From IMG/VR virus record IMGVR_UViG_3300036939_000082, positions 62,001-126,000 of that record: DNA of 64,000 nucleotides; one strand, given 5' to 3'. Below, piece by piece: positions 1 through 64,000 of this stretch. Below the pieces are notes generated by a model. The model did not search any database. It was not told the DNA's origin and saw only the letters and a list, made by a program, of their open reading frames with translations. The stretch's first letter is position 1. The number at the start of each line of letters is the position of its first letter. The stretch is from a virus. The position numbers were made by a program, and so were the translations under genes.

Positions 1-104
1 GCCATCGCATTCTTAATAGCCTATAAAAGTAAGTGGTCAAAACACTCTGTGAACGCAACTTTAGAAGTAGTATTACTACTATATTGCGTGTTTAATTAAG
101 ACAT

Positions 105-142
105 AAAGCCGTAAGACAAAAAGTTTTACGGCTTTATTTTTT
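105..142. terminator. Bidirectional intrinsic terminator
   Basis: A ten-base-pair stem (AAAGCCGTAA / TTACGGCTTT) is followed by a T-run on the plus strand. The stop codon of the leftward gene that ends at 126 lies inside the hairpin, so the same structure can end leftward transcription. No complete gene is visible in the first 104 bases. Confidence 0.7.
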
Positions 143-671
143 TGTTTTTACCAAAGACAATATTATTGAAGTCTCGCTTCAGCCTAATTTTTGCTTCATC
201 GATCGCCCGATGGATGGAATCGCTCCAAGATCCGCGACCCGGTACGACGATCGCCATCGTATCGGTTCGCAAGAAGATTCCCCTCGAAGCAAGGAAGCCT
301 CGCATTTTTGGGGTAAGGGTAATTGTGGCTCCCCTGTCTTGGACTATCGCCACCACGGTCGGTTTGCCGGATGGAATTCCTACCCAGGCGATCGCGCCCT
401 TGGCGTTAGCCTTGCTTCCAAATTCTATGTGATTTAAGATGCCGGAGCCGTCGGGTTCCCCGTACTGGCTGTAAAGATACTCGGTTGCTTCCGACAGCGG
501 AGGAGGCGCGCCGCCCCTACCCTGTGTCGCCAAGTGCGATTGGTAGGTTTCTTCAAAATCCTGCGCTGACTCCTCCGCCCATTTTTGCCCAGTCGGCACT
601 ACTTGTTTTTGGATTTGAGTTAGGCGCGATCGGAGTGCAGGAAACTCGTTTTTAGTTACTTTAAATTTCAT
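126..671 (-). CDS. Putative phage virion morphogenesis / tail-completion protein (Mu gpG-like)
   Basis: A 181-residue protein. The C-terminal half carries a pattern seen in Mu gpG/virion-morphogenesis proteins: a TPKMRGFLASRGIFLR segment (about residues 120-135), then a hydrophobic strand and IVVPGRGSW, where that family has a conserved PxR near the C-terminus. Such proteins sit at the head-tail or tail-completion interface. The N-terminus is charged and helical, as is common in that family. It is isolated from the other virion genes by small plus-strand cassettes on its right. I see no Shine-Dalgarno sequence before the start. The assignment is by motif resemblance only; an HK97 gp10-like neck protein is the main alternative. 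Confidence 0.5.
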   Translation of the reverse strand: MKFKVTKNEFPALRSRLTQIQKQVVPTGQKWAEESAQDFEETYQSHLATQGRGGAPPPLSEATEYLYSQYGEPDGSGILNHIEFGSKANAKGAIAWVGIPSGKPTVVAIVQDRGATITLTPKMRGFLASRGIFLRTDTMAIVVPGRGSWSDSIHRAIDEAKIRLKRDFNNIVFGKNKKIKP

Positions 672-683
672 AGTTTATTTTAC

Positions 684-712
684 TTGTTTAGACTTTATTT
701 CTTTGTTATAAT
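684..712 (+). promoter_or_regulatory. Sigma-70-like promoter of the 749 gene
   Basis: A -35 element TTGTTT (684-689) and a -10 element TATAAT (707-712) are separated by exactly 17 bases. An A-rich leader with AACACA and GTAAAC words runs to the ATG at 749. The same -35/-10 pair at the same spacing recurs at 1201 and 24338. Confidence 0.7.
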
Positions 713-748
713 AATAAAGTAACACAAATGTAAACAAAAGCAAATTCC

Positions 749-1138
749 ATGACAACTACATTTCCTAAAGCTACACTGACAAAAGTAGATTTTACGTCAG
801 ATCCATTCGTTTTTCGTAGACCCGATGATTCGTTAATAAGTAAACGGGTACTGGTTGACTGTCATAAAGCAAGCCAGCCTATTACAATATCCCTTTACGA
901 TTATCGTGGATATCACTGTTCTATCTGGATAAAAGATACTCACTGCTTAACTGGACACGGGAAAGGCTCAACCATTTTAAAAGCCTTAGTTGGAGCTTTA
1001 AATGAGATTGGCATCACTTTTGAAACACCAATACCCGAAAACCTCACAACTCAAGAACAAATAGAGGGTGTCATGCACGCGATTGCAGATGCACTGCAAA
1101 TCAACCAATCAAGAGTGATCACACACGCTTGGACATAA
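749..1138 (+). CDS. Hypothetical protein, moron cassette 1
   Basis: A 129-residue soluble protein with no family I recognise and no signal peptide or membrane segment. A C-terminal run of helices follows a GHGKGSTILKALVGAL segment around residues 71-86. The gene forms a complete transcription unit: consensus promoter, A-rich leader without a Shine-Dalgarno sequence, and a strong terminator 24 bases after the stop. That organisation, opposite in direction to the flanking virion gene, is typical of moron genes. The function is unknown. Confidence 0.7.
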   Translation: MTTTFPKATLTKVDFTSDPFVFRRPDDSLISKRVLVDCHKASQPITISLYDYRGYHCSIWIKDTHCLTGHGKGSTILKALVGALNEIGITFETPIPENLTTQEQIEGVMHAIADALQINQSRVITHAWT

Positions 1139-1160
1139 TTGACACCATAAACTAAGCGGT

Positions 1161-1200
1161 AAAAGCCCGTAGCTTAATTAATAAGCTACGGGCTTTTTAT
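1161..1200 (+). terminator. Intrinsic terminator of cassette 1
   Basis: A long near-perfect stem (AAAAGCCCGTAGCTTA pairing with TAAGCTACGGGCTTTT) runs into T-rich sequence. The next promoter begins immediately at 1201. Confidence 0.85.
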
Positions 1201-1229
1201 TTGTTTGAATTATTATTGTTTGGTATAAT
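1201..1229 (+). promoter_or_regulatory. Promoter of the 1261 gene
   Basis: TTGTTT (1201-1206), 17 bases, TATAAT (1224-1229), then a leader containing GACACA and GTAAAC like the neighbouring cassettes. The -35 box overlaps the end of the preceding terminator. Confidence 0.7.
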
Positions 1230-1260
1230 GAAAGAGTGACACAATCGTAAACTTAAAACA

Positions 1261-1515
1261 ATGACACATACAACGTTCTCACACATACGCAATTCCGCTT
1301 ACTTTTCTTTCATAGATAGAGACAAGGAACCGAAAAGCCCAGAGGGATTAGAAGGCAACGTATGGAAAAAAGTATCCATACGGAAAATCCGCAAACTAGG
1401 CGAAACTAAAGAAAAAATATTTGCAAAAGCAGATACACCAGTTGTTTTAGTTGCAAATAACCTAGACGACTTGATTGCAAAAAATCCGGTCTACGTCTCA
1501 ATTAAAGAGAGCTAG
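1261..1515 (+). CDS. Hypothetical small protein, moron cassette 2
   Basis: An 84-residue basic protein (many Lys and Arg between residues 28 and 62) that I do not recognise. It starts with an ATG 31 bases after a consensus -10 box and has no Shine-Dalgarno sequence. It lies between its own promoter and a weaker hairpin terminator. Its size, independent transcription and position among similar units support a real moron gene rather than chance. Confidence 0.65.
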   Translation: MTHTTFSHIRNSAYFSFIDRDKEPKSPEGLEGNVWKKVSIRKIRKLGETKEKIFAKADTPVVLVANNLDDLIAKNPVYVSIKES

Positions 1516-1528
1516 TGTTTAACACAAA

Positions 1529-1565
1529 ACTCGTAGCCTATTAATCAAGCTGCGGGCTTTTATTT
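1529..1565 (+). terminator. Probable terminator of cassette 2
   Basis: A CTCGTAGC / GCTGCGGG stem with G-T pairs is followed by CTTTTATTTG. The pairing is weaker than in the other cassettes. Confidence 0.55.
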
Positions 1566-1592
1566 GCTTAACACATACATATTTGTTACAAT
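1564..1592 (+). promoter_or_regulatory. Promoter of the 1628 gene
   Basis: TTGCTT (1564-1569), 17 bases, TACAAT (1587-1592), followed by a leader with AACACA and GTAAAC words as in the adjacent cassettes. Confidence 0.65.
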
Positions 1593-1627
1593 AAAAGAGT
1601 AACACAGAGTAAACTAAAACAAATCTA

Positions 1628-2017
1628 ATGACAAGAACACCATCTCAAAAACAATCCATAAATAGGTTTGTCAAAGAATACAAAAGAGGCGTAGAACTTA
1701 CCAATAGCGGAACAAAGGTTAATGTAGGTTCTTGGAACTACGATTATGTTGATAGAGAAGGTTTGCGTCAATGGTTTATGTCTGGATTAAACCGTAAAAT
1801 AAATTCCCACGGTAACATCCGACAAGAGTACCGAAACTATAGCATAGATTTGTATAGAGATTGTCAAATCTATACTGCTTGGAAACAAAAAGGTCAAAAA
1901 ACCCAATGGGGTTTTGGTTTTCGCAGTTTATATTTCAAAAAACGATTTCCTGAAATACAATTAGAGATGAAAGAGGTTGAAATAGAATTCAAAGAACATT
2001 TTGGTTACTATTCTTAA
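1628..2017 (+). CDS. Hypothetical basic protein, moron cassette 3
   Basis: A 129-residue protein rich in Arg, Lys, Tyr and Trp. Basic, aromatic composition is common in small nucleic-acid-binding proteins, but I see no named domain. It is a single-gene unit with its own promoter and a strong terminator, and it has no Shine-Dalgarno sequence. The function is unknown. Confidence 0.65.
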   Translation: MTRTPSQKQSINRFVKEYKRGVELTNSGTKVNVGSWNYDYVDREGLRQWFMSGLNRKINSHGNIRQEYRNYSIDLYRDCQIYTAWKQKGQKTQWGFGFRSLYFKKRFPEIQLEMKEVEIEFKEHFGYYS

Positions 2018-2045
2018 TTGATTTCTCAAGCAAAAACAATCAAAA

Positions 2046-2083
2046 AACCTGCAGTTTGATTGAGAAGTTGCAGGTTTTTTTGT
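2046..2083 (+). terminator. Intrinsic terminator of cassette 3
   Basis: The stem AACCTGCA / TGCAGGTT is followed by seven T residues. Confidence 0.8.
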
Positions 2084-2136
2084 ATATAGCAGTCAATAAT
2101 TGTTATAATTAAAGTGTAAGCATTAATCATAGAGCA

Positions 2137-2877
2137 ATGACAATTAAGCACACTCAAACTGTTTTAAGTAAATTCAACAACCTAGGTGAGCGAAAAGAGC
2201 TTGCACTCACAAAACGTCAAATCAGCGACCTCAGTCTTCTAGGATGTTTGACTAACTTGACTTTACTCGAACTCGATCAAAATCAAGTTAGCAACATTGA
2301 ATCGCTAAGAACTTTAACTAACTTGACAGAACTCTACCTCTGCGACAACCGAGTTAGCAACATTAAACCGTTAGCTGATTTGACTAATTTGACGAAACTC
2401 AGTCTCAGACAGAATCAAGTTAGTAACATTGAACCGTTAAGTAAGTTGACCTGCTTGACCCAACTTAACCTCACCAACAATCAAATCAGCGACATTAAAA
2501 CGCTAAAATCCTTGACTAACATACAATGGCTCAGCCTTGGAAACAATCAAATTAACGACATTAAATCGTTAGCTAAATTAACTAACCTGACCCAGCTCAT
2601 GATTTACGGTAATCAAATCAGCGACCTTAAGCCTCTAAAAGATCTGACCGACCTACAATGGCTGAGCCTTGGAAACAATCAAATTAGTGACATTAAACCG
2701 CTAGTATCTTTGACTCATCTGAATGGAATAGTTCTCGAAAACAATCAAATTAGCGACATTAAACCGCTAGCATCGCTCACCAATCTGACAAGACTCCATC
2801 TCGGAGGCAATCAAATCAGCGATCGCGATATCCACTGGTTGTGCAAGAAGCTTCCAAAATGTGATATCACCATTTAA
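2137..2877 (+). CDS. Leucine-rich-repeat protein, moron cassette 4
   Basis: A 246-residue protein built almost entirely of about nine or ten 22-residue leucine-rich repeats of the internalin/SDS22 type, with the consensus LTNLTxLxLxxNQISDIKPL. It has no signal peptide, membrane segment or extra catalytic domain, so it is probably a cytoplasmic protein-binding solenoid made during infection. A -10 TATAAT lies at 2104-2109 and a perfect hairpin terminator follows. The repeats are also similar at DNA level, which would allow repeat-number changes by recombination. The partner is unknown. LRR domains bind proteins, so interference with a host regulator or defence factor is a reasonable guess and nothing more. 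Confidence 0.85.
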   Translation: MTIKHTQTVLSKFNNLGERKELALTKRQISDLSLLGCLTNLTLLELDQNQVSNIESLRTLTNLTELYLCDNRVSNIKPLADLTNLTKLSLRQNQVSNIEPLSKLTCLTQLNLTNNQISDIKTLKSLTNIQWLSLGNNQINDIKSLAKLTNLTQLMIYGNQISDLKPLKDLTDLQWLSLGNNQISDIKPLVSLTHLNGIVLENNQISDIKPLASLTNLTRLHLGGNQISDRDIHWLCKKLPKCDITI

Positions 2878-2894
2878 ATCTAGATCGATCTAGT

Positions 2895-2932
2895 TGAAAA
2901 AGCCTTGGAATTTAATTTCAAGGCTTTTTGTT
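2895..2932 (+). terminator. Intrinsic terminator of the LRR cassette
   Basis: The stem AAAAAGCCTTG / CAAGGCTTTTT encloses an AT-rich loop and continues into T-rich sequence. Confidence 0.8.
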
Positions 2933-3045
2933 CTCTAAATTGTGAAAATTACTTCAATACGACAATCGCCCGAAATGCGTTAGATTTACTGTATTTACTT
3001 ATCTTTCCCGATCGCGCGAACTTGAATTATAATCACCAAATCTAA

Positions 3046-3074
3046 TTGCATTAAATTGATTTATTTGTTATAAT
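3046..3074 (+). promoter_or_regulatory. Promoter of the 3110 gene
   Basis: TTGCAT (3046-3051), 17 bases, TATAAT (3069-3074). The 2933-3045 stretch upstream holds another TATAAT-like hexamer near 3027 but no gene that I can support. Confidence 0.6.
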
Positions 3075-3109
3075 AAATAACAATCATGTAAAACCCAAAA
3101 TACAAAATA

Positions 3110-3442
3110 ATGAAAAACTTAACAGGTGATGTGGTACCATTCACATCTCCATTGGGTACGGTAGTACCTCACATCAAAAGATGCGATGGCATCATACTTT
3201 GTGATTTCATTGGAATCGCAAAACTCTTAAACTATCCTATCGGAAAAGCATTGAACATGGCAAAAGAACGTGATTTAGTGACGACCGTCAACGGACACGT
3301 TTACTGTACGGCAGATGATTTCGCCTTTTGGACAGATGAACTTCCCGATGCTCCGTTGCCAGCAAAAGCGTTGGCAAGTAAAATTCATAAGACATCAGCT
3401 ACTGAAATGGCTTATTATTTCTTGTTTAACAACAACAAATAA
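3110..3442 (+). CDS. Hypothetical protein, moron cassette 5
   Basis: A 110-residue protein. The central section (about residues 27-67, with IILCDFIGIAKLLNYPIGKALNMAKERDL in overlapping pieces) resembles a small helical DNA-binding or excisionase-like region in which a helix-turn-helix is followed by a short strand. I cannot place it in a family. The gene has its own promoter and terminator like its neighbours. A small regulatory role is possible but unproven. Confidence 0.65.
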   Translation: MKNLTGDVVPFTSPLGTVVPHIKRCDGIILCDFIGIAKLLNYPIGKALNMAKERDLVTTVNGHVYCTADDFAFWTDELPDAPLPAKALASKIHKTSATEMAYYFLFNNNK

Positions 3443-3462
3443 AATCTGCTGTTAGCTTATTG

Positions 3463-3500
3463 AAACCGTCGCGATCAAATTAATTGCGACGGTTTTTATT
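3463..3500 (+). terminator. Intrinsic terminator of cassette 5
   Basis: The stem AAACCGTCGC / GCGACGGTTT is followed by TTATTT. Confidence 0.8.
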
Positions 3501-3641
3501 TAAAATGATATTTTGTTTACCGCTTTTATATGTTAAAAATACATTTTCTTTATGAATACGTGATACAATATAATAAGTTACACAATACGACACAAAACAA
3601 TGAAAACAACAGCAAGGTGATCGTATGATATAACACGAATT

Positions 3642-3860
3642 TTGAGAGAGCTAAATAAACTTTCTCGACACGAAAAGCTTCTCATAATAGGAGCAGTTTA
3701 CTGCTCGTCACGCGGCCCCGAAACAGTTACAAGTCTTGTTAATCGTTCTGTTGAGAAGCCATCTCAGGATTTCACAGATGCAGTACAGGAAATTTCCTGT
3801 TTGGAGAAAACAGAATTAACGGATTTGGCAAAAACCTTAAGTTTTATCTATTTCCATTAA
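3642..3860 (+). CDS. Hypothetical small protein, moron cassette 6 (TTG start)
   Basis: A 72-residue helical protein read from a TTG codon at 3642. The conserved cassette leader instead presents an ATG at 3600 that opens only a six-codon frame ending in TGA at 3618-3620. Either that ATG is a tiny leader peptide or the start has been displaced by mutation. A TACAAT -10 box lies at 3564-3569 and a very strong terminator follows the stop. The sequence has no recognisable domain. Confidence 0.5.
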   Translation: MRELNKLSRHEKLLIIGAVYCSSRGPETVTSLVNRSVEKPSQDFTDAVQEISCLEKTELTDLAKTLSFIYFH

Positions 3861-3864
3861 AGTG

Positions 3865-3906
3865 AAAACCTCGCGATCAAATCGGTTTGATCGCGAGGTT
3901 TTTTGT
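3865..3906 (+). terminator. Strong intrinsic terminator of cassette 6
   Basis: AAAACCTCGCGATCAAA pairs with TTTGATCGCGAGGTTTT over a three-to-four-base loop, followed by T residues. It ends the plus-strand cassette block. Confidence 0.85.
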
Positions 3907-3958
3907 TGTCAAAATTCACTTTATCACTTATAAGGGTCGATACTTACTTAAAATCAAA

Positions 3959-4078
3959 AGGCGCGCTGGGAGTCGAACCCGAGGCAACGAACTGCAAACG
4001 GTTTGGGAAATCCACCTACTTGCAACGGTAGTCTGAACTACATAGTAGCTAATCTAGATCCGGTCTAGAATCACGCCT
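3959..4078 (-). tRNA. tRNA-like element, degenerate or carrying an insertion
   Basis: On the minus strand a GGGTTCGACTCCC T-arm-like segment lies next to CGCGCCT. That end can pair fully with an AGGCGTG near 4072-4078 to make a seven-pair acceptor stem with one G-T pair. After a two-base spacer comes a D-arm-like TCTA/TAGA hairpin whose loop contains GG. The element is about 120 bases long, roughly 45 too many, the T-stem has mismatches, and I cannot build a normal anticodon arm. A TATAAT on the minus strand (4099-4104) lies just upstream and a T-rich tract follows the 3' end. It may be a decayed tRNA, an interrupted tRNA or a tRNA-mimic RNA. Confidence 0.35.
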
Positions 4079-4109
4079 TCGCCTGTTACGGCTAAGCTAT
4101 TATATCTTA

Positions 4110-4943
4110 TTACCAATCCGTCGGCAAGCCAGTCGATCGCCCGCCAACGGCAACTGCGATTCGTCCCCACCCGCTGTCACCCCAAATAGCTTCTAAAGAC
4201 GCTTGGCTGTAGACATCGTATTTCCCGCTGTCACCGCCGATCACCGCGTAGTAATCGGCGGTGCCGGCCCTAGAACCGTAGGGGTCGTGAACGTAGAATA
4301 CTCGTTTGGCGCGATCGTACCCAACCAGCAAAATCATGTGACCGCTGATTTTGTAAGTGACTCCCAGCACCACGGGATAGCCGTTTTCAAGAGAGTGAAT
4401 CGCTTCTGGAACGTCTAGGGTGTAACTGAAATAGCTGTCAATCCCTATATCTCGTAGAACTTTTGTCTGGGCTCCGTGGTCGATAGTGTCACCGTATTTG
4501 TTTAAAATTTTACCGTAGTAGTCTTCCGGCTCCTGTAAACCGTCATTCTCAGCTCTTTGGGAAAGAGTTTTTTGACCGAATTTCTCTAACAGGTATTCGG
4601 CAAACATCGCGCAGGCTGTCAGGTTGCACTGGCGCGTTCCGGGTCCGAAATAGCCGCTGTAGTTATCGACTTGGCTAAAATATTTGACATCCAATCGAGT
4701 GGTAGCTTCTGGTAGCTGCCAGTGCGGAGAGTAAATGTAGCCCTTTTTAATTAAAGTGCCGTCGATCGCCTCAATACCGTCAGCAAGCACTATTTGATAA
4801 TGCTGATCTCGAACGGGAGTAAGATCCGAGTAATTGAATAAAGTTTGACCGAGGGCGATCGAAGCTTTGTCTGAAGGTAGCAGGCTCGCTGCATCTTGCA
4901 TTTTAGCTTTTAAGACGGTAGCTTTAAGCGCTTGAATTGTCAT
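4110..4943 (-). CDS. C39-family papain-like cysteine peptidase, candidate second lysin
   Basis: A 277-residue protein. From residue 88 it follows the Peptidase_C39_2 layout: YFSQVDN, then the catalytic Cys106 in RQCNLTAC, then GHMILLVGYD with His202, then HDPYG with Asp220. The first 85 residues form a separate N-terminal domain. There is no signal peptide or membrane segment. Phage proteins of this fold often cleave peptide cross-links in peptidoglycan, so this could assist lysis or entry, but cleavage of a virion protein is also possible. It is the last gene of the head block, and a terminator-like hairpin lies about 20 bases before its start. Confidence 0.7.
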   Translation of the reverse strand: MTIQALKATVLKAKMQDAASLLPSDKASIALGQTLFNYSDLTPVRDQHYQIVLADGIEAIDGTLIKKGYIYSPHWQLPEATTRLDVKYFSQVDNYSGYFGPGTRQCNLTACAMFAEYLLEKFGQKTLSQRAENDGLQEPEDYYGKILNKYGDTIDHGAQTKVLRDIGIDSYFSYTLDVPEAIHSLENGYPVVLGVTYKISGHMILLVGYDRAKRVFYVHDPYGSRAGTADYYAVIGGDSGKYDVYSQASLEAIWGDSGWGRIAVAVGGRSTGLPTDW

Positions 4944-4962
4944 GGTTTTGGGTAAATTTTAC

Positions 4963-4993
4963 AAAAAAACTGGTAAACATCAGGTTCCCAGTT
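4963..4993 (-). terminator. Leader hairpin before the C39 peptidase
   Basis: Read on the minus strand, AACTGG pairs with CCAGTT and is followed by a run of T residues. The tract ends about 20 bases before the ATG at 4943, too close to fit a promoter between, so this gene must be reached by read-through. Confidence 0.55.
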
Positions 4994-5111
4994 AAGGTTG
5001 GATATTTGTGTTTTTTGGGGCGATCGCTCAAATATTGTTGGAACAATTCGTGCTAGAGTGTACGAGTAAACTAAGCCCTTGACAAAGGCTTGGGATATAT
5101 CAACAGACTTG

Positions 5112-5141
5112 AAGCTCCCAACCCATCTGGGAGCTTTTTGT
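5112..5141 (+). terminator. Plus-strand terminator-like hairpin in a leftward block
   Basis: AAGCTCCCA / TGGGAGCTT is followed by TTTGTTTTT on the plus strand. No plus-strand gene precedes it. It may end antisense or stray rightward transcripts, or a short unannotated RNA. Nothing else is visible in 4994-5189 apart from a weak AAGCC/GGCTT hairpin. Confidence 0.55.
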
Positions 5142-5189
5142 TTTTGACCTAGCGCGATCTCGCCCTCAACTTCGCAAAAATGCGACTTT

Positions 5190-5693
5190 TTACGCCAAAC
5201 TCTGAACCCACTTGATAGACGCTTCGATCGCGCGATCGCTCAAAATTCTCACCACGTCCGACCACTGCAAAATCTCAACTTGTTTTAGTTCTTGAGCTTT
5301 TTTGAGAGTGATAGCGGAAATTGCGCTGTTGATTTCAACAGGTTCGGCGGTCATGAAAAAATTAATCAAGCGAACGCTTTCAATCGGAACGCCGGGTTCA
5401 GCGGTCGAAGGAATAAAAGGTTCTAGCGGCGGTATCAACTGCAAGTTTGAATTTTGGTCGATATATACCTGGCGATCGACTGCTGCTACTTCTACTGGTT
5501 CCGGCTCTGGCTGCTTTTCCGGTTCCACCAACTTGCAATACCCGCTAGCGACCAGCCAATTTGCTACGGACTGATAGTTCGTAGTCAAGCGCCCCCCCAG
5601 TCCGGGTCGAGTTACAATCCCGTGACCCGGAACAACTAATATTGGGGGGCGCGATCGCCATTTATTTGTAACAACAAGAGAAATACTTAACAT
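5190..5693 (-). CDS. Hypothetical head-block protein
   Basis: A 167-residue protein encoded two bases after the stop of the truncated capsid paralogue, so the two are probably translated together. The first 50 residues contain a compact VVPGHGIVTRPGLGGRLT stretch. Residues 58-68 are a Pro/Glu linker (EKQPEPEPVEV), and the rest is a second domain ending in helices. I do not recognise the family. Its place just after the capsid genes suggests a minor head, decoration or neck role. Confidence 0.6.
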   Translation of the reverse strand: MLSISLVVTNKWRSRPPILVVPGHGIVTRPGLGGRLTTNYQSVANWLVASGYCKLVEPEKQPEPEPVEVAAVDRQVYIDQNSNLQLIPPLEPFIPSTAEPGVPIESVRLINFFMTAEPVEINSAISAITLKKAQELKQVEILQWSDVVRILSDRAIEASIKWVQSLA

Positions 5694-5695
5694 TT

Positions 5696-6181
5696 TTAAC
5701 CCTCAAACCTAGAACCGCGAGGAGCCCTTACGTCGAGCCTGAAAATTCCTTGATCGGTGAAATCTTTCATGTCAACGATATAGTACGAAATGATGTCTGC
5801 TTCTGCCTCTGCTCTATCTTGCAAATAGACGGTAGGAACTATTTCTACATACCCAAATGAAGTAGAAATAGCTGGTACTTTAACGCCGGGAATTATCTCT
5901 TTTACGTGATGAAACAATTGCAGCTTTTTGAGTTGTGCAGTAATCAATCGAACACCAGCTCCGCTACAAAAAATATGTGTCGGTTTGATCGGCAATTTTG
6001 GTCGATACGCCGATCTTGTACAGATTTCGTCAATCTTGTCACAAATTACATCGGGATTATCGCTAGTGATGTCTGCTTCAAAAAGGTTACTAGCAGGTAT
6101 TTCAGCTACCATTCCGTTCAAAACAATCCGACATTCTACGACATCTAAGCTTTTTAGTAATTTGTCGTGGTTTTTGTTCAT
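5696..6181 (-). CDS. Truncated paralogue of the major capsid protein
   Basis: A 161-residue protein. From about residue 20 it aligns closely with the C-terminal half of the capsid protein encoded immediately upstream: it shares NGMVA, FCSGAG, VPAISTSFG, EIVPTVYLQD, DADIISYYIVDM and a final GIFRLDVRAPRGSRFEG. It lacks the first roughly 160 residues of the full protein and has an internal loss of about 50 residues just before the identical C-terminus. The frame is intact. It could be a decaying tandem duplicate, a minor capsid or vertex subunit, or a donor for gene conversion. Confidence 0.8.
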   Translation of the reverse strand: MNKNHDKLLKSLDVVECRIVLNGMVAEIPASNLFEADITSDNPDVICDKIDEICTRSAYRPKLPIKPTHIFCSGAGVRLITAQLKKLQLFHHVKEIIPGVKVPAISTSFGYVEIVPTVYLQDRAEAEADIISYYIVDMKDFTDQGIFRLDVRAPRGSRFEG

Positions 6182-6225
6182 AATCTTGTCCCGTTAAAGC
6201 CTCTTTCCTATCGTGATTGGCATTG

Positions 6226-7281
6226 TCAGCCCTCAAACCTAGAACCGCGAGGGGCTCTTACGTCGAGCCTAAAAATTCCCCGACCTTCGTCCATAGCTTT
6301 TGGAGTTCCGTAAAGAATAATCATTCTTTCTCGCAGGGTTGGCAAACCGTTCACTACGTGACTCAAGTCAAAAATCTGAGGTTCAAATTTTCTTTCGCCG
6401 CCGTATGGGTAAACGCCGAACCACGCAAAATTGTTCATATCGACGATATAGTACGAAATAATATCTGCATCTGGCTCAGCTTTGTCTTGCAAATAAACGG
6501 TAGGAACTATTTCTACTTCTCCAAACGAAGTAGAAATAGCTGGCACTCTAACGCCCGGAGTTATCTCTTTAACGTTGTGATACAGTTGCAACTGTTTAAT
6601 CTCTTTGGTAATCAATCGATTACCGGCTCCGCTACAAAAAATGTGTGTCGGATAGTGTTCGATCAGCGAATTTGGTCGATACGCCGACATCTGGCAAATA
6701 AGATCGATTTTGTCGTGAATTGCATCTGGATCGTCAGTGGTTATATCTGCCGTGAAAACGTTAGTTTCCGGCATTTGAGCTACCATTCCGTTGAAAGCAA
6801 GCGGGTTAACTCTTGCGTCTCCGGTAAATAAAGATCGTTCTAAAAAACGCATTGCCGACAAAATTAAATTGTCGGTATCTGTTGACATTTGATCGCCAAA
6901 AGCGTTTTTTTGCTGGTGGGCCATGCTCAGAGCAAAGTGTTCGCAGTGAATGCGCCCGACAATTGCTTTAACTTCTTGTCCGGGACCGTAGCCGAGGGAA
7001 ACTGGAGGTTGAGTGACAACGGCTTCTAAGTTTCCTCTAGGGGCAAACGCGACTGTCGGCAGCGAGGAACTAATCATTTCTTGGATGATCGGTGATGCTG
7101 CCGGAAGTTTTGTTTTAATTTTATTCCAAAACTTTGTAACTTTGACTCGGTAATCTCCAATAACAGGCAAATAATCTTGGCGGACTGCCAATCCACCAAG
7201 ATTGCTAGCTGCCGCTTGAATTGTGGAATTGTAGACTCCAAGAGGATTCTCAAAAGTGATTTCGCTTACGTGATTAGGCAT
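6226..7281 (-). CDS. Major capsid protein
   Basis: A 351-residue protein. The call rests on position (downstream of portal and protease/scaffold), size, and an HK97-fold-like layout: a long helical N-terminal region, then mixed alpha/beta with an FCSGAG...VPAISTSFGEVEIVPT segment typical of the P and A domains. It assembles the icosahedral shell. A terminator-like hairpin (7312-7338) whose T-tract lies about 20-30 bases before the ATG precedes it. The C-terminal half is duplicated in the next gene. Confidence 0.75.
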   Translation of the reverse strand: MPNHVSEITFENPLGVYNSTIQAAASNLGGLAVRQDYLPVIGDYRVKVTKFWNKIKTKLPAASPIIQEMISSSLPTVAFAPRGNLEAVVTQPPVSLGYGPGQEVKAIVGRIHCEHFALSMAHQQKNAFGDQMSTDTDNLILSAMRFLERSLFTGDARVNPLAFNGMVAQMPETNVFTADITTDDPDAIHDKIDLICQMSAYRPNSLIEHYPTHIFCSGAGNRLITKEIKQLQLYHNVKEITPGVRVPAISTSFGEVEIVPTVYLQDKAEPDADIISYYIVDMNNFAWFGVYPYGGERKFEPQIFDLSHVVNGLPTLRERMIILYGTPKAMDEGRGIFRLDVRAPRGSRFEG

Positions 7282-7311
7282 TTAGTTAAACTCAATACGA
7301 AAAGAATAAAA

Positions 7312-7338
7312 AGCCGAGAAAATGATGGTTTCCCGGCT
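7312..7338 (-). terminator. Leader hairpin before the major capsid gene
   Basis: On the minus strand AGCCGGGAAA pairs with TTTCTCGGCT (one mismatch) and is followed by TTTTTATTCTTTT. The sequence strongly resembles the hairpin before the protease gene. Confidence 0.6.
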
Positions 7339-7366
7339 GAGGTTGTATTTGCGGTGTTTTGCGGTA

Positions 7367-8992
7367 TTAGTTCGCAGATAATTGTTTCAATTGGTGGACT
7401 TCATCTACAAGTGCATTTCGCTGAGGACCGATGATTTGTTCTCTTTCCATAACTGCTAGTTCTCCCATCGCCATCATCAACCGATCGCGCACCGCGTTTG
7501 GCTGTTGGCTTTCCTGTCCGGAAGCTTCGACTCCCACTATCGGCTGAGTGAACCTCGGGGGCGATCGGCGAGGATTGATTGTGCTAAGAATATCGTCTTT
7601 TAGTGGAGCAACTTGAGCTTGCACTTGGGCTTGTACCGCAGCGCCAATAGCTGCAATTAGCTGCTTTTGTTCTTCTTCTTTTTGAGCCGCCAAAGTTTGC
7701 GATTGAGCTGCGACGATAGATCTTTCCCGCTCTGCTTGAATGGTTTGCAGCATTTGTTCCTGAGAATTGACTGTTTCTGTCAGTTGCGCAATCCTAGCCG
7801 CTGCAAGTTCAGCTTCTTTGGCGCTAGCTGCCCTAATTTCTGCTAAGGTTGTTTGGAGTTCTCCGATCGCCCGTTCTAATTCCATATTTTCTTGTACTCC
7901 TTCTGTTAATTGGTTTTCTGTTGCAGATGCTGCGATTTCATCCATTGAAATTCGCGTCTTTTGATACGTTGCTCTATTCTTGAGCAAAATATTTGCGCCT
8001 AAAATTTCTAGGTTGGATAACTGAAAAACTTTTGAGTCATTCATCGGGACAATATTTCCAGATGCCTTTCCGTTTAGAGACATCCCTAAATTGTCTTGAT
8101 TGAGTACAATTGCTTTTACAGTATCTTTTTTGTTCCAATCGAACAAGTGTCCTTTGACAATAAAGTCTGAACCCTCTATTTCTGCTGAAGACATAATTCC
8201 AACGATTTTTTCATTAGCGTGTTTTAAAAAAGAATCGTCGGCATCAAGAGGCAGTCCGGGCGTGGAATTGACAAATTCCATTGCTTTTTCTGCCACGTCC
8301 CTAGGAATAAGCAAAGGATACGCAGAACCTTTTGACGGTGCCGTTTCCGAAGGTTCGTCAATCCTAAACAGCACTCCTTTTAAGGGCGTAGTGTTTGCGT
8401 TTGGATTGGAAGCTTCTAAAGTTTCTAGAGATTCAGCATCTACTTCGATCGCCCCTTCAAGAACTAGGGGTTCTTCAAGACCAAAAAGCAAATCTACATC
8501 CACTAACTCCGATGCAGAGTCTACTAGCTCAGAAGCAGATAGTTCGTTAGAGTTTTCGGCTTTAGCGCAATAAAGACCGCCGTGCATCATTCCAAAATCT
8601 TCTGGAATCGGATCGAGAGCGGAAGCTTCCAGCAATATTTCTTCCAAAGTGTCCTTAAAGTCGGAAACAATTGCAGGTACTCGATCTGCTGCATCGCGGG
8701 GATTCCGAAAAAGTCCAGAACACATAAATTCGAGATGGCTGAGCAACTGACGAAAATTGCTAAAGACAATTTCTCTTTTGTACCGTTCCCGAAGAGTCAT
8801 AGCTGCACCCGCTTCCAAGGTGTTTTCACCCTCAAAAACGTCTGGAACCCCTTCAAAAAGATTGCTTAAATCCGATGTAGAAATCGTGCCTGCGTCTATA
8901 AGCGTTTTCCCTAGATCTACAAACGCCTTTTTTAGGCGATCGCCGTTTAACTGAGATATTTGTTTTCCGACTGCGGTTAGTTCATGGTGCAT
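7367..8992 (-). CDS. Prohead maturation protease fused to scaffold
   Basis: A 541-residue protein. Residues of about 200-350 look like a phage prohead protease: LKHANEKIVGIMSSAEIEG is the His-containing strand region, and LGMSLNGKA sits where the family has its Ser strand. The region after about residue 355 is a long coiled coil rich in Glu, Gln and Ala, as expected for an internal scaffold. Protease-scaffold fusions that self-cleave after shell assembly are well known. The N-terminal 200 residues are acidic and of unknown role. Gene order portal, protease/scaffold, capsid is canonical. Confidence 0.75.
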   Translation of the reverse strand: MHHELTAVGKQISQLNGDRLKKAFVDLGKTLIDAGTISTSDLSNLFEGVPDVFEGENTLEAGAAMTLRERYKREIVFSNFRQLLSHLEFMCSGLFRNPRDAADRVPAIVSDFKDTLEEILLEASALDPIPEDFGMMHGGLYCAKAENSNELSASELVDSASELVDVDLLFGLEEPLVLEGAIEVDAESLETLEASNPNANTTPLKGVLFRIDEPSETAPSKGSAYPLLIPRDVAEKAMEFVNSTPGLPLDADDSFLKHANEKIVGIMSSAEIEGSDFIVKGHLFDWNKKDTVKAIVLNQDNLGMSLNGKASGNIVPMNDSKVFQLSNLEILGANILLKNRATYQKTRISMDEIAASATENQLTEGVQENMELERAIGELQTTLAEIRAASAKEAELAAARIAQLTETVNSQEQMLQTIQAERERSIVAAQSQTLAAQKEEEQKQLIAAIGAAVQAQVQAQVAPLKDDILSTINPRRSPPRFTQPIVGVEASGQESQQPNAVRDRLMMAMGELAVMEREQIIGPQRNALVDEVHQLKQLSAN

Positions 8993-9012
8993 TTTGGGTT
9001 TAAAAACAAATA

Positions 9013-9045
9013 GCCGAGAAACTACTGTGATAGTGGTTCCCCGGC
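9013..9045 (-). terminator. Leader hairpin before the protease/scaffold gene
   Basis: On the minus strand GCCGGGGAACCACTA pairs with TAGTAGTTTCTCGGC with minor mismatches, then TATTTGTTTTT. The ATG at 8992 follows about 20 bases after the hairpin. Confidence 0.6.
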
Positions 9046-9063
9046 GAAGGTGCGTGTGTCGTT

Positions 9064-10479
9064 TTAGAATAATTTTAATTGTACTCCATTAGTTTCGTCT
9101 ATGGAAGACCTCTTGGGTTTTCGTTGAGATTTGCGTCGAGTTCTGCCTTGAGCTTGCGGTGGACTTATGGGAAGTTCCATTGGTAATGTCGGAGGTTCCG
9201 CTGCAATTGCAGGAGGTTCTCCGGTCGCCCCCGGTTTTCCTTCAAAAAATTTATCCCCACCTTCTTCGCTTAAAGGTTTTTCACCGACGCGCCTTCTACT
9301 TTCGTCTTTCGTAATAATTCCGTTAGTGTACAGAGTGCTTGCTGTGTCAGCTTCCTCGCTTTCTTTTCTCGGTTCCGTGTCAGTCAGCGTCAAGGTGTAC
9401 CCAGGAGCATAAAAGTCGATTACTTTGATGTTTAAATTTTCAATTACGCAGGTGGCGATCGGCAAGATTGCATCTTGAAACGTCAAGTCCGCTGCAGGTC
9501 CCATCGTCGATCGGTTGTCGTGGGGGTCAATTCCGTAATCGCGTTTCGACAGTCCAAACTCGATCGCGATCAACCCAGCCAGATAGTCGGAAAATTTCAA
9601 AAACAGCTCTTCGTCGTTTTTGGCTCCAAATTTTATGACATCTACTTTGCCTGCTAAGATTGGAACCTCTCCAGATCCTACAACGTGAACCTTCCAATAG
9701 TCTCGAAACGGTTGCAATTCGTCGTGAGTGGCATTTTCAACTGTGATCATGTAATCCCGTACCGGATTGTTCACTATCCGACTTTGATAGTTATCGAGAT
9801 CTAGCCATGTAGTTAAGCGTTCGTAGGCGCAAGCTACCGGAGATGGCGGAAACAATTCGTTACTCGCAGATCGGTTTTGAATTAAGAAAAGATTTTTGCT
9901 GAGAATCGGTATCCAGTTATTGTCGTCTAAATAATGATAAGAACTTCTGTCTTGGTTTTGGCAGTACCAAAACTTGGGGTCTATACCTTCCCTAGACGCA
10001 TCCCAATTTTTATCTAGGTGAACTTTTTCCGGTGGAACCGCCCACAGCCAAAAGGGTTGAAATCCTTCGGTTCCCGGTTGCCTTTCTACCGCTGCAACGC
10101 CCATAACTAAGATATCCCGGATTATTGCTTTGACGAAACTGCTGTACAAGTCGTGTTCCGCATTGTTCGGTTGGCTCAGCGCCTTAGTTAATTCGAGCGT
10201 TTTTTTTCGAGCGCCTTCGTCATCGCTCAGTTCTTCTGGCGGGGCGATCGTCCACGGCATCGCCACAACAGCATTCGAGATCCGCTCGATCGCCCGCGAA
10301 AACAAAGTCTTTTTGGAAATCGATCTCAATTTTTGGGGACTCACCGGATCGCAGTTGAGCGATTTATTAAAGTGACCCACTGGATTGAAATACTCCGAGG
10401 CACTATATAATGAGGCAATGGCGCGTTGCTGATACTGAAAATCTGGAACGGGCGATCGGGTTAAGCTGTTTGGAACCAT
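9064..10479 (-). CDS. Portal protein
   Basis: A 471-residue protein with the layout of SPP1/HK97-type portals: N-terminal clip and wing segments, a central FGLSKRDYGIDPHDNRSTM stretch around the crown/stem region, and a C-terminal LYTNGIITKDESRRRVGEKPLSEEGG segment that matches the usual 'thinking ahead' portal tail motif. It forms the dodecameric DNA channel and packaging-motor dock. The C-terminus is Pro-rich and then Lys/Arg-rich. It is the first gene of the leftward head block. Confidence 0.75.
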   Translation of the reverse strand: MVPNSLTRSPVPDFQYQQRAIASLYSASEYFNPVGHFNKSLNCDPVSPQKLRSISKKTLFSRAIERISNAVVAMPWTIAPPEELSDDEGARKKTLELTKALSQPNNAEHDLYSSFVKAIIRDILVMGVAAVERQPGTEGFQPFWLWAVPPEKVHLDKNWDASREGIDPKFWYCQNQDRSSYHYLDDNNWIPILSKNLFLIQNRSASNELFPPSPVACAYERLTTWLDLDNYQSRIVNNPVRDYMITVENATHDELQPFRDYWKVHVVGSGEVPILAGKVDVIKFGAKNDEELFLKFSDYLAGLIAIEFGLSKRDYGIDPHDNRSTMGPAADLTFQDAILPIATCVIENLNIKVIDFYAPGYTLTLTDTEPRKESEEADTASTLYTNGIITKDESRRRVGEKPLSEEGGDKFFEGKPGATGEPPAIAAEPPTLPMELPISPPQAQGRTRRKSQRKPKRSSIDETNGVQLKLF

Positions 10480-10492
10480 ATCAAAAAAAAAT

Positions 10493-10517
10493 ACCGCAAT
10501 CTGTAGGGACTCCGGCT
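10493..10517 (-). terminator. Leader hairpin before the portal gene
   Basis: On the minus strand CCG-AGTC pairs with GATT-CGG around a short loop and runs into nine T residues. The ATG follows only four bases after the T-tract, so no promoter or normal Shine-Dalgarno sequence fits between. Confidence 0.55.
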
Positions 10518-10614
10518 AGGAAAAATATTTAATTTTATGACTCTTGATTCGATCGCCCGCAGAGCGTCGCCCGCAGTTATTTACGGTCGCGATATTCCGA
10601 GGAAATCAAATAAA

Positions 10615-10806
10615 ATGAGTATCTACAACGATACCCTGATTCCTTACTTTTTGCTCGAAAATTCGGGGGAGCCTCGGAACTTCCGGGAATTCTTGATCCA
10701 GAACGAGGTTGGTTCTGTATTTGAAGAGATGTATCCGGGGATGGAAGTCAAGGTTCAGCGGGGGGGTGATCGGGGGGGTGAGTTCCTGCGTCACCCGGAA
10801 GCTTGA
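10615..10806 (+). CDS. Possible small protein
   Basis: A 63-residue frame read from ATG 10615, which is preceded by A-rich sequence. A longer reading from 10537 would start in HIP1-rich DNA that looks non-coding. The product is acidic and unfamiliar. The frame ends near a G-rich run, so it may be a remnant or chance. It is kept because the reverse frame is no better and the next plus-strand gene is convincing. Confidence 0.35.
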   Translation: MSIYNDTLIPYFLLENSGEPRNFREFLIQNEVGSVFEEMYPGMEVKVQRGGDRGGEFLRHPEA

Positions 10807-10923
10807 TTTTTTTTACAAAATTGTAGGTTTTTCCAAGACAATTGTTGGTTCTATACAAAATCGCGTTGTTTCTTGCAAGCAATAATATACAATAAAATCA
10901 TCAACTGTCGTTACGGGTAAAGT

Positions 10924-11295
10924 ATGGCTTCAAAATCGATTAACCAAACTACTTCAATTTTGGGATTTTTTGGATTTATAGCTTTGTTGTTGGCGATCGC
11001 GTTTGTACTTTGGTTTATCCCTAATTACAATGTGTACAGCTCCGAGCAAGACGGAAGGGCAGCGCTAGCCCGTGCAGAATACTCAAAAAAAGCACAAGTG
11101 CAAGATGCAATGGCTAAACTGGAGTCTGCAAAGTATATTGCGGAATCAGCAAAATTAATTGAGTCGTCGCTAACTCCAGGATACTTGCAATACTTGCGGA
11201 TTCAAATGCAAGAGCAAGTAGGAGAACGCAATCCCAGTGCAGTGTATTTTTTCGACGGAAATAGCAGCGATCGAATAGTTGTTCCCGCAAAATAA
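10924..11295 (+). CDS. Single-pass membrane protein resembling an SPFH C-terminal helix
   Basis: A 123-residue protein. Residues 12-34 (ILGFFGFIALLLAIAFVLWF) are one membrane segment. They are followed by an Ala/Lys/Glu-rich helix (ALARAEYSKKAQVQDAMAKL) and a LTPGYLQYLRIQMQEQ segment. In composition and order that resembles the C-terminal end of prohibitin/stomatin (SPFH) proteins, where the helix packs oligomers. The SPFH core itself is absent. It is transcribed away from the portal gene and ends at a 21-pair bidirectional terminator. A role in the host membrane during infection is an inference. Confidence 0.65.
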   Translation: MASKSINQTTSILGFFGFIALLLAIAFVLWFIPNYNVYSSEQDGRAALARAEYSKKAQVQDAMAKLESAKYIAESAKLIESSLTPGYLQYLRIQMQEQVGERNPSAVYFFDGNSSDRIVVPAK

Positions 11296-11313
11296 TTGCA
11301 ATTTGTTTACCCA

Positions 11314-11361
11314 AAAGAGAAGGGGCGATCGAATTACTATTCGATCGCCCCTTTCTCTTTT
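11314..11361. terminator. Bidirectional terminator between convergent genes
   Basis: About 20 nearly perfect base pairs (AAAAGAGAAGGGGCGATCGAA and its complement) with a short loop and T-runs on both sides. The stem contains CGATCG HIP1-type cores. Confidence 0.85.
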
Positions 11362-11370
11362 TGTATTAAT

Positions 11371-11706
11371 CTAGCAGATCTCTGCTAATACTTGCGACTT
11401 GAGTGTTTTTCCGTCAATAGGTCTTTCCCACCCAATATGCTTGTATTGTAAAGTGTGCAGAACACTTTCAAGCATAGTACACACGGACTTATATTCTTTA
11501 GCGTTGTTGTAGTACAACTTCAAGATACTTTTGTCTTGACCTCCTAAAGCGAGATTAACGCCATACTTAACAGTGTACCCAGGCATTGAAAATGCTTTTG
11601 ACATTTGTTCAAAAACTTCTTCGCTTATTCCATCTCGGAAAGCGCATTCAAGTAAACAACATGGCTCGTTTATTTCTACCACAACTTCATTGTTTGTGTT
11701 TTGCAT
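11371..11706 (-). CDS. Hypothetical protein, leftward moron
   Basis: A 111-residue protein read from the ATG at 11706, which follows an ACACACAAAACA leader like that of the plus-strand cassettes. An in-frame upstream extension would run through the promoter. The sequence is a mixed alpha/beta soluble domain with no family I recognise. It has its own promoter and a strong terminator and lies between the membrane protein gene and the tail block, so it is most likely a cassette insertion. Confidence 0.65.
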   Translation of the reverse strand: MQNTNNEVVVEINEPCCLLECAFRDGISEEVFEQMSKAFSMPGYTVKYGVNLALGGQDKSILKLYYNNAKEYKSVCTMLESVLHTLQYKHIGWERPIDGKTLKSQVLAEIC

Positions 11707-11718
11707 TGTTTTGTGTGT

Positions 11719-11747
11719 ATTATATACAATACGTTTATTATAACACA
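11719..11747 (-). promoter_or_regulatory. Promoter of the 11706 gene
   Basis: On the minus strand TGTGTT, 17 bases, TATAAT (plus positions 11719-11724). A second TATAAT-like hexamer lies slightly upstream. Confidence 0.55.
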
Positions 11748-11822
11748 CACAAAGAAGAATATAAACACAAAGCGCACAAATTTTTCGTTATTTTGACGCG
11801 AATCGATCGCCCGCCACACAAA

Positions 11823-12173
11823 TCAATCAAAAGTAGGCAAGCCGTCAGTTGGTACAGGCATATCGATAATCTTGATCGTGACAACCGACGGAGAGCCTAC
11901 GGTATTTGGTTCTGTCGCTAACAGTTGCAGAGTGAAAAATTCATCTCCTTCTACAAGGTAATCTTTTTTTGCAAATACTCGGACTACTTTGTGAGTTTCG
12001 TCAACAGCAAAAGAAAGAATTTGATTTATTGGAACGTAGTCTGTTTCTTTAGCACTCCTATTGCTGGTCGCAACTCGAACAGATGCAGGTCGAGAACTGT
12101 CGTGTCGAACTACGGGAACCTCGATCGACTCGCCTTCTCTGACTGAATAATTTACCTGGCGAAAAAAGAACAT
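11823..12173 (-). CDS. Calx-beta-like domain protein, tail-associated
   Basis: A 116-residue protein forming one Calx-beta domain: VREGESIEVPVVR, ATSNRSAKETDYVP and DYLVEGDEFFTLQLL follow the family pattern of a Gly-Asp turn, a GTA-x-DY motif (here SAKETDY) and a D..vE.dE.f strand. A second Calx-beta protein lies at 23440 on the other strand. In phages such beta-sandwich domains decorate tails or fibres and bind surfaces. It directly follows the lysozyme gene in the leftward tail block. Confidence 0.75.
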   Translation of the reverse strand: MFFFRQVNYSVREGESIEVPVVRHDSSRPASVRVATSNRSAKETDYVPINQILSFAVDETHKVVRVFAKKDYLVEGDEFFTLQLLATEPNTVGSPSVVTIKIIDMPVPTDGLPTFD

Positions 12174-12187
12174 TTAATTTTTTATCC

Positions 12188-12613
12188 TTAAGATAGAAAC
12201 AATCTTCGTTCCAAAACTCTTCGTCGAGTCAAACCCGGGACTTTTTGTTTACCGACTTTATCCCATCGCAACAATTGGTCGGCAGCTCCTTGATAATCCC
12301 CATCATTTAGCATTTTAAGCAAAGTAGATTCAAAAAATGCCCCAAAACCAACATTAAAAATAAAAGATACTAAAGCAGAATATTGATTTGCATTTAATTC
12401 CACCGTCACTAACGAGTCAACTGCGGATTGTGCGTCTTGCAAGTCTTCTAAAAGTAATTTTTCTGCTTCTAATTCCGTAATGACAGACCCTTCTACTGCG
12501 TTGCGAGTATGTCCGTAACCAATTGTCCAAATACCTGCAGAACAAAGATAAGCATTCAAGTGCAAGCCTTCAAAAGACTTAATTAGCTTTAGACCCGCAT
12601 CGTTGATTTTCAT
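12188..12613 (-). CDS. GH24 lysozyme (T4-type endolysin) with Asp-to-Cys change
   Basis: A 141-residue GH24 domain with the expected IKSFEGLHLNAYL...GIWTIGYGHT start and a C-terminal RRVLERRLF. It hydrolyses the beta-1,4 glycosidic bond of peptidoglycan. Glu15 is the catalytic acid and Thr30 matches the triad Thr. The position of the triad Asp (residue 24 in the E-x8-D-x5-T spacing) is Cys. No signal or SAR helix is seen, so release would need a holin or the protein is tail-borne. Its stop overlaps nothing, but its start overlaps the stop of the preceding gene by four bases. Confidence 0.85.
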   Translation of the reverse strand: MKINDAGLKLIKSFEGLHLNAYLCSAGIWTIGYGHTRNAVEGSVITELEAEKLLLEDLQDAQSAVDSLVTVELNANQYSALVSFIFNVGFGAFFESTLLKMLNDGDYQGAADQLLRWDKVGKQKVPGLTRRRVLERRLFLS

Positions 12614-12879
12614 AAAATACCTAAAATTTCAAAAGTAAATTCATTAAGCAACGGCGGTCTGCCAAAATGCAAAATCAATTCTTTACCTCGCAACAAACAA
12701 TCTGGTTCAACTACCTCGTCAAGACAGGTAAGCAATCTCCACGAAACAATAATTGCAAATGGCAAAATAAATTTAAATTTAGTTTTAACTCCATCGCCAA
12801 TTTTGACACATATTTTTTGCACTTTGTCAGGCGACTGTTCTGGAAGTGGCTTGAATGGAATAATTGTAATTTCTTCCAT
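12610..12879 (-). CDS. Stand-alone copy of a tail-fibre C-terminal domain
   Basis: An 89-residue protein read from the ATG at 12879. An upstream in-frame start would lie inside the terminator hairpin at 12901-12940. Its body (IGDGVKTKFKF ... LILHFGRPPLLNEFTFEILGI) aligns with the last 75 or so residues of the fibre gene at 14027 (LGDGAKTVFVV ... VEVTFGRPPALNSIAITIVGL) and more distantly with that at 12997. It is therefore a fibre head domain without a shaft, possibly an accessory adhesin or a remnant. Confidence 0.7.
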   Translation of the reverse strand: MEEITIIPFKPLPEQSPDKVQKICVKIGDGVKTKFKFILPFAIIVSWRLLTCLDEVVEPDCLLRGKELILHFGRPPLLNEFTFEILGIL

Positions 12880-12900
12880 GATTGTTTTTGATAAATACAC

Positions 12901-12940
12901 AAATAGCCTCACCGAGCGCGGGTGCAAAGTGAGGCTATTT
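12901..12940. terminator. Strong bidirectional hairpin between fibre genes
   Basis: AAATAGCCTCAC pairs perfectly with GTGAGGCTATTT around a 16-base loop. It would stop leftward transcription after the 12997 fibre and lies 21 bases before the start at 12879. Confidence 0.75.
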
Positions 12941-12996
12941 TCAAACGTTAGTTGAAATCCACGACCAAATTCTAGTCGGAGATTCTATGAAGAAAT

Positions 12997-13995
12997 TTAG
13001 CCCAAAAAAGGTTTTCTCATTCCCATGATTGACACTTCATAAGATCCTGCTGGCGGTGCCGCGCCGTCGAATTTGACGGTAACGCTGTTAAGGGCGTATT
13101 TTACGCCAACTTTCATTTCTTCGTTGTCGGAAAGCCGCATCACTTTCACAAATACCGTTTTTGTATTGTTCCACCCGTGAGTCACCAAAAATTCGGTGTC
13201 GGTACCGTTACCGATCGTCACGGACAATTCCTCCGGAATACCAAAAGCAGCTTTTGCCCCGGCAACAGAGTTAGCGCCCGTACCGCCTCTCTCGATCGCC
13301 ACACCCTGACCGTTCCACTGAGCTTCGGGGTTGGAGATATTCCCAACTGTCGTAATAGAGGTTTGACCTGGGTAGGTAGCGGCGATATCAATACCGGGAC
13401 CGGAAACGCTAACGCGATCGGCTGTACCGATCAGCGAAAGTACGTGGGCTGCGTCTAAGTCTAAACCGCCGCCAGCGACGGTAGTTTCATACGGCGAACG
13501 CGATCGAATGAACGTCAGATCGCTTGTATCCAGCACGATCGGATCGCGGGTTGTTAGCAACCACAAAGTGCGGTTGTCGAGGTCACCGCCAACAACAGGA
13601 ACAGCCATACCCGATGTAACTTCAGCGTCGGCGTCAGCGTCAGCAGCCCGCACCCAGGAACCTGCGGCAGCTACGTACAAGCCGTTTTCAGTTCTATCTG
13701 TTTGAGCTGTAAGCAGTACGCGATCGCCCGCAGCTAGCGCCGTTTCTTGAAGAGTCAGCAGTCCGCCCGCTGCGATATCGACGTTTTCAGTAGCAGCAAT
13801 TATGCAAGCGTCTTTAATGTCGAGGTTGTTTACCGCTGCTGCAAGCTGCGCTTCAAGAGCTGCAATTTGTCCGTTGAGATCTATTACAACATTGCTGACG
13901 CGATCGTTGCGGCAGGCTGAAGAGCCGTCAACAATAGAAGGATCGAGATTGGTAATTGTCAGGCCTTCGGCGTAGATCTTGCTACCTAATCGCAT
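12997..13995 (-). CDS. Tail fibre protein A
   Basis: A 332-residue protein. Residues 50-170 contain the phage fibre module with ALAAGDRVLLTAQTDRTENGLY and a following AGSWVRAADADADAEV, which is common in fibre shafts. The last 75 residues are the IGNGTDTEFLVTHGW...SIMG head domain shared with 12610 and 14027. It is a Gly/Ala-rich, beta-structured trimeric fibre by family knowledge. The N-terminus (MRLGSKIYAEGLTITNL) resembles those of other fibres here and probably attaches to the baseplate. Confidence 0.8.
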   Translation of the reverse strand: MRLGSKIYAEGLTITNLDPSIVDGSSACRNDRVSNVVIDLNGQIAALEAQLAAAVNNLDIKDACIIAATENVDIAAGGLLTLQETALAAGDRVLLTAQTDRTENGLYVAAAGSWVRAADADADAEVTSGMAVPVVGGDLDNRTLWLLTTRDPIVLDTSDLTFIRSRSPYETTVAGGGLDLDAAHVLSLIGTADRVSVSGPGIDIAATYPGQTSITTVGNISNPEAQWNGQGVAIERGGTGANSVAGAKAAFGIPEELSVTIGNGTDTEFLVTHGWNNTKTVFVKVMRLSDNEEMKVGVKYALNSVTVKFDGAAPPAGSYEVSIMGMRKPFLG

Positions 13996-14026
13996 TTAGT
14001 TGCTCCTTGTAAGTGAATAATTGTGG

Positions 14027-14848
14027 TTAATGGCGCAATCCGACGATGGTGATGGCAATACTGTTGAGAGCGGGAGGACGCCCAAAAGTAACTTCTACTC
14101 TGTTCTCGTCCAGCACTCGATTGGAAGGCTTCATGTATTTATTGAGTCCTCCAGTTAGATCGATAATGCTGGGTTCTTGAACGAACCGATTGTTCAATCC
14201 GTGAGTAACGACAAAAACTGTCTTTGCACCATCACCTAGGGGTGAGAAAATTATTTCTTCGGCTGCGCCCAAAAACTTGCGGACAGCTTCAGGGGTGTTA
14301 CCTCCCACACCCGCTCCCGAAATTTCAATTACACCCCGTGGTTCTTGTTTTTTGAAAATTAATGGAGTTTGATCTAAGACGATCGGATCTGGAGTTGTGA
14401 GCATCCAAAACCCTTTATTTGTGGCGTCTCCTCCCAGCACTTCGACTGTAAAGCCGAAAGTAAAATCTGCCGGATCGTTGGAGTCGTATGCTCTAATCCA
14501 AGTTCCAGAGCGAGCGACGTAGGGGCCGTTTTCGGCTGGATTTGTTTGAGCAGTCAATAAGACTCGCGAGTTCGCTGACAAGGTAACTCCCTGCTGCGGA
14601 GCCAACCCGCCTAAACCAATATTGAAGTGAGACGTGAGAGCGAGATCGCACGGAGCTTTCACATTTCTGTGATTCAGACCCATCATGCGAGATTCAATTG
14701 CTTTTAACTTTTCTTCAAACGCATCTTCGATTGCAGCAATTTGAGCGATTACAAAATCCCGGCGAACTGCGGAAGAAGGGTCTTCGCTTTCCTTTAACTC
14801 TACAATTGAATAATTATTAGCGTTTAAGTCGTCAACTATAACTGGCAT
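14027..14848 (-). CDS. Tail fibre protein B
   Basis: A 273-residue paralogue of fibre A: SANSRVLLTAQTNPAENGPYVARSGTWIRAYDSND matches its shaft module in overlapping pieces, and LGDGAKTVFVVTHGLNN begins the shared head domain. The N-terminal 50 residues contain a short coiled coil (IAAIEDAFEEKLKAIESRM) likely to trimerise the fibre. The gap to fibre A is 31 bases, and it is three bases from the upstream gene, so the fibres are co-transcribed. Two divergent heads suggest different receptors. Confidence 0.8.
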   Translation of the reverse strand: MPVIVDDLNANNYSIVELKESEDPSSAVRRDFVIAQIAAIEDAFEEKLKAIESRMMGLNHRNVKAPCDLALTSHFNIGLGGLAPQQGVTLSANSRVLLTAQTNPAENGPYVARSGTWIRAYDSNDPADFTFGFTVEVLGGDATNKGFWMLTTPDPIVLDQTPLIFKKQEPRGVIEISGAGVGGNTPEAVRKFLGAAEEIIFSPLGDGAKTVFVVTHGLNNRFVQEPSIIDLTGGLNKYMKPSNRVLDENRVEVTFGRPPALNSIAITIVGLRH

Positions 14849-14851
14849 ACA

Positions 14852-15250
14852 TTAATCAAATAGGTGTTCGACAGTCAATCTTTGATTTTCAATAGTCGTG
14901 GCGACGAGTTCAATTAAACTGCCCAATCGAAATTCTTTTTCAACAGCAAGACGAGATCGCGTTTCGCTGTCAAAAATTATTTTGTTGCGACAGTCGTTTA
15001 CAACTTCGATCGCCCACTGAATGTAGATTTCTAGCCATTTATCTCTTTTTTTTGCGTCGTCGAGCTGCTCAAAATCATTTTCAAGTTGTTTTGATTGAAG
15101 GGCGATCGTCGCTGCACTCAAAGCTAATATCGCTGACTGGGTATTTTCCTGAGTATCAGCAGATTGCTCGATAACGCCGTCAACGGAAGCGGTTATCCGT
15201 CCCAGACTTTCTTGAACTTTTTGAGCGAGGTTGTTGATCGCGCTTGTCAT
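14852..15250 (-). CDS. Hypothetical helical protein of the fibre operon
   Basis: A 132-residue, almost wholly alpha-helical and hydrophilic protein (about residues 1-75 are a likely coiled coil). It has no family I recognise. It is followed three bases later by fibre B. Helical partners of that size next to fibres can be assembly chaperones or connectors, but this is inference from position. A terminator-like hairpin precedes it. Confidence 0.6.
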   Translation of the reverse strand: MTSAINNLAQKVQESLGRITASVDGVIEQSADTQENTQSAILALSAATIALQSKQLENDFEQLDDAKKRDKWLEIYIQWAIEVVNDCRNKIIFDSETRSRLAVEKEFRLGSLIELVATTIENQRLTVEHLFD

Positions 15251-15278
15251 TGGATTTCCCCAAAACTAGACAAAAAAA

Positions 15279-15302
15279 CACCGAGACGGGTTGCCTCGGC
15301 GT
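15279..15302 (-). terminator. Leader hairpin before the 15250 gene
   Basis: On the minus strand CGCCGAG pairs with CTCGGTG and is followed by seven T residues. The ATG follows about 22 bases after the T-tract, with a GGGGA Shine-Dalgarno-like sequence between. Confidence 0.65.
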
Positions 15303-15334
15303 GAGTTGATTATTAAGTTTTTTTAAGGGTTTTA

Positions 15335-15691
15335 TTATAACTGACCCCCGTCGCTGTTGCAAGATGGGGCAGTTAACTGCCACTGCTGAACTTGATTTAG
15401 TATATTCAAAATAGAACCTGCTACAGCTCTATACTGTTCTACTGTAGCAGGTTTGCTCGCATTGTCAAGTTGTGCGATGTCCGGGGCAACAGAAGGAGAT
15501 GGCAGGCGATCGCCCACAATCATAGACGCTTTCTCGGCAGCAATTTGAGCTGCTGCCGCTCTGCGATTATACGCAATTCCTTGAAACAAGGATTGAATAA
15601 ACCGAGCCTCCATTCTTGCCATCTGCTCTTCTGGGGAGAGGGTAGACGGAAAAGAAAAATCTGTAGGATAAAATTCAAGATTTTCACGCAT
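15335..15691 (-). CDS. Hypothetical helical tail-block protein
   Basis: A 118-residue protein, mostly helical, with Ala/Gln-rich stretches (AYNRRAAAAQIAAEKASMI and a C-terminal amphipathic helix). Its start overlaps the stop of the preceding gene by eight bases, which indicates translational coupling. Composition and place suggest a structural or assembly partner of the tail appendages; no family is recognised. Confidence 0.6.
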   Translation of the reverse strand: MRENLEFYPTDFSFPSTLSPEEQMARMEARFIQSLFQGIAYNRRAAAAQIAAEKASMIVGDRLPSPSVAPDIAQLDNASKPATVEQYRAVAGSILNILNQVQQWQLTAPSCNSDGGQL

Positions 15692-15965
15692 TTGTTTCTG
15701 AAAGTGATAAAATCGTGCGAATTCGGTCTTCAGGAAAATTTACAGTTAGTGATTTAAGAGCCGGAATATATCTAATTCCATTATCTTTTGAATCTCTTTG
15801 GGACTTAACTAAGATTTTCCGATACAAAGTTTCACCTAGTCTATACAAACATTCCTCTTTACCTATAGGTGTAATATTAAGCTCGGAGTTTTCTGGAATC
15901 ACTAAAAAACCTGGAATCTTATTGTTAGATTCGAGTGATATACTATCAACGGTAACATAATTCAT
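15684..15965 (-). CDS. Small fibre-module-like protein
   Basis: A 93-residue protein whose LYRKILVKSQRDSKDNGIRYIP segment (in overlapping pieces) resembles the 'D..NGIY' turn of the fibre shaft module and the equivalent region of the 15970 gene. It is probably a single beta module associated with the appendages. The gene is tightly packed between its neighbours (four-base gap upstream, eight-base overlap downstream). Confidence 0.55.
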   Translation of the reverse strand: MNYVTVDSISLESNNKIPGFLVIPENSELNITPIGKEECLYRLGETLYRKILVKSQRDSKDNGIRYIPALKSLTVNFPEDRIRTILSLSETNA

Positions 15966-15969
15966 GCTT

Positions 15970-16320
15970 TTACATTTTTCTAAAACTCTTTTTTAGTCGA
16001 TCAACCGCATCAGACCAAGATCCCGATGAGACTCTATAAATGCCGTTAACCCTAGGGTTAGCTTGTTGGTAAGCTACCGCTCGCCTATTTTTTTCTTCAT
16101 CCCAAGGAACAAGAATTATACCGTTATATTTGGGATCGGAATCTTGAAAGACAAGCGCTCTTCTAAAATAAACTCCTTCTACTTCAATCAACTTTTCTTC
16201 GGAATGCAACGGAGTGCGTTCGCATTCTTTGGCTAAATCTTCTCTGTTTGTCCCAACAAGAAATATTGAAATTTTGTCACAAACTTCAAGTGCTTGCCCG
16301 TCAACCGCAAAATTGCTCAT
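15970..16320 (-). CDS. Small fibre-module protein
   Basis: A 116-residue protein read from the ATG at 16320, which overlaps the preceding stop codon as ATGA; an in-frame extension to 16353 would lie inside that gene. It contains two related beta segments: VYFRRALVFQDSDPKYNGIILVP and RRAVAYQQANPRVNGIYRVSSGSWSDAV, each quoted here only as key words FQDSDPKYNGI and NPRVNGIYRV. They match the fibre shaft module pattern. It is translationally coupled to the large appendage gene upstream. Confidence 0.65.
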   Translation of the reverse strand: MSNFAVDGQALEVCDKISIFLVGTNREDLAKECERTPLHSEEKLIEVEGVYFRRALVFQDSDPKYNGIILVPWDEEKNRRAVAYQQANPRVNGIYRVSSGSWSDAVDRLKKSFRKM

Positions 16321-17960
16321 AAATTTATTTTGTAAACGGGAATTACAGTGCAAGGTTCAAAACCTTTGTTGCTCAATACTATACCATCTCCATAGCTACC
16401 GACAACAGAAACAGTTGGCGAAGGATACAAGAAATCTACTCCATAATTCTGCCAAGGAACAATGGTTTCACCGTTGGGCGCAGGCTGCGAAATTATTTGA
16501 CCGGGAAGCAACAGCTCTATAGTATCGAGTTTCAACCTTCGAGACGCATTGTCAGCAGAAATTACTTCAACAGTCCGGATGTCTGCACCCGCAAGGGTTT
16601 GTATAAAAGCCTTTCCAGGCTTGAAGGATAGAGTTGAGTTGATCTGTACTTCTTGCGTTGAAGGAAATAATTTTTCAATTTCCTGCGGGTCGATCGCCAA
16701 AAACGGCATTCTTGCTGCTGCGTAGCCGGGAACAACAAAACCAGATTCGTCAACCGAAGCAGGCGGGACTTCTACGGGTTTACCGATAAACTTTTGTGCG
16801 GAAGATCCAATAATTTCAGCCGGAATAGGAATTCCCTCAAACAATCGTTTGATATCTTTGAGAGCCAAGTGTCCGATTTCAACCCTGCCGTCTTCCATTA
16901 AACCTTCGGTGCAAACCAAGTGCTGAAAGCACCTCAGTCCTTCGCTCGACAAAACCATTGCTGCTTCGGATGCTCGGTACAGATTTGGGGAAGGCGTTTT
17001 TGCTGCCAGCTTTCCGTCTATGTAGACGTTTGTCATTCCAGTTTCGCCAACTACCTGCACGTAAAATTTAAAATTGTTTGGCAATTCTTCACTTGCAACA
17101 GAAGAAGTACCGATTTCTACGCACAACTTTTTATCTTTGATTGCTACTTTAAAATCGCCGCATTCGACAACATTGCCGTCGCCCCTCCAGTATTCGATCG
17201 CGCCCATCACTCCAAAAGTTCTCAAACCTTTTAACGGCGATTGGTGGTAATAAAGAATTGTTGGCTCTACAGGTACAATAGCTGACTGCTGGTACACCGG
17301 AAGGGTAGGAAAATTCCTTCTTTCAACTTGCACGATCGTCACTTCGAGCGTCATTGAATTTTCCATAAAAAATTCAATGTGAACCAAAGTTTCGTCAATT
17401 GGGACAAATTGAATGTCAATTCGTTTGTTTGCGTCGATCGCGTCGTTGAGCATTTCACCCAAGGAAGCTTGAGCTAGTATCGATCCAGACTGAGTTACGC
17501 GAAATACATCACCCACACCGGCGCTGCCGTTGGCAAGCCGCAGAACAGTCCAAGCTGTGTGTGCTTTATTCGGCTCTAGGTGGATCGACCGCCTCAATAT
17601 TTGACGCTTTCGACTTTCTTCGTCTTGACCTTTTCCGGCAATAACGGCGATCGAATCGGCTTCTTGACGGACAGATACCGCGCCGCGGGTAACTTCCCGA
17701 CGAACAAAAACGTTAGAACCTGCAATCCACTCTGAACTTTTTAAATCGTCGGAATATGTTAATAAATTTACAATTTCCGGTGCAATTACAAAATTGCCGC
17801 TGTTGTAAATTGCTGGCTCGTTGCTTGATATCGCTATCAAATCTAAAGATCCATTTATTTCTTTTTCAAGAAACAAAGGAGAAGGTCTGCTGAAGGTTGG
17901 AAGTCTACCTTGATAAAAATCTCCAAACGTACCTTTAATTCCGAAATTAATTTTTCCCAT
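16317..17960 (-). CDS. Large tail appendage protein, lectin-like
   Basis: A 547-residue protein with mixed beta structure. Residues of about 245-345 (GAIEYWRGDGNVVECGDFKVAIKDKK ... FYVQVVGETGMTNVYIDGKLAAK, given in part) look like a LamG/concanavalin-type jelly roll, with the typical G..NvYIDGkl strand. Such domains bind sugars on cell surfaces. It lies between the 738-residue protein and small fibre modules, so it is likely part of the adsorption apparatus. The N-terminal 60 residues may be the attachment region. Confidence 0.6.
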   Translation of the reverse strand: MGKINFGIKGTFGDFYQGRLPTFSRPSPLFLEKEINGSLDLIAISSNEPAIYNSGNFVIAPEIVNLLTYSDDLKSSEWIAGSNVFVRREVTRGAVSVRQEADSIAVIAGKGQDEESRKRQILRRSIHLEPNKAHTAWTVLRLANGSAGVGDVFRVTQSGSILAQASLGEMLNDAIDANKRIDIQFVPIDETLVHIEFFMENSMTLEVTIVQVERRNFPTLPVYQQSAIVPVEPTILYYHQSPLKGLRTFGVMGAIEYWRGDGNVVECGDFKVAIKDKKLCVEIGTSSVASEELPNNFKFYVQVVGETGMTNVYIDGKLAAKTPSPNLYRASEAAMVLSSEGLRCFQHLVCTEGLMEDGRVEIGHLALKDIKRLFEGIPIPAEIIGSSAQKFIGKPVEVPPASVDESGFVVPGYAAARMPFLAIDPQEIEKLFPSTQEVQINSTLSFKPGKAFIQTLAGADIRTVEVISADNASRRLKLDTIELLLPGQIISQPAPNGETIVPWQNYGVDFLYPSPTVSVVGSYGDGIVLSNKGFEPCTVIPVYKINL

Positions 17961-17963
17961 TTT

Positions 17964-20180
17964 CTAAACCAAGGTAAATAAATCGAATGCAGTTCCAGCA
18001 GAAGTGTCGCAAGCAACAGCAGTTCCGCCAACTCCGTCGTGCGTTACAACCAACAGCCTGATTTCTTTTTCCTTCCGAATCACGATCGCCACAACGCCTT
18101 GAAACAGAGAGTCGTGAGATAAATTAGGAAGCCTGAAGCCCATCGTTTCGCCCCCGATCGCCAGTCGCCCCTCAATTCCCCGATCTCCCAGAATAGGAGC
18201 GATCGGATTTTTCACGTATTCTATCGTTTGACCCAAAAAAGGAAGCGCTAGCCCCGGACTGGCTTGAATTGGCAAAACCCGCATTGTCAAAGGACCCGGG
18301 TAAGTTTCGCCGGCAAGGTGAATCGGTCCGTAGAGTTCGGGCGCTCTAGCTGCGCTGGCTTGAGGCAGGTATTTGGCGATCGGGGAAAATCGAAAAGTCG
18401 CTTCTCCCCGGTGTACCGTGTTGCCACCGCCTTGAGAATGAGCCACAAACAGGGGATCGGAAATTATTTCGGCACCGTCGAGCAAGCCCGCGTCGCCCAG
18501 ACCTTCATATTTGGGATAAGCCAAAAGGAATTGCATTTTGTCCGAAGGGCGGGGGCTGCGGTAAACTAGGGCTCTGTAAGCCGTGTTCGGACGCGAAACC
18601 CTGACGATCGGCGAATCCAGCCTTCCGGAGATTCCTTCTATAAAAGCAAAACATCCGCCGGGTTCGTCCGGAACAGCTACCATTCCAAAAGCATTGGACT
18701 GAACTACAACATCTTCATATAAATAGAGTATTCCAGACCGCTCCCGCGCCATGACAGCAATTATTGACTGATCGCCTGCGGGTTCTTGATACTCTATTAG
18801 GTCGTTTTGACCGCCTTCTCGAATGTTAGCCTCAGCCAATTCTTTCCCAGCAAACCAAACTTTTTCGCAGCGGCGGAAAGGAACTTGAAAACCGCATCCG
18901 GGCGGGTAGCAAATTGCTGGAACGCAGTAGGCAATACCGCCGGGTTTGATTGAAGAATCTTCGCTGGCAATCCAAGCCAACACCCCAGAATGTCCGAGCC
19001 TAGTAAATCGCCCCAAACTAGATTGGTCTTTGCCGTCGGGACTGTAAATCTTGTGAAGGGAAAGATTTTCTGAAAAGTACGTGCCGTAGGGAGTCGGTTG
19101 CTGCAAGACGATCGACACCAGCGCGCGGTCGGTTCCGTCGTTTTCTGCTCGAACTTTTACTACCGAAATGTTGTCGGTAACGGCTTGATCCAAGAAAGTC
19201 ATGCGCTGCCCGTTGGCAATCATGTTCGTTCCGTTCGAGGCGATCGCCGCTTCTCCCGGAGAACTGTTTCCTTGAATCGTCCCCAAGGACAAGTTCTGAA
19301 CTGTTCGGGAATAGTTGCGGCTGAAACCGGAAAACAGATCTACGATTCGCTTCCAGGCGATCGTGTTGACATCTTCCGTCGAAGCGGAGCCATCTAAAAT
19401 GATCCCGATAATGTCAATGCCGTCGCCACCCGTGTAGCCTCCTTCTGTATAGTTGGCTTTGCGGCGAACCGTACAAATTTGCAGTACATCTATATGATCT
19501 GGAAAAACTCGATAGCTTTTTGATTCCATCCAGTTGTCGTCGATCGCCCAGATGTGATGTTCGCCAAACGGAAACCCTGTACCGCCTTTTTTAGTTACGG
19601 TAAATCGGTGGTGCGCGTCAATGTCGCCGCTGCGGGGAATCGCCGTCAATTGGCGAAAATCTTCTGGGGCGATCGGTTCGGGACACAAGATGGCAATAAA
19701 AAACACCCTTTTTCTGCGGGAGTTCTCGCCTACCATCTGCTTGATCTGAATTTCTTGTGTTTGTTCGTCTTGATCCCGGTACGAGAATTCTAGCTGACCC
19801 AGTTCTGGGTCTTGTTCTGCGCCAACTTCGCAACTGAACGCAACTAAGTATAAATAATCCTCCCGGTTGACAATCGACCCGGCTGACGCCTTAATAGATG
19901 GAATCTTCAGGTTAAAGTCTAAGCTGAGTCCGTCGTTCGGATAAATCGGTAGGTGCGCTTTACCGCGAACTTGGTAGACATTTTGTTCGGAGGCGATCGG
20001 AGTGACTTGCGGCAGCTTTAGCCACTTCGGCTCTCCTCGGGAGCAGTAAATATATTGAACTTGAATATCGTTGTTGAGGTTAACTTCCTCCGCAAGAAGG
20101 ACGGATATGTCTCCAATGCCTTCTGGAGCCTTGGGATTGACCGCCAGATCGTTAACTTTTCTTTGAAATGGTTCAGCCAC
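17964..20180 (-). CDS. Large tail/baseplate appendage protein with an ILDGSAS segment
   Basis: A 738-residue protein started at GTG 20180, which has a GGAG Shine-Dalgarno sequence eleven bases upstream. Most of it is beta-rich with Gly/Pro turns. About residues 250-300 hold DIIGIILDGSASTEDVNTIAW, where DGSAS resembles a MIDAS D-x-S-x-S of von Willebrand A domains; the rest of a vWA fold is not evident to me. Position after tail protein I suggests a baseplate-attached or wedge component. A terminator-like hairpin precedes it. Confidence 0.55.
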   Translation of the reverse strand: MAEPFQRKVNDLAVNPKAPEGIGDISVLLAEEVNLNNDIQVQYIYCSRGEPKWLKLPQVTPIASEQNVYQVRGKAHLPIYPNDGLSLDFNLKIPSIKASAGSIVNREDYLYLVAFSCEVGAEQDPELGQLEFSYRDQDEQTQEIQIKQMVGENSRRKRVFFIAILCPEPIAPEDFRQLTAIPRSGDIDAHHRFTVTKKGGTGFPFGEHHIWAIDDNWMESKSYRVFPDHIDVLQICTVRRKANYTEGGYTGGDGIDIIGIILDGSASTEDVNTIAWKRIVDLFSGFSRNYSRTVQNLSLGTIQGNSSPGEAAIASNGTNMIANGQRMTFLDQAVTDNISVVKVRAENDGTDRALVSIVLQQPTPYGTYFSENLSLHKIYSPDGKDQSSLGRFTRLGHSGVLAWIASEDSSIKPGGIAYCVPAICYPPGCGFQVPFRRCEKVWFAGKELAEANIREGGQNDLIEYQEPAGDQSIIAVMARERSGILYLYEDVVVQSNAFGMVAVPDEPGGCFAFIEGISGRLDSPIVRVSRPNTAYRALVYRSPRPSDKMQFLLAYPKYEGLGDAGLLDGAEIISDPLFVAHSQGGGNTVHRGEATFRFSPIAKYLPQASAARAPELYGPIHLAGETYPGPLTMRVLPIQASPGLALPFLGQTIEYVKNPIAPILGDRGIEGRLAIGGETMGFRLPNLSHDSLFQGVVAIVIRKEKEIRLLVVTHDGVGGTAVACDTSAGTAFDLFTLV

Positions 20181-20205
20181 TCAAATGCTTCTCCAAAAAA
20201 AAATA

Positions 20206-20238
20206 ACCAAGACTCGTTTGAGGGAGTCCCGGCTTGGG
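20206..20238 (-). terminator. Leader hairpin before the 738-residue protein
   Basis: On the minus strand AAGCCGGGACTC pairs imperfectly with GAGTCTTGGTT, followed by A and nine T residues. The GGAG Shine-Dalgarno sequence begins immediately after the T-tract. A TATAAT-like hexamer lies on the upstream side of the hairpin. Confidence 0.6.
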
Positions 20239-20311
20239 AAATTATACAGGGTATGGTGCAATCAATACACTGGGTCGATTATAGCGGATCGGGCGGGCGA
20301 TCGCAAGTCAA

Positions 20312-20725
20312 TTAATTTTGGGCGATCGTATCTAAAAGTTTTAGAGCAACTCTCGTTTTCGCTACTTCGCGCAGAAAGGAACGTTCCGGAGGTTTCATTC
20401 TCTGAAATATACTAACTATTTGTATCGCAATACCCATAATTGTTTCGACAAGTTTTCCTCTAGGTATTTCATCAATCATTTGTCGCCAAAAAGAATCAAA
20501 CAAGTTAGAAAATTCATCGTATGTAACAGAATCTACCCAAATTCCTAATGTTTTATTTAGGACGCTTTTGGATATTAAATCTTGAGCTTGCAAAAAGTCT
20601 GTAAATAATTCCATTAAATAACCGTCCATGTGCTTGGTGTACTCTTTACTGGATTCCGTGTTGTTTGCAATTGATTCCATTTTTAAAGTAAACGGCGAAA
20701 TAGAAACATCTGTTATTTTCATCAA
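20312..20725 (-). CDS. Hypothetical protein of the RHH regulatory unit
   Basis: A 137-residue, largely helical protein with no recognised family. Its ATG overlaps the stop of the 20722-21270 gene by four bases, so it is the third gene of a coupled unit headed by a ribbon-helix-helix protein. The unit interrupts the leftward tail block and has its own promoter, which marks it as an inserted cassette. Confidence 0.6.
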   Translation of the reverse strand: MMKITDVSISPFTLKMESIANNTESSKEYTKHMDGYLMELFTDFLQAQDLISKSVLNKTLGIWVDSVTYDEFSNLFDSFWRQMIDEIPRGKLVETIMGIAIQIVSIFQRMKPPERSFLREVAKTRVALKLLDTIAQN

Positions 20726-21270
20726 TTTTCCTCTACTTCGTAATACAAATTGTCTCCCGGTAGTCGCAAAGCAGCCAGTTCAGCTTTATTTTCAGCAAGT
20801 GCTTCAAGATATTGTTTAAATGTCATTCCAAACAATTTACGTTTTACGTCTGGCGATTGCTGCGGTTTTCCGAAAGCATCTCGAAACCGAGACTCAATAC
20901 CTTCAAGGGTAAACGCCGACTGAATAGCGATCGCCCGCTTATTATTCGCGTTTGCTTCAACGGCGATTATCAATGTTAATTCTTTGAGACTTATAGTCTG
21001 TGCTTTTGTCGCGCCACCCCTACCCTGTCTCTGAATCGCTACAGGAAGTGGGTTGTACCTAAAACCTTCAGCCTGTAAAGCTTTAAGCTTTTTAGGAGCC
21101 TTTGAGGGTAGTACCAAAAACCAATCTCTTTGGTAGCCCAAAAGTATAGACGTACCAACAATGCCTGCCCGAAATTCTTCATTTGGCATTAGGTAGTCGT
21201 CGATCGCCAGTGTGTCACTAAGTCGCACAGTAGCTGCTACTACTTTAATCGGTTCGCTTTTATCACTCAT
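20722..21270 (-). CDS. Hypothetical regulator-like protein downstream of RHH
   Basis: A 182-residue protein. The segment from residue 84 to 137 (a GATKAQTISLKELTLIIAVEANAN part followed by KRAIAIQSAFTLEGIESRFRDAFG, quoted in pieces) resembles the C-terminal part of a family of cyanobacterial proteins that end in a helical AFG motif; their function is unknown to me. It overlaps the RHH gene by eight bases. A partner of the repressor, or a phage-encoded regulator, fits the context. Confidence 0.55.
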   Translation of the reverse strand: MSDKSEPIKVVAATVRLSDTLAIDDYLMPNEEFRAGIVGTSILLGYQRDWFLVLPSKAPKKLKALQAEGFRYNPLPVAIQRQGRGGATKAQTISLKELTLIIAVEANANNKRAIAIQSAFTLEGIESRFRDAFGKPQQSPDVKRKLFGMTFKQYLEALAENKAELAALRLPGDNLYYEVEEN

Positions 21271-21427
21271 TTCCTAAAATCTCCCTGTCTTTGTTTTTAG
21301 GCAACCGTCTAATGAATAAGCGAACAACGTCTGTCATGTGCAATCCTTGACGATCGGCTTCTTTTTGAAGTTGATCGCGCTCTTCCTTTGTTAGTGTCAC
21401 CTGAAAGCTATATGACCTATTTATCAA
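21263..21427 (-). CDS. Ribbon-helix-helix DNA-binding protein
   Basis: A 54-residue protein read from a TTG at 21427, five bases after a GGAGG Shine-Dalgarno sequence. A longer frame from 21493 would start inside the promoter. It has the RHH layout: beta strand RSYSFQVTL, helix TKEERDQLQKEADRQG, turn, helix MTDVVRLFIRRL. RHH proteins dimerise and insert the strand in the DNA major groove. A promoter covered by inverted repeats sits directly upstream, so autoregulation is likely. It heads a coupled three-gene unit. Confidence 0.75.
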   Translation of the reverse strand: MINRSYSFQVTLTKEERDQLQKEADRQGLHMTDVVRLFIRRLPKNKDREILGNE

Positions 21428-21434
21428 ACTTGCC

Positions 21435-21490
21435 TCCGCGTCTGTATAAACATTGTATCTACTAATGATACAGACAGGTACACAGCAAGT
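21435..21490 (-). promoter_or_regulatory. Promoter with overlapping operator for the RHH unit
   Basis: On the minus strand TTGACT, 17 bases, TATCAT. The -10 box is embedded in nested inverted repeats: TGTATC-N7-GATACA, and outer half-sites GTCTGTAT and ATACAGAC about 20 bases apart. This is the arrangement expected for an autoregulated RHH gene. Confidence 0.65.
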
Positions 21491-23403
21491 CAAGCTAATT
21501 GTAGAATTATTCTTACGCCAAAACCGCCAATCGCCGCCACAAACAAAGACTTATCAAAACAGCGCGCTTCAATCAATTCACCTGTTAAGTATATTTTGAT
21601 AGAATCGACGAAAGTGTCGGATTCACATCGCCCCAAGAATTCAACCAGTAAGTACGGAAACTCTCTAGAAACAGCAGTTGATCGCCTTGCTGTTTTCCAT
21701 TTCGCATTGCTGAGAGCAACTATAGAAATAGGGGGATAGACCAGCCAGCCAAGTGTCGTCGATAGCTGGCACTCCCAATTCTTAGAGTCTGACGCCTGTT
21801 TTAACATTGGGAATAGCTCGTGCAGGGCGATCGCCCGCTGTGGAATTACTTCTTTCTCAACAACCGTTAGGATGCGTCGGCTGTACCGACGAGTGAAGTG
21901 GCACAACTGAATTAATTCAGTAGTTTCAGCGCTCGATCGCCCTTGCCCCGATTTTCTAACGAAGTAATTCCAAGGTGCGCCAGAATTCCAAAAACCAGAG
22001 GCAATAATTGAGCCAATCTTTTTAACTTCTTCAACCTTGGTTGCAGCATAGGGCTGTAGAAAATTTTGGTGCAAGTCAAAAAAGCGATCGCCCTGGAACG
22101 CTGAAATACTTGTAAGACGATCGCCCGTTGGTATTTCAGTTTCGACAGTCGTAACTTCTACTGTTAAAATCTGTTCGCTAAATCGCCCGCCCGACACAAC
22201 CTTTTCTGAAACCTCAAGCCAAATTCCCGGACTGCAAATTAAGGTTTCCACCTTTGCAGACTCAGTTAAAACGCCGTCGCCGTAATAAAACTTAGCAGGG
22301 TGTGCGCGCGATCGCCCCGACTCATCGGAAACTTTGGCGACAGTTCCGTAGAGATCCCCGTAAAAAGCTAATGCCATTGGCGGGCGAGGGGGAGGAATAA
22401 CAGTTGTTGGTTTCGCCCATCCAAAAGCGTCGCCGTACCGACAAGCTTTATCCCAAAAAGTCCAGCGCCTTTCTGCCCTGACAACTTCTTGCTGTTTTTT
22501 GACGAGCCGGGGCTGGTAGCGATCGCCGTAGTGGATGCCGTCGCACTCAAACTTGTACTTGTGGGCGATCGGTTTTGGCGGTAAAACTTTTGGTTCTAAT
22601 GCTTTGACGGGAAAATGAAACCATCCGATTACGGTCGGGGTCGATGTTGCCATCCAAATCTCGTGATTGAGATTGAATATATCGGGGAATATTTTGTGCC
22701 AGTCGGTTTCGTCTAATTCGTTGAAGTGCATCCAGGGGCGGTATATTCCCATCATCGAACACTCATCGGAAATTTCGTTGGGCTTGCGGTACAGCAGCCG
22801 GCGACTGCTGTACCTGTTGCCGTAAACCCAACTGCCACCGGGATCTGTAAATATTTTGTAGCGAGGTCGGTAAGTCCTTCCGGGAGCGTCGCCCCAACCC
22901 ATCCGCTGCAAGTCGTTGAAAGTTTGAGTGCGGAAATGATTGTAGCGAGTTCCGCAGGTTATCCAGTTGGGCGGTTCTTCGAGCGGGAACCGACCCAGGG
23001 GTTGTCTGATTTCTAGTAGATGGCGATCGTCCGACTTGTCCCAAAGCAGCCACAGGGCGATCGCCATCCGAATCCCTTTTTCCGTTCCTTTAATCTGCCA
23101 ATACTTCCAGGCAGATTTAATTAGATTTCGTTTGTGGATTGTTGGCCACTCGGGATTGATACCAATTCCCAAATAGTGATCTTCAATTTTCCCCAAACCA
23201 ACAAATTGACCTAGCCAGTCCAAGTGTGGAAAAGATGCGGGGTGATCTGGATCGTAGAGATATTCTTGGAGCTGGACTATCTTGTAGAGGATGTCCAGTT
23301 GTGGCTGGACTCCTACGTCGCACAAATGCTGCAATAAACCGATTTCGTCCGCCAACTGTGCGTACAGCGGAAGCATTTCAAAGAGGCGACGAGAATGTGG
23401 CAT
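21490..23403 (-). CDS. Phage tail protein I (baseplate wedge, P2 gpI-like) with long C-terminal extension
   Basis: A 637-residue protein. The first 130 residues have the tail protein I layout: YAQLADEIGLLQHL, then LDWLGQFVGL, then KRNLIKSAWKYWQIKGTEKGIRMAI, quoted in pieces. That region links wedge proteins of simple contractile tails. The rest is a Trp/Tyr-rich extension probably involved in fibre attachment. It follows the TIG protein gene in the tail block, with a moron pair between them, and its N-terminus starts just left of a plus-strand Calx-beta gene. Confidence 0.75.
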   Translation of the reverse strand: MPHSRRLFEMLPLYAQLADEIGLLQHLCDVGVQPQLDILYKIVQLQEYLYDPDHPASFPHLDWLGQFVGLGKIEDHYLGIGINPEWPTIHKRNLIKSAWKYWQIKGTEKGIRMAIALWLLWDKSDDRHLLEIRQPLGRFPLEEPPNWITCGTRYNHFRTQTFNDLQRMGWGDAPGRTYRPRYKIFTDPGGSWVYGNRYSSRRLLYRKPNEISDECSMMGIYRPWMHFNELDETDWHKIFPDIFNLNHEIWMATSTPTVIGWFHFPVKALEPKVLPPKPIAHKYKFECDGIHYGDRYQPRLVKKQQEVVRAERRWTFWDKACRYGDAFGWAKPTTVIPPPRPPMALAFYGDLYGTVAKVSDESGRSRAHPAKFYYGDGVLTESAKVETLICSPGIWLEVSEKVVSGGRFSEQILTVEVTTVETEIPTGDRLTSISAFQGDRFFDLHQNFLQPYAATKVEEVKKIGSIIASGFWNSGAPWNYFVRKSGQGRSSAETTELIQLCHFTRRYSRRILTVVEKEVIPQRAIALHELFPMLKQASDSKNWECQLSTTLGWLVYPPISIVALSNAKWKTARRSTAVSREFPYLLVEFLGRCESDTFVDSIKIYLTGELIEARCFDKSLFVAAIGGFGVRIILQLA

Positions 23404-23439
23404 TTTTTATTGTATAATTTTTGATTACAATTTAATTGT

Positions 23440-23766
23440 ATGTTTGTATTGAGCAGTCCATCGCTGATTGTAGCAGAAGGTCGGTTAGCGCGATTCTCTG
23501 TAATCAGAAAACAAGATATCTCTCTTCCAGAAAGAGTCCGGGTTACTTCGCAAAACGGAACAGCTAAAGCGGGTATTGACTTTGATCGCCTCGATCGCCT
23601 TTTGTTGTTCATACCCGGTCAGAGGCAGTGCGATATAGAAATTCCAATATTTGAAGATAATAGTTTAAACTTCGATCGTGACTTTACCGTACATTTAAGT
23701 TCAATAAGTGAAATCGGAGAGCCAAATATAATGAATGTAGAAATAGTTGACGTATGCTTTGATTGA
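23440..23766 (+). CDS. Calx-beta-like domain protein, plus strand
   Basis: A 108-residue single Calx-beta domain: LIVAEGRLARFSVIR, TSQNGTAKAGIDFD and FEDNSLNFDRDFTVHLSS follow the family pattern with the conserved GTA-x-x-G-x-D-F turn. It is a homologue of the leftward 11823 gene. It starts 37 bases from the divergent tail protein I gene. A tail decoration or adhesive role is inferred from the domain; being in the opposite orientation to the tail block, it may be an added cassette. Confidence 0.7.
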   Translation: MFVLSSPSLIVAEGRLARFSVIRKQDISLPERVRVTSQNGTAKAGIDFDRLDRLLLFIPGQRQCDIEIPIFEDNSLNFDRDFTVHLSSISEIGEPNIMNVEIVDVCFD

Positions 23767-23769
23767 TGC

Positions 23770-23799
23770 TTGCTTATTTTGTTTTTCTTGGGTTATAGT
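23770..23799 (+). promoter_or_regulatory. Promoter of the 23825 gene
   Basis: TTGCTT (23770-23775), 18 bases, TATAGT (23794-23799), then an A-rich ACAACAAAGCA leader to the ATG. Confidence 0.55.
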
Positions 23800-23824
23800 A
23801 TTAATATGTGTATACAACAAAGCA

Positions 23825-24103
23825 ATGAGAAGCATAAACGTCAAAATTTCTTGTTTCACAGGATACTGGATAGTTCCAAAATCTAATATTGAAAAGTTCA
23901 AGGAAACTGCCTTGTCAATACCCCGAACTAACGGGATAATCTTCGACGAATTTGCAGAAAGATTAAGACCTTTAGCAGAGGAATATGTGTCGGTTGGCGA
24001 AATAGCCAGACAGTGGAGAGAATGGAATTATAATATTCCAGAATTTGGTTCTAATAATTTCCCTAAAAACGACGCAAGTGTTGTAATAGACATACAGTCG
24101 TAA
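23825..24103 (+). CDS. Hypothetical moron protein
   Basis: A 92-residue protein read from the ATG at 23825 after a cassette-type leader; a longer frame from 23747 would overlap the Calx-beta gene and its promoter. It has a short N-terminal beta strand region (INVKISCFTGYWIVP) followed by helices. I do not recognise it. A strong terminator follows six bases after the stop. Confidence 0.6.
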   Translation: MRSINVKISCFTGYWIVPKSNIEKFKETALSIPRTNGIIFDEFAERLRPLAEEYVSVGEIARQWREWNYNIPEFGSNNFPKNDASVVIDIQS

Positions 24104-24109
24104 TTGTTA

Positions 24110-24151
24110 AAAAGTCCGCAACCTATTAATTTAGGTTGCGGACTTTTTTGT
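24110..24151 (+). terminator. Intrinsic terminator of the 23825 gene
   Basis: AAAGTCCGCAACCTA pairs with TAGGTTGCGGACTTT around a short loop, followed by TTTG. Confidence 0.85.
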
Positions 24152-24164
24152 ATTTGTTTTTATC

Positions 24165-24310
24165 TACGATCAAGTCAAAGTCAAGCAACTTTTCTGAGCT
24201 TTGAGAATCTCGATCGCCAGATCTAAATTTAACGACACCGAATCTAGAGCTGACACCCGATTTTCAAGTTCGGTGATTTGCCTCGACCGAGCAATCGCCT
24301 TTTTGCAGTT
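24165..24310 (-). pseudogene. Diverged remnant of the 3' end of a TIG-protein gene
   Basis: Read on the minus strand, this encodes SRQITELENRVSALDSV, then LNLDLAIEILKAQ and a stop. That aligns with the last about 45 codons of the intact gene at 24889-25707 (SRQISELEQRMMAMDSM, LNLDLAIAILKAQ). It has many silent and replacement differences, so it is an allele-like second copy rather than a fresh duplication. It has no start or upstream body. It and the intact gene end flank the inserted 24401 cassette. Confidence 0.75.
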
Positions 24311-24337
24311 AAAATATTTAATACATCGATTAATATC

Positions 24338-24366
24338 TTGTTTAATTTAATTACTTAAGTTATAAT
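24338..24366 (+). promoter_or_regulatory. Promoter of the 24401 gene
   Basis: TTGTTT (24338-24343), 17 bases, TATAAT (24361-24366). The boxes and spacing are identical to those at 684 and 1201. Confidence 0.7.
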
Positions 24367-24400
24367 ATAATTAAGTACAAATTAATCACAAAACAAACAA

Positions 24401-24775
24401 ATGGGAACTAAAACTCTAAAAATCCATGCAAACAAGGAAGATTTTCCATCTTCTGTTTCAACTGAAGAGGTCTTAAAACTCGTTGAACAAATGTGGGTTA
24501 ATTATGTCAAAAAAATACTCAAAGCTGTTCAAACAACAATTGAACTACCTAGCGAACGTTTGTCAGAAGAAGAATTAGATAAACTTTCTTCTGAAAGTTC
24601 ATTTGAATGTGATGTGTTTAAATGGAAATATTTAACACAAGATGAACCTACCTGTATAACAGGTAGTCTCGAAGTATCTTGTCCCGAGTGCACCCCAGAA
24701 ATCATTGGAAATCATTGGGGTAGCCCTAGCGAATACCCTTGGATTAAATTTTCAGAAAAAGTTTCTGATAAATAA
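24401..24775 (+). CDS. Hypothetical acidic moron protein
   Basis: A 124-residue acidic, soluble protein. It has CITGSLEVSCPECTP near residues 86-100, where two Cys in CPEC could be part of a metal site, but no second pair is seen. No family is recognised. It has its own consensus promoter, a leader without a Shine-Dalgarno sequence and a strong terminator, and it sits between the two copies of the TIG gene 3' end. Confidence 0.65.
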   Translation: MGTKTLKIHANKEDFPSSVSTEEVLKLVEQMWVNYVKKILKAVQTTIELPSERLSEEELDKLSSESSFECDVFKWKYLTQDEPTCITGSLEVSCPECTPEIIGNHWGSPSEYPWIKFSEKVSDK

Positions 24776-24833
24776 CTCAAGTCTTGAGATAACAGCCATT
24801 AAAGCACTAGCAAGTTAATAATGGTTAAATGAC

Positions 24834-24876
24834 AAAAAGCCTGCAATCTAAATCAATAGATTGCAGGCTTTTTTGT
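24834..24876. terminator. Bidirectional terminator between the 24401 and TIG genes
   Basis: AAAAAGCCTGCAATCTA pairs with TAGATTGCAGGCTTTTT. T-runs on both strands can end transcription of the convergent genes. Confidence 0.85.
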
Positions 24877-24888
24877 GTCAAATTTCGA

Positions 24889-25707
24889 TCAAAGCAAACT
24901 TAAACTGCTTCCTTGAGCCTTGAGAATCGCGATCGCCAGATCGAGATTCAACTGCATCGAATCCATTGCCATCATTCGCTGCTCAAGTTCTGATATTTGC
25001 CTCGACTGAGCGATCGCCATTGAACTCAAGCTACCGACCATTGCCATCAAAACATCTTGAGGTGTAGATTCTGGGGTTTTAAGTTCCCAGCGAATCCAAC
25101 TATTCGTCGCCATATCCCAATATTCAAATCCGTCGCCCACAGTCCTAAAAGTAGGATTCGGGACGGGATGCAAAACTTGGAACGATTCCGAATCCTCGCC
25201 TGCAACAGTTTTAACTTTTAACAGAAGGTTGCCCGGTTCGACAGCGGGAATTTTGACTCGAATTTTGCTCGAATCAATTACAGCAACGTCTGTAGCGGGT
25301 ACATCGCCAAAAAATACGGATGTCGCTGGTGTAAATCCGGAACCTTTAATCGTCGCGATCGCCCCGACAACAGGAGAATCCGCGCAAACAACCTTAATGC
25401 TGGGGGGAGGCTGCGGTTTTATCGGCGGGGGCGGTGGAGAAATTACAGAGTCGCTGTTGATCGCCACCCGTACTGCGTTGGACTTTACCCCGGCGCGATC
25501 GGCGACAACAAAGTAAGTTCCCGGAGGGACGGCTGGGACAACCGCCGAGATTTGAGTTTGGCTGTGGAATGTTGTCTTTAATTTTACAGTTTCCCCTAGC
25601 TGAATAAAAGTTTCCTTTGTAAATCCGCTGCCGTTAATCGCAATCCTTTTGTTTGGCAGTACCAGCCAAGGGGAGATTGACACAATGCGAAGAGGTTTAA
25701 GAATCAT
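24889..25707 (-). CDS. Two-TIG-domain tail protein
   Basis: A 272-residue protein. It has two IPT/TIG immunoglobulin-like domains: residues of about 5-85 (SPWLVLPNKRIAINGSGF) and 100-185 (SPVVGAIATIKGSGFTPATSVFFG, quoted in part), joined by a Pro-rich PPPPPIKPQPPPS linker. The C-terminal 70 residues are a helical segment (SRQISELEQRMMAMDSM). Such Ig-like domains decorate phage tails and can bind carbohydrates. The gene follows the tube gene by one base, so it is probably a tube- or baseplate-associated protein. Confidence 0.75.
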   Translation of the reverse strand: MILKPLRIVSISPWLVLPNKRIAINGSGFTKETFIQLGETVKLKTTFHSQTQISAVVPAVPPGTYFVVADRAGVKSNAVRVAINSDSVISPPPPPIKPQPPPSIKVVCADSPVVGAIATIKGSGFTPATSVFFGDVPATDVAVIDSSKIRVKIPAVEPGNLLLKVKTVAGEDSESFQVLHPVPNPTFRTVGDGFEYWDMATNSWIRWELKTPESTPQDVLMAMVGSLSSMAIAQSRQISELEQRMMAMDSMQLNLDLAIAILKAQGSSLSLL

Positions 25708-25708
25708 G

Positions 25709-26278
25709 TTAGAAACTGTTCCCGAACGCGCCGTAATCGCCGATCATTTCTACGTCATCGTAAGATAGGGTCATTGACAGCGTACAAAGATCCTCGCCGT
25801 CCATGTCAAAGTCCGGGATTTCGCAAGAAGATGGGAAGACTCCAATTAACTTGCAAACAATAGGTGGATTCTCGTCATACAAGCGGTGATAAATAATTGA
25901 CACTAATTTTTTGTATTTAGGGTCAATCCCCGGAACAGCCCCGTAAGTTTTGGCAGCAACGTCGCCGCCGGTTGCGTTGACTAACTCCCTAGTTCGCGCA
26001 TAGGTAGCCCGCAAAGCAGAACCGCGGTCGATACACATGGAAAACCACCGCATATATTCGTTTCTAGCTTTGTCGTCGGCAAAGTCTAGTGTGATGCCAA
26101 AATCGCCCGGGTTGATCCGACCGATCGGAACTTTAGTTTTATCCGGGCGATCGGCTGTAGCAATTTCAATGTTGATTGCATCCCTAGTAATAATTCGGTT
26201 GCATTCAGGCAATCCTTCGACAACAAATCGCTGCTTGTTTTGAGGGATCGGATTTGGAGATAAAGTTGCTTTACGCAT
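25709..26278 (-). CDS. Tail tube protein (T4 gp19-like)
   Basis: A 189-residue protein just downstream of the sheath gene, as expected for the inner tube of contractile tails. It begins with a short basic strand, RFVVEGLPECNRIITRDAINIEI (quoted here in pieces), and has beta strands plus a central helix (DDKARNEYMRWFSM) typical of gp19/Hcp-like tube folds. It would form stacked hexameric rings that carry DNA to the cell. Confidence comes from size, order and fold pattern. Confidence 0.75.
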   Translation of the reverse strand: MRKATLSPNPIPQNKQRFVVEGLPECNRIITRDAINIEIATADRPDKTKVPIGRINPGDFGITLDFADDKARNEYMRWFSMCIDRGSALRATYARTRELVNATGGDVAAKTYGAVPGIDPKYKKLVSIIYHRLYDENPPIVCKLIGVFPSSCEIPDFDMDGEDLCTLSMTLSYDDVEMIGDYGAFGNSF

Positions 26279-26299
26279 TGTACAGAAACCTCAAAAAAG

Positions 26300-29200
26300 T
26301 TACAGAGAATTAGAACCCGTGCTACCAGTCCCAGTGCGAGATACTACAGTCTCCGGTCCCACAAAAATTTGCAGTCTTTCCAGTACCCCTGTCGGGACGT
26401 AGCTGTAATAAATGTTCAGTTCTCCATTGAGGATGGAAACCATCACGTCAAAATCGCCGCTTTCGCGTCCCGAAGAGTCAATTCTTACCGCCTGGTCAAA
26501 AGACAAATACCTAGTGTAAACGCCTTTTTGATATTCCCGTCGCGCAAAGCTTTCAAGAATTAGTACGATTTGCTGTGCCAATTCAGGTTGATTTGGTTGA
26601 AACAGCGCTTCTAAGAAGCTTTTTGCTTCTATAAAAATTCGCACGTAATTCGATTGGGTTCGTCGGACGTGGAGAAAAGTATAAATGTCGTCGATAGACG
26701 GACACCTTGCGCCAAAAACTATGACTCGGCCTGCATAGACTTTTATCGGTTGAATTCCGACCAAATTTAAAATTGCTTCGTCGCTAGGACTGGGAATAAA
26801 CGGCAGTTTTGTTACCCTCGACAATCGAGCATCAATCCCAGCAGCGGGGTAGTGGTAGCCTTCTGCTAAACTAGCTTTGGCGCTTTCTAGTCCCATAATG
26901 TCGCCCGAAAGCGAGACAAACCGATCGCCAGTTCCCCTCGGATTTGAAACGTACCCATAGGAAGGAAACGCAACTGATATACAGTCGTTGCGCTCTAAAT
27001 CTTGATTGACAAAAACCTCAGCTACGGCTGAATTGTTGATGTTTGATGGAATTTCTGCCCGATACTCAAATGCTTTTTGATAGGCATATTCAATGCCCGC
27101 CTTTTGAGTTGATATGTCGGCAATACCGGGAACTGCCATCCTCACGAGTCCGACGTTTCGTCCGAAGACGGCGGTTTCTAAATAATTCCGATCGAGGTCG
27201 AAATACTTCGTGAAGTTGTAAGGAGTCAATCTCGCCGTGTCGCCGTCGTACCCGGATTTTAAATATTCGGGGTAAGAAACCAAGAAGCGATCGCCGACTT
27301 TGCAGTAATTAGTAAAATCGTTGCCCTGATCTACAAGCAAATACCCGGAACGCATCGCTTCTGTACCCGACCGAACGTTTTCTGGAAACATAGTTTCCAA
27401 AATTAATTCGGTATCGCTCGGTATCAACCTAATTTTGCGAACGGTTCCCGATGTCGGGTCGTAGAGGTAATCGCCTCTCTTCAACTGCCTGCGGAAAATC
27501 GTTCTAGTACCCGTAACGTTTACACCGCTAGAACTGATCGATCCTTCTAGGGGTAAAGGAGCGCTGGCATTTTTTACCCTCATCCCGTTGCGCGGGTATT
27601 TGTAGGGGTTGGGATAAAACAGGCGACCGATGGTGGCAGAGTAATCGAAGTCGCCGACTGTATAGAGCCTTTGAGCCGCTAGCTCTAGTATTTTGCCCGT
27701 ACCGTTGCAGGGGCGAACGTCGGACTGCACTCCCGTCGTGTAAGTCGAACTCCACAATGCTTCGACAACGATCCACGTTTGGTAGTTTTGCCCCGATGTT
27801 CTGTAGCCGATGTTGCCGTCGTTGACGATCGTCTCGACAAAATAAGGATCGTCCCTTTCCAGGGAGGCGTCTGGAACCGACATCATCAGAGTTCCGTTGA
27901 AGTAGCACTTCAAGGAAAAATGAGTGTCTGGGTATCTGGTTCCCTGCCCGATTTCTACCGCCAACCCGACATTTTCCGGCTGTTCGAGTTTTACGCTAAC
28001 TTTTTGAGACTGTTTTGTTAGTTGAGAGTCGGTAAAACCGGAAGAAAAACGGGGGAATACTTTAAATCTCTGAAGGGCTGAATCGATTTCAACAACAGTG
28101 ACTGCTTCTCCCCGGCGGTTCGGATCGATAATTGCATCGCCAGTTTTTAGATCGGCTTCGTATTCTGAGTTGCGACCCGTGACCCACAAATTGTCAGCGT
28201 AGGCAGATGAACCGGCTAAAATCGGAAAATCAAAACCGGAAACAAGGCTCAAGGAAGTGGGAGAAGAAATTGACGCAATTTCTCGGCTGTATTCTTCGCC
28301 GTTATCTGAAAAATAGATAGAATCTCCGGGCTTCAATTCAGAGACAAATTCTGTTCCGACTCCGCTTACGATAAGGTTGTCGCGCTGCATCAACAAATCT
28401 CTGCCGTCGCTGGTAAAAGGCTCTGCAATAGTTAAAGTGGTATCGGAAGTAATACTTTCAATTCTTCTAGCTTCGCCGTTCAGATAGATGTTTGCGCCTA
28501 CTTTTAATTCCGAAACAAACAAAGTTGATGTTCCCGTAACCGTAGTCATGTTGGCGGTACACTGACCCGACAAATTGGTCAACAGGGGAAACGAGATCGT
28601 GCCGGAAAGCATTCGGGTCGTCGCATAACTCGCAGTTCCGTCTATAGAAATCGGACCCGACACTCCGTCGGCTACAAGGTCGTACTGAGCGCCTACCGTA
28701 AATACAACTTCGCCGGAATCGGCCGCTGCGGTGTTTGCAATTATTTCGTAGGTTTTGCCGGAGCTGGACGAAAAACGAACTTTCGCTCCAATAAATTCGT
28801 TGGATTCTACTAACGGTGCGACTATCGTAAAAGTCCGCGAAGTAGCCACAACAACTGTAGAAATCGGAATTTCATTTTTGTAGCCACCCCAGCGACCGGG
28901 GTTGGCAGCGGTAACTTTGAGAGCGTCCGCACCTTGACGGTTCTTGATAATTAGTTCCGCAGGTCTGGCGTTATCGATTTCAATTCGCGTCAGGAATAAA
29001 ATTCCCTTGCCGTTGGATGTTGCAAAAAAACCGTCGATCGCGTCGGGTCCGAGGTGAGCTCCATTTTCATACAAGTGCCACGCCGGATTCTTTGGATCTC
29101 CAAACAGTTCGAGATACTGTTTTTTCGAGGAAATTGGCACGGGGATGTTAGTTGGCCCGCGACGGGCGTTCATCCAAAACGCAACAGCTCCGTAACTGGG

Positions 29201-29302
29201 ATCGTCGAGCATACTCGCTGAACGCTGCTCGATTACGGAAACTCCGGGCGCGCCTTCAGGCGGTCCAAAAATCTTGATTGATTGTTGCAAAGCGCTAGGC
29301 AT
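26300..29302 (-). CDS. Contractile tail sheath protein, with a large insertion
   Basis: A 1000-residue sheath. The N-terminal part (APGVSVIEQ, then a domain ending with GYKNEIPI) and the C-terminal end (from about residue 780: YRAEIPSNINNSAV, AAGIDARLS, LVGIQPIKVYAGRVIVFGARC, RIFIEAKSF) match sheath proteins. The usual length is 400-700 residues; here about residues 230-560 are a long beta-rich insertion (several LKVGANIYL / LKPGDSIYFSD-like repeats). The insertion probably forms domains on the outside of the tail. Overlaps the 29302 gene by one base. Confidence 0.85.
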   Translation of the reverse strand: MPSALQQSIKIFGPPEGAPGVSVIEQRSASMLDDPSYGAVAFWMNARRGPTNIPVPISSKKQYLELFGDPKNPAWHLYENGAHLGPDAIDGFFATSNGKGILFLTRIEIDNARPAELIIKNRQGADALKVTAANPGRWGGYKNEIPISTVVVATSRTFTIVAPLVESNEFIGAKVRFSSSSGKTYEIIANTAAADSGEVVFTVGAQYDLVADGVSGPISIDGTASYATTRMLSGTISFPLLTNLSGQCTANMTTVTGTSTLFVSELKVGANIYLNGEARRIESITSDTTLTIAEPFTSDGRDLLMQRDNLIVSGVGTEFVSELKPGDSIYFSDNGEEYSREIASISSPTSLSLVSGFDFPILAGSSAYADNLWVTGRNSEYEADLKTGDAIIDPNRRGEAVTVVEIDSALQRFKVFPRFSSGFTDSQLTKQSQKVSVKLEQPENVGLAVEIGQGTRYPDTHFSLKCYFNGTLMMSVPDASLERDDPYFVETIVNDGNIGYRTSGQNYQTWIVVEALWSSTYTTGVQSDVRPCNGTGKILELAAQRLYTVGDFDYSATIGRLFYPNPYKYPRNGMRVKNASAPLPLEGSISSSGVNVTGTRTIFRRQLKRGDYLYDPTSGTVRKIRLIPSDTELILETMFPENVRSGTEAMRSGYLLVDQGNDFTNYCKVGDRFLVSYPEYLKSGYDGDTARLTPYNFTKYFDLDRNYLETAVFGRNVGLVRMAVPGIADISTQKAGIEYAYQKAFEYRAEIPSNINNSAVAEVFVNQDLERNDCISVAFPSYGYVSNPRGTGDRFVSLSGDIMGLESAKASLAEGYHYPAAGIDARLSRVTKLPFIPSPSDEAILNLVGIQPIKVYAGRVIVFGARCPSIDDIYTFLHVRRTQSNYVRIFIEAKSFLEALFQPNQPELAQQIVLILESFARREYQKGVYTRYLSFDQAVRIDSSGRESGDFDVMVSILNGELNIYYSYVPTGVLERLQIFVGPETVVSRTGTGSTGSNSL

Positions 29303-29724
29303 TATTCTTTAGCTCCTGGTAGTCCTTTGAATCCCGTACCCCTATAACCGGCTTCCCGAATCAGCAAAACCCGCTCGAACAACTGTCGGGTTCCGCCGCC
29401 GATCGGTTTGCGAGTTGGAGGCAGAGATTGTTCTTGTTCGAGAGAATCTAATTGGTCGTGATCGAATTCGAGCAGCGGATCGTCTTCGTCGATCATGATG
29501 CAGCCCGTCGAAACCAATTCTTGCGAATAAGGAAGGGTCTTTAGGTACTCTCGAATGAGGCTAATTTCGTCAAGACTAAAAAATCTCGGTTCGGTAGAAA
29601 CGTAAAACTCAGTGTCATCAAAATCTGGGTTTCCACCGTCGTATTTGTCGCCCTCAAAATCTTCGGGATATCGAATTTGTAAGGGTTCGCGATTAAATCT
29701 CAGATGAACTTGTTCGAGTACCAT
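29302..29724 (-). CDS. Hypothetical protein preceding the sheath
   Basis: A 140-residue acidic protein with an N-terminal strand region and a central SLDEISLIREYLKTLPYSQELV helix set. Its TAA overlaps the ATG of the sheath gene, which indicates coupling. Genes in this position in simple myoviruses often specify tail terminators or neck proteins, but I see no decisive motif. A terminator-like hairpin precedes it. Confidence 0.6.
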   Translation of the reverse strand: MVLEQVHLRFNREPLQIRYPEDFEGDKYDGGNPDFDDTEFYVSTEPRFFSLDEISLIREYLKTLPYSQELVSTGCIMIDEDDPLLEFDHDQLDSLEQEQSLPPTRKPIGGGTRQLFERVLLIREAGYRGTGFKGLPGAKE

Positions 29725-29740
29725 GTTTGCTCCGATCTAA

Positions 29741-29771
29741 AAAGCCGGACTAATTAGGGTTAGCCCGGCTT
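29741..29771 (-). terminator. Leader hairpin before the 29302-29724 gene
   Basis: On the minus strand AAGCCGGGCTAA pairs with TTAGTCCGGCTT and runs into T residues. A GGAG Shine-Dalgarno sequence and ATG follow within about 20 bases. Confidence 0.6.
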
Positions 29772-29798
29772 GGGTAAATATTGAATTTTTCATTGAGT

Positions 29799-30119
29799 TT
29801 AATTTACAGTTACCTTCATTTCTGGTTTGGTAAATTTGGCAGAAGGAGTCTCATAAACCCACAGTCCCGGAACTTTGATTGTAAGTTCTGGAATTGTCTG
29901 AGTCGCGTACATTTTTTGATAAAACTTGACGTGCTGATCTTGAACTCCTTCTACAAAAATCAGGTAATGACCTGACGTGTAAGCGTCAACAGGAAGCCCG
30001 GGTTCGATCGCGCTGTTGTTAACAAAATGCAGTTTTGTTAAATCAATCGCTTCCACTTGACCTAAAATTTCTTTTTGATGGTCGGTGAGAGTTAGTGAGG
30101 CTGGAGTCGCTGTAGGCAT
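29799..30119 (-). CDS. Hypothetical paralogue pair, member 2
   Basis: A 106-residue protein, homologous to the neighbouring 30121 gene (shared pattern: L..LSD..L..L, then D.YT.GHY..F.EG, then M.P/K.P.......T). It starts one base after that gene's stop. It has no recognised domain. Being first in the leftward tail block, the pair may be neck or connector proteins, but that is positional inference. Confidence 0.65.
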   Translation of the reverse strand: MPTATPASLTLTDHQKEILGQVEAIDLTKLHFVNNSAIEPGLPVDAYTSGHYLIFVEGVQDQHVKFYQKMYATQTIPELTIKVPGLWVYETPSAKFTKPEMKVTVN

Positions 30120-30120
30120 A

Positions 30121-30477
30121 CTAGGACGTATAATTAATAGGGCTGATCGGTGCTGCTTGTACGTTCACCAAATTTGCAGGCGTAACGTACCTCTCGGTCG
30201 GACTTCCGTAAATAGTGATACCTCGGAAGCGAGTAGGCATTACAATTTCATAGCTTTTTCCGTACAAATACTGCAAAAACATCGCGTGTTCGGTAGCAGT
30301 ACCTTCAAGAAAAAAAACGTAGTGCCCGTTGGTATAGCCGTCAACTCGCACCGCAGATGGGTGCAAAGTTTCCCGCTTAATGATGTAGATAGAGCTGGGT
30401 GCAATATCTTTTTCAGCTAGCACTTCAAGCTGATCGTCACTAAGCGCTAGATTGTGAGGAACTGTTGGCATAAGCAT
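30121..30477 (-). CDS. Hypothetical paralogue pair, member 1
   Basis: A 118-residue homologue of the 29799 gene. A second ATG six bases downstream (30471) gives MPTVPHN, matching the paralogue's MPTATPAS better than the first. It is the first gene of the leftward tail operon, and its leader holds two palindromic hairpins. Function unknown. Confidence 0.65.
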   Translation of the reverse strand: MLMPTVPHNLALSDDQLEVLAEKDIAPSSIYIIKRETLHPSAVRVDGYTNGHYVFFLEGTATEHAMFLQYLYGKSYEIVMPTRFRGITIYGSPTERYVTPANLVNVQAAPISPINYTS

Positions 30478-30482
30478 GGGTC

Positions 30483-30633
30483 GCGATCGCCTTAAACGAC
30501 GAAAGGGGCCCTAGGGGCCCCTGCATGGGTTGAGATGGAAATTTGGTGGTTACTGAATCCAGACGACACCAAACCAAAGTTGCGATTGCCTCAAACGACA
30601 AAAGGAACCCCGGGGTTCCTTGTATAGGTTGAA
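30483..30633. repeat. Two diverged copies of a hairpin-containing regulatory element
   Basis: Units 30483-30533 and 30582-30632 share GCGATyGCCTyAAACGAC, then an A-run and G-run hairpin, then a tGGTTGA end. The inner palindromes are AGGGGCCCTAGGGGCCCCT (30504-30522) and AAGGAACCCCGGGGTTCCTT (30602-30621). The two hairpins differ in sequence but keep perfect symmetry, so pairing appears to be selected. They lie between the divergent leftward tail operon and the rightward head-tail genes. Poly-T follows both on the minus strand, which suggests leader terminators or attenuators; protein-binding sites are the alternative. Confidence 0.7.
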
Positions 30634-30685
30634 GTATTTTTAGTATTTAGCGTATGCTAACACTACAAGCGATTGGAATCAAGTT

Positions 30686-31333
30686 GTGAGAAAACTTTAC
30701 CTTACCCCCGACGAGGCTTCGACTCGATTAATAGCAGCTCGACTTTGCAGTCTTGAGTCTTTGCCGGATTTGCTAGAACTAGAAAGCTGGCTCACGATCG
30801 CCCAAGCAGAGATGGACAACTGGCTCCAGCAATGCTTGCTGCCAACGGAATACGAAGATTTTTTAGAACCCAACTATCAAGGGATACTGCATATTCCCCG
30901 ATCGCCCGTACTGGAAGTCAGGCGCATTACCGTTTCTTCACCGTCAGTATCGGTTGTGGGGGGGCGACAGATGATAGGACGATACGCTCCAACATCAGAG
31001 ATTGAAGTTTCAGCTATATGGGGCGGCGGGCAAAACATTGAAGTAGGCAGGTCTTGCTGTTCGCCTAGCAGTCAGCGGTATAAAGTGACTTATCTCGCCG
31101 GCTACGATCCTTTGCCCTCGATCGTCCCTCAAGTTATGTTCAACATACTGAGGCGGTTGATGGCTGGGATTGAACTGGGCGATCGAACCCGCCATTTAAT
31201 TAACGTTGGGTTGCAAGGCGGAATTTCGCAAACTTTTGCGGTTGGCAAGGAAGCTAAAAACCAGCGATCGTCAACCAACCTCGACGATTTAATGTCGCCG
31301 CTAGAGCGCTACCGGAAAAAACTATGGTTTTAG
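30686..31333 (+). CDS. Head-tail adaptor / connector protein (HK97 gp6-like)
   Basis: A 215-residue protein from a GTG at 30686. The start LTPDEASTRL and helical segment LLELESWLTIAQAEMDNWLQ, with a following IPRSPVLEVRRITV (beta hairpin) and a C-terminal helical region, match the all-helix adaptor plus insertion seen in gp6/gp15 connector proteins. It would bind below the portal. It overlaps the next gene by ten bases. Both head-tail genes are on the plus strand, away from the leftward capsid block. Confidence 0.7.
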   Translation: MRKLYLTPDEASTRLIAARLCSLESLPDLLELESWLTIAQAEMDNWLQQCLLPTEYEDFLEPNYQGILHIPRSPVLEVRRITVSSPSVSVVGGRQMIGRYAPTSEIEVSAIWGGGQNIEVGRSCCSPSSQRYKVTYLAGYDPLPSIVPQVMFNILRRLMAGIELGDRTRHLINVGLQGGISQTFAVGKEAKNQRSSTNLDDLMSPLERYRKKLWF

Positions 31334-31719
31334 ACTTGAGTTCGCCCTGGTTCGACATGGAGGCTTTTCGACAGTGTTCCCTAGAACAGGGTACTCCGCT
31401 GTTTCTGTGTCAGAAAGGAATTGTCGAACCAGCAAATCCTGAATACGGGGTAAAAGCGCAAGTGGGATTTACCAGGCGATCTGTTCAAGGTCATATCGAA
31501 CGGAAACAGTCGAGAATTCCAACAGACGCAGGCTGGGTAACGACAGAAAAGATTTTTGCGTATATACTGGCGATCGAGTTCACAAACAAAGATGTTTTGC
31601 CCAACTCTCGCTTGCTAGTAGGCAGCATTTACTATCAAATGGAATTAGTTGATGAAATTTACAGTCGCGGTGTGGTGTTGCAGTACAAGTACAATTTGGT
31701 AAAAACAGATGGAATTTAG
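31324..31719 (+). CDS. Head-tail stopper-like protein
   Basis: A 131-residue beta-rich protein with SPWFDMEAFRQCSLEQGTP, then VQGHIERKQSRIPTDAGWVTTEKIFAYIL (quoted in pieces), and LVGSIYYQMELVDEI. The order of beta strands, an open loop and position after the adaptor match stopper proteins (SPP1 gp16 type) that close the portal exit. Overlap with the upstream gene indicates translational coupling. Confidence is positional and by fold pattern. Confidence 0.6.
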   Translation: MVLDLSSPWFDMEAFRQCSLEQGTPLFLCQKGIVEPANPEYGVKAQVGFTRRSVQGHIERKQSRIPTDAGWVTTEKIFAYILAIEFTNKDVLPNSRLLVGSIYYQMELVDEIYSRGVVLQYKYNLVKTDGI

Positions 31720-31732
31720 GAGTATATTAATC

Positions 31733-31828
31733 GTGGAATGGCAACAAGCTTTGGTGTTAATTTGTTTGACAATTTCAATAACGTTTGTATTATTTTTTAT
31801 CGCTCTCGATGAAAATATTAAATGGTAG
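31733..31828 (+). CDS. 31-residue membrane protein
   Basis: A GTG at 31733 with a good AGGAG Shine-Dalgarno sequence upstream opens a 31-codon frame: EWQQ, then about 20 hydrophobic residues (ALVLICLTISITFVLFFIAL), then DENIKW. Its stop TAG overlaps the ATG of the holin-like gene (ATGGTAG). A single-span peptide just before a two-span peptide resembles holin/antiholin or lysis-accessory gene pairs. Too short for most gene finders. Confidence 0.6.
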   Translation: MEWQQALVLICLTISITFVLFFIALDENIKW

Positions 31829-32139
31829 TTAAAGTGAAAAATACGCCTGAACATTATTACGCAATCGCCGAAATAGTCAGATCGTTCACACCGTTAGCGC
31901 TTACAGCCGCTGGAGCAGGAGTAGCTATTTACGTTATTACTGCAACAAACTTGTCCTCCGAAAAGTTTGCAATCGCCATTGGCGTTGCAAGTTCAGCATT
32001 AACAGGTGCTTGCGGTACTTACAATCCCCAGTCAAAAGAAAGAAGACAAGAACAAACACGAGTAGGTCATATCGATCGAGTAGATATTGAGCAAACTGTT
32101 GAAGAGAATGAAAGTGAAAATAGGGGTGATCGGTTATAA
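31822..32139 (+). CDS. Holin-like two-span membrane protein
   Basis: A 105-residue protein with two hydrophobic segments (about residues 19-40: FTPLALTAAGAGVAIYVITA, and 47-66: KFAIAIGVASSALTGACGTY) joined by a short polar loop, and a charged, hydrophilic C-terminal tail. This matches class II holins. It overlaps the 31-residue membrane gene. The GH24 lysozyme would need such a pore. An assigned holin role is inference from topology and context. Confidence 0.55.
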   Translation: MVVKVKNTPEHYYAIAEIVRSFTPLALTAAGAGVAIYVITATNLSSEKFAIAIGVASSALTGACGTYNPQSKERRQEQTRVGHIDRVDIEQTVEENESENRGDRL

Positions 32140-32739
32140 GAAATCATGAAAATTATACAAATTAATTTCTAGTTTAATTGGAAAAAAATGATATAATTCA
32201 ATTTTTCCTTTTCTTTCAATTTTTAAAATATGCAAACTAGGAGCTTGAATGTCGTCCGTTATATAAACAGCTTTAGTTATTTCATTTGTGCCTAATATAG
32301 TAGTTAGGGAGTTTTTTGCAGATTCTAGCGTTAGGTTTGTTATTTTATTAATAAAACCAATCAAATGCGGAGTAATTACAAAAAAGATTTCATTTGTATT
32401 TTCTGAAGATTGAAACTTATTGCAAATCAAATAGTTGTAGCAACAACCTCTATTGGTATAATTATTTTGTACTGTCTCAGTACATATTCTTATGCAAATC
32501 TTTAATTGCACAAAACTAGAAAAAAGTGCGTTACAAAGTTCATTATCAATGTAAAAATAATCTTGTTCATTAAACCCTTCCAAAGCAATAACGCAATTAA
32601 AAGCTTGCTCATCAAACTTATGAAATTTCAATTCATTTTTGTCTCTTGTAACGTCATAAAAGTGTAGTTGGACTTTTTCTGCCATTTGTTCTGCGATTTC
32701 AGGTGATTCGGGTGATTTAAATTTTACTGTTTTTAGCAT
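32134..32739 (-). CDS. KFD-family protein, tandem copy
   Basis: A 201-residue protein, read from the ATG at 32739 (MLKTVKFKSPES), which matches the start of its three homologues; the extended frame from 32757 would run through a remnant of the adjacent gene. It shares with the copies at 32847, 36849 and 50150 a core: an N-terminal strand, a helix, N.LkF.KFD..AF.cv.ALEG.n (about residues 42-60). No named domain. The extended upstream DNA is a second copy of the ATPase 3' end, showing a tandem duplication. Confidence 0.7.
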   Translation of the reverse strand: MLKTVKFKSPESPEIAEQMAEKVQLHFYDVTRDKNELKFHKFDEQAFNCVIALEGFNEQDYFYIDNELCNALFSSFVQLKICIRICTETVQNNYTNRGCCYNYLICNKFQSSENTNEIFFVITPHLIGFINKITNLTLESAKNSLTTILGTNEITKAVYITDDIQAPSLHILKIERKGKIELYHFFPIKLEINLYNFHDFL

Positions 32740-32742
32740 TTT

Positions 32743-32822
32743 TGTCGTTCTCCCCAAATTATTGCTTCCTGTATTCGGTTCATCGTTTCAATTATAGCAT
32801 TAAAATTTACAACCTCAATCAA
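32743..32822 (-). pseudogene. Remnant of the AAA ATPase gene 3' end
   Basis: Read on the minus strand, this encodes IEVVNFNAIIETMNRIQEAI followed by IWGE, matching the last about 24 codons of the ATPase gene (IEVVNFDAVIEAMNRIQEAI, IWGE) with three replacements. It lies immediately before the second KFD gene, exactly as the real ATPase end precedes the first. A segment containing ATPase tail plus KFD gene was therefore duplicated or acquired as a diverged allele. Confidence 0.8.
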
Positions 32823-32846
32823 GATGTGATCGGTTGTAGGAAATTG

Positions 32847-33437
32847 TTAAAACTGTTCTCGTCCCCAATGAATTGTTAGATCGGTCGGAAAAAAACGATA
32901 TAATTTCGTTTCTCCGTTTCTTTCGATTTTTAGTATGCGATGCAACGTAGGTTCTTCAAAAGAAGAATCTCTTATACAAATAGCGCTTGTTACGGAATCT
33001 ATAATTGGGATAGGTTCTAAAATATTTTCTGCAATTCTTTTTATTAGAGTAGCAAAAAAAAGTAATTCAGGATTAATGACTAAAGGAATTTCATCCATCA
33101 TAGTTCTTGAAATTTGAAAAGTATTGCAAACTAAAAGTCTAAAGTGATGACAAGATGTTCGAGTAGTATTACATATTGCTAACTCTAAAATAATTCGAGG
33201 CTCTCTATGATGATAAACAGGTGCTATCCAACTTTCTTTGTTATCAACAAAAGAATAATCTCGCCAACTAAGATTTTCCAAAGCAATAACGCAATTAAAA
33301 GCTTGTTCATCAAACTTGTAAAATTTCAATTCATTTCTGTCTCTTGTAACATCATAAAAATATGATTGAATTTTTTTGGTCATTTCTTCCGCTAATTCAA
33401 GTGATTCAAGCGATTTAAATCTTACTATTTTTAGCAT
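32847..33437 (-). CDS. KFD-family protein, copy next to the ATPase
   Basis: A 196-residue protein from the ATG at 33437 (MLKIVRFKSLES); a longer frame to 33455 overlaps the ATPase stop. It follows the ATPase stop by five bases, so the two are translated from one message. It shares the KFDEQAFNCVIALE core with the neighbour (about 60 percent similar by eye) and more distantly with 36849 and 50150. The second half carries IPLVINPELLFFATLI and a Trp/Tyr-rich end. Function unknown. Confidence 0.7.
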   Translation of the reverse strand: MLKIVRFKSLESLELAEEMTKKIQSYFYDVTRDRNELKFYKFDEQAFNCVIALENLSWRDYSFVDNKESWIAPVYHHREPRIILELAICNTTRTSCHHFRLLVCNTFQISRTMMDEIPLVINPELLFFATLIKRIAENILEPIPIIDSVTSAICIRDSSFEEPTLHRILKIERNGETKLYRFFPTDLTIHWGREQF

Positions 33438-33442
33438 TTCTA

Positions 33443-34045
33443 TTATTCTCCCCAAATAATTGCTTCCTGTATTCGATTCATTGCTTCAATTACAGCATCA
33501 AAATTTACGACTTCAATTCCTGACTCAGTTACTTCATTGCATTCTAACTGAAACACGCTAACTTCTATTTGTTTAGTGTTGTAAGCTTTGACTCTATTTG
33601 GACAAATGAACTCCGAACAGTCGTAACCTTCTTTTTTTGCAAGTTTCATTAGATAAGCAGTAGTAACACTAAACATAATCAGCGTATTAAGTTCTTTTAC
33701 TATATAATCGCTGTTTGTTGCTACTACTACTTTTACTCCTAGATTTACAATTTTTGCAATAAGCCGAGCCATTCTTCGTTGGTTTTCTGGATGCAGTCCC
33801 AATTCAGGGGTATCTAATATAAGAATAAAATCAGTGCTACCAAAAGGTTCTTTGAATTGAAAAGCTAATTCAAAAAAGTCTTGCGCCCTTTTAGCCTCCA
33901 AGCATTTAGAACCTTTTACGGATGTACCGATCGCGCGAATTAGCGAAGATTTTCCAGTACCGTTCGACCCACAGACAACCGTAAGATCTCCTAACTCTAT
34001 TTCAATATCGCCAAAAGCAGGTAGAGTGGTAATTGAAATTTTCAT
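33443..34045 (-). CDS. Minimal AAA/ABC-type ATPase
   Basis: A 200-residue ATPase of the AAA_15/AAA_21 (OLD/RloC-related) type. Walker A is GSNGTGKSS (residues 26-34), Walker B is ILILDTPE with Asp78 and Glu81, followed by LGLHP. The usual H-loop (T-H-S) reads T-N-S at 110-112. It is far shorter than family members (about 300-600), lacking a visible insertion with the ABC signature and any nuclease domain. It is followed by KFD proteins and preceded by a small CxxC protein, so this looks like a compact multi-gene module, possibly anti-host defence or DNA metabolism. Confidence 0.75.
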   Translation of the reverse strand: MKISITTLPAFGDIEIELGDLTVVCGSNGTGKSSLIRAIGTSVKGSKCLEAKRAQDFFELAFQFKEPFGSTDFILILDTPELGLHPENQRRMARLIAKIVNLGVKVVVATNSDYIVKELNTLIMFSVTTAYLMKLAKKEGYDCSEFICPNRVKAYNTKQIEVSVFQLECNEVTESGIEVVNFDAVIEAMNRIQEAIIWGE

Positions 34046-34068
34046 AGAACAAATAGATTGTGAACGTT

Positions 34069-34245
34069 TCAGACAGATTGCTCTTGTTCCAACTTTACAA
34101 ACAAATGACCTTCAGTACAAACAGCAGGAATACCATTGCTAGGAATGATTGAAGCATTAATCCCCTCTTTTTGCCAATATATTGAATGGATAGTGCGGGC
34201 GATCGGGCGATCGCATTTAGGACATTTTTTGTTAAAACTTAACAT
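34069..34245 (-). CDS. Small CxxC protein
   Basis: A 58-residue frame from ATG 34245. The N-terminus has one CPKC pair (Cys8, Cys11), and a lone Cys43 is the only later Cys, so a complete four-Cys ribbon is not present. It lies 23 bases upstream of the ATPase gene on the same strand. A TACAAT -10-like box precedes it on the minus strand, with a leader resembling the other cassettes. It could be the first gene of the ATPase unit. Confidence 0.5.
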   Translation of the reverse strand: MLSFNKKCPKCDRPIARTIHSIYWQKEGINASIIPSNGIPAVCTEGHLFVKLEQEQSV

Positions 34246-34322
34246 TCATTTGATAGATTCTTTAGATTCACAACTGTATAATTGTAACACGACAAAATAA
34301 TTTATTAATCCAATTCAAAAAA

Positions 34323-34553
34323 ATGATCAATAGAAGACAAGCGGAAACACTTTGTTTTCATCGGGTAATTACGGTAAACGAAGCGCGAGAAAACATAGGC
34401 TTAGAACCTTTACCTAAAGGGGGCGATCGGACTGGAGTTTGGGACATCGGCGCTGGCGACAGAGATCGGGAAATAAATCCGTACTTGGCTCAAGCAGTAG
34501 ATTGCTTTTTTGATGCAAAAGGTGTTTGGATACCTCCGGGTGATCGCGCATAA
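34323..34553 (+). CDS. Portal-like C-terminal fragment
   Basis: A 76-residue protein: RVITVNEARENIGLEPLPKGGDR is the pattern found at the C-terminal end of phage portals (compare GIITKDESRRRVGEKPLSEEGGD in this window's portal; both given in part). No portal body precedes it. Terminator-like hairpins follow at 34618 and 34695. This is a fragment of a second portal or a short protein that kept the tail motif. Start codon supported by ATG and an A-rich leader. Confidence 0.5.
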   Translation: MINRRQAETLCFHRVITVNEARENIGLEPLPKGGDRTGVWDIGAGDRDREINPYLAQAVDCFFDAKGVWIPPGDRA

Positions 34554-34617
34554 GCAATTGCCAATTAGTGAAATCTATCTCACCGATCACCCCACCGCCG
34601 TGGCAGTCGCAGCAAAA

Positions 34618-34650
34618 AAGTTAGTCGTGGGACAGCGACTTTTTTATCTC
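34618..34650 (+). terminator. Terminator-like hairpin after the portal fragment
   Basis: AGTCG / CGACT stem with a short loop, followed by six T residues. A second hairpin, AGGAAGC / GCTTCCT, lies at 34695-34724. Both support beginning the next gene at 34756. Confidence 0.6.
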
Positions 34651-34755
34651 CGAGGGTACTACAAAGCCAAATTGTGGACTATACTCAAAAAAATAGGAAG
34701 CAGACTTTGGCGGTCAGGCTTCCTAAATGAGTTCATAAAATTTTCAATTACCACC

Positions 34756-36312
34756 ATGATACCACCGTTATTGCAAAATGTCCGCGAAACCGAAAAACTT
34801 TCTTTCTTCTCCCCTGAAATAGCTGCAATTATTGGCGTAGAGGCTGCAACGGTATTCTCTAAAATTCAGTGGTGCGTCGAGAATCCAGAAATGAAGGGTA
34901 TGATCGCCCCCGATGGTGCAAAGTATATCCGGAACCCGGTCGTGTGTACCAGCCAGCGCAAGTTAGAGAAAAGTCGGGAACACGGAAAGCTTGTAGACTG
35001 GCTTTCCAATTTTACTTGGGCAAGTTTTGCCAAACTTCGCAGAATTTTTACCACTCTTGAAGATATCGGACTCATCATTGCCAAGAAGATTCGGGCTCAG
35101 TTTTGGGATCAGTGCAAGTATTATACGGTAAACTACCAAAAGCTGGCTGAACTACTGAAACGCCCGCCGCTACCCATTTGTTCAAATCAAACACATCGAT
35201 CTGCGGAAACCGATCACCTCGATTTGTCGAATGGTAACAAATCATATCAAAATACCTTTTCAAAAAAAGTCTTTCAAGATCCACACCCTCAAGAAGCGCG
35301 CAAACCGAAGTCAACAGTAAAAAAGAAAGTGAGGGGGGCTTTAATTGAAAATCCGATCGCCCAACAAGATCCGCCAACAGCACAGCCGATCGCCGAAAAG
35401 ATTTTTCACGCGCCTGAATATAAATCAGAGTCTACCGTCACAACTGAAGTTCAAGGATTGGACGAAAGTTCCGCAAGGTTCAGTTCGGTTAATCAAACTC
35501 AACAAAAAGATTTTTTCTACAAGTTGCTGGTATATGCCCAGGAGTGCGTCAACATCAATTGTCCCGAGGGATACACCAAAGCTACAATCCGCGAACTCAA
35601 ATCCGGCGATCCAGACCCGATCGCCCAATTGTTGTGGGAAGAGTACCTTGCGGGCGAAGAACTCGGTAGCCGCGTTGTTCCGTTTGGATACAGATTGCGA
35701 GGCGTACCGGAGCGGATTGTCGGGGAGGCGATCGCCCAAGACCAGCGAGGGAAAGTAGGCGCTACTGGCACGGAAGCTGTTGTAAATGCTGCGAGAAGTT
35801 TGGCTAAAGCTCCCGTAGTCCGCGCCGTTGCCGACGCTGCCCGCTTGCAGTTAATCCGCGCTAGCGAAGAAGCTGCGAAGCAAGAGGCGCTGGGGATACC
35901 TCCCGAACGGGCGATTGCCAACTGTTTGCCAACTTATGCTACGGCGATTGTACCAATCAGTTCGTTGGTCGCACCAGAACCGGAAAAATTGATCCAGGGG
36001 GCGATCGGAGAAGAGAAAGAAAAAACTGAAGAACTTATACTAACAGAGGAACTGACAGAGCTGGAACAGGTAGATAATCAAGCGAAAAAGGTTGCTTTTG
36101 CCCAGATCAAGGAAATCTTGAGCAAGTGCAAAACCGCAGTATCCCCAAGACAGCGCATTCGAGAAGCTAACTTGCGGGAAGCGGCGTCGTTACTTTCAAT
36201 GGAGAAAACTTCTGAAAAGACGGTAGAAACAGAAAATTTGGGTGATCGGGGCGATGGCTTGGGCGAGTATTTGCTTCAACTTGAAGCTAGAAACGAGGAA
36301 GATATTTGGTGA
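34756..36312 (+). CDS. Replication-protein-like / winged-helix protein
   Basis: A 518-residue protein started at ATG 34756; the longer frame from 34510 would run through two hairpins and is rejected. Residues 1-130 contain KLSFFSPEIAAIIGVEAATVFSKIQW, FTWASFAKLRRIFTTLEDIGLIIAKK (quoted in pieces), typical of an N-terminal winged-helix domain in phage replication or primosome-loading proteins. The middle is Pro/Lys-rich, and the C-terminal half is helical with Ala-rich stretches. It may load a helicase or bind origins, but the family is not firmly established. Confidence 0.55.
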   Translation: MIPPLLQNVRETEKLSFFSPEIAAIIGVEAATVFSKIQWCVENPEMKGMIAPDGAKYIRNPVVCTSQRKLEKSREHGKLVDWLSNFTWASFAKLRRIFTTLEDIGLIIAKKIRAQFWDQCKYYTVNYQKLAELLKRPPLPICSNQTHRSAETDHLDLSNGNKSYQNTFSKKVFQDPHPQEARKPKSTVKKKVRGALIENPIAQQDPPTAQPIAEKIFHAPEYKSESTVTTEVQGLDESSARFSSVNQTQQKDFFYKLLVYAQECVNINCPEGYTKATIRELKSGDPDPIAQLLWEEYLAGEELGSRVVPFGYRLRGVPERIVGEAIAQDQRGKVGATGTEAVVNAARSLAKAPVVRAVADAARLQLIRASEEAAKQEALGIPPERAIANCLPTYATAIVPISSLVAPEPEKLIQGAIGEEKEKTEELILTEELTELEQVDNQAKKVAFAQIKEILSKCKTAVSPRQRIREANLREAASLLSMEKTSEKTVETENLGDRGDGLGEYLLQLEARNEEDIW

Positions 36313-36317
36313 CTTGA

Positions 36318-36445
36318 CATCATCCACCCCGGCGTAAACACACGGGGATTTTGAAAACTCGTGACACATTTACCAGGAACTTTCTTAATCGGGTGGTGGA
36401 ACTTTTAAGTTATTGAGTCGTTGATTTTGTAGGACTGAAGTCCGT
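36318..36445. mobile_element. Possible IS200/IS605-type end remnant
   Basis: TTGACATCATCCACCCCGGC ... ACACGGGGATT resembles the right end of the TnpB element (TTGACCATCCACCCCGACC ... GTGCGGGGATT at 39780-39812). A GGACTGAAGTCCGTTTACGC palindrome at 36430-36448 may be the other end. No open reading frame lies between, so this could be a MITE-like or decayed non-autonomous copy. The assignment is by similarity of short hairpins only. Confidence 0.45.
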
Positions 36446-36502
36446 TTACGCTGAGGGAGATCGAATATGCTATAATTTTAGGAACTCAACAAGTGAATCA
36501 AT

Positions 36503-36823
36503 ATGCTGCTCAAAATTCAACTTCCGCAACAAGAGAAAAAACATATAAATTTGCCAAATGGACTTACTTTTGTCTGTGAAGTAATAGGTTCCTCAACCGA
36601 AAATTTACAACAAACAGCATGGATTATCAATCCAGAAAGCTTAGCACTTAGTTCTTCTTATTCTCTTGAAAAGAGTTCATTGGTAAAATTTCTATCATTG
36701 ATACTTGTAAGAAAAGAGGATGTTTTTAAATTAATAGTTTATTCAAAAACAAACTGGGATGATAACTGCGACACCCTTGATGTCATTTCGGTGGAAGAAG
36801 TTTTTGGTTTTCCAGCTATTTAG
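36503..36823 (+). CDS. KIQLP-family protein, copy 1
   Basis: A 106-residue protein. It is homologous to the genes at 37406 and the pseudogene at 37963: L.KIQLP.Q.K at the start, a central N.t/eF.. strand, then LSLILV.KedvFkL.V and a final LDVsSVeEVFgFP. It has a -10 TATAAT (36471-36476) and an AAC-rich leader. The three copies, in order, each have their own leader. No named domain; perhaps a small beta-rich protein. Confidence 0.6.
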   Translation: MLLKIQLPQQEKKHINLPNGLTFVCEVIGSSTENLQQTAWIINPESLALSSSYSLEKSSLVKFLSLILVRKEDVFKLIVYSKTNWDDNCDTLDVISVEEVFGFPAI

Positions 36824-36848
36824 CTATAGACGAGAAGATCGATTGAAT

Positions 36849-37238
36849 ATGTTAGTTAAAAATGTTGAAAAAGTAATTGAATTTGATTCATTGGATGTTG
36901 CAAAAAAAGTTGTGTCTCACCTACATCACGTCGAAATTGATATCACTGCCGATCGCGCGCTGTTGAAATTCATCAAATTTGATGGCGCAGCTTTTGATTT
37001 AGCGCGAGCGTTAGAAGGAGTGGGACTAACAGGATGGAAGATTTTAAATACAGTTAAATTTTCTCAACCTATAGCTCGCTGCTTTCCTATTTTTGAAATT
37101 AGTCTCGATCCGAATACAATTCAAGAACTTACAAATTGTTTTTCTCGAATAGAGAAAGCCATACTAGCTGTTTCATTTCAGATGTACAAATCTCAACGTT
37201 TAACAGAACTTGTTTCTAGGGAAGACGAACTAAACTAG
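36849..37238 (+). CDS. KFD-family protein, short copy
   Basis: A 129-residue protein from the ATG at 36849; the longer frame from 36759 overlaps the previous gene. It shares the family core (FDSLDVAKKVVSHLHHV, LLKFIKFDGAAFDLARALEGV, quoted in pieces) with 32134, 32847 and 50150. It is shorter, missing the C-terminal third of those proteins, so it may be truncated. It lies 25 bases after a KIQLP gene, without a separate promoter visible. Confidence 0.6.
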   Translation: MLVKNVEKVIEFDSLDVAKKVVSHLHHVEIDITADRALLKFIKFDGAAFDLARALEGVGLTGWKILNTVKFSQPIARCFPIFEISLDPNTIQELTNCFSRIEKAILAVSFQMYKSQRLTELVSREDELN

Positions 37239-37405
37239 GAAACTTTTCTGGCTGGGCGGTAAAACTTTTGAATGGTTGGGGGATACCGCATTGTGAGATT
37301 TTAATAGCGATCGGTTGCAAAGACTTATCGGACAGCTCTGATCGTGTAGAACCACAACCAGTAAAAAATGTGCTAAACTTCTAAAAATTCAATAGGTATA
37401 TCAAT

Positions 37406-37780
37406 ATGTTAGTCAAAATTCAACTTCCGCCACAAAAGAAAGAAGAAATAGAATTGTTAAATGAATTTTCTTTTACGTCTGAAGTGATTAGTTTTAATGA
37501 GGGTTTAATATATACCGGATGGAGTGTTAATCCTAAAGGTTTTTTAGAGCTTTCCAGTTCCAATGAATTACCAAATTTTATATCACTAATGCTTGTAAAA
37601 AAAAACAGAGAAAATGTTTTTAAGTTAAAGGTTAGATGGGAATTGTACGGTATTTGCAGTCAAGTTACTCTTGATGTCAGCTCTGTTAAAGAAGTTTTTG
37701 ATTTTCCTCAAATTCAACCCATATGCAACGTGAACAAACGAAGACCGTGGTTTAGCAGACTATTTGTTTCAAATAGATAA
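37406..37780 (+). CDS. KIQLP-family protein, copy 2
   Basis: A 124-residue paralogue of the 36503 gene, with the same start (MLVKIQLPPQKKEEIEL), FSFTSEVI strand and C-terminal LDVSSVKEVFDFPQIQP. A TAAACT-like -10 precedes the A-rich leader. The extra C-terminal 15 residues are basic (NKRRPWFSR). No recognised domain. Confidence 0.6.
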   Translation: MLVKIQLPPQKKEEIELLNEFSFTSEVISFNEGLIYTGWSVNPKGFLELSSSNELPNFISLMLVKKNRENVFKLKVRWELYGICSQVTLDVSSVKEVFDFPQIQPICNVNKRRPWFSRLFVSNR

Positions 37781-37962
37781 ACCCAACGAGGAATGTGTTT
37801 GGTAGGCGATCGCCCCGATTGTATAGAACCCTAACCCTTGCAAGCCAAGGGTAATCAAATTTTTTACAAAAAGGACTCAAAAAAGGTTTTGGAGTTTTGA
37901 AGATGCTGGGCGATCGAAGACAGAATGTGTCATAATAGTGGAAACTTACTCTGCAAATCAAT

Positions 37963-38285
37963 ATATCAATAAAAGTACAGATTTTACCGCAAAAAAAACA
38001 AGGAATAGAATTACTGAATGAATTTTCTTTTACGTCTAAAGTGTTGTTTTTAACAGAAAATTTTGTACGAACAGAATGGAATCTTGAAACAAAAGGATTA
38101 GGCTTCGATAATGCTAATAAATTTTTACAATTTTCGTCATTGATTCTTGTAAAAAAGAAGATACTTTTAGGCTAAAAGTTGAATTTGGAATAGACATAGA
38201 TGGCGTTTGTATCTGTACAACTTTTGATGTTGAATCGGCTGAAAAAGTTGCTAATTTTCCATCAATTCACCGTAGGCATAAAAAA
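37963..38285 (+). pseudogene. KIQLP-family pseudogene, copy 3
   Basis: Aligned with its paralogues, the start codon is ATA instead of ATG (37963), and a run of A residues near 38150-38160 carries a frameshift. Before the shift it reads KVQILPQKKQGIELLNEFSF; after it, in a different frame, FRLKVEFGIDIDGVCICTTF and DVESAEKVANFPSIH. A -10 CATAAT precedes the leader. Loss of both start and frame supports a decayed member. Confidence 0.75.
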
Positions 38286-38290
38286 CAAAA

Positions 38291-38827
38291 ATGGCTAACA
38301 CTATAAGTATTTGGATCGAGATTGATGGATGTGAGTCTGAGGTTGAATCTGTTTTTCAACGAATGAAAAGTGACCACAATATGTTTGACTTTAAGTCTTT
38401 AATTCCATTACCTGTTAACACACGTTGTGATAGGAATTGGTGTTACAACAATTGGGGATCAGGCAGTAATTCTATGTATTTTGAGCGGTTAACTTCAAAT
38501 ACAGTTTATTTTGAGACAGCAAATTCATATCCCGGTTTCATAATTAAGGCTTTGGCTTTAGCCTATCCCAAGTTACGATTAAAAGTTGAATGGATTGAGG
38601 AAAGCCTAGAAAGTGCGGGTCGCTGGATACTGTGTGGTGAAAACTATTCTTATCTAGAAGAAGAAAGTTACTTCTGTTGGAAGCAAAAAACTTCAAATTG
38701 TCTCATTCATTTGTTGAATGTGAAATATCAACTTGACCGTTATACAGAATGGTTAAAAGACTCTGATTCGGACGCCGAGTTTGCTGATTGTTGCAGTTAT
38801 TATCTCAACTTGCTTGAATTAAAGTAA
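38291..38827 (+). CDS. YubB/DUF1281-like ferredoxin-fold protein
   Basis: A 178-residue protein. The N-terminal SIWIEIDGCESEVESVFQRM and the central RNWCYNNWGSGSNS resemble YubB-type (DUF1281/Api92-like) proteins of plasmids and phages, which share a WxxxNWG(T/S)xx(D/N) motif and a ferredoxin-like fold. These usually have unknown roles. It starts right after the KIQLP pseudogene, and no terminator is evident between them. Confidence 0.55.
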   Translation: MANTISIWIEIDGCESEVESVFQRMKSDHNMFDFKSLIPLPVNTRCDRNWCYNNWGSGSNSMYFERLTSNTVYFETANSYPGFIIKALALAYPKLRLKVEWIEESLESAGRWILCGENYSYLEEESYFCWKQKTSNCLIHLLNVKYQLDRYTEWLKDSDSDAEFADCCSYYLNLLELK

Positions 38828-38874
38828 ATATAGTATGTGACTAATTGATATTAGTAATCTTTTCGATCGCCCGA

Positions 38875-39735
38875 CTACAACAAAAAATCGCTAGTAAACA
38901 AGTCAAAGTTATTGAGTCCTATAAATTTAAACTCTTCAAACTTGTCCCGCGAGTTAAAAACGTTGTGCAATTTGATGACGTTAGACGATCGCTCGATTAC
39001 CGACAAACATTCTAACGGTACGCTGTTTACCACAAATTGATTGTTTGTAGTTAGGATGAATTGAACTGGCGATCGATTGCTATATTCTACTAAATACTTA
39101 GTGATAAGAGGTGAAGATTCATAGTCTAGCTTGCATCCAAAGTCATCGACAACAACAGTTTTAGGTGTATCTGTTGGAGGTTCGCGAAGAATTAAGCCTT
39201 TGTTCGGACTTGTCCCAAAATCGTAAAATTTTAGTGAGTCAGCCCAAAGATATAATAATCTTAAAAACGGATATTGAGCATAGCGATACTGGATATAATT
39301 TTCAGGTTGCGCTATTACGGTTTTTGTTTTGTGGGCTTGAAATTTAACGTCTTCTTGTAAATTTTCCGCATAAACGGTACTTTCGCCTGACTGGTTCCTA
39401 TCTAGTAATACTAGCAAAATATACCTGCTTGCATCGCTGCATACAATCAACTGTTCTTTGCTTACAAAACCTTCTTGTATTTTAAGCAAGTATTCTATGC
39501 GGTAGCCTGGTTTGCCAGTATCGAACAATAGACGCCATTCGTGATTTTCTGTTTCAACAATTTCGACTCCCCTAAGTAGTTCTGTTAACCTACCTATTGC
39601 TTTTAAAAGCCTAGATTTGCCACTGGCATTTTTACCTACAATTAAATTAAGTTGACCAAATTGACATTTCTCGATTCGCCATTCATTCGTTAAACCTTGG
39701 TTGGCGATATACTCAAAGGTGATTAAGTTCTTCAT
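38875..39735 (-). CDS. AAA/ABC-type ATPase
   Basis: A 286-residue ATPase started at ATG 39735. An upstream extension to 39765 is encoded by a neighbouring repeat and is rejected. Walker A GKNASGKS is at residues 34-41, Walker B TVVVDD at 193-198 has Asp-Asp in place of the usual Asp-Glu, and TTNNQ at 229-233 replaces the H-loop His with Asn. A C-terminal effector domain is missing. It is related in type to AAA_15/OLD ATPases. Its second acidic residue and H-loop suggest altered hydrolysis. Its 5' end is next to the TnpB element. Confidence 0.75.
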   Translation of the reverse strand: MKNLITFEYIANQGLTNEWRIEKCQFGQLNLIVGKNASGKSRLLKAIGRLTELLRGVEIVETENHEWRLLFDTGKPGYRIEYLLKIQEGFVSKEQLIVCSDASRYILLVLLDRNQSGESTVYAENLQEDVKFQAHKTKTVIAQPENYIQYRYAQYPFLRLLYLWADSLKFYDFGTSPNKGLILREPPTDTPKTVVVDDFGCKLDYESSPLITKYLVEYSNRSPVQFILTTNNQFVVNSVPLECLSVIERSSNVIKLHNVFNSRDKFEEFKFIGLNNFDLFTSDFLL

Positions 39736-39781
39736 TCGGCAAGCCCTGATTGGCGATATACTCAAAGGTGATTAAGTTCTT
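39701..39781. repeat. Two diverged copies of the ATPase 5' end
   Basis: A 32-base word (39701-39732) that encodes codons 2-11 of the ATPase is repeated exactly at 39750-39781. Similarity continues into the next codons with silent changes (Asn-Gln-Gly-Leu written with different codons), so the distal copy is an allele-like remnant, not a fresh duplication. The distal copy abuts the right end of the TnpB element. Confidence 0.8.
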
Positions 39782-39784
39782 GAC

Positions 39785-39860
39785 CATCCACCCCGACCTA
39801 AAGGTGCGGGGATTCCCAATTATCACTAATTGGATTTCTGCTTCGTAGCACCAGCCTTTC
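39785..39860 (-). ncRNA. Putative omega RNA of the TnpB element
   Basis: TnpB nucleases use an RNA made from the gene's 3' end and right end. Here it would end with the CCCCG..CGGGG hairpin and the terminal GGTCAAG; the guide would be the flanking DNA, which begins AACTTAATCACCTTTGAG (39763-39780, minus strand), the 5' end of the ATPase gene remnant. The RNA boundaries are by analogy. Confidence 0.5.
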
Positions 39861-41001
39861 GAGACTTACACTCTTCGGGTCTTACGGTCGCTCCACAGAC
39901 TGAAACGGCTAGCCCAGCCGCCAAAATATTTTTTGCCGCATTAATGTCGCGGTCATGCTTCGTTCCACAATCAGGACATTTCCATTCCCGGATACTTAAG
40001 GGCATTTTTTCAACAATGTGACCGCAGTTTCCACAACGCTTAGAACTGGGAAACCAGCGGTCTATTTTTATCAAGTCGCGTCCGTACCAGTCACACTTGT
40101 AACTTAGCTGGCGAATTAATTCACCCCAGCTAGCGTCACTGATAGCAAAGGCTAACTTGTGGTTCTTTACCATGTTCTTGATGGCTAAATCTTCAACTAC
40201 AATCGTTTGGTTTTCACGAATGAGTTGAGTCGTTAGCTTGTGAAGAAAATCTTTGCGGACATCGACTATCTGCGCGTAGACTTTGGCGACTCGTTTCCGA
40301 GCCTTTTCCCGATTATTGCTGCCCTTCTGCTTCCTTGCTAAATCTTTTTGCTTTCTCTTCAGCTTTTTCCGAAGCTTTTTAAAAGTTCTTGGATTAGCGA
40401 TTTTGTCGCCGTCGCTAGTAGCAATCAGACTGGTGATTCCCATATCCAGTCCGATTGTTTTCTTTATTTTAGGAAACGGTTGAATTGTATAATCGTCTAC
40501 CAATATAGAGACAAACCAAAGACCCGCAGGCGTCAATTTTACCGTAATAGTAGACGGGATGCACCCTTGAGGAATTTGTTTGCTCCAGCGAATTGGGAGC
40601 GGTTCACTGCATTTAGCTAAAAAAACCTGTCCGTTCTTCCAACGGAAGGCAGACTTGGTAAATTCAGCGCTACCACCGTTATGCTTTTTTTTGAAATTAG
40701 GATACTTGGCTCGCCCTGCAAAAAAGTTGGCGAACGCTGCCTGAAGATGGCGAAGTCCCTGTTGGAGGGGAACGCAGCTAACTTCATTCAGAAAATCGAG
40801 TTCTTCTTCTTTCTTCCAGTGCGTTAGCATTGAAGAAGTTTCACCGTAACCCACTCTTTCTTGGCGCTCGTACCAAGATTCTGTTCGGTAAACCAAAGCC
40901 TTGTTGTACACCAACCGAGTACATCCTATTGTCCGTCGCAAGAGGTTTTCTTGCTCGATAGTTGGGTAAAATCGGTAGCGATAGGCTTTTTCCATCTTCA
41001 C
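39826..41001 (-). CDS. tnpB: TnpB RNA-guided nuclease (IS605 OrfB)
   Basis: A 391-residue protein with complete RuvC motifs: GLDMG (Asp186), VVED (Glu270) and HDRDIN (Asp352), plus a zinc ribbon with CGNC (Cys323, Cys326) and CPDC (Cys342, Cys345). The N-terminal YRFYPT and LVYNKAL are typical. It cuts DNA next to a TAM, guided by an RNA from its right end, and helps keep the element in place. All catalytic residues are present, so it is likely active. An alternative start is at 40995 (MEKAYRYR). Confidence 0.9.
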   Translation of the reverse strand: MKMEKAYRYRFYPTIEQENLLRRTIGCTRLVYNKALVYRTESWYERQERVGYGETSSMLTHWKKEEELDFLNEVSCVPLQQGLRHLQAAFANFFAGRAKYPNFKKKHNGGSAEFTKSAFRWKNGQVFLAKCSEPLPIRWSKQIPQGCIPSTITVKLTPAGLWFVSILVDDYTIQPFPKIKKTIGLDMGITSLIATSDGDKIANPRTFKKLRKKLKRKQKDLARKQKGSNNREKARKRVAKVYAQIVDVRKDFLHKLTTQLIRENQTIVVEDLAIKNMVKNHKLAFAISDASWGELIRQLSYKCDWYGRDLIKIDRWFPSSKRCGNCGHIVEKMPLSIREWKCPDCGTKHDRDINAAKNILAAGLAVSVCGATVRPEECKSRKAGATKQKSN

Positions 41002-41110
41002 AGTCTAACACGTCTTTTGTGATGTTCTTGGCTGTGTGTTGTATATTTTTGTAAAGCCGTTCTAGAAGGACGGGGTTTCCACCCACTTTTTTTGATGATT
41101 TTACTTGAAA

Positions 41111-42130
41111 ATGGTTAAATCATTTGATTATAGCAGTTTGTCTGTTCAAGATCGCGAGCTGTACCAGTGGGGACAGAACCTTCCGCTGGGCATATTTTTA
41201 AACGGCGATCGCCTCCGCGAGTACACCCTCAAGCCGTACATTGGCCATCACGACGTGCTGCTCGGACGGCTTGAAGATGAAAATAGGGAAACCCCCGATC
41301 GCCTGATCCGGATTTTTTCGCAGTTCTTGCCGCAAATTGTGGAGACGATCGACGGGTGGCCGCTTGCCGAGGTAGCTGCCAAGCTAAACACTTCGCCTCC
41401 GCGCTTGTTTCAAGGGATGTACCTAGCTGATATTTTGAGCTTGCTTTTGAATGTTAGGTGCAAGGGAACGGGGCCTCAAATTGCGATTCCTTGTACCTGT
41501 CCTTACTGCGGTCACAAAATCAACCACAGAGAATCGGGCGATCTCTACACCCACGATTTATCTTCTGTGATACTGCGAGGATGCGATACGCTCCTCAACC
41601 CTCCATTGTTTCACGTACAGTTAGCTCGTCCAGTCGATAATACCGACAAGTGTTACTGGGAACCTCCAAGATTTAAAGAAGTTTCTTTGGAAGCAAGCGA
41701 CGCATTTTCCAAGATTAAGTTGCAGGCAGCAGATGCTTTGATCTCCATGTCCGATGAAATGCTCGATAAATTGCATTACCGAGACTACAATAAAATTCAG
41801 CGGGCGATCGGGCAAATGTGGTTCGGTCCGGAGCAAACGATTCCGATGGACTGCCCGAGCTGTCGGGGAGAATGGGTATCGTTCGTCAATTCCGATTTTT
41901 ACTTCTCAACGTTTACTCCGCCACGACCAAATCAAAAAATTGGTTCTGTTGAGAAATATTTTAACGAACTCGATTTTTTCTTCCGAACCGGAGAGCAAGC
42001 TCCTCGAAACGACGTATTTGAGATGACTCCTTCTTCTAGAGAGTTTTGGATTAAAAAATTGTCAGAAATGTACAAAAAACAAAAAGAAGAAATGGATAAA
42101 TCAGCAGCAAAATCTAAAAGTAGGCGCTAA
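41111..42130 (+). CDS. Zinc-ribbon baseplate-assembly candidate
   Basis: A 339-residue protein read from ATG 41111 (a TTG at 41105 is also possible). It has two Cys pairs: CTCPYCGH (about residue 132) and CPSCRGEW (about residue 250), a probable zinc site. Phage baseplate hub assembly proteins of the T4 gp26/gp51 kind have such Cys pairs and lie near spike genes. The spike gene is close downstream on the same strand. The upstream region contains the TnpB element, so its native promoter may be displaced. Confidence 0.5.
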   Translation: MVKSFDYSSLSVQDRELYQWGQNLPLGIFLNGDRLREYTLKPYIGHHDVLLGRLEDENRETPDRLIRIFSQFLPQIVETIDGWPLAEVAAKLNTSPPRLFQGMYLADILSLLLNVRCKGTGPQIAIPCTCPYCGHKINHRESGDLYTHDLSSVILRGCDTLLNPPLFHVQLARPVDNTDKCYWEPPRFKEVSLEASDAFSKIKLQAADALISMSDEMLDKLHYRDYNKIQRAIGQMWFGPEQTIPMDCPSCRGEWVSFVNSDFYFSTFTPPRPNQKIGSVEKYFNELDFFFRTGEQAPRNDVFEMTPSSREFWIKKLSEMYKKQKEEMDKSAAKSKSRR

Positions 42131-42196
42131 TACAGATTGAAATGGCAATTGTCCGATCGCCCTCTTTCAAAAAACACCTTACCGTTAATAAAAATT

Positions 42197-42481
42197 ATGA
42201 TTTGTGTAGACTACTTACAAACAATCAAACCGAAAAGTAAGTCAGTATCAAGATTTGGTAACCAATGGTGTCATCTCTTTTCCGATAATGGAAATATTGA
42301 AGAGTTGCATCAAATGGCACTCAAAATAGGCTTGAAAAAATCCTATTTTCAAAATCACGCTTTTTTGCCTCATTACGACTTGATTCCTAGCAAAAGGGAA
42401 TTAGCTCTAAAAAATGGGGGCGATCGAAAAAGAGTCAGCTTCAACCATTCGCGAAGCAATGTTAAAGGCAAAAGCAAATAG
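42197..42481 (+). CDS. DUF4031-family protein
   Basis: A 94-residue protein read from ATG 42197 (MICVDYLQ); an upstream in-frame start would add 20 non-homologous residues. It matches DUF4031: WCHLFSDNGNIEELHQMALKIGLKKSYFQNH..LPHYDL (quoted in pieces), with conserved His and Asp residues. DUF4031 is common in phages and bacteria and has no assigned function. It sits between the baseplate candidate and a KilA-N gene. Confidence 0.8.
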   Translation: MICVDYLQTIKPKSKSVSRFGNQWCHLFSDNGNIEELHQMALKIGLKKSYFQNHAFLPHYDLIPSKRELALKNGGDRKRVSFNHSRSNVKGKSK

Positions 42482-42520
42482 ACAAATAATTTAGTTCCGC
42501 TTGTCTGATTGCCTACCAAT

Positions 42521-42568
42521 AAAAAAAAGGTCACATCAAGAATATATTCTTAGCGTGACTTTTTTGTT
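42521..42568 (+). terminator. Intrinsic terminator before KilA-N
   Basis: GGTCAC pairs with GTGAC, with an inner palindrome AGAATATATTCT, then seven T residues. It ends the upstream unit. A TAAAAT -10-like element and the KilA-N leader follow. Confidence 0.7.
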
Positions 42569-42645
42569 GTAAAATTGGCGTTAAGGGCAATCGATCCAAA
42601 CGATTTGCACTTAACTAAACACTCAACTCTATACCGGAGAGCCAA

Positions 42646-43134
42646 ATGTCTAAAGCAATGGTATCATGGTTCGATCAATTTCCAGAATATAATGGTCAGA
42701 AAATTGAAATCCGAGGCAAGTATGGGTATGTCTCGGTTCGAGATATTAGCAAAGCACTCGGAAAACGATTCAACAACTGGACTAGAACCCAATTTGCAAA
42801 AGACGTGTTAGAAGAACTTTCACTTTTAACGGGTCTGCCCGTCGCTAATGCTGACACAGAATTAGCGATCAAGAGCGACTACTCAGAAATGAGTAGTCGC
42901 TCAAAAGCTTTGATAGACTACGTTAGAGGCGATGAAGGATCTATTTTTGTTCATCCATCAGTAGCGTTCGCTTATTCAATGTCAGATGCTCGATTTTTTG
43001 CTCGGATCAGTCTGTGGTTGTCGCAAATGCAGGAATTTGGGACAGTAAACCCCCACGTTAAAGATTGGACTCAAGAGGAATTTCGTCGCGGGCTACAATT
43101 TAACCGCGACGACATTGACGAACTAAACAGTTAG
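42646..43134 (+). CDS. KilA-N domain protein
   Basis: A 162-residue protein with a good GGAGAG Shine-Dalgarno sequence. The core GKYGYVSVRDISKALGKRFNNWTRTQF (in pieces), EGSIFVHPSVAFAYSMS and WLSQMQEF match the KilA-N DNA-binding domain (HxxxAxxxAxWxSxxF type, here HPSVAFAYSMSDARFFARIS). These proteins are common in phages and often regulate or antagonise host processes. The C-terminal helix may be a dimer or binding region. Confidence 0.8.
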   Translation: MSKAMVSWFDQFPEYNGQKIEIRGKYGYVSVRDISKALGKRFNNWTRTQFAKDVLEELSLLTGLPVANADTELAIKSDYSEMSSRSKALIDYVRGDEGSIFVHPSVAFAYSMSDARFFARISLWLSQMQEFGTVNPHVKDWTQEEFRRGLQFNRDDIDELNS

Positions 43135-43172
43135 CCCGATCGCCCGCCCGCATCCAAAAACTAAACACACGC

Positions 43173-43206
43173 CCCGTCAGGGTTCCCTCTGGCGGGTTTT
43201 TTATTT
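43173..43206 (+). terminator. Hairpin copy 1 before the spike-start copy
   Basis: CCCGTCAG...CTGGCGGG stem and TTTTTTATTTTT run directly into an ATG. Almost the same hairpin occurs at 43356-43378 and 44029-44051. Confidence 0.65.
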
Positions 43207-43208
43207 TT

Positions 43209-43330
43209 ATGAGCTTTGAATCAAAAATAACCCCAGAAAAAGTTCAAGCAACGCATATTAAAGAAGGATTTGTGATGGGCTGGATGCCCGGAGTAATTGT
43301 AGATGTAAACGATCCAGAGAAAATCGCCCA
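43209..43330 (+). pseudogene. Second copy of the spike gene 5' end
   Basis: The first about 40 codons (MSFESKITPEKVQATHIKEG ... DVNDPEKI) are the same as those of the spike gene at 44064, with several silent base changes. After codon 39 the frame runs through a terminator copy (43356-43378) and into the 43440 gene in the same reading frame. So this is a promoter-proximal remnant or acquired allele edge, not a gene by itself. Confidence 0.85.
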
Positions 43331-43355
43331 CCGCCCGAAAAATCAAACACTCGCC

Positions 43356-43382
43356 CCACCAGGGTTTCCCTCTGGTGGTTTT
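43356..43382 (+). terminator. Hairpin copy 2, after the spike-start copy
   Basis: CCACCAGGGTTTCCCTCTGGTGG followed by TTTTACATT. It lies before the promoter of the inserted gene. Confidence 0.7.
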
Positions 43383-43439
43383 ACATTAAAATGCAAAATA
43401 AAATATGCTAGAATAGTTTCAAAACTAACAGAAAGAACA

Positions 43440-43904
43440 ATGATAGAACACTTAATGATTCAATCCAGATTGTCAGCCATGCTATTTTCTGGATCAATAA
43501 AGTACAGCGATACTCCGCTACCCAGTTCTTTTTTTTCGACTATTTTAATCGGTGGATGCGATGACATTGGAACGTATACTGAGACAACTTACGTGAAAAA
43601 GGTACTGTATTCAACATCAAGCCTTACTTGCTTTGCTTTTGAAGTTGTTGCCGACTTGACTAGACTTTACAGATTAGAGCAAAAAGATAAATACGGTCAT
43701 TCGATGGCACAAATATCTGAATCAGACAAAAAAGGTGTGGTTTTATTGGCTACTCCAATACAAAGCTTTAGTGAATTTGAAGAATTATGGTATTGTGATT
43801 ATACCGAATTACTCATTAAATCTTTAGGTGATTTACCAATAATTAGGACACTGTCTGAACCAATGGTAGCCGTGCGTGAAGAATCTTCCTTGTTGTATTC
43901 ATAA
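43440..43904 (+). CDS. Hypothetical moron inserted before the spike gene
   Basis: A 154-residue protein from the ATG at 43440. A TAGAAT -10-like box (43409-43414) and a GAAAGAACA leader precede it. It happens to be in frame with the spike-start copy upstream, but a terminator and promoter separate them. Residues of about 60-110 contain alternating strands and helices. No family is recognised. It lies between two copies of the spike 5' end, so it is an insertion. Confidence 0.6.
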   Translation: MIEHLMIQSRLSAMLFSGSIKYSDTPLPSSFFSTILIGGCDDIGTYTETTYVKKVLYSTSSLTCFAFEVVADLTRLYRLEQKDKYGHSMAQISESDKKGVVLLATPIQSFSEFEELWYCDYTELLIKSLGDLPIIRTLSEPMVAVREESSLLYS

Positions 43905-43911
43905 AAATTAA

Positions 43912-43962
43912 CACTCTTCAACCTAAAGGTACGAAGATTCTTTGTTTTATGTGTTGACTTGC
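43912..43962. mobile_element. IS605-type hairpin end remnant
   Basis: CTTCAACCTAAAGGTACGAAGATTC at 43916-43940 (key words CTTC...ACCTAAAGGT...GAAG) has the same loop as the TnpB element right end (CCCC...ACCTAAAGGT...GGGG, then ATTC) but different stem bases that still pair. A TTGAC lies at 43953-43957. No transposase gene is present. It may be a relic or a related RNA-forming end. Confidence 0.5.
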
Positions 43963-44028
43963 TTAGGTAGGATTACTCTAAATCCAGGGTTCTGAATATA
44001 TCCAACAAAAAAAAACTAAACACTCGCC

Positions 44029-44063
44029 CCGCCAGGGTTTCCCTCTGGTGGTTTTTTATTTTT
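44029..44063 (+). terminator. Leader hairpin before the spike gene
   Basis: CCGCCAG / CTGGTGG stem, with TTTTTTATTTTT ending directly at the ATG at 44064. No promoter or Shine-Dalgarno sequence fits in between. Confidence 0.65.
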
Positions 44064-47000
44064 ATGAGTTTTGAATCCAAAATAACCCCAGAAAAAGTCC
44101 AAGCGACGCATATCAAAGAAGGATTTGTGATGGGCTGGATGCCCGGAGTAATTGTAGACGTGAACGATCCAGAGAAGATCGGTCGCGTTAAAGTCAAGTG
44201 CGAACTGCTTTCTGAAACCACCAATATGCCGAACGAAGATGACGGCTGGGTTTGGGTGACGGAAGAGTTCACTGCAAATGGCGTACCCGGTGGCTCCCAC
44301 CGTCCGCTAGCTGAGGGTACGTTAGTTGCTTTGATTCCGATGTTTGGCGACCCTACAAAACTGTTAGTATTTGGCTGTTTGCCGAACCGAGTCGATCGCC
44401 CGCATCCAGATTTTGACAGATCGCACGGAGTTACTGGCAGCGCATCGGCGGGCGGCACGATCGAAATCAACAACGACAAAGACGGTTCCTATTTCAAAAC
44501 TTTTGCGAGCAAAGCCGTACAGTCGGTGTCTGGCGACGGTTCTATCCTTCAGGAGTCGCCGGGGAAGGCTAGAGTTCACTTGATGAAAGACGGCGCTGCT
44601 AGCGTTGAAAACGACAATGCCAGCTTTACCGCCTCGCCGGAAGGCAGCTTAAACGCGCGATCTCTCGGCGGTGCCACTATCAATTTGAACAAGGACGGAA
44701 CGCTGTCGATCGCCTGCGCCGAAAAATCTCAGTTGAGCCTGAACAGCAAAAACGCACATTTAGAAGGACCCCTGCGCCGCCATTCGCGCTTGCTTGCTGA
44801 AGCTAGGGGATTTTTGTCGGCAGATTTAGATCGAGGCGTCAAGCTTCTGAAAAAGTTAGAAAAATTAACTGAAGGTTTTGAAACCGGAACGTTCGGCACA
44901 TCGCATTACATTTACGAGGCTGACGGAATTTTGCAGGGGTTGCGAGATGGAATAGCTGTCAACCTGCCAAAAGGAATTGCTATTTTACAAGAACTAAAGT
45001 CTGCTCCTGCTGTCGATTTGGGCGAAAGTTTAGACGGTCAACTGCGCGAAGCTCTGAGGATCGAGTTAGACAAAATAGTTAACATTGCGGAGAAATCGGT
45101 TGCCAAGGACAAACCTGGAAGCGCGATCGTCGCCACCGCGCTGGGGATGATACCGAAGGATCTCAAGAAACTGCTGGCACTATTAGACGCTGAAGAAAAA
45201 AAAGCGCTGTTTGCTAGGCTGGACGCGATCGTCCCCACATTAGATGCGCTGAGGTACGACGTTGTTTTGCAGAAGGAAGCACTAATAGCCGAGATAGTTC
45301 CCAACGGCTGGCATTCGATCGACGCGATCGTCAAAATGCGCTTGCAAGACAAAATCAAAGGAATGGAAGATACTATTAATCCCAAACCGGAGCGCTTAGA
45401 AAAATTTACAATCAAAAAAGAGAAAGAATGGTGGGACGAGCTGCCGGAAAGAGTGCAAGGGGCGATCGGGCAACTCGGGGAATACTCTGAATTCGCTAAA
45501 GGCAATATGGGCATTTACCAGTTGCACAAAGGCGACGAAACCTTGACAGAACAAGCAGTTTCCCGCGTGTTCAGCAACCAAGATTTAAAAGCTGCTAAAT
45601 TCTTGACAAAAGAACAGCTAGCCGACAAAGACCGAGAAGCCAAACAAATTGAAGAAGACAAAAAAAATGTGGACAAGTTGGTTCCCGGCGAATCTCCGCT
45701 ATCAACTTTGTTTGGTGAAGTTATTCAGGGCTTGATCGAAAAAACCGAGAAAACCTTAAATGCAGTATTGAAAGGACAGAAAAGTATTAAAGGAATTGCA
45801 CCGCTAGAACACTTAGCGTTTCTGCTGCTTCGAGACGACGTACTCTTTAACAAAAATATATTAGTTGAACCGCTCAAAGAAGTTGGTAAACATTTTGAAG
45901 TAGCCAATAACTCTTCTGAGGACATCCTGCAAAACTCTGTAGAAAAAGTATTGCCTAAAGCTTGCAAGGAATTGGCGCAAAAATTGATTCCAATCCTAGA
46001 GTCGGCGATCGACGATTACGGCAAATTACTTCGCGCCGTTCCCGACGAACCCAAGGGTGCAAGGATTACAGCCCGCGAAACCTACGTGCAGATGGAGTCA
46101 AATCGCGGCGACAAAGGGGCGATCGCCCGCATTGGCAAAGAAGGTGCTCAGATAATGGGACCGGAGTTTGCTCCCAACCTTCGAGTATCTATGTACGCCG
46201 ACAAAGCCGGCGGAGGTATGAACGCGGGAGAAAAAGGCGGCGGAGTTCGAGTTGAGCGGCGGATGGCAGAGATTCTAGGACCGGAACGCAAAGACGGAGA
46301 GTTGCCGGAGCGGGAGGAAGACAAGCCTGGAACAGGTAAAAAAGGCGGTCGCAAGTTATTTTCCGAAGGGCAGCGGCGGAAGCAAGGCGGCGAACAGGAC
46401 AAAGCTACAAAGCGACCGAGGTACGACGATTTAGAAGAAAAAGACCGGATGGTGCGGACTTCCTTGTTTGCTGACGCTTACGGCGGCGCTGGAACTTTGT
46501 CGGGAGGGCGCGGAGCCGGTTCGATCGTCCACCTAGAAAAAGCCGAGACTTTCGGTCCAGAAATTGAATTGGACGGTAAAAAACTGCGGACTGGCAGTTT
46601 TGTCTTCGCTCAGGAAGCGGGAAGCGAGGCTGCCGACGGTGCGATATCTTACGTTGCGCGCGATCGGGCTGAAGTTCTCGGACCGGAAAGAGCTGAGGGC
46701 GAGTTCAAAGACGAACAAGACGAACCCCCCGCTAGCGATAAAGATGGGTTTGATTTTGACCTCAAGTCGGTCAAGTTTAAGAAGGGGGGCGATCGGGAAG
46801 AAGGTAAAACCGGAAAATTTGCAGATCCGGAAGCTAAGAAAAAATTGAGAACTTGTCTGTTTGCCGATCGGAAAGGACTGGTTGGCGGCAAGTCCGGCGG
46901 GGACGGAGCTTGTTTTTCAGCAGACGAAACCAAAAGCGGAATGCACGGACCGGCGATCGAAATTGAAGGCAAAAAAACTCGGTCTGGGATGCAAGCAGCT

Positions 47001-48476
47001 CCCGAAGAAACGGCTATGTTTGCTCCTGGCGACGGAGCTATGACTGTTGTTGGAGCCAACCGCGCTGAAGTTCTGGCTCCTGTTCGCAATGACGGCACTC
47101 ACGACGACGACGATTACGAACCGCCTAGCGACCTCGGTGGGTTTAAATTTAATCCCTTGGTTGCAAGATCGATGGAAAAAGGAGGTAGCGCAAAAGAGAA
47201 GCAGTTGGAAAAGCCTAAAGAATCCAAATTAAGAAGCTCTATGTGCGCTGAAAAAAATGGAACCGTGTCGATGAAATCTGGTGGCGACGGCGCTTGCAGT
47301 TTTGTCGATCCGGTGAAAAGCGGAATACTCGGTCCAGCTATTGAGAAGGAAGGGAAAAAAGTCAGAACAGAACTGTTTGCGTGGGAAAACGACATCGGCA
47401 TGAAAGGAGCCGGCGAGAAAGCGGCAATCAGCTACGTGAGCGAAAAAATTGGGGAGTTGCTGGGACCGCAAGTCGAAGATGCGATCGGGGAATTGATCCG
47501 TACCAACATTTTTGCTGATGAAAAGTCGGCAACTGTCTGGGCCGGAGGCAAGGATGGAGCGATGACCGTCGTGACTCAAGAGCTTGCCAAGATGCTCGGT
47601 CCGTCGGGCAAAGGTTTGTTGGAAATGGTAAAAACTTACTCTCAATTTGTAGGCGCAGACGGAGTTTCTAAATTGAAGCTTGCCGAGAAAGTTGCTGAAC
47701 TGTTGGGACCTGACGGAAAAAAAGCGATGCAAATCGGCATGGATTTTGTGAAGCTGCTAGGACCCGGCGGATCTCAAATGGCGATGGCAGAACATGGATT
47801 GAAGCTTTTAGGAATCGACGGCAAATCGGGGCTTCAGATGTTGGGTAAAGTAACTAAGCTGTTGGGACCCGGCGGCAAGGTTTCTCTAAGCATCAGTCCG
47901 AAAAAGTTGCTGTCCAAGGGTCTGGGCGGCGTACTCAGCATGGGCGGATCTGGAACATCGCTGTCGTCGATTGGCACAACTGTATTCCGCAACGGCTCTG
48001 AGGATGGTTCTAAGGGTGTGGGAGTATTGCTCGATCCAAAGAGTGGCTTGCTGTCGCTAAGTTCGTTTTTCTCGGGCGACCACAATAAGCCCCCGGCTGC
48101 GACCGACGAAGATAACGACAATGACGACGATAAGCCCGAAGAACCGATCGCCTGGAACCATCAATCTGCTAGGGTAGCGCTTCAAGGGCGCAACGCACAC
48201 ATCCAATCGTTCGACGAAGACGGCTCGTCTTGCAACGAAGTTCTGTGTACGCCGGATGCCGTTTATGTTCAGGGAAAAAAGATTGTGGTGCGATCGCTCT
48301 CAGACCCTGAAGAAGGAGAAGAACCGGAAACACTGCACGAGATCGAGGTTAGCGAAGATGGGGTATTAATTGATGGTGTTAATCTTTCGATTTTGAGCGA
48401 AATTCAGTCGTTAATAAGTTCGATACTTTCTAGGCTTATTTTTCTGGAGTCATCAATGGGTTCTTCTAGTAGATAG
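44064..48476 (+). CDS. Baseplate spike / hub protein with OB fold (gpV / gp5-like)
   Basis: A 1470-residue protein. Residues 20-115 form the OB-fold domain of phage baseplate assembly proteins (VIVDVNDPEKIGRVKVKC, DGWVWVTEEF, LAEGTLVALIPMFGDP, LVFGCLPN). A central helical domain (about residues 245-680) has coiled-coil and acidic stretches. From about 700 to 1310 there are repeated units with a recurring (L)GP motif, probably an elongated trimeric beta structure. It would tip the tail and pierce the envelope. At 1470 residues it is far longer than typical (200-600). No lysozyme domain is seen. Confidence 0.8.
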   Translation: MSFESKITPEKVQATHIKEGFVMGWMPGVIVDVNDPEKIGRVKVKCELLSETTNMPNEDDGWVWVTEEFTANGVPGGSHRPLAEGTLVALIPMFGDPTKLLVFGCLPNRVDRPHPDFDRSHGVTGSASAGGTIEINNDKDGSYFKTFASKAVQSVSGDGSILQESPGKARVHLMKDGAASVENDNASFTASPEGSLNARSLGGATINLNKDGTLSIACAEKSQLSLNSKNAHLEGPLRRHSRLLAEARGFLSADLDRGVKLLKKLEKLTEGFETGTFGTSHYIYEADGILQGLRDGIAVNLPKGIAILQELKSAPAVDLGESLDGQLREALRIELDKIVNIAEKSVAKDKPGSAIVATALGMIPKDLKKLLALLDAEEKKALFARLDAIVPTLDALRYDVVLQKEALIAEIVPNGWHSIDAIVKMRLQDKIKGMEDTINPKPERLEKFTIKKEKEWWDELPERVQGAIGQLGEYSEFAKGNMGIYQLHKGDETLTEQAVSRVFSNQDLKAAKFLTKEQLADKDREAKQIEEDKKNVDKLVPGESPLSTLFGEVIQGLIEKTEKTLNAVLKGQKSIKGIAPLEHLAFLLLRDDVLFNKNILVEPLKEVGKHFEVANNSSEDILQNSVEKVLPKACKELAQKLIPILESAIDDYGKLLRAVPDEPKGARITARETYVQMESNRGDKGAIARIGKEGAQIMGPEFAPNLRVSMYADKAGGGMNAGEKGGGVRVERRMAEILGPERKDGELPEREEDKPGTGKKGGRKLFSEGQRRKQGGEQDKATKRPRYDDLEEKDRMVRTSLFADAYGGAGTLSGGRGAGSIVHLEKAETFGPEIELDGKKLRTGSFVFAQEAGSEAADGAISYVARDRAEVLGPERAEGEFKDEQDEPPASDKDGFDFDLKSVKFKKGGDREEGKTGKFADPEAKKKLRTCLFADRKGLVGGKSGGDGACFSADETKSGMHGPAIEIEGKKTRSGMQAAPEETAMFAPGDGAMTVVGANRAEVLAPVRNDGTHDDDDYEPPSDLGGFKFNPLVARSMEKGGSAKEKQLEKPKESKLRSSMCAEKNGTVSMKSGGDGACSFVDPVKSGILGPAIEKEGKKVRTELFAWENDIGMKGAGEKAAISYVSEKIGELLGPQVEDAIGELIRTNIFADEKSATVWAGGKDGAMTVVTQELAKMLGPSGKGLLEMVKTYSQFVGADGVSKLKLAEKVAELLGPDGKKAMQIGMDFVKLLGPGGSQMAMAEHGLKLLGIDGKSGLQMLGKVTKLLGPGGKVSLSISPKKLLSKGLGGVLSMGGSGTSLSSIGTTVFRNGSEDGSKGVGVLLDPKSGLLSLSSFFSGDHNKPPAATDEDNDNDDDKPEEPIAWNHQSARVALQGRNAHIQSFDEDGSSCNEVLCTPDAVYVQGKKIVVRSLSDPEEGEEPETLHEIEVSEDGVLIDGVNLSILSEIQSLISSILSRLIFLESSMGSSSR

Positions 48477-48542
48477 AACTTGATTGCTGTCGAAAAATAG
48501 AATAATTGTGTTCAAATCTTTGTGGTTGTGTCACAGATGTAG

Positions 48543-48548
48543 TATAAT
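48543..48548 (+). promoter_or_regulatory. Promoter of the 48580 gene
   Basis: TATAAT (48543-48548), with TTGTGG 17 bases upstream (48520-48525), then a leader with GTAAACAC. Lies after the end of the spike gene. Confidence 0.6.
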
Positions 48549-48579
48549 AGTAATATGTAAACACAAAGCAGTTAACCTC

Positions 48580-49122
48580 ATGAATCTCCAACAACACGCA
48601 GTATCTGTTATGTCCGTAGAGCAATTAATCAGCTTTGGTTCTTCAAATTTTTACGACGAAAACTGTGAGGAACTAGACCTGTTTCCTATTTTATCTTGGA
48701 AAGACATTGTTAATTGGGTTACGTGGTTTTTAGATGAAAAGCCTCGACAGGATTTTAGTCCAGAGGCTATTCGGGAGACAATTGAAGAATGGTTTCCTTC
48801 TGAGTACCATTTTGACGGTGACACCTATGTTTCCGATCCTGAAATTTACCAATCTGAACTAGAAGAGTCTGTTGCTCGTTATGAAGAAATAGACTACTTG
48901 CCACAGATCGGTAAATGCAAGTTTTATCCGACGCTAGGCACGATCGTTTTTAAAGGAATAAACTATTATGAGGATTCTAACATTTTCAACGATAGTGGTT
49001 ATACCTACAAGCGAACTGAGTCTGTATGTAGGATTTCTGTTCAAGAATATGAAGCTAAGATTCTTGCTATGCAAGAAAAAATGACGGTGGCACTGCTTCA
49101 CCTAAAGCGACCAACTGAATAA
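48580..49122 (+). CDS. Hypothetical acidic protein, moron
   Basis: A 180-residue protein read from ATG 48580 after a cassette-type leader; the longer frame from 48484 overlaps the promoter. It is very acidic and aromatic (DKPRQDFSPEAI-like and EEWFPSEYHFDGDTYVSDPEI segments, quoted in pieces). I do not recognise it. A moderately strong terminator follows. Confidence 0.65.
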   Translation: MNLQQHAVSVMSVEQLISFGSSNFYDENCEELDLFPILSWKDIVNWVTWFLDEKPRQDFSPEAIRETIEEWFPSEYHFDGDTYVSDPEIYQSELEESVARYEEIDYLPQIGKCKFYPTLGTIVFKGINYYEDSNIFNDSGYTYKRTESVCRISVQEYEAKILAMQEKMTVALLHLKRPTE

Positions 49123-49157
49123 CAAATATCTTTTGGGTTGCGAAAAAGACCAATAAA

Positions 49158-49204
49158 CTAAAAAGCTCATTGATAAATTGAATTTTATCAACGAGCTTTT
49201 TAAT
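49158..49204 (+). terminator. Terminator of the 48580 gene
   Basis: AAAGCTC...GATAAA pairs with TTTATC...GAGCTTT, then TTTAATT. Confidence 0.7.
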
Positions 49205-49230
49205 TAGAGTAGATCGAGTAAACCAAAATA

Positions 49231-50043
49231 ATGAATCCCAAAACAATGACCAAAAACCATATAGTCTCTTTCTCAAGTGGCAAGGCTTCTTGGCTTGCTG
49301 CCAAGATAGTTGCTGAAAAATTTGGCACCAACAATCTGTGGTTAGTATTTGCCGATACGACAATTGAAGACGAGGATAATTACAGATTCCTTGAAGAAGC
49401 AGCCACGAACGTCGGCGGTCAGTTAATCCGTCTTAAGGACGGTCGAAATCCCTGGGACATTTTTAATGAAAAGCGGTTCATTAACCATCAGCAATCTAAT
49501 TGCTCGATCGAGCTTAAGGTCAAACCTTGCGAAGCGTGGATCAACGCCAATTTTTTACCAGAAGACACGGTTTTATACTTTGGAATTGGTTTTGAGGAGT
49601 TGCATCGAATGAAGGTGATCGCCAAAAACTGGCATCCATTCCAAGTAGAAACTCCACTCTGCTGGGGAGATCGCTGGGCAGACCAACAAGAAATTAATCG
49701 CCAGCTACGACTAAACAATCTCAAACAGCCGAGACTTTATGACATGGGTTTTGCCCATGCTAATTGTGGTGGCTTTTGTACAAAAGCAGGTTTAAAACAC
49801 TACCGCAACCTCTTGAAACATTTACCAGAGGTTTACGCGCACCACGAACAAAAAGAGCAAGAGTTTTTAAAACTGATCGACAATGATTCAATCGGTCTTT
49901 TGCGACGCACAAAAAACGGAATTACCAAGGGTCTTACCCTTAAAGCGTTTAGGGAGGAAATAGAAGCAGCACCCGTCCAACTTTCTTTTGACTTTGAAGA
50001 ACTTGGTGGGTGTGGTTGCTTTATTGACACCCCTAAGTCATAG
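49231..50043 (+). CDS. PP-loop ATPase of the PAPS-reductase-like family
   Basis: A 270-residue protein. The N-terminus has IVSFSSGKASWLAAKIV, where SSGKAS takes the place of the SGGKDS PP-loop; a motif Asp is changed to Ala. LVFADTTIEDEDNYRFLEE and HANCGGFCTKAG (Cys-rich) are also typical of phage PAPS-reductase-like proteins and of DndC-like enzymes. They activate a substrate with ATP, for sulfur or nucleotide modification. Ala in place of Asp may lower or change activity. Ends with a Cys-rich tail (GGCGC). The substrate is unknown. Confidence 0.7.
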   Translation: MNPKTMTKNHIVSFSSGKASWLAAKIVAEKFGTNNLWLVFADTTIEDEDNYRFLEEAATNVGGQLIRLKDGRNPWDIFNEKRFINHQQSNCSIELKVKPCEAWINANFLPEDTVLYFGIGFEELHRMKVIAKNWHPFQVETPLCWGDRWADQQEINRQLRLNNLKQPRLYDMGFAHANCGGFCTKAGLKHYRNLLKHLPEVYAHHEQKEQEFLKLIDNDSIGLLRRTKNGITKGLTLKAFREEIEAAPVQLSFDFEELGGCGCFIDTPKS

Positions 50044-50049
50044 CACTAT

Positions 50050-50084
50050 ACAGCCCTTGATCATTTACTGATCGAGGGCTTTTT
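50050..50084 (+). terminator. Terminator of the PP-loop gene
   Basis: AGCCCTTGATC pairs with GATCGAGGGCT, followed by eight T residues. Confidence 0.8.
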
Positions 50085-50149
50085 TTTGACAAATTTTAAA
50101 TCAAATGTTGCGGGTGATTGTGTATAATTTAAAAAAACCAATAAAATAA

Positions 50150-50683
50150 ATGAGAAAAGTCGTTATACTGCGATCCGCAGAAGATGCTAAAAAAATAGCA
50201 TCACACCTTTACAATGTCGATCGCGCCAACAATCATCTGATATTCTCTGACTTCGATCCGAGTGCTTTTAAATGTGTTGTTGCATTAGAAGGTTTAAATG
50301 AAAAATCGTATGAATATTTTGTTGGAACCATTTTACTAGAGGTAAAACTTTCTAATAAGTTATACTCGCTGAAACTTCCTGTCAAACGTAGAGTTAGCGG
50401 TAACGTAGATTCTTCGGGTTATGACGATTTTACGTTATTTTTAACCCCTGAAGTGTTGTCTATGGCTGAAATAGTGCAAAATTTTCCAAATTGTTTTCGT
50501 TGGCAAATAGGTGCTTCAGTTCTCGATGTTGATCATACGCCATTTATAGATATTGACTACGTGGCATTTTTAATAAGGTGGAATGATGATATCTGCAATT
50601 ATCATTTATTTATTAGCGACAAAAAGAAATCTGGACTTTTTTCACTTTTTGGCGTACAACAATTTACTTTTGAAGATGTTTGA
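50150..50683 (+). CDS. KFD-family protein, single copy
   Basis: A 177-residue protein homologous to 32134, 32847 and 36849: VVILRSAEDAKKIASHLYNV, NNHLIFSDFDPSAFKCVVALEGLNEKSYEYF (quoted in pieces). The C-terminus has a distinctive CNYHLFISDKKKSGLFSLFGV. It has its own -10 (TATAAT at 50123-50128) and a leader with no Shine-Dalgarno sequence. It shows that the family exists apart from the ATPase. Function unknown. Confidence 0.65.
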   Translation: MRKVVILRSAEDAKKIASHLYNVDRANNHLIFSDFDPSAFKCVVALEGLNEKSYEYFVGTILLEVKLSNKLYSLKLPVKRRVSGNVDSSGYDDFTLFLTPEVLSMAEIVQNFPNCFRWQIGASVLDVDHTPFIDIDYVAFLIRWNDDICNYHLFISDKKKSGLFSLFGVQQFTFEDV

Positions 50684-50786
50684 TATTTTTGATAGAAATA
50701 AGGCGGGTGATCTAGTGGGCGATCGTCCGCTAATTTACTTTGTAAAAAGCTGAAAAATAGCAAGGCACTATTATTAACTCATTACG

Positions 50787-51341
50787 CTAAAAATTGTATA
50801 CATTATTGTCGTATTTTTTGAGTGCGTCGTAAGCCTGTTTTACCCATCGAGCATCAGCTAGTGCATTGTGAGCGTCTTCTGGTTTTGGCGGCAAATCTTT
50901 TCGTTTTAACCCTAGTTGATTCATCCATTGGATAACGTCATTGCAATACTGCGGATAACCCTCGGGAAGATCGATCATGCAACCAAATATCCAACAAAAT
51001 ACTACCCAATCATAACTAGCCCAACCTGCCCAAAATTCAATTTCATTTTCATCGGGAACAATAAAATCCAAAAGCTCTTTTTTTATTTTTTCTCGCGATT
51101 TCCAGGCTTTTGATTCATACCGCTGTCGAAGTGACACTTCCGTAGACTTGAACGAGCCTGGACGCGGTGGTAATTTATTCAATACATTTTCCACAACCCA
51201 CTCAGAGGCTGTACTTGCATCAAATTCTTCGCTGATTGCGTAATATTCACGTCCATCTTCTGCTACAATCCCAATCGAGATTAAGTCAATCGTTTTCTTT
51301 TTGCTTGATTCAATAAACTCGGTATCTAGGTGATATTCCAT
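50787..51341 (-). CDS. DEDDh 3'-5' exoribonuclease (Rv2179c-like)
   Basis: A 184-residue protein with HLDTEFIE at the start (Asp-x-Glu of Exo I), FWAGWASYDWVVFC and a final HNALADARWVKQAY (His...Asp of Exo III), matching the DEDDh exonuclease fold of the Rv2179c-type (PF16473). These degrade RNA from the 3' end. The gene stands alone and may remodel mRNA during infection. No terminator with a clear T-run was found after it. Confidence 0.8.
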   Translation of the reverse strand: MEYHLDTEFIESSKKKTIDLISIGIVAEDGREYYAISEEFDASTASEWVVENVLNKLPPRPGSFKSTEVSLRQRYESKAWKSREKIKKELLDFIVPDENEIEFWAGWASYDWVVFCWIFGCMIDLPEGYPQYCNDVIQWMNQLGLKRKDLPPKPEDAHNALADARWVKQAYDALKKYDNNVYNF

Positions 51342-51603
51342 TTTGTGAATAAATTAGATTTAGAACTATTTTACTTCAAACTGGATGTTCGTCGCCAACA
51401 ATGGGATTTAACTTAGTTACAAATTTAGGCACAATCCAGCAGGATTAGCTCAACTACCCCCATTAGACTCGCGCATGGGGCAGAACCGATCGCCGAAGAT
51501 CTGGAAAAGCCAAGGATTTGGTTGGGGTGCAGGCGGGATAAAGGAGGTAACGGGTTGCGGGCGATCGTCCAAGGTTTTGTTAAAATCAAGCAAGCGGTAG
51601 ACT

Positions 51604-51957
51604 GTGGCATTGCCAACACTGGGTTTTGACAGCAGCTCTCGATCGCTCGATTGGCTCGATATGTTTTGCGCGATCGACGGTATCACTATTAATTATTTAG
51701 TGTTGAGTAAAAATATGCCATATAATCGCGCTCGTGAAATACTGAAAAACCCTAATGCTAGCGCCGCAAACTTACTTAAAGCTTACGCCAACATGAACAT
51801 GGAATTTGGGCGCTATACAGCAAATCCAAGATCGCAGAAAGTTAATGATGAAGGGGAAGAGGAAGGGGAGCTTGAAGCCGATCTGGATTTTCGGTACATG
51901 GTCGTTATTCAGGCACTAGAATTGCGAATTCACCAAAAATTCAGAAGGGGCGCTTAA
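51604..51957 (+). CDS. Hypothetical protein
   Basis: A 117-residue frame from a GTG at 51604. An ATG at 51661 (MFCAIDGITINYLVL) would give 98 residues and may be the true start since the sequence before is HIP1-rich. The body has NASAANLLKAYANMNMEFGRYTANPRS and a C-terminal region with many acidic residues. It resembles small helix-turn-helix-like or terminase-like proteins in feel only. The 51342-51603 stretch upstream holds no other gene I can support. Confidence 0.45.
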   Translation: MALPTLGFDSSSRSLDWLDMFCAIDGITINYLVLSKNMPYNRAREILKNPNASAANLLKAYANMNMEFGRYTANPRSQKVNDEGEEEGELEADLDFRYMVVIQALELRIHQKFRRGA

Positions 51958-51991
51958 CACTCTGATCGCCCCGCCCGTACCACCTCCACAA

Positions 51992-52033
51992 CAAAAAAGC
52001 GCTAACATCACAAGGATTTCAGCGCTTTTACAG
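51992..52033 (+). terminator. Terminator after the 51604 gene
   Basis: AAAAGCGCT pairs with AGCGCTTTT around a 17-base loop. A second AGGCTA/TAGCCT hairpin lies at 52056-52084. Confidence 0.65.
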
Positions 52034-52111
52034 TCTTAACATGGGTGTTGGCGAGGAGGCTAACCTTCCCGAGTATAGCCTCACTATTTAGAGTTTAGCA
52101 CGATCGCCCAC

Positions 52112-52318
52112 TTAGAATGTTGCATCTTTTCCATATTTTTGCTTAAACCAATTTTTGAATTCTTGTATATTGGCATCAAAAGGATACGCCTGCTGATCGA
52201 CAGGAAGCGCTAGCCATTCCAATCTACTTCTTTCTCTATTTAGCTCGCACAGCGGTGGTGGGGTTTTTCTGCGGGCTTCGCAACTTTCTTCAGACTCGAC
52301 ATCATCAAATTCTGGCAT
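52112..52318 (-). CDS. Hypothetical small acidic protein
   Basis: A 68-residue protein with an acidic N-terminus and a helical C-terminus ending in FKNWFKQKYGKDATF. It lies 68 bases from the next minus-strand gene. It may be a regulator or inhibitor, but there is no family match. Its frame shows typical codon use for this region. Confidence 0.5.
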   Translation of the reverse strand: MPEFDDVESEESCEARRKTPPPLCELNRERSRLEWLALPVDQQAYPFDANIQEFKNWFKQKYGKDATF

Positions 52319-52386
52319 TATTTTTGCAAATAGGTTGAAATTGTGTAATTGTTATACATATTAGCACGGGCGCTCAAGAACTATAA

Positions 52387-53130
52387 TTAACTGTTTTCAG
52401 CTAACCAGCAATCAAAACTATCCCACATCCACCGATCGTATTCCATTCCCAAACTTCGGGTTTTGATCGCCAGCCTTACCTCATTTTTTATGGCAGCGCG
52501 ATCGACTGCACTTAAAAGATGCCAATTCTCTTTTGTGGTATCAATTATCAAGCTTGACTTAGAGGTTATTCTTTCAAAGCAGTATCGGATTGCAAAAATC
52601 GTTAATTCACCAAGATACGTATTTTTTGCAATTGCTATATCTAATTGTTGTGAATCACAGGTTAATTGATAAAAATCATGCCAAATCGATGGAAATCCTA
52701 TTACTCCTTCGCGCTCAATCGCTTCTTTTAAATCTTTTACTATTAGTTGTCGTTCCTTAGCTGAAATCAATTCCCAATAATATTTAATACCATCAATACA
52801 GCGATTGTTGCTTTCTGTCTGGGCGATCGGTCTTGCTGCATAGCGAAGAGCGCATATCGCAATAATACCGATTTTTGCTGGCTCTTTAGATTGAAGCTCC
52901 GATATCAACTGGTTCTCTACAAGCAAAACAATATTTGGTTCGACAGGCGGATTCAGTGTTGGAGCCTGAAAGGCATCGCCAAATATCCCCGAGAACTCCC
53001 ACAGAGATAAATCTAAAAAACCCTCTTTGTCTGTTGCCAGCTTAATATTTTTCTGTCTTAAATATTTTTTCCCAGTTTCGGTGATCTTAACTTTAACTCG
53101 ATCGTTTAGGTTTAAGTGGGTGATACTCAT
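52387..53130 (-). CDS. Hypothetical protein with an internal duplication
   Basis: A 247-residue protein. The two halves are related: (1) IGIIAICALRYAARPIAQTES, YYWELISAKERQLIVKDLKEAIE, FPSIWHDFYQL; (2) LTIFAIRYCFERITSKSSLI, NWHLLSAVDRAAIKNEVRLAI, MEYDRWMWDSFDCWL, all in pieces. Each resembles a short phage protein family (AxRYaxGRxTY...). A winged or helical N-terminal region precedes them (DRVKVKITETGKKYL). Function not known. Confidence 0.6.
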   Translation of the reverse strand: MSITHLNLNDRVKVKITETGKKYLRQKNIKLATDKEGFLDLSLWEFSGIFGDAFQAPTLNPPVEPNIVLLVENQLISELQSKEPAKIGIIAICALRYAARPIAQTESNNRCIDGIKYYWELISAKERQLIVKDLKEAIEREGVIGFPSIWHDFYQLTCDSQQLDIAIAKNTYLGELTIFAIRYCFERITSKSSLIIDTTKENWHLLSAVDRAAIKNEVRLAIKTRSLGMEYDRWMWDSFDCWLAENS

Positions 53131-53256
53131 TTTATTTGCTTTGATTTGCGTTTACTTGTGATATAATACCATATTACGTCGATCGCCCGAAAATTAATCT
53201 TTTAACTCGGGAGCGAACCGCATCTGTAGCCTTTAGATAGGAAGTATTTAAACCGT

Positions 53257-53538
53257 ATGCCAGAAGATAATACTGAATTTTCGCGAAAGCTTGAAGAGTT
53301 ATTTTCCTACCACCCGCCTAAAAACGAAGCTGAACAACAGCTTCATGCGGTAATTAATGAAGCTTCGATCGCCTACGCAAAAGCGTTAGCTGGCGTTATA
53401 AAAAATCCCGCAGAATTGACAACTGTTTTGCGGAAAGTCCAAGAAGCTAGAAATTTAGCCAACTTCGCTGTATCTTGCGAACGTGTGGGGATTTCTTACC
53501 GCGATTTGTTTTCGCCAACCACATCGAACCCACAATAA
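53257..53538 (+). CDS. Hypothetical helical protein
   Basis: A 93-residue protein, mostly helical with a GGAAG Shine-Dalgarno-like sequence before the ATG. Segments EAEQQLHAVINEASIAYAKALAGVIKNP are amphipathic (quoted in part). It lies 8 bases before the 53547 gene, so the two probably form an operon. The HIP1-rich stretch before 53257 is non-coding. Confidence 0.55.
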   Translation: MPEDNTEFSRKLEELFSYHPPKNEAEQQLHAVINEASIAYAKALAGVIKNPAELTTVLRKVQEARNLANFAVSCERVGISYRDLFSPTTSNPQ

Positions 53539-53546
53539 GTATCGAA

Positions 53547-53864
53547 ATGTCTGATTTTCCAGTAGAAAAACAAGTTTTAACACATCATGTTGAGAATCCC
53601 TGCTCAGTTAACCGTGAATATCTGGAAAAACTGTTAAATGATTCAGTCAAAGAAGTACATATCTTTCACGGAAAACAAATGGTAGTTTCTTACTATTTGC
53701 CGTGTGGTTTTACTGTTACAGGGGAATCAAATATCATCGACCCTGAAAAATTCAACTTTGATATTGGCGAAAAACTGTGCTACGAAGTTGCAATTAAACA
53801 GCTTTGGCAATTGGAGACTTATCGAATGCAGTGCAATATGTATTCTGAGGCTGGCGTAGAATAG
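53547..53864 (+). CDS. Hypothetical protein (Phage_Gp49-like in pattern)
   Basis: A 105-residue protein from ATG 53547; a longer frame from 53475 overlaps the previous gene. It carries HIFHGKQMVVSYYLPCGFTVTGESNIIDPEKFNFDIGEKLCYE (in pieces), which resembles small N4 gp49/phage Gp49-like proteins (GFxVxGxSacvdpxnFdxxiGxkiAxxxA). The conserved family Asn-Phe-Asp-x-x-x-Gly is present. Function of the family is unknown. A long terminator follows. Confidence 0.65.
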   Translation: MSDFPVEKQVLTHHVENPCSVNREYLEKLLNDSVKEVHIFHGKQMVVSYYLPCGFTVTGESNIIDPEKFNFDIGEKLCYEVAIKQLWQLETYRMQCNMYSEAGVE

Positions 53865-53872
53865 ATTATTGA

Positions 53873-53920
53873 GAAAGGAGAGGGGGCGATCATTTTAAAC
53901 GATCGCCCCCTCTCCTTTAG
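53873..53920. terminator. Bidirectional terminator
   Basis: AAAGGAGAGGGGGCGATC pairs perfectly over 18 bases with GATCGCCCCCTCTCCTTT. Lies between convergent genes. Same HIP1-containing style as 11314-11361. Confidence 0.85.
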
Positions 53921-53943
53921 CTATTAGCTAGCCTATCTTGCTG

Positions 53944-54516
53944 TTACTTGTTTTCGTCCGGTGGTAGAGCATTTTGACTTGCTTTTTCGCCCAAACGACG
54001 AGCTACGTCAATTGCTCGTCGAAACCCTGACCGTCGCTTAATTTCTTCAGGTTCCACCTTGATGCCCGCCATTTCCAGTCTTTCCCATTCTCGTGACTTC
54101 ATGTAGGCAATTTCCTGTTGCGTGGGCATAACAATTGGTTCTTTTATTGGAGCGCTTGATCGAGAATTTACCTGCTTAGCAATCCGTTCGCATTCCAAAA
54201 AGTAACCTCGAATCAACTTACCTTGAGGTGTTCGAGCTATCATTCCAAACTCTTTTAGGCAATTGGCTGTCAAAAAGTATAAATGGCTAGAACGCCCACC
54301 AGAAGCCTTTTTAACCTGTTGGTTATTTTGATCCTGACTGCTGAGGTTGTTTGACATAAAGACGTAATCTACGCCTTCATCGAAATAAGACTCAAGTGTG
54401 TTTAACGCTTTTTGTTTTGTCGAATATCCTAGCCAGACCCATGCTTGTGAAAAATCCACGGGAAATTGTTCAGGAGAATCCAGCAAACTTTGTGCGAGTT
54501 CTATGTTAAAATCCAT
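53944..54516 (-). CDS. AntA/AntB-like antirepressor
   Basis: A 190-residue protein. The N-terminal part (FPVDFSQAWVWLGYSTKQKALNTL, GVDYVFM, HLYFLTANCLKEFGMIARTPQGKLIRGYFLECERIAKQ, in pieces) matches the AntA antirepressor domain. The C-terminal part has EIAYMKSREWERLEMAG and a basic helical end. These proteins block phage or prophage repressors. It stands alone on the minus strand. An upstream GGTT...AACC hairpin may be regulatory. Confidence 0.8.
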   Translation of the reverse strand: MDFNIELAQSLLDSPEQFPVDFSQAWVWLGYSTKQKALNTLESYFDEGVDYVFMSNNLSSQDQNNQQVKKASGGRSSHLYFLTANCLKEFGMIARTPQGKLIRGYFLECERIAKQVNSRSSAPIKEPIVMPTQQEIAYMKSREWERLEMAGIKVEPEEIKRRSGFRRAIDVARRLGEKASQNALPPDENK

Positions 54517-54909
54517 GAAGCTGACCTGTGATAGAGGTTAGTGTTCCTAGGGTTTCGGTGTTAGCTGCACCAGCCCGTGAGGAACATTTTTATTATATCT
54601 TGGCAAGCTCGGTAATTACCAATCGTCTCGTTTCAAAAAAATGGCAGTCGAACGAACCACGCATGATTTGACCGACCGATCGCCAGCTACAGTTATGCGA
54701 TCGCGTTAGGCGGAACGAGCCGAAACAGAGGGTCGCCCGATGACCAGCGAAAAAATTGCAGAAAAGTCGGGATTTGGCGAAGATTGACGGGTGTTGCGGG
54801 TGATCGGGCAAAACCGATTGAATTAATTAATCTAATTTAAAGCACAAAAAAAGCCTTTGGAAGTGTTAATTCCAAAAGCTTTTTACATCGATCTAGTGAA
54901 TAATTTGCA
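54517..54909. other. Gene-poor interval
   Basis: No convincing gene is present. Chance frames here use HIP1-rich sequence. It holds the AntA upstream region and one bidirectional terminator (54846-54884, AAAAAGC...TTGGAA / TTCCAA...GCTTTTT). Nothing else of note is visible. Confidence 0.6.
54846..54884. terminator. Bidirectional terminator
   Basis: AAAAAGCCTTTGGAA pairs with TTCCAAAAGCTTTTT with one mismatch, and can end the leftward ParB-fold gene. Confidence 0.65.
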
Positions 54910-55266
54910 TCAACCCAGTGAATAAGTAGTTGCGTTACTGATGCAATTCAATTGGTGTAGAAGAATCTCCCAATTTGGATCGTCATAACGGATGACTATT
55001 GCGGGAACAGATTCACCGCGTAGTGGATCGAGTTTGTATGCTCTTAATGCTGCATAGCACTGAAAGTGACCCGACAGAATCTGGTAAGAAGGATTTATTT
55101 CGTCTCCCTTCCTTAGCAAGACTGGAGGAGTCACGAACCCGCCTATCTCTAAACTCTTTTGCGCTGCGTAGTTTAAATTATCTTCAGAAAATTTTAATTC
55201 AGAGTGATCGGCGGGATCAAAGTGAATTTTTTTAACTGCAACAATCGTCAAGAGTAATTTGTGCAT
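54910..55266 (-). CDS. ParB/sulfiredoxin-fold protein
   Basis: A 118-residue protein from the ATG at 55266; the longer frame from 55347 would cross the promoter. NPSYQILSGHFQCYAALRAYKL matches the ParB/Srx motif (GxHRxxAa, here SGHFQCYAAL). Residues KIHFDPADHSELKF precede. In phages such small domains can be DNA-binding or nucleases; the key GxxR Arg is replaced by Gln here. Own promoter, with a TATAAT on the minus strand and a leader with ACAAAAACAATG. Confidence 0.6.
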   Translation of the reverse strand: MHKLLLTIVAVKKIHFDPADHSELKFSEDNLNYAAQKSLEIGGFVTPPVLLRKGDEINPSYQILSGHFQCYAALRAYKLDPLRGESVPAIVIRYDDPNWEILLHQLNCISNATTYSLG

Positions 55267-55355
55267 AATTTGCGTGTTACATTGTTTTTGTTCTACAACA
55301 ATTATATCACACAATTCACTAGAAAAACTCGTATTGTTCCCAATCAAAATTTGTT

Positions 55356-55616
55356 CTATGTTTTATTCGATCTTCTTAATATTTCTTTTTTGACTTCAAT
55401 TCCTATAGTATCCACGCGATTAGACCTTCTATAAGTGTCTATCGTTTCATCATCCATTTCATCGACCCATAATGTAATTAAACTTTTGTGGAATTCAGTA
55501 GGTTGTTTTTTGTAACACAAACCTGAAAAGTCTTCTTGATTAACTACAGACTTGAATGTTTCGCAGAAAAACGCTGTCTTTAAAAGAAAACTTAAGAAAT
55601 GCTTGTTAATGCTCAT
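55356..55616 (-). CDS. Hypothetical protein
   Basis: An 86-residue protein with a mixed helical content (FLLKTAFFCETFKSVVNQ and HKSLITLWVDEMDDETIDTYRRSN). No family is recognised. It is followed by the ParB-fold gene. A small independent cassette is likely. No Shine-Dalgarno sequence is evident; the leader is AAACACAAAACAAAAATT. Confidence 0.55.
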   Translation of the reverse strand: MSINKHFLSFLLKTAFFCETFKSVVNQEDFSGLCYKKQPTEFHKSLITLWVDEMDDETIDTYRRSNRVDTIGIEVKKEILRRSNKT

Positions 55617-55664
55617 AATTTTTGTTTTGTGTTTTTGACTTCAATTAATCATAACATACAAACA

Positions 55665-55787
55665 CTAGAAAAGTTCGTACTGTGCGCGATCGCTGATAAA
55701 TTCAATTAAAGTTTCAACTGAACCTACTACCTTTAGCTCTGTTATATCATCCGTCGATAATTCCATTTTCTTTGTCAAAATATTCAT
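55665..55787 (-). CDS. 40-residue hypothetical protein
   Basis: An ATG at 55787 opens a 40-codon frame (MNILTKKMELSTDDITELKV, then VGSVETLIEFISDRAQYELF). It overlaps the end of the 55747-55878 frame. A YELF/AQYELF end suggests an amphipathic helix. Short and with no decisive evidence, but codon use and coupling with the upstream frame make it plausible. Confidence 0.4.
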   Translation of the reverse strand: MNILTKKMELSTDDITELKVVGSVETLIEFISDRAQYELF

Positions 55788-55878
55788 TTTCGTCGCTAAA
55801 CTTTCCGATCGCGCATTCTCCACTATCTAATACAAAGATCGAGTAACCTGCTTTTAGTAATCTCAACAAAGCTTCCAT
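55747..55878 (-). CDS. 43-residue hypothetical protein
   Basis: An ATG at 55878 with a good AGGAAGG Shine-Dalgarno sequence opens a 43-codon frame (MEALLRLLKAGYSIFVLDSG, then ECAIGKFSDENEYFDKENGI). It is 21 bases after the ThyA-like gene on the same strand, so probably in the same unit. No family. Confidence 0.5.
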   Translation of the reverse strand: MEALLRLLKAGYSIFVLDSGECAIGKFSDENEYFDKENGIIDG

Positions 55879-55899
55879 CCTATCCTTCCTTTTGTCCAT

Positions 55900-57420
55900 T
55901 TATTCTTGGAAATATAATGGCGCTCCGTCCATCGCAGCCCGGGATGCTTTTTGTAGTTCAATTCCTAGGTATAAACAATGGGACGCTAGTATTCCGGGAC
56001 AAGCTTTCAGGATTTGAAAACCCAATTCCTGTGGGTCTTTTCCAGCAAAAAACTGAAGGGGTTCGTCGCCCGGGCTGGGTGAAATGTGTTCGACTTCAAT
56101 TGACTGGTTTTCGTCATTTACTGATATCAAAAAACTCCCAACAGGATCTGCAAACGATCGCGCTTCTTTTTTTGCAAGGCGATCGTACTGTTCGGCTATC
56201 AATTTATCTGCGTAGTCCCAACAGTCATCGTAAATATGAGCGCTTTGACTGATGGTGATTAGTGGTCCCATTTTTAAGTCGTAGCACGATCGCCCAGCAA
56301 TTTCATCTCGAATGTGCTGCTGCAAAGCCCGCAGTCCCATAGCATTAGCGGGCCACCCACTAAACATATCGTTGCTGCGGAAAATCGCTGTCATCGACAT
56401 TTCCTCATTGACGACTCGCACCCAAATTTGATTCAAGCAGGGACTGCCACCTAAATCGTGATCGGTCACATCCCACAGCGACATGACTGCACTAGCGGCG
56501 TCAATCTCTTCTATTAACTTTTTAATGACTTGTTCGATTTGGTCGCGTCCGCCAAACCAAGAACGGAGGCGCTGCCCGTAAGTGTATTTAACACCTTCGA
56601 CATAGGGCGCATCTTCTAAAATTTGCGATTTATATTTTTCGAGAAAAGCGCGATCGCACGACAGGTAGTTTGGTTCAGGAAAATAGAATTCTTCGGGTTC
56701 GTCAGTAACGATTGCCATCAAGTCTATTAGCTCTTGCCAGTGACCGCCATAACCTGTCGGTCGAACGGTTCCCGTGGTTTTAATGCGGTGGATGATTTTT
56801 ACCCAAGTTTCCGCGATCGTCTTGCCTTCAATCCGATGCCCGTACCGATCGCCCGGAAGAGCTTTTGGTACTTCTTGTTCTGGAACCGGATAACTCTTGG
56901 GTGCGCCCCAAGGTACAGTGTTTTTTGGCGCACTCCACGCCTCGTTAATGCAATCTTTAATTTTGCTGACAACAACCCACGATAGAGAATCTCGGAGCAG
57001 GTTTAAATCGGATTCAGGAATTTCAGCATCTATGTAACCCTTGCCTTGGAAACATAAACTGTTGCTATCTTTATTTTCTTTCCAGTCACAATTAATCACC
57101 CACGCTTCTTGTCCTAGATCGGTAACTCCGCGATCGCATCCATAGTGCAAGAACCACAGCAAAACTTCGATCGCCCCACTATTTCGATCTGCCTCGGTCG
57201 CGTTCAACAATACCAAATGCCTGATTTGCGGATTTGCCAACAAGTTTCTTACCAAGAAGCTAATACCGCGAGTGGGGGAATACAGTTGCCCGATCGCCCC
57301 GTAGTCTTGTAGACTTAATTTTTCTTTAATGACCTTGGCTGGCGTCCACCCGGTAATTACCGCAACATTTCCACTACCGCAACTGATTTGGTTTTGTTTG
57401 GCGATCGGATTGTATTTCAT
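55900..57420 (-). CDS. ThyA-like enzyme with N-terminal DUF4346 domain
   Basis: A 506-residue protein. Residues 1-150 resemble DUF4346 (GWTPAKVIKEKLSLQDYGAIGQLYSPTRGISFLVRNLLANP and IRHLVLLNATEADRNSG, in pieces). Residues of about 185-420 match thymidylate synthase: YGHRI, YGQRLRSW, GGSPCLNQIWVRV with the likely catalytic Cys, and FRSNDMFSGWPANAMGL. Such fusions occur in archaea and cyanobacteria. It may make dTMP or a modified pyrimidine for phage DNA. It is in an operon with 57436 and the 794-residue protein. Confidence 0.8.
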   Translation of the reverse strand: MKYNPIAKQNQISCGSGNVAVITGWTPAKVIKEKLSLQDYGAIGQLYSPTRGISFLVRNLLANPQIRHLVLLNATEADRNSGAIEVLLWFLHYGCDRGVTDLGQEAWVINCDWKENKDSNSLCFQGKGYIDAEIPESDLNLLRDSLSWVVVSKIKDCINEAWSAPKNTVPWGAPKSYPVPEQEVPKALPGDRYGHRIEGKTIAETWVKIIHRIKTTGTVRPTGYGGHWQELIDLMAIVTDEPEEFYFPEPNYLSCDRAFLEKYKSQILEDAPYVEGVKYTYGQRLRSWFGGRDQIEQVIKKLIEEIDAASAVMSLWDVTDHDLGGSPCLNQIWVRVVNEEMSMTAIFRSNDMFSGWPANAMGLRALQQHIRDEIAGRSCYDLKMGPLITISQSAHIYDDCWDYADKLIAEQYDRLAKKEARSFADPVGSFLISVNDENQSIEVEHISPSPGDEPLQFFAGKDPQELGFQILKACPGILASHCLYLGIELQKASRAAMDGAPLYFQE

Positions 57421-57435
57421 TGTTTGTGCTTGTGT

Positions 57436-57672
57436 TTAGTTTAAATTGTTGGTTGCATAAAGCATTCCTCGTTCAACTCGAATCATCCCGTGTACTTGCC
57501 AAAACTCAACAGCATTTTTGATTTTCCAATCTGGAGTATTTAACAATTGAGCAAGAATGATTTGATTTGGAGGGATTGGGGCGATCGACACAAGTTCCAA
57601 GACTTTTCTGTAGAGGTGTCGATCGCCCATCGCGACTGAATCCATTAAACGCAATGGTAGATCGCTTTTCAA
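57436..57672 (-). CDS. Small winged-helix-like protein
   Basis: A 78-residue protein read from a TTG at 57672, or from an ATG at 57645. IPPNQIILAQLLNTPDWKIKNAVEFWQVHGMIRVERGMLYAT follows a winged-helix pattern (in pieces). It lies between the ThyA-like gene and the coiled-coil protein gene with gaps of 15 and 2 bases. It may regulate this unit. Confidence 0.6.
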   Translation of the reverse strand: MKSDLPLRLMDSVAMGDRHLYRKVLELVSIAPIPPNQIILAQLLNTPDWKIKNAVEFWQVHGMIRVERGMLYATNNLN

Positions 57673-57674
57673 TT

Positions 57675-60059
57675 TTAGAAGCCTCCCGGTATTTCTTCTG
57701 TAATTTCCATTGGTCTTGTTTTCGGAGACTGCAATTTTGCTTTTTGGGTAGAAGGTTTTGAGGGCTTTGCTAACGACTCAAAGTCGATCAAGTTTCTGCA
57801 TTTAAAGCGATCGACCAATATTATAGCGTTAACTTGTTTTTGCCCTCCTCCGTCGTACATCGCTTGTAACTCGCTCGCACTAAATACGTCCGTCAGCGGA
57901 ATTGCGTTTGTCTCTAAATACGCTATTCCGTTTTGGACTTGATAACCACAAAGCCATTCTTTGATTGTTTCTACCGAGTAAATGCTACTACTAGGATCGT
58001 CTTTAATCTTAGTAGTAATTTTTGCTTCTTCGCTTACTGCCTGAGTTTTAGACTTAGATATCCCGACTTCGATTGCAGCAATATCTTCTTTTGTTAGAAG
58101 GAGTTCTGCTATCACTTTCAACCTAGTTTCAATTTTTTCTAGGGCTGACAAATTTCCTTCTCGGTAATATCCAGCTATCTTGTCTAGTTCGCAGGAGCAG
58201 TCGATCGCCCGGTCTATAATCGCATCTGCTTCCTTTTGACTGGGGACAACAGATCGGACAATTACCTGAGCATCGGCTGCATTCTTGAAATAATAGAGGC
58301 ACAACCATTCTTTGCCGGAAACTGACGCCAGATAATCCGCAAGTTGAGGAAATTCAACTGACATTTCCTTGAGTACGGATTGAACTTTAGATCCATCTTC
58401 GATCGCCCGATATCCCTTTAACAGCAATTCATCTGCCTTGGTTATCTCTCCTTCCGAGAAAGTTATCTCAACTCTTTCAGCTTCTGGTTCTTGGATTTCA
58501 GGTTGAGACAGCGCTTTTAGATCGAGCCTTAATCTATACAGCTTTGTTTTGGCATTGTTTACTGCTTTTATTTCACTCTCGCACTGCTTTTTTACGGCGT
58601 TACTTATTGTAGCTAAGGCTGGATCTACGCCTAATTCTTTTTTCTTAGCTTCGAGGACATCTACCGCTTTCTGATACTCGACCTCAGCTTCTGCTACTTT
58701 GTCTTCTAGGGTTAGCGGGGTCGGCACCGCAGGTAGTGTTTCTGTCAAATCTTTCTGGGCGAACCGATCTATATCCAGCTCGACTGTGCGATCTTTGTCT
58801 ACTGGTTCAATAAGAACAACCGGGTTTTCGATTTCAACAACTGAACAATCGCTTTTTTCGAGAGGCAGGGATTTGACGTAACTGCGCAAAATTAAATTTT
58901 GGGTTTCGTCTGGCTGAGCCTTAAAAATTTCTACTTTCTCTTCAACCGGAAGTCCTAGGAACGCTTCAAGCGAGAGCTTGGGCTGCATTTCTGCTGCGGC
59001 GAATTCTTGACCGTCTTTGTAAGCCTTGCCTACTTCTTTTGTTAGCTCGTCAATTTGCTTCTGAAGAACTTGCGCTGTTTCCGTTTTAGCCTTTTCCACA
59101 GCCAAGGAAACCTTCTCTGCGTTACCAGACTCATCCAAGAGATACAAAAGCTCGGGGATTGGACTACCTTTTTTACCTTTAATGATTTGCTTTTTCGGCA
59201 CTTCTACTAAGCGACCGTCCAATAGCAACACCAAAGCCTTATCATCGGCAAGAAGGGCTTTAAATATTCCGCACCTGTTGTAGTGTTCAACTTCATCTCC
59301 CTGTATCAAACAGGGTTCGTGTAACTTGGGAGCTTTTTGTTCTTTGAGAGCGACGGTTCCGCGCGGGATTTCTTTCTCTTCCCCGGAACAATCAACCCTT
59401 ACTTTTATTGAATCAGTGTCGGGACAGTAATCGACAACTTCTGCTCGATATGTGGCGTGGTTTTCCTTGAATTCGACGCGATCGCAGTCGGGAACGGAAT
59501 GCAATTTTATCAGTCTTCCTATGTCCGAGGGTTTAACGCCGTTCTTTTCGACACCATCTTTTTCCTTGATGGTAATTTCGACCAGTTCGGCTAATATACT
59601 TCCTGCCACATCAATTTTTTTGGCGATCGGATCTTGTAGCACCCCTGGGAATTGGACTTTTGACAAAGTATCTGGAAGTTTGTCCATGATTGCATTTGCC
59701 GTGTCAAAACCCGTGTTTCCAAGAATGAAGTGAATGTCCTCTTCTACATCTTCAAGCTGCTGCGTGTAGTCCCACAGTCTGCGACCTTTCTCTATATCTT
59801 TCCGCAGCGCTGGGCTAAAATTCTGTTTGATAAATCTTTGAGCTTGTTTGGTTTCTTGAGAGGCTTCTGCCAAATTCAAAATTCTGCGAGAAACTTTTCC
59901 TATTTTCAAGAAATGTTCTTTAACCGTTTCTATTACCTGTGCTGTATCCGCAGCGATGGTTGCGAGCAATTGTTCTGCGTCGATCGTCCAGTCTTGAACT
60001 GGATTTAACTCGGAAACAACAGGGGAGGCTACTTGACAATCGAGTTCGATATCCTTCAT
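57675..60059 (-). CDS. Large protein with SH3-like segments and coiled coil
   Basis: A 794-residue protein from ATG 60059 (MKDIELDC); the longer frame to 60104 would start in a hairpin. N-terminal 130 residues are helical. Residues of about 200-300 hold two beta-barrel-like units (AEVVDYCPDTDSIKVRVDC and ALLADDKALVLLLDGRLVEVP), similar to Tudor/SH3 folds. Later are coiled-coil stretches (AEVEYQKAVDVLEAKKKEL) and a C-terminal helical part with repeated WLC motifs. No family recognised. It lies between fibres and the ThyA unit. Confidence 0.6.
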   Translation of the reverse strand: MKDIELDCQVASPVVSELNPVQDWTIDAEQLLATIAADTAQVIETVKEHFLKIGKVSRRILNLAEASQETKQAQRFIKQNFSPALRKDIEKGRRLWDYTQQLEDVEEDIHFILGNTGFDTANAIMDKLPDTLSKVQFPGVLQDPIAKKIDVAGSILAELVEITIKEKDGVEKNGVKPSDIGRLIKLHSVPDCDRVEFKENHATYRAEVVDYCPDTDSIKVRVDCSGEEKEIPRGTVALKEQKAPKLHEPCLIQGDEVEHYNRCGIFKALLADDKALVLLLDGRLVEVPKKQIIKGKKGSPIPELLYLLDESGNAEKVSLAVEKAKTETAQVLQKQIDELTKEVGKAYKDGQEFAAAEMQPKLSLEAFLGLPVEEKVEIFKAQPDETQNLILRSYVKSLPLEKSDCSVVEIENPVVLIEPVDKDRTVELDIDRFAQKDLTETLPAVPTPLTLEDKVAEAEVEYQKAVDVLEAKKKELGVDPALATISNAVKKQCESEIKAVNNAKTKLYRLRLDLKALSQPEIQEPEAERVEITFSEGEITKADELLLKGYRAIEDGSKVQSVLKEMSVEFPQLADYLASVSGKEWLCLYYFKNAADAQVIVRSVVPSQKEADAIIDRAIDCSCELDKIAGYYREGNLSALEKIETRLKVIAELLLTKEDIAAIEVGISKSKTQAVSEEAKITTKIKDDPSSSIYSVETIKEWLCGYQVQNGIAYLETNAIPLTDVFSASELQAMYDGGGQKQVNAIILVDRFKCRNLIDFESLAKPSKPSTQKAKLQSPKTRPMEITEEIPGGF

Positions 60060-60082
60060 AATATTACCTGAATGTCTTTTTT

Positions 60083-60124
60083 TTCTGCGGAGTCGCTCCT
60101 CCAAGAGCGCCCGCTTTTTTTTAG
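60083..60124 (+). terminator. Plus-strand terminator-like hairpin
   Basis: GCGG...GCTC pairs with GAGC...CCGC, followed by eight T residues on the plus strand. Both flanking genes are leftward, so it may be a stray rightward stop, or the stem may act in the leftward leader. Confidence 0.5.
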
Positions 60125-60171
60125 TCTACCAGAATGCCCTAAAAAGATCCACTAATCATACTTAAAATTTG

Positions 60172-61134
60172 CTATGGCTTGAGCAGCCCGATTGCCATTA
60201 AATCGTCAATTAAGGCTTTCAGGCTCTCTGCCAGCCTTGCTGTCGTGACTGTGGATGTTACGAAACTTTGACGGTTGGGGTTTCCTGTAGGCGAAACCCA
60301 CCCCATAGCCGACGGGTTGCTGCCGGAGATTACGCGCCCGTAGGCATCAACCACAACTCTTCCGTATGTAGCTGGCGTCACTCCAGTAATTGCCAAGTCG
60401 ATCGCGTCCGGCGCAACAGCAATCCGAGAGCTAGAGGCGCTCACAACTTCTAAAGCTTGTCCGGAATTGATTAACCCGTTACCCCCGATTAGCTGTCCCG
60501 CAGCCGAAACTTGAGTGAAAGTTAGGGGTGTGGTGTTGAGGGAGATCGTCCCGGAAGTGATTAGCGCAAATCCCCGGTTCCTGTTTACCACCCCTTCAGA
60601 AACAAAGCAGTACATCCCTTTCAGAACTAGACCCGAAGTGTTGGCGTCGGTTGCTCTAGTTAAAGTCCAGGCAACAGTAGCAGACCCAATATTGGTAACG
60701 GTGTAAATTCCATTTTGCAGTGCTGAAGTTTGGTTCCAAACCAATACCCGATCGCCCAAAGCTAGCGGAATTGTGTCAATGGTAACAACTGACAGCGCGC
60801 CCGTATTGGTAAGTACGTTGTTTGCGAAGGATGCAGCGAGATTTCCGGTAGTGGCAACCCTGACGGAAGCTTTGATATCCAGTCCGGACAGGGCGACATC
60901 TATATTGACTTCTGTCTGAGTCAACCGTTTCTGAAGCTCGACGATTGCCGCTGCGTTTGCAACTACCGCCTCGGTCAAAACTTCTCTAGCTAAAGGGAAT
61001 CCGCCAGCCTGAATTCCATCGTGAACTACGGCTGTCTTTTTTTGGGTGTCTACAGTGATCTGTCCTTCTAAACCTTTAAAGACTTGGTTTTTAGCGGTAT
61101 CTCCCCGGAAATGTTTGACAATGCCGATACTCAT
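60172..61134 (-). CDS. Tail fibre protein C
   Basis: A 320-residue fibre. Its N-terminus (MSIGIVKHFRGDTAKNQVF, with GLEGQITVDTQKKTAVVHDG) is a typical phage fibre attachment domain shared with 61810. The shaft module (PLALGDRVLVWNQTSALQNGIY, then TRATDANTSG) is the same as in fibres A, B and D. The C-terminal ends with VTTARLAESLKALIDDLMAIG. It overlaps nothing but abuts the 61135 gene. Confidence 0.8.
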   Translation of the reverse strand: MSIGIVKHFRGDTAKNQVFKGLEGQITVDTQKKTAVVHDGIQAGGFPLAREVLTEAVVANAAAIVELQKRLTQTEVNIDVALSGLDIKASVRVATTGNLAASFANNVLTNTGALSVVTIDTIPLALGDRVLVWNQTSALQNGIYTVTNIGSATVAWTLTRATDANTSGLVLKGMYCFVSEGVVNRNRGFALITSGTISLNTTPLTFTQVSAAGQLIGGNGLINSGQALEVVSASSSRIAVAPDAIDLAITGVTPATYGRVVVDAYGRVISGSNPSAMGWVSPTGNPNRQSFVTSTVTTARLAESLKALIDDLMAIGLLKP

Positions 61135-61329
61135 TTAGAGTTCTCCTCCATCAATTGTTGTATCGCCCAAGTCCAAAAAGTTTACAATTTGATTTCCTTG
61201 CTGCGACACTACTTGAGCCAGCAATTTTCGCACCAATTCGGCGTGAACTTCGGAATTAGGCGCGATCGGTTGAATGTTAGGAGTAGAATTGCCCGTGAGG
61301 TCGATCGACACGATTGATGGAACTAGCAT
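61135..61329 (-). CDS. Small fibre-associated protein
   Basis: A 64-residue protein that ends in LGDTTIDGGEL. The IDGG end recurs in the 61444 gene (ITLDGGVL) and in fibre D (VIDGGVM), so these share a C-terminal tag. It ends next to the start of fibre C. A chaperone or a shaft-tip module is possible. Confidence 0.6.
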   Translation of the reverse strand: MLVPSIVSIDLTGNSTPNIQPIAPNSEVHAELVRKLLAQVVSQQGNQIVNFLDLGDTTIDGGEL

Positions 61330-61443
61330 TGTATCACCCCGCTAATAACAGCGAACAAACTTTGGCGGACAAAATTATTGACGATTCTTTTATCTTTCCA
61401 AAAACATTATTTTTTGTCATTTTACTTCTTTTAGTGCAGGCAT

Positions 61444-61656
61444 TTAAAGCACTCCGCCGTCTAACGTGATATCTTGAAATATGTTGTCAATACCTTGAAT
61501 GTCTGTCATGTCGTGAAGATGTACGGCATTTGCTTTTGCAGACAAATCAGTCTCGAGTTTTCCTACCGTAACAACCGAATTAGGAGTATTTAATTGCTCT
61601 ACATTTTCGATAGGATTTCCGTCCATATCGATGGCAGCGCCAAAAGTTATTGCCAT
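61444..61656 (-). CDS. Small fibre-associated protein
   Basis: A 70-residue protein. MDGNPIENVEQLNTPNSVVTVGKLETDLSAKA resembles an N-terminal fibre repeat region (in pieces), and it ends with ITLDGGVL. It looks like a short fibre without a shaft domain, related to the 61135 gene. Confidence 0.6.
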   Translation of the reverse strand: MAITFGAAIDMDGNPIENVEQLNTPNSVVTVGKLETDLSAKANAVHLHDMTDIQGIDNIFQDITLDGGVL

Positions 61657-61809
61657 AGAAATCGGTTGTTCGTTTCAAATAAAACTACTGTCTGCGTTAA
61701 CTGCTCGTTATGCAAAAAAAGTACAAATACTTAGAAATACCTTAATACTCGTGTTTGCATCATTTTTTTAGTTGACGCCCAAGCTGTACAGGGAAGCACA
61801 AGATTTAGA

Positions 61810-62688
61810 TCACATTACCCCGCCATCAATAACAGACAGTTCTTGCTGCACGAACGCGCAACTAGCAATTTCATTGGTTGCAGCACCTGCGATTGCTGTT
61901 GGAACAGTTCCGAAATCAGCTAGCGTACTGGGATTTTTGCCTGCAGTTGCCCTGCCGTAGGCATCAATCGTGATTATTCTGTACTCGCCAGGAGTAATTG
62001 CGGTAGTTGCTAAGTCGATCGCGTCTGCTGACACGACAATTCTTTGATTGGAAGCGCTTGCTACATTCAGCGTATTTCCATTTTTGGTTAGACCGTCACC
62101 GGGGGTGATCTGGCCTGCACCGCTGAACTGGGTAAATACTAGCGGAGTTGTATCGAGGGCGATCGGGTTTTTGGTTGCTAGCGTAAATCCAATACTGGCG
62201 TTTGCAGCACCTTCTGTAACGTAAGTGTACGTTCCCGACGGCATTTCAGAGCTAATGTCTGCGTCTGCATCGCGGATCAAAGTCCAAGGAACCGAAGCGG
62301 AACCGGGGTTGACCACCCGAAAGATCCCGTTTTGAGTTGCAGCGGTTTGATTCTTGACCAAAACGCGATCGTTTGCTGCTAGCAACACCTCGTCGATTGT
62401 TAGAGCTGCTAGCGTCCCAGTATTTGTCAGAGTCTTGTTGGCGTAGGACGCAGAGAGGTTGCCCGTTGTTGCAACCCGACAAGCAGCTTTAGTATTTAAT
62501 CCTTGAACAGCACTTCCAACAGCGTCAACAACAAAAGCGCGATCGGCGACTATTATACCGCCTGGAGTCGCTCCGTCTTGAACCCTCAGAGCCTTGAGTC
62601 CGGTGTCTAGAATTACTTCTCCCAACAAGCCCGTGTAGGTACTAGCTTTGTCGGTAGTTCCGCGTTTAAATAAAACTGTTGACGGCAT
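61810..62688 (-). CDS. Tail fibre protein D
   Basis: A 292-residue paralogue of fibre C. VLFKRGTTDKASTYTGLLGE and LRVQDGATPGG form the attachment part, then LLAANDRVLVKNQTAATQNGIF and DADADISSEMPSGTYTYVTEG form the shaft module. It ends with SVIDGGVM. It lies three bases after the S74 fibre gene, so they are co-transcribed. Confidence 0.8.
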   Translation of the reverse strand: MPSTVLFKRGTTDKASTYTGLLGEVILDTGLKALRVQDGATPGGIIVADRAFVVDAVGSAVQGLNTKAACRVATTGNLSASYANKTLTNTGTLAALTIDEVLLAANDRVLVKNQTAATQNGIFRVVNPGSASVPWTLIRDADADISSEMPSGTYTYVTEGAANASIGFTLATKNPIALDTTPLVFTQFSGAGQITPGDGLTKNGNTLNVASASNQRIVVSADAIDLATTAITPGEYRIITIDAYGRATAGKNPSTLADFGTVPTAIAGAATNEIASCAFVQQELSVIDGGVM

Positions 62689-62691
62689 TTA

Positions 62692-63882
62692 TTATTTCCT
62701 CGCTTCTAATACTGTAATTCGACCCCGCAGTTCTTCGTTTGCTTGAGCTAATTCCTGAACGGCTTTAATCAAAGGCGCGATCAGTTCGTCGTACCCAATG
62801 CTCAATACATCATCTCCGCCACTGCGCGAGTGATCTTGAAGTCCGCCGAAATCTAAGCCTGTAGTTTTAATTAAATCTGCGACTTCTTGAGCTATAAGCC
62901 CGTGATGGAATCGTTTTTTCTTTTGGCTGCCGTCGTGAACGATATTGGCAAGTTTGCTTCTTTCTTGCCACTCTGCCATAATTGCGTCGTAAGCCGATTT
63001 CTCTTCATCCGAAACGTCTGGTAGTAAAGGTGGTGGCATAGGAGTGCGGTAAGAATCGCGCATATCCCAGCGGTAATCTACAGGTCTTAAAGCTTTTATA
63101 AACTCAAGACCTAAAACTGTCGGTCTAATATCTGCTTTGTCTCTTGCATCCGATCGGTTTTGAACTGTTCCGAAGACAAATGTAGTTGTTGCGCTGTCGC
63201 CCAACTGCACTTGATTTGATGCGCTCACGCTAGCGCCAGCTCCTATACCCGTACAATTAACCAACCCGGCTTGATTTAAAGCAGCAAATCCAACTGCTGT
63301 ATTGTTGTTGCCTGCTGTATTTGGGTTGAGAGCTAAAGTCCCTACTGCTACGTTGCTAGAACCAGAAGTATTTTCGTTTAGCGCATACATCCCCACACCT
63401 ACATTGTTCCCCCCAGTTGTGTTTTTGTTAAGACACAAAACACCTACTGCTGCGTTTTGAGAACCTGTAGTGTTGCGGGTCAACGCAAGACCAGCTCCAA
63501 TATTGTATCCGCCCGTCGTGTTAAAAGAGAAATCTCCGCCACTTCCTATTATGGTATTGTGAACGCCTGTTGTGCTTCCACCAACAGCTCCGCCACCACT
63601 CAATAACATAAAGCAGTTGCTATTATTTTTGTTAGCAATTGCTACTCCGTTAAAAAAAGCGTTTCCATTATTATCTATAGAAGCATTTACAGATTTTATT
63701 TTTTTACCTGTTATGCCGTCAAAGGCTACAATCTTAGAGTCTACGCTTGACTCTACACCTTCAACAACGGTCGCCTTAAACGCTGTGTTTTCAGCTCGAA
63801 CTTTTGTTAGTTCCGCTGCTACCGTGTTTTGCAGCGAAGTGGTGCTAGATACCAGCAACCCAACTTGATGTTCTAAACTCAT
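62692..63882 (-). CDS. Tail fibre with S74 intramolecular chaperone
   Basis: A 396-residue protein from the ATG at 63882, with a GGAGAG Shine-Dalgarno sequence; a longer frame would start at a TTG inside it. The middle (about residues 100-230) has Asn/Gly/Thr repeats such as NTTGGNNVGVGMYALNENTSG, typical of a trimeric beta structure. The C-terminal about 150 residues are a Peptidase S74 chaperone: SDARDKADI with the Ser-Lys dyad, LRPVDYRW, GLIAQEV, and YDELIAPLIKAVQEL. It self-cleaves after trimerisation. Confidence 0.9.
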   Translation of the reverse strand: MSLEHQVGLLVSSTTSLQNTVAAELTKVRAENTAFKATVVEGVESSVDSKIVAFDGITGKKIKSVNASIDNNGNAFFNGVAIANKNNSNCFMLLSGGGAVGGSTTGVHNTIIGSGGDFSFNTTGGYNIGAGLALTRNTTGSQNAAVGVLCLNKNTTGGNNVGVGMYALNENTSGSSNVAVGTLALNPNTAGNNNTAVGFAALNQAGLVNCTGIGAGASVSASNQVQLGDSATTTFVFGTVQNRSDARDKADIRPTVLGLEFIKALRPVDYRWDMRDSYRTPMPPPLLPDVSDEEKSAYDAIMAEWQERSKLANIVHDGSQKKKRFHHGLIAQEVADLIKTTGLDFGGLQDHSRSGGDDVLSIGYDELIAPLIKAVQELAQANEELRGRITVLEARK

Positions 63883-63903
63883 ATATCTCTCCAAAACAAC
63901 AGA

Positions 63904-63928
63904 GGCCGCCCAAATAGCTTGGACGGCC
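63904..63928 (-). terminator. Leader hairpin before the S74 fibre
   Basis: On the minus strand GGCCG-CCAA pairs with TTGG-CGGCC, followed by CTCTGTTGTTTT and then the Shine-Dalgarno sequence. The ATG at 63882 is too close for a promoter in between. Confidence 0.6.
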
Positions 63929-64000
63929 GACGTAGCAAATTATTTATTTTTTATAGAGTGCTGCAAAAGCAGCACTTTCAACCCGATCGCCCGCGCAATC

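What the first reader, a model, noticed from the sequence alone, without database searches (positions are those of the whole stretch)
32134..34245. Compact CxxC protein / minimal AAA ATPase / KFD module, a candidate undescribed system
A 58-residue CxxC protein, a 200-residue ATPase with intact Walker A and D-T-P-E but no effector domain, and one or two KFD proteins are consecutive on the minus strand with short gaps. Two-gene ATPase-plus-unknown units are common among defence and anti-defence systems (for example PARIS or Gabija-like ATPases, which are larger). Here the KFD proteins could be effectors or substrate receptors. The Asn in place of the H-loop His also occurs in the 38875 ATPase.
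Basis: inference. Interest (0 to 1): 0.7.

Follow-up and report, generated by a model that had tools for sequence, protein, structure and literature searches.

The report
Crippled defence-type ATPase in a cyanophage
The supposed minimal ATPase module in this cyanobacterial virus is most likely the broken remnant of a known two-gene anti-phage defence system (the WonAB / PD-T4-4 type), lying next to an unrelated, virus-specific family of small proteins, and not a working new system.

Summary
The ORFs are real and at the stated coordinates. The 200-aa "minimal ATPase" is an internally deleted relative of the 460-aa ATPase of PDC-M47 / PD-T4-4 / WonAB defence systems (PADLOC E about 1e-50). It keeps Walker A and the C-terminal part. 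About 268 residues are gone, including the ABC signature. The catalytic Glu is Thr and the H-loop His is Asn, while 92 of 93 relatives keep each. None of about 90 relatives examined has this deletion. Those relatives are followed by a PD-(D/E)xK nuclease. Here that slot holds KFD1, which has no nuclease motif and no detectable similarity to the nuclease family. KFD is a four-copy family known only from this 189-kb myovirus and one sister virus. Only KFD1 abuts the ATPase. KFD2 is preceded by a 26-codon scrap of an ATPase 3' end, the trace of a tandem duplication. KFD3, KFD4 and all three sister KFDs have no ATPase neighbour, and the sister has no such ATPase and no CxxC gene. A dead, frame-open ATPase retained as a dominant-negative decoy against host WonAB-type systems is not excluded.

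The parts
33443..34045 (-). 200-aa internally deleted, catalytic-site-altered relative of the 460-aa PDC-M47A / PD-T4-4_A / WonA ATPase
   Evidence: PADLOC PD-T4-4_A E 1.1e-50, PDC-M47A E 2e-50, matching only the two ends of the models; aligns to residues 1-34 and 303-460 of the Annamia plasmid homologue
33947..33970 (-). Walker A, GSNGTGKS (residues 26-33), intact
   Evidence: sequence; family alignment
33884..33946 (-). deletion junction: about 268 residues of the family, including the central inserts, are missing here; the family signature SSS aligns to EAK at the end of this stretch
   Evidence: residues 34-72 match the family consensus at 18% against a median of 77% in relatives
33803..33826 (-). 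Walker B ILILDTPE: catalytic Glu replaced by Thr79
   Evidence: Glu in 92 of 93 relatives; the E300A variant of WonA gives no protection (PMC12137116)
33704..33715 (-). H-loop TNSD: His replaced by Asn111
   Evidence: His in 92 of 93 relatives, Asn in one (L046); the H333A variant of WonA gives no protection (PMC12137116)
32847..33437 (-). KFD1, 196 aa, starts 5 bases after the ATPase stop, in the slot that the nuclease holds in relatives
   Evidence: no significant family hit; AlphaFold2 residues 1-65 confident, beta-alpha-beta-beta-alpha-beta
32748..32825 (-). 26-codon scrap of a second ATPase 3' end (..IEVVNFNAIIETMNRIQEAIIWGE), upstream of KFD2; includes a GGGGAG ribosome-binding-like sequence and a promoter-like match (promoter-like matches in the region are no more frequent than chance)
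   Evidence: 69% identical to Annamia ATPase residues 435-460, E 2e-5; 82% nt identity to the ATPase 3' end; promoter scan
32134..32739 (-). KFD2, 201 aa, 48% identical to KFD1; its counterpart in the sister virus is frameshifted
34069..34245 (-). 58-aa CxxC..C..H protein, probable small zinc-ribbon-like phage ORF
   Evidence: weak phrog_5559 hit E 0.0015; absent from the sister virus and from annotated phages by tblastn
36843..37238 (+). KFD3, no ATPase neighbour (ORF as listed 36759-37238)
50150..50683 (+). KFD4, 177 aa, follows a PAPS-reductase-like gene, no ATPase neighbour; 70% identical in the sister, dN/dS 0.23

Best explanation
The block is a relic plus bystanders. An ancestor of this cyanobacterial myovirus acquired a PDC-M47A / WonA-type defence ATPase gene (460 aa). 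It lost, or never received, the nuclease gene. The ATPase 3' end came to lie directly upstream of a resident viral gene, KFD. A tandem duplication of [ATPase 3' end + KFD] made KFD2 and left the 26-codon scrap. The remaining ATPase lost about 268 internal codons plus the catalytic Glu and His; it should at most bind ATP and should not hydrolyse it. KFD proteins are fast-evolving accessory proteins of this virus lineage with a predicted ferredoxin-like N-terminal domain, and they act independently of the ATPase. CxxC is a separate small phage ORF. Shown: homology, deletion, residue losses, absence of the nuclease, duplication scrap, KFD copies without ATPase, absence of ATPase and CxxC in the sister. 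Inferred: the order of events, loss of ATP hydrolysis, and KFD acting alone in host takeover or another accessory role.
For: PADLOC hits restricted to the two ends of the 460-aa models. Catalytic Glu and His each conserved in 92 of 93 relatives but lost here, and signature SSS replaced by EAK. The window protein differs at 7 of 33 columns that are at least 90% conserved (median of relatives 1), and its terminal branch ranks 91st of 93. No relative has the deletion; the short ones inspected are frameshifted longer genes. 44 of 386 cyanobacterial genomes hold a match to this ATPase family, mostly full length. Relatives' partners carry PD-(D/E)xK residues (D 81/82, E or D 78/82, K 77/82, Q 77/82), whereas KFD has none and hhalign gives probability 0.1 on its 0-100 scale. 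The nuclease family is absent from both viral records. KFD without ATPase. Scrap. KFD coding constraint: dN/dS 0.23-0.58 for KFD1, KFD2 and KFD4 comparisons.
Against: The 200-codon frame is still open, although 4.4% of random substitutions would make a stop, so neutral decay would have to be recent or the protein is retained. The AlphaFold2 model is confident (pLDDT 82, pTM 0.81), although it is guided by intact relatives. The ATPase end and KFD1 are tightly spaced like an operon. Codon-position differences in the scrap lean towards past coding constraint but are not significant (p = 0.11-0.21).
Confidence: 0.7

Rival explanations
1. Dominant-negative decoy. The virus keeps a hydrolysis-dead WonA fragment, with Walker A lobe and C-terminal extension, so that it pairs with host WonA-type ATPases or occupies the nuclease partner and blocks the host defence system.
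For: Frame open, confident compact model. Retains the C-terminal part; the last 30 residues match the family consensus at 0.60 (median 0.73), within the normal range, unlike the core. In WonAB the dimerised C-terminal extensions are the predicted nuclease-binding surface, and inactivating WonA ATPase activity leads to loss of WonB (PMC12137116). Matches to this ATPase family are common in cyanobacteria: 44 of 386 genomes.
Against: Found in one virus only; the sister lacks it. Residues 126-170 of the extension are poorly conserved (0.22, only 1 of 32 relatives lower). The signature-bearing segment and inserts that help form the dimer are gone. No functional data.
Confidence: 0.14
2. Partner swap. 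KFD replaced the nuclease as the ATPase's partner, and a full-length ATPase-KFD operon worked in the recent past (defence or exclusion of rival phages); the present locus is its decayed form.
For: KFD1 begins 5 bases after the ATPase stop with a ribosome-binding-like sequence inside the ATPase end. The duplicated unit joins ATPase end and KFD, so the adjacency predates the duplication, whose dS (about 0.6-0.7) is similar to that of the split from the sister (KFD2 against sister 0.81).
Against: Other KFD copies stand alone. None of the ATPase loci fetched has KFD. The scrap's codon-position pattern is not significant.
Confidence: 0.1
3. One reading: an intact minimal ATPase with a KFD effector and the CxxC protein forms an undescribed working defence or anti-defence system.
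For: Gene order and short gaps; open frames.
Against: Loss of signature, catalytic Glu, H-loop His and 268 residues; KFD mostly without ATPase; CxxC and ATPase absent from the sister.
Confidence: 0.04

Closest known systems
WonAB of Vibrio cholerae WASA-1 (PMC12137116) and PADLOC PDC-M47 A/B
   Same: The ATPase shares Walker A, the Walker B context (D-x-P-E-L-x-L-H-P-x-N-Q), the T-x-S-D loop and a C-terminal extension, with about 41-50% identity to cyanobacterial homologues over the aligned parts.
   Different: About 268 residues missing, E to T, H to N, no signature; the nuclease gene is replaced by KFD; 200 aa against 460 aa.
PD-T4-4 (Vassallo et al. 2022, PMC9519451)
   Same: Best single PADLOC hit, PD-T4-4_A E 1.1e-50.
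   Different: KFD matches no PD-T4-4_B or PDC-M47B model and PDC-M47B is absent from the viral record; catalytic residues lost.
PARIS (AriA/AriB), Gabija, Septu PtuA, OLD
   Same: General AAA_15 / AAA_21 ABC-type core.
   Different: Much weaker scores (AriA 1.6e-16, GajA 5.5e-10, PtuA 1.9e-10, Old 6.8e-11); no Toprim, HNH or DUF4435 partner found by family search.
Ferredoxin-like / RRM / Cas2-VapD fold proteins (for the KFD N-terminal domain)
   Same: Predicted beta-alpha-beta-beta-alpha-beta order in residues 1-65.
   Different: Foldseek best E 0.05, no significant match; no conserved acidic residue after strand 1 as in Cas2/VapD; no sequence family.

Membership tests
WonAB / PDC-M47 / PD-T4-4 | ATPase of the WonA / PD-T4-4_A family by sequence | tested here: met
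   PADLOC E 1e-50, but only over the two ends of the model
WonAB / PDC-M47 / PD-T4-4 | Walker A | tested here: met
   GSNGTGKS; K present as in 92 of 93 relatives
WonAB / PDC-M47 / PD-T4-4 | ABC signature (SSS-type) and central inserts, about 460 aa | tested here: not met
   EAK in place of SSS; about 268 residues absent
WonAB / PDC-M47 / PD-T4-4 | Walker B catalytic Glu and H-loop His | tested here: not met
   Thr79 and Asn111; conserved in 92 of 93 relatives each
WonAB / PDC-M47 / PD-T4-4 | adjacent PD-(D/E)xK nuclease | tested here: not met
   KFD has no motif, hhalign probability 0.1 on a 0-100 scale, no PADLOC hit; PDC-M47B absent from both viral records
WonAB / PDC-M47 / PD-T4-4 | anti-phage activity | not testable with these tools
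   needs a plaque assay
PARIS | AriA plus AriB (DUF4435 / Toprim) pair | tested here: not met
   KFD gives no Pfam, NCBIfam or PADLOC hit to AriB
   1 of 4 KFD genes in this virus abuts an ATPase gene, 1 has a 26-codon scrap, 0 of 3 in the sister; no KFD beside the fetched relatives

The most novel reading that the evidence does not exclude
A phage-encoded, internally deleted and hydrolysis-dead derivative of a WonA / PDC-M47A defence ATPase serves as a dominant-negative anti-defence protein, co-transcribed with a virus-specific ferredoxin-like protein (KFD) that helps it engage the host system.
Probability: 0.1. Interest if true: 0.75.

Novelty: new variant of a known kind. Interest (0 to 1): 0.3.

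Why it matters
If the relic reading is right, it is a worked example of how defence genes picked up by a phage decay, and a caution: a 200-aa "minimal ATPase" that looks tidy from sequence alone can be a 460-aa enzyme with its centre removed. If the protein is instead retained as a dead subunit, it would be a new way for a phage to poison WonAB/PD-T4-4-type defence. That would be directly testable, because matches to the host ATPase family occur in about 11% of the cyanobacterial genomes sampled (44 of 386). The KFD family is an undescribed, fast-evolving four-member gene family of this virus lineage.

Tried and rejected
KFD as the PD-(D/E)xK nuclease partner: rejected, because no motif is present and profile comparison gives no similarity. 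My first motif search was too narrow (33 of 93 partners); the alignment-based count replaces it.

KFD elsewhere: tblastn on plasmids and phages, genome contigs and 386 cyanobacterial genomes by profile gave nothing; only the sister virus has it. The profile rests on seven sequences of two viruses, so distant relatives could be missed.

Search for other minimal ATPases: short hits L022, L060 and L106 proved to be longer genes broken by frameshifts; L007 and L041 are other length variants that keep the central signature region; L075 runs off its contig. Fragmentary hits in a few cyanobacterial genomes were not followed up.

KFD fold: AlphaFold2 is confident only for residues 1-65; Foldseek found no significant match. 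KFD as a VapD/Cas2-like nuclease was dropped because the acidic residue after strand 1 is not conserved among KFDs.

Selection on the ATPase scrap: dN/dS 0.20 over 26 codons suggested past constraint, but codon-position tests are not significant.

Single-sequence viral scans with the ATPase and KFD1 found nothing. Scans with two conserved neighbours found only the one sister, so population-level tests were impossible.

Full report
What is there. The four minus-strand ORFs exist at the stated coordinates. The window lies in a 188,942-base IMG/VR virus record. It is cyanobacterial by its HIP1 sites (GCGATCGC 33 times against 1 expected) and a contractile-tailed phage by its tail-sheath and baseplate-hub matches. 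The block sits between a head-tail-adaptor-like gene (30686-31333) and a DnaD-like replication gene (34510-36312).

The ATPase. PADLOC places the 200-aa protein with PD-T4-4_A (E 1.1e-50) and PDC-M47A (E 2e-50), but the match covers only the two ends of these 460-aa models. Against the closest full-length plasmid homologue, on a plasmid of the cyanobacterium Annamia dubia (461 aa), it covers residues 1-34 and 303-460: about 268 residues are missing. I fetched about 100 relatives from genomes and viruses. Nearly all are 400-500 aa; the short ones inspected are longer genes broken by frameshifts. In the alignment of 93 relatives the catalytic Glu is present in 92 and the H-loop His in 92. The window protein has Thr and Asn, and EAK in place of the SSS signature. 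It departs at 7 of 33 columns conserved in at least 90% of relatives (median of relatives: 1), and its terminal branch is the third longest of 93. In WonA the matching mutations E300A and H333A each abolish protection (PMC12137116). By inference the protein may bind ATP but should not turn it over.

The partner slot. In the relatives the ATPase gene is followed, usually with a short gap or overlap, by a gene of roughly 135-230 codons. Its alignment shows PD-(D/E)xK residues (D 81/82, E or D 78/82, K 77/82, Q 77/82); the partners tested are PDC-M47B and PD-T4-4_B by PADLOC. In the window this slot holds KFD1, starting 5 bases after the ATPase stop. KFD1 has no such motif, no library hit and no profile similarity to the nuclease. 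PDC-M47B is absent from the whole record.

KFD. The virus has four KFD genes: 32847-33437, 32134-32739, 36843-37238 and 50150-50683. The shared part is the first 60 or so residues (LKF.KFD..AF....ALE). AlphaFold2 models residues 1-65 of KFD1 confidently as beta-alpha-beta-beta-alpha-beta, a ferredoxin-like order; the rest is unreliable, and Foldseek gives no significant match. KFD was found nowhere outside this virus and its sister. dN/dS of 0.23 (KFD4 against its sister), 0.34 (KFD2 against its sister) and 0.58 (KFD1 against KFD2) shows that these are protein-coding genes evolving fast; the short KFD3 comparison gives 0.84.

The duplication scrap. Between KFD1 and KFD2 lie 26 codons (32748-32825) that match the end of the ATPase (69% identity to the Annamia protein; 82% nt identity to the window ATPase end). 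The bases after KFD1 (ACAACCGATCAC) match those after KFD2 (ATAACCGATCAC). The simplest reading is a tandem duplication of [ATPase end + KFD + a few bases]. Whether the second ATPase copy was ever longer cannot be told: codon-position tests on 26 codons are not significant.

The sister virus. IMGVR_UViG_3300035684_000001 (188,553 bases) is collinear over the stretches compared, at about 75-88% nt identity per aligned stretch. At this locus it has one KFD gene (KFD2-like, frameshifted by one base in a T run) and, instead of CxxC, ATPase, KFD1 and the scrap, a 270-base stretch with a different small ORF. It has no relative of the ATPase or of the CxxC protein anywhere in the record. Of seven KFD genes in the two viruses, one abuts an ATPase gene.

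How it most likely works. As a module, it most likely does not. The evidence favours a decayed, captured defence ATPase beside independent viral genes (confidence 0.7). What keeps the question open is that the 200-codon frame is intact although 4.4% of random substitutions would create a stop, and that the protein is modelled as a compact fold (pLDDT 82, pTM 0.81; the model leans on intact relatives). It retains the C-terminal part, which in WonAB is predicted to form the nuclease-binding surface. Its last 30 residues are normally conserved, but residues 126-170 are not. A dominant-negative role against host PDC-M47 systems, whose ATPase family is matched in 44 of 386 cyanobacterial genomes, is therefore possible but unsupported by function or by a second genome.

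Limits. Only two genomes of this lineage are available, both metagenomic; the junction could not be checked against reads. The profile searches for KFD rest on seven sequences. Absence from records that may be fragments is not proof of absence.

Noticed in passing
39826-41001 (+/- strand: minus): A TnpB-like (IS200/IS605-type, zinc-ribbon) gene lies between the 38875 ATPase and the baseplate-hub-like gene. The sister virus lacks it, with its two flanks meeting within a few bases (L012 about 1570-1578), so it looks like a recent insertion.
   Followed up: partly
38875-39765: A second, unrelated AbiLi-like ATPase (PADLOC E 5e-10) with a TNN string at the H-loop position, conserved in the sister (77% aa, dN/dS 0.29): a better-maintained ATPase gene than the one in the finding.
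   Followed up: partly
36503-36823, 37406-37780, about 37972-38288; sister L012:2493-2810: A second small virus-specific repeated family (MLVKIQLP-type, 105-124 aa) interleaved with KFD3; with KFD it suggests a hypervariable accessory region with paralogue expansion.
   Followed up: no
L012:6001-6608: The KFD2 counterpart in the sister virus is split by a one-base deletion in a T run: either a young pseudogene or a sequencing or assembly error.
   Followed up: partly
38291-38827: Protein with an Api92-like ferredoxin-like domain (DUF1281_C, E 4e-5, just above the Pfam cut-off).
   Followed up: no
49231-50043: PAPS-reductase-like gene (phrog_424, E 2e-48) directly upstream of KFD4.
   Followed up: no

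What the first reader, a model, noticed from the sequence alone, without database searches (positions are those of the whole stretch)
43173..44183. Inserted gene bracketed by two copies of the spike gene start and its hairpin
The first about 40 codons of the spike are present at 43209 and again at 44064 with silent differences, and the T-rich hairpin is present three times (43173, 43356, 44029). Between lies a gene with its own promoter (43440). The copies differ by silent changes, so this is not a fresh tandem duplication but two alleles of the same edge. Insertion by recombination between related phages, using the spike start as homology, would give this result and leave the real spike intact.
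Basis: partly seen in the sequence, partly recalled or inferred. Interest (0 to 1): 0.7.

Follow-up and report, generated by a model that had tools for sequence, protein, structure and literature searches.

The report
Phage gene insertion with duplicated edges
A small unknown gene sits just before the tail-spike gene of a large virus that probably infects cyanobacteria, between two slightly different copies of the spike gene's first 39 codons, most likely because two related viruses recombined imprecisely there; this is a clear example of a known way in which phages gain genes.

Summary
Window 43156-43326 repeats at 44011-44181 (hairpin plus the first 39 spike codons). All 8 coding differences are silent third-position changes. 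The hairpin occurs a third time (43338-43387), and between lies an orphan 154-aa gene, X (43440-43904).

The one relative found (R, IMGVR_UViG_3300035684_000001) has the empty site: KilA-N gene, one hairpin, spike.

Polarised by R, the orphaned copy A has five private changes, all silent (P about 0.0009 without selection). It was therefore still a working spike start until recently, or it is still translated. Copy A joins the hairpin-2 leader at 4 nt (ATCG). The leader resembles the KilA-N 3' flank, so this is a microhomology join, not an exchange within the spike start.

Between X and hairpin 3 lies a previously unseen relic of an IS200/IS605 tnpB right end (43908-43940, minus). Two intact TnpB elements, one in each phage, also sit next to an allelically different copy of a neighbouring gene edge.

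Best explanation (0.55): one-sided recombination between related phages, as documented for phage T4. A 231-aa fusion of the spike start with X remains possible. Known kind; moderate interest.

The parts
42646..43134 (+). KilA-N domain gene, conserved left neighbour
   Evidence: Pfam KilA-N E=1.8e-8; 97% aa identity to R
43156..43205 (+). hairpin 1 (stem 43173-43196) with T-run, terminator-like
   Evidence: shares ACACACG, loop length and CTGGCGG with R's single hairpin
43209..43325 (+). copy A: orphaned first 39 codons of the spike gene
   Evidence: 8 silent differences to copy B
43323..43337 (+). junction: ATCG microhomology (43323-43326), then a leader CCCACCGCCCG resembling the KilA-N 3' flank
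   Evidence: sequence against R 5905-5950
43338..43387 (+). hairpin 2 (stem 43356-43378)
   Evidence: 93% to hairpin 3 over 45 nt; in-frame TAA of hairpins 1, 3 and R absent here
43440..43904 (+). gene X, 154 aa orphan; in frame with copy A (ORF 43209-43904, 231 aa)
   Evidence: no match in Pfam, PHROGs, NCBIfam, PADLOC, viral contigs, genome contigs, phages or plasmids; coding signal
43905..44010 (-). relic of an IS200/IS605 tnpB 3' end; right-end hairpin motif GAATC..CTTTAG..GTGTTAA at 43908-43940 (minus)
44011..44060 (+). hairpin 3 (stem 44029-44051) upstream of the real spike
44064..48476 (+). intact spike / baseplate hub gene (1470 aa); 44064-44180 is edge copy B
   Evidence: Phage_base_V E=4.6e-4, below the curated cut-off; PHROG 430 baseplate hub / tail lysozyme E=5e-5

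Best explanation
Gene X arrived by imprecise recombination between two related phages. Parent 1 had KilA-N, hairpin 1 and spike allele A. Parent 2 carried hairpin 2, gene X, a tnpB element (now a relic) and hairpin 3 between KilA-N and spike allele B. In the recombinant, parent 1's spike was broken after codon 39 and joined through 4 nt (ATCG) to parent 2's DNA just upstream of hairpin 2. Everything to the right, including a complete spike, came from parent 2, so the spike stayed intact and 39 codons of allele A were stranded upstream of X. Shown: the duplicated edge, the silent-only divergence, the empty site in R, the microhomology junction and the tnpB relic. Inferred: the donor phage, the direction of transfer, and a double-strand break as trigger.
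For: Empty site in R. Copy A's 5 private changes are all silent; 24.6% of random mutations would be, so P about 0.0009. The A-B third-position divergence (8/39) approaches that to R (10-12/39), so the two alleles are old. The junction shows 4-nt microhomology and a KilA-N-3'-like leader before hairpin 2. Parallel cases in the same phages: window 39738-39783, an extra ATPase-gene start beside TnpB, has 2 differences to R and 5 to its own neighbour over 42 nt. R's extra spike 3' end beside TnpB is 82.7% identical to the window's spike end and 75.5% to R's own. T4 precedent for one-sided, microhomology-joined double-strand-break repair: PMC2988022.
Against: With the only known homologue, A and B are closest to each other (10 shared sites against R), as an in-place duplication would also give. 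No phage carrying hairpin 2 - X - hairpin 3 without copy A, or spike allele A whole, was found (8 viral scans and 2 genome scans used). Synonymous divergence to R shows no clear step at the junction.
Confidence: 0.55

Rival explanations
1. In-place duplication within one lineage: a tandem duplication between ATCG upstream of hairpin 2 and ATCG at spike codon 39-40, then loss of the first X by recombination between hairpins, leaving a stranded spike start that has since diverged.
For: A and B are closest to each other among known homologues. ATCG is present at both breakpoints. Hairpins 2 and 3 are 93% identical over 45 nt.
Against: A stranded fragment should gain amino-acid changes; A has 5 private changes, all silent (P about 0.0009). 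Hairpin 1 shares three features with R that hairpins 2 and 3 lack. It needs extra steps.
Confidence: 0.22
2. Copy A is not debris. The 231-aa ORF 43209-43904 is a real gene in which the spike's start signal and N-terminus are fused to X, and selection on the fusion keeps A's residues constant.
For: The frame is open from A through hairpin 2 into X. Hairpins 1, 3 and R's hairpin have TAA in that register and hairpin 2 does not; a 38-codon linker would be open in 15% of resamplings, about 5% counting the frame match. A shows purifying selection.
Against: X has its own ATG at 43440. The terminator-like hairpin 2 lies inside the fusion. The 39 residues are only part of the predicted OB domain. Recent arrival explains the silent-only pattern equally well. 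No homologue of the fusion is known.
Confidence: 0.15
3. Assembly chimera of two co-occurring strains.
For: The record is a virus contig from IMG/VR, and alleles about 8-10% apart would have to coexist.
Against: The A / hairpin-2 junction shares only 4 nt, too little for a k-mer join. Similar edge duplications occur in an independent contig (R), and the same repeat-bounded architecture occurs at other loci.
Confidence: 0.06

Closest known systems
[quoted passage not shown] 1999, as reviewed in PMC2988022)
   Same: Homologous on one side, joined at microhomology on the other; inserts DNA with co-converted flanks from a related phage.
   Different: There an intron endonuclease makes the break. 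Here no break was shown, and the only nuclease trace is a dead tnpB relic.
PeSLs, promoter plus stem-loop cassettes of T4-type phages (Arbiol et al. 2010, Comeau et al. 2014; papers not held, described in PMC4503421)
   Same: Repeated stem-loop terminators border novel genes and are thought to mediate shuffling between related phages.
   Different: No promoter above chance was found after the hairpins. The hairpin occurs only at this locus in the window. The repeated unit also includes 39 codons of a structural gene.
Gene-bordering repeats and TnpB-only IS200/IS605 elements in Campylobacter phages CP220 and CPt10 (PMC2853527)
   Same: Discrete genes bordered by repeats proposed as recombination substrates; related TnpB elements at different sites in sister phages.
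   Different: Those repeats are dedicated repeat units, not allelic copies of a structural gene's edge.
TnpB-driven gene drive of IS200/IS605 elements in plasmids (PMC11870625); nuclease genes at phage exchange boundaries (PMC10448857)
   Same: An RNA-guided or homing nuclease next to conserved genes can bias inheritance of its flanks.
   Different: TnpB activity was not tested here, and PMC10448857 does not mention TnpB.

Membership tests
Insertion by one-sided recombination between related phages | a relative with the uninterrupted (empty) site | tested here: met
   R: KilA-N, one hairpin, spike
Insertion by one-sided recombination between related phages | junction at microhomology on one side | tested here: met
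   ATCG at 43323-43326; leader beyond resembles the KilA-N 3' flank
Insertion by one-sided recombination between related phages | edge copies trace to different phage lineages | tested here: inconclusive
   only one homologue found; A and B group against it, although A's private changes are all silent
PeSL cassette | stem-loop terminator repeated around a novel gene | tested here: met
   three copies
PeSL cassette | early promoter adjoining the stem-loop | tested here: inconclusive
   4 promoter-like sites against 4.4 expected
PeSL cassette | same cassette at many intergenic sites | tested here: not met
   motif only at this locus in the window; the edge repeat occurs at no other place in the whole record
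IS200/IS605 (TnpB) insertion, for 43905-44010 | right-end hairpin GAATC..CTTTAG..GTYAA preceded by TnpB C-terminal codons | tested here: met
   relic carries in-frame stops
IS200/IS605 (TnpB) insertion, for 43905-44010 | left end, intact tnpB or tnpA | tested here: not met
   only about 100 bp remain; no tnpB ORF here
Homing by TnpB | nuclease cuts the empty allele | not testable with these tools
   needs a biochemical assay

The most novel reading that the evidence does not exclude
TnpB elements act as RNA-guided homing drives in crosses between these phages: they cut the empty allele of conserved genes, and survivors are recombinants repaired one-sidedly that keep the gene whole and carry an allelic copy of its edge. 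The spike-start duplication with its tnpB relic would be a fossil of such an event. In both intact cases the duplicated edge begins right at the TnpB right end (within one base), i.e. it is the predicted guide sequence.
Probability: 0.15. Interest if true: 0.65.

Novelty: new member of a known kind. Interest (0 to 1): 0.35.

Why it matters
The locus preserves an unusually readable gene-gain event: two alleles of one gene edge, a microhomology junction and the empty site in a sister phage. If the TnpB link holds, it would suggest that RNA-guided transposon nucleases drive gene exchange among phages as homing endonucleases do, which could be tested in phage crosses.

Tried and rejected
Looked for more spike homologues by four protein or profile scans of viral contigs and genome contigs and by tblastn against phage records: only R. 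Two KilA-N relatives (L017, L018) carry no detectable spike. Gene X: no homologue in any library or collection; the single-sequence AlphaFold model is uninformative (pLDDT 37), so no fold search was run. No Rfam match. Hairpin and junction patterns occur in no viral contig. A TnpB / edge-duplication association was tested over 34 unmatched segments of at least 150 bp in the window-R alignment: 3/3 with TnpB against 10/31 without, one-sided P 0.048. It was post hoc, and two further TnpB insertions elsewhere in the record lack clear edge duplications, so it was not accepted. Sharp amino-acid divergence from R in spike codons 41-110 (about 30%, against 5% and 0% on either side) was considered as the mark of an allele swap, but third-position divergence barely rises there, so selection is as likely.

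Full report
The window is bases 62001-126000 of a 188,942-bp virus record. The many GCGATCGC-like motifs and the cyanobacterial TnpB matches point to a cyanobacterial host; this is inference. The gene called spike (44064-48476) begins with a baseplate/injector OB domain (Phage_base_V E=4.6e-4, below the curated cut-off; PHROG baseplate hub / tail lysozyme E=5e-5).

Observation. A 171-bp direct repeat, 43156-43326 and 44011-44181, holds a hairpin with a T-run and the first 39 spike codons. The coding parts differ at 8 positions, all third positions, none changing an amino acid. The hairpin occurs a third time at 43338-43387. All pair well; several stem differences keep the pairs (CCACCAG/CTGGTGG, CCGCCAG/CTGGTGG, CCGTCAG/CTGGCGG). 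Gene X, 43440-43904, is coding by statistics but has no known relative. The proposed promoter is not better than chance.

Empty site. One relative, R (IMGVR_UViG_3300035684_000001, 188,553 bp), is about 80-87% identical over most of the window. It has the KilA-N gene, one hairpin and the spike, without X or a second start.

Age and selection. Using R to polarise the differences, copy A has 5 private changes, copy B 3, and 10 sites separate both from R. About a quarter of random changes in this stretch would be silent, so five of five silent changes in a free-drifting fragment has P about 0.0009. Copy A therefore evolved as coding sequence until recently. That fits either recent arrival from a phage in which it was a real spike start, or continued translation as part of the 231-aa ORF 43209-43904.

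Junction. Copy A ends at GAGAAAATCG and continues with CCCACCGCCCGAAAAATCAAACAC, which resembles the KilA-N 3' flank of R (GATCGCCCACCCGATCGCCCGCC...AAAAATTAAACAC) and not the spike. The join thus lies in 4 nt of shared sequence. Hairpins 2 and 3 share the T of the CTGGTGG arm, a longer loop and ACTCG, whereas hairpin 1 shares CTGGCGG, the shorter loop and ACACG with R; two other sites group hairpin 1 with hairpin 3. The simplest history has two steps: hairpin duplication around X in one lineage, then joining of that block to a phage with hairpin 1 and spike allele A.

TnpB relic. Between X and hairpin 3, the minus strand reads VILPKQVNT-stop-NKESSYL-stop, followed by a right-end hairpin ending GTGTTAA, three bases from the stop codon of X. 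It matches TnpB C-termini and right ends in R, elsewhere in this record, and annotated TnpB genes on cyanobacterial plasmids. The right-end motif occurs twice in the window: here and at the intact TnpB.

Other edge duplications. In the window, an intact TnpB (39829-41001, minus) is followed directly after its right end by an extra 49-bp copy of the start of the neighbouring ATPase-like gene. Over 42 nt that copy has 2 differences to R and 5 to the copy beside it. In R, a TnpB after the spike is followed directly by an extra 104-bp spike 3' end that is nearer the window's allele (82.7%) than R's own (75.5%; alignment). These show that stray allelic edges from the other lineage do occur in these phages. 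Two further TnpB insertions elsewhere in the record show no clear edge duplication. The association within the window is weak (P 0.048, post hoc), so a causal role for TnpB is only a hypothesis.

Mechanism. The best fit is one-sided recombination: homologous on the spike side, microhomology on the KilA-N side. A review of T4 mobile elements describes such one-sided events with microhomology junctions (PMC2988022). Repeated stem-loops bordering novel genes are known from T4-type phages as PeSLs (described in PMC4503421), but the promoter and the wide repetition were not found here.

Limits. By its literal criterion the two copies are closest to each other. The silent-only pattern is the main reason to prefer recombination over simple duplication, and a functional fusion would explain that pattern too: hairpin 2 alone among the four hairpins lacks an in-frame TAA, and the open, in-frame link has a chance probability of about 5%.

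Noticed in passing
window 39732-41092 (minus): Intact TnpB element whose right end is followed directly by an R-like extra copy of the neighbouring ATPase gene's start, joined to the native start at a 5-nt ATGAA.
   Followed up: yes
L003 10631-12140 (phage R): TnpB directly after the spike, followed by a second TnpB 3' end, a right-end hairpin, and an extra spike 3' end nearer the window's allele than R's own.
   Followed up: yes
window 5691-7281 (minus): A 161-aa ORF is a partial, internally deleted second copy of the 351-aa gene next to it (probable major capsid protein); R has a degenerate counterpart.
   Followed up: partly
window 44184-44393: Spike codons 41-110 differ from R in about 30% of residues, against 5% before and 0% directly after, with little rise at third positions; possible diversifying selection.
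   Followed up: partly
G000:C1:166867-168919 (L028): A third TnpB inserted cleanly inside a segment that is inverted relative to R.
   Followed up: partly
G000:C1:177667-179241 (L029): A 524-aa TnpB whose usual stop is lost, so that the frame reads on through the right-end region into further sequence.
   Followed up: no
G000:C1:47536-47574 (L014): Another isolated TnpB right-end relic, 90% identical to the one beside gene X.
   Followed up: partly
window 32134-33455, 36759-37238, 50150-50683: Small genes sharing a similar motif (DRNELKFHKFDEQAFNCVIALEGLN-like) look like a family of paralogues scattered over the window.
   Followed up: no
window 24101-25021: Partial extra copy of the end of the gene at 24889-25707; R carries several further pieces of the same region.
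   Followed up: no
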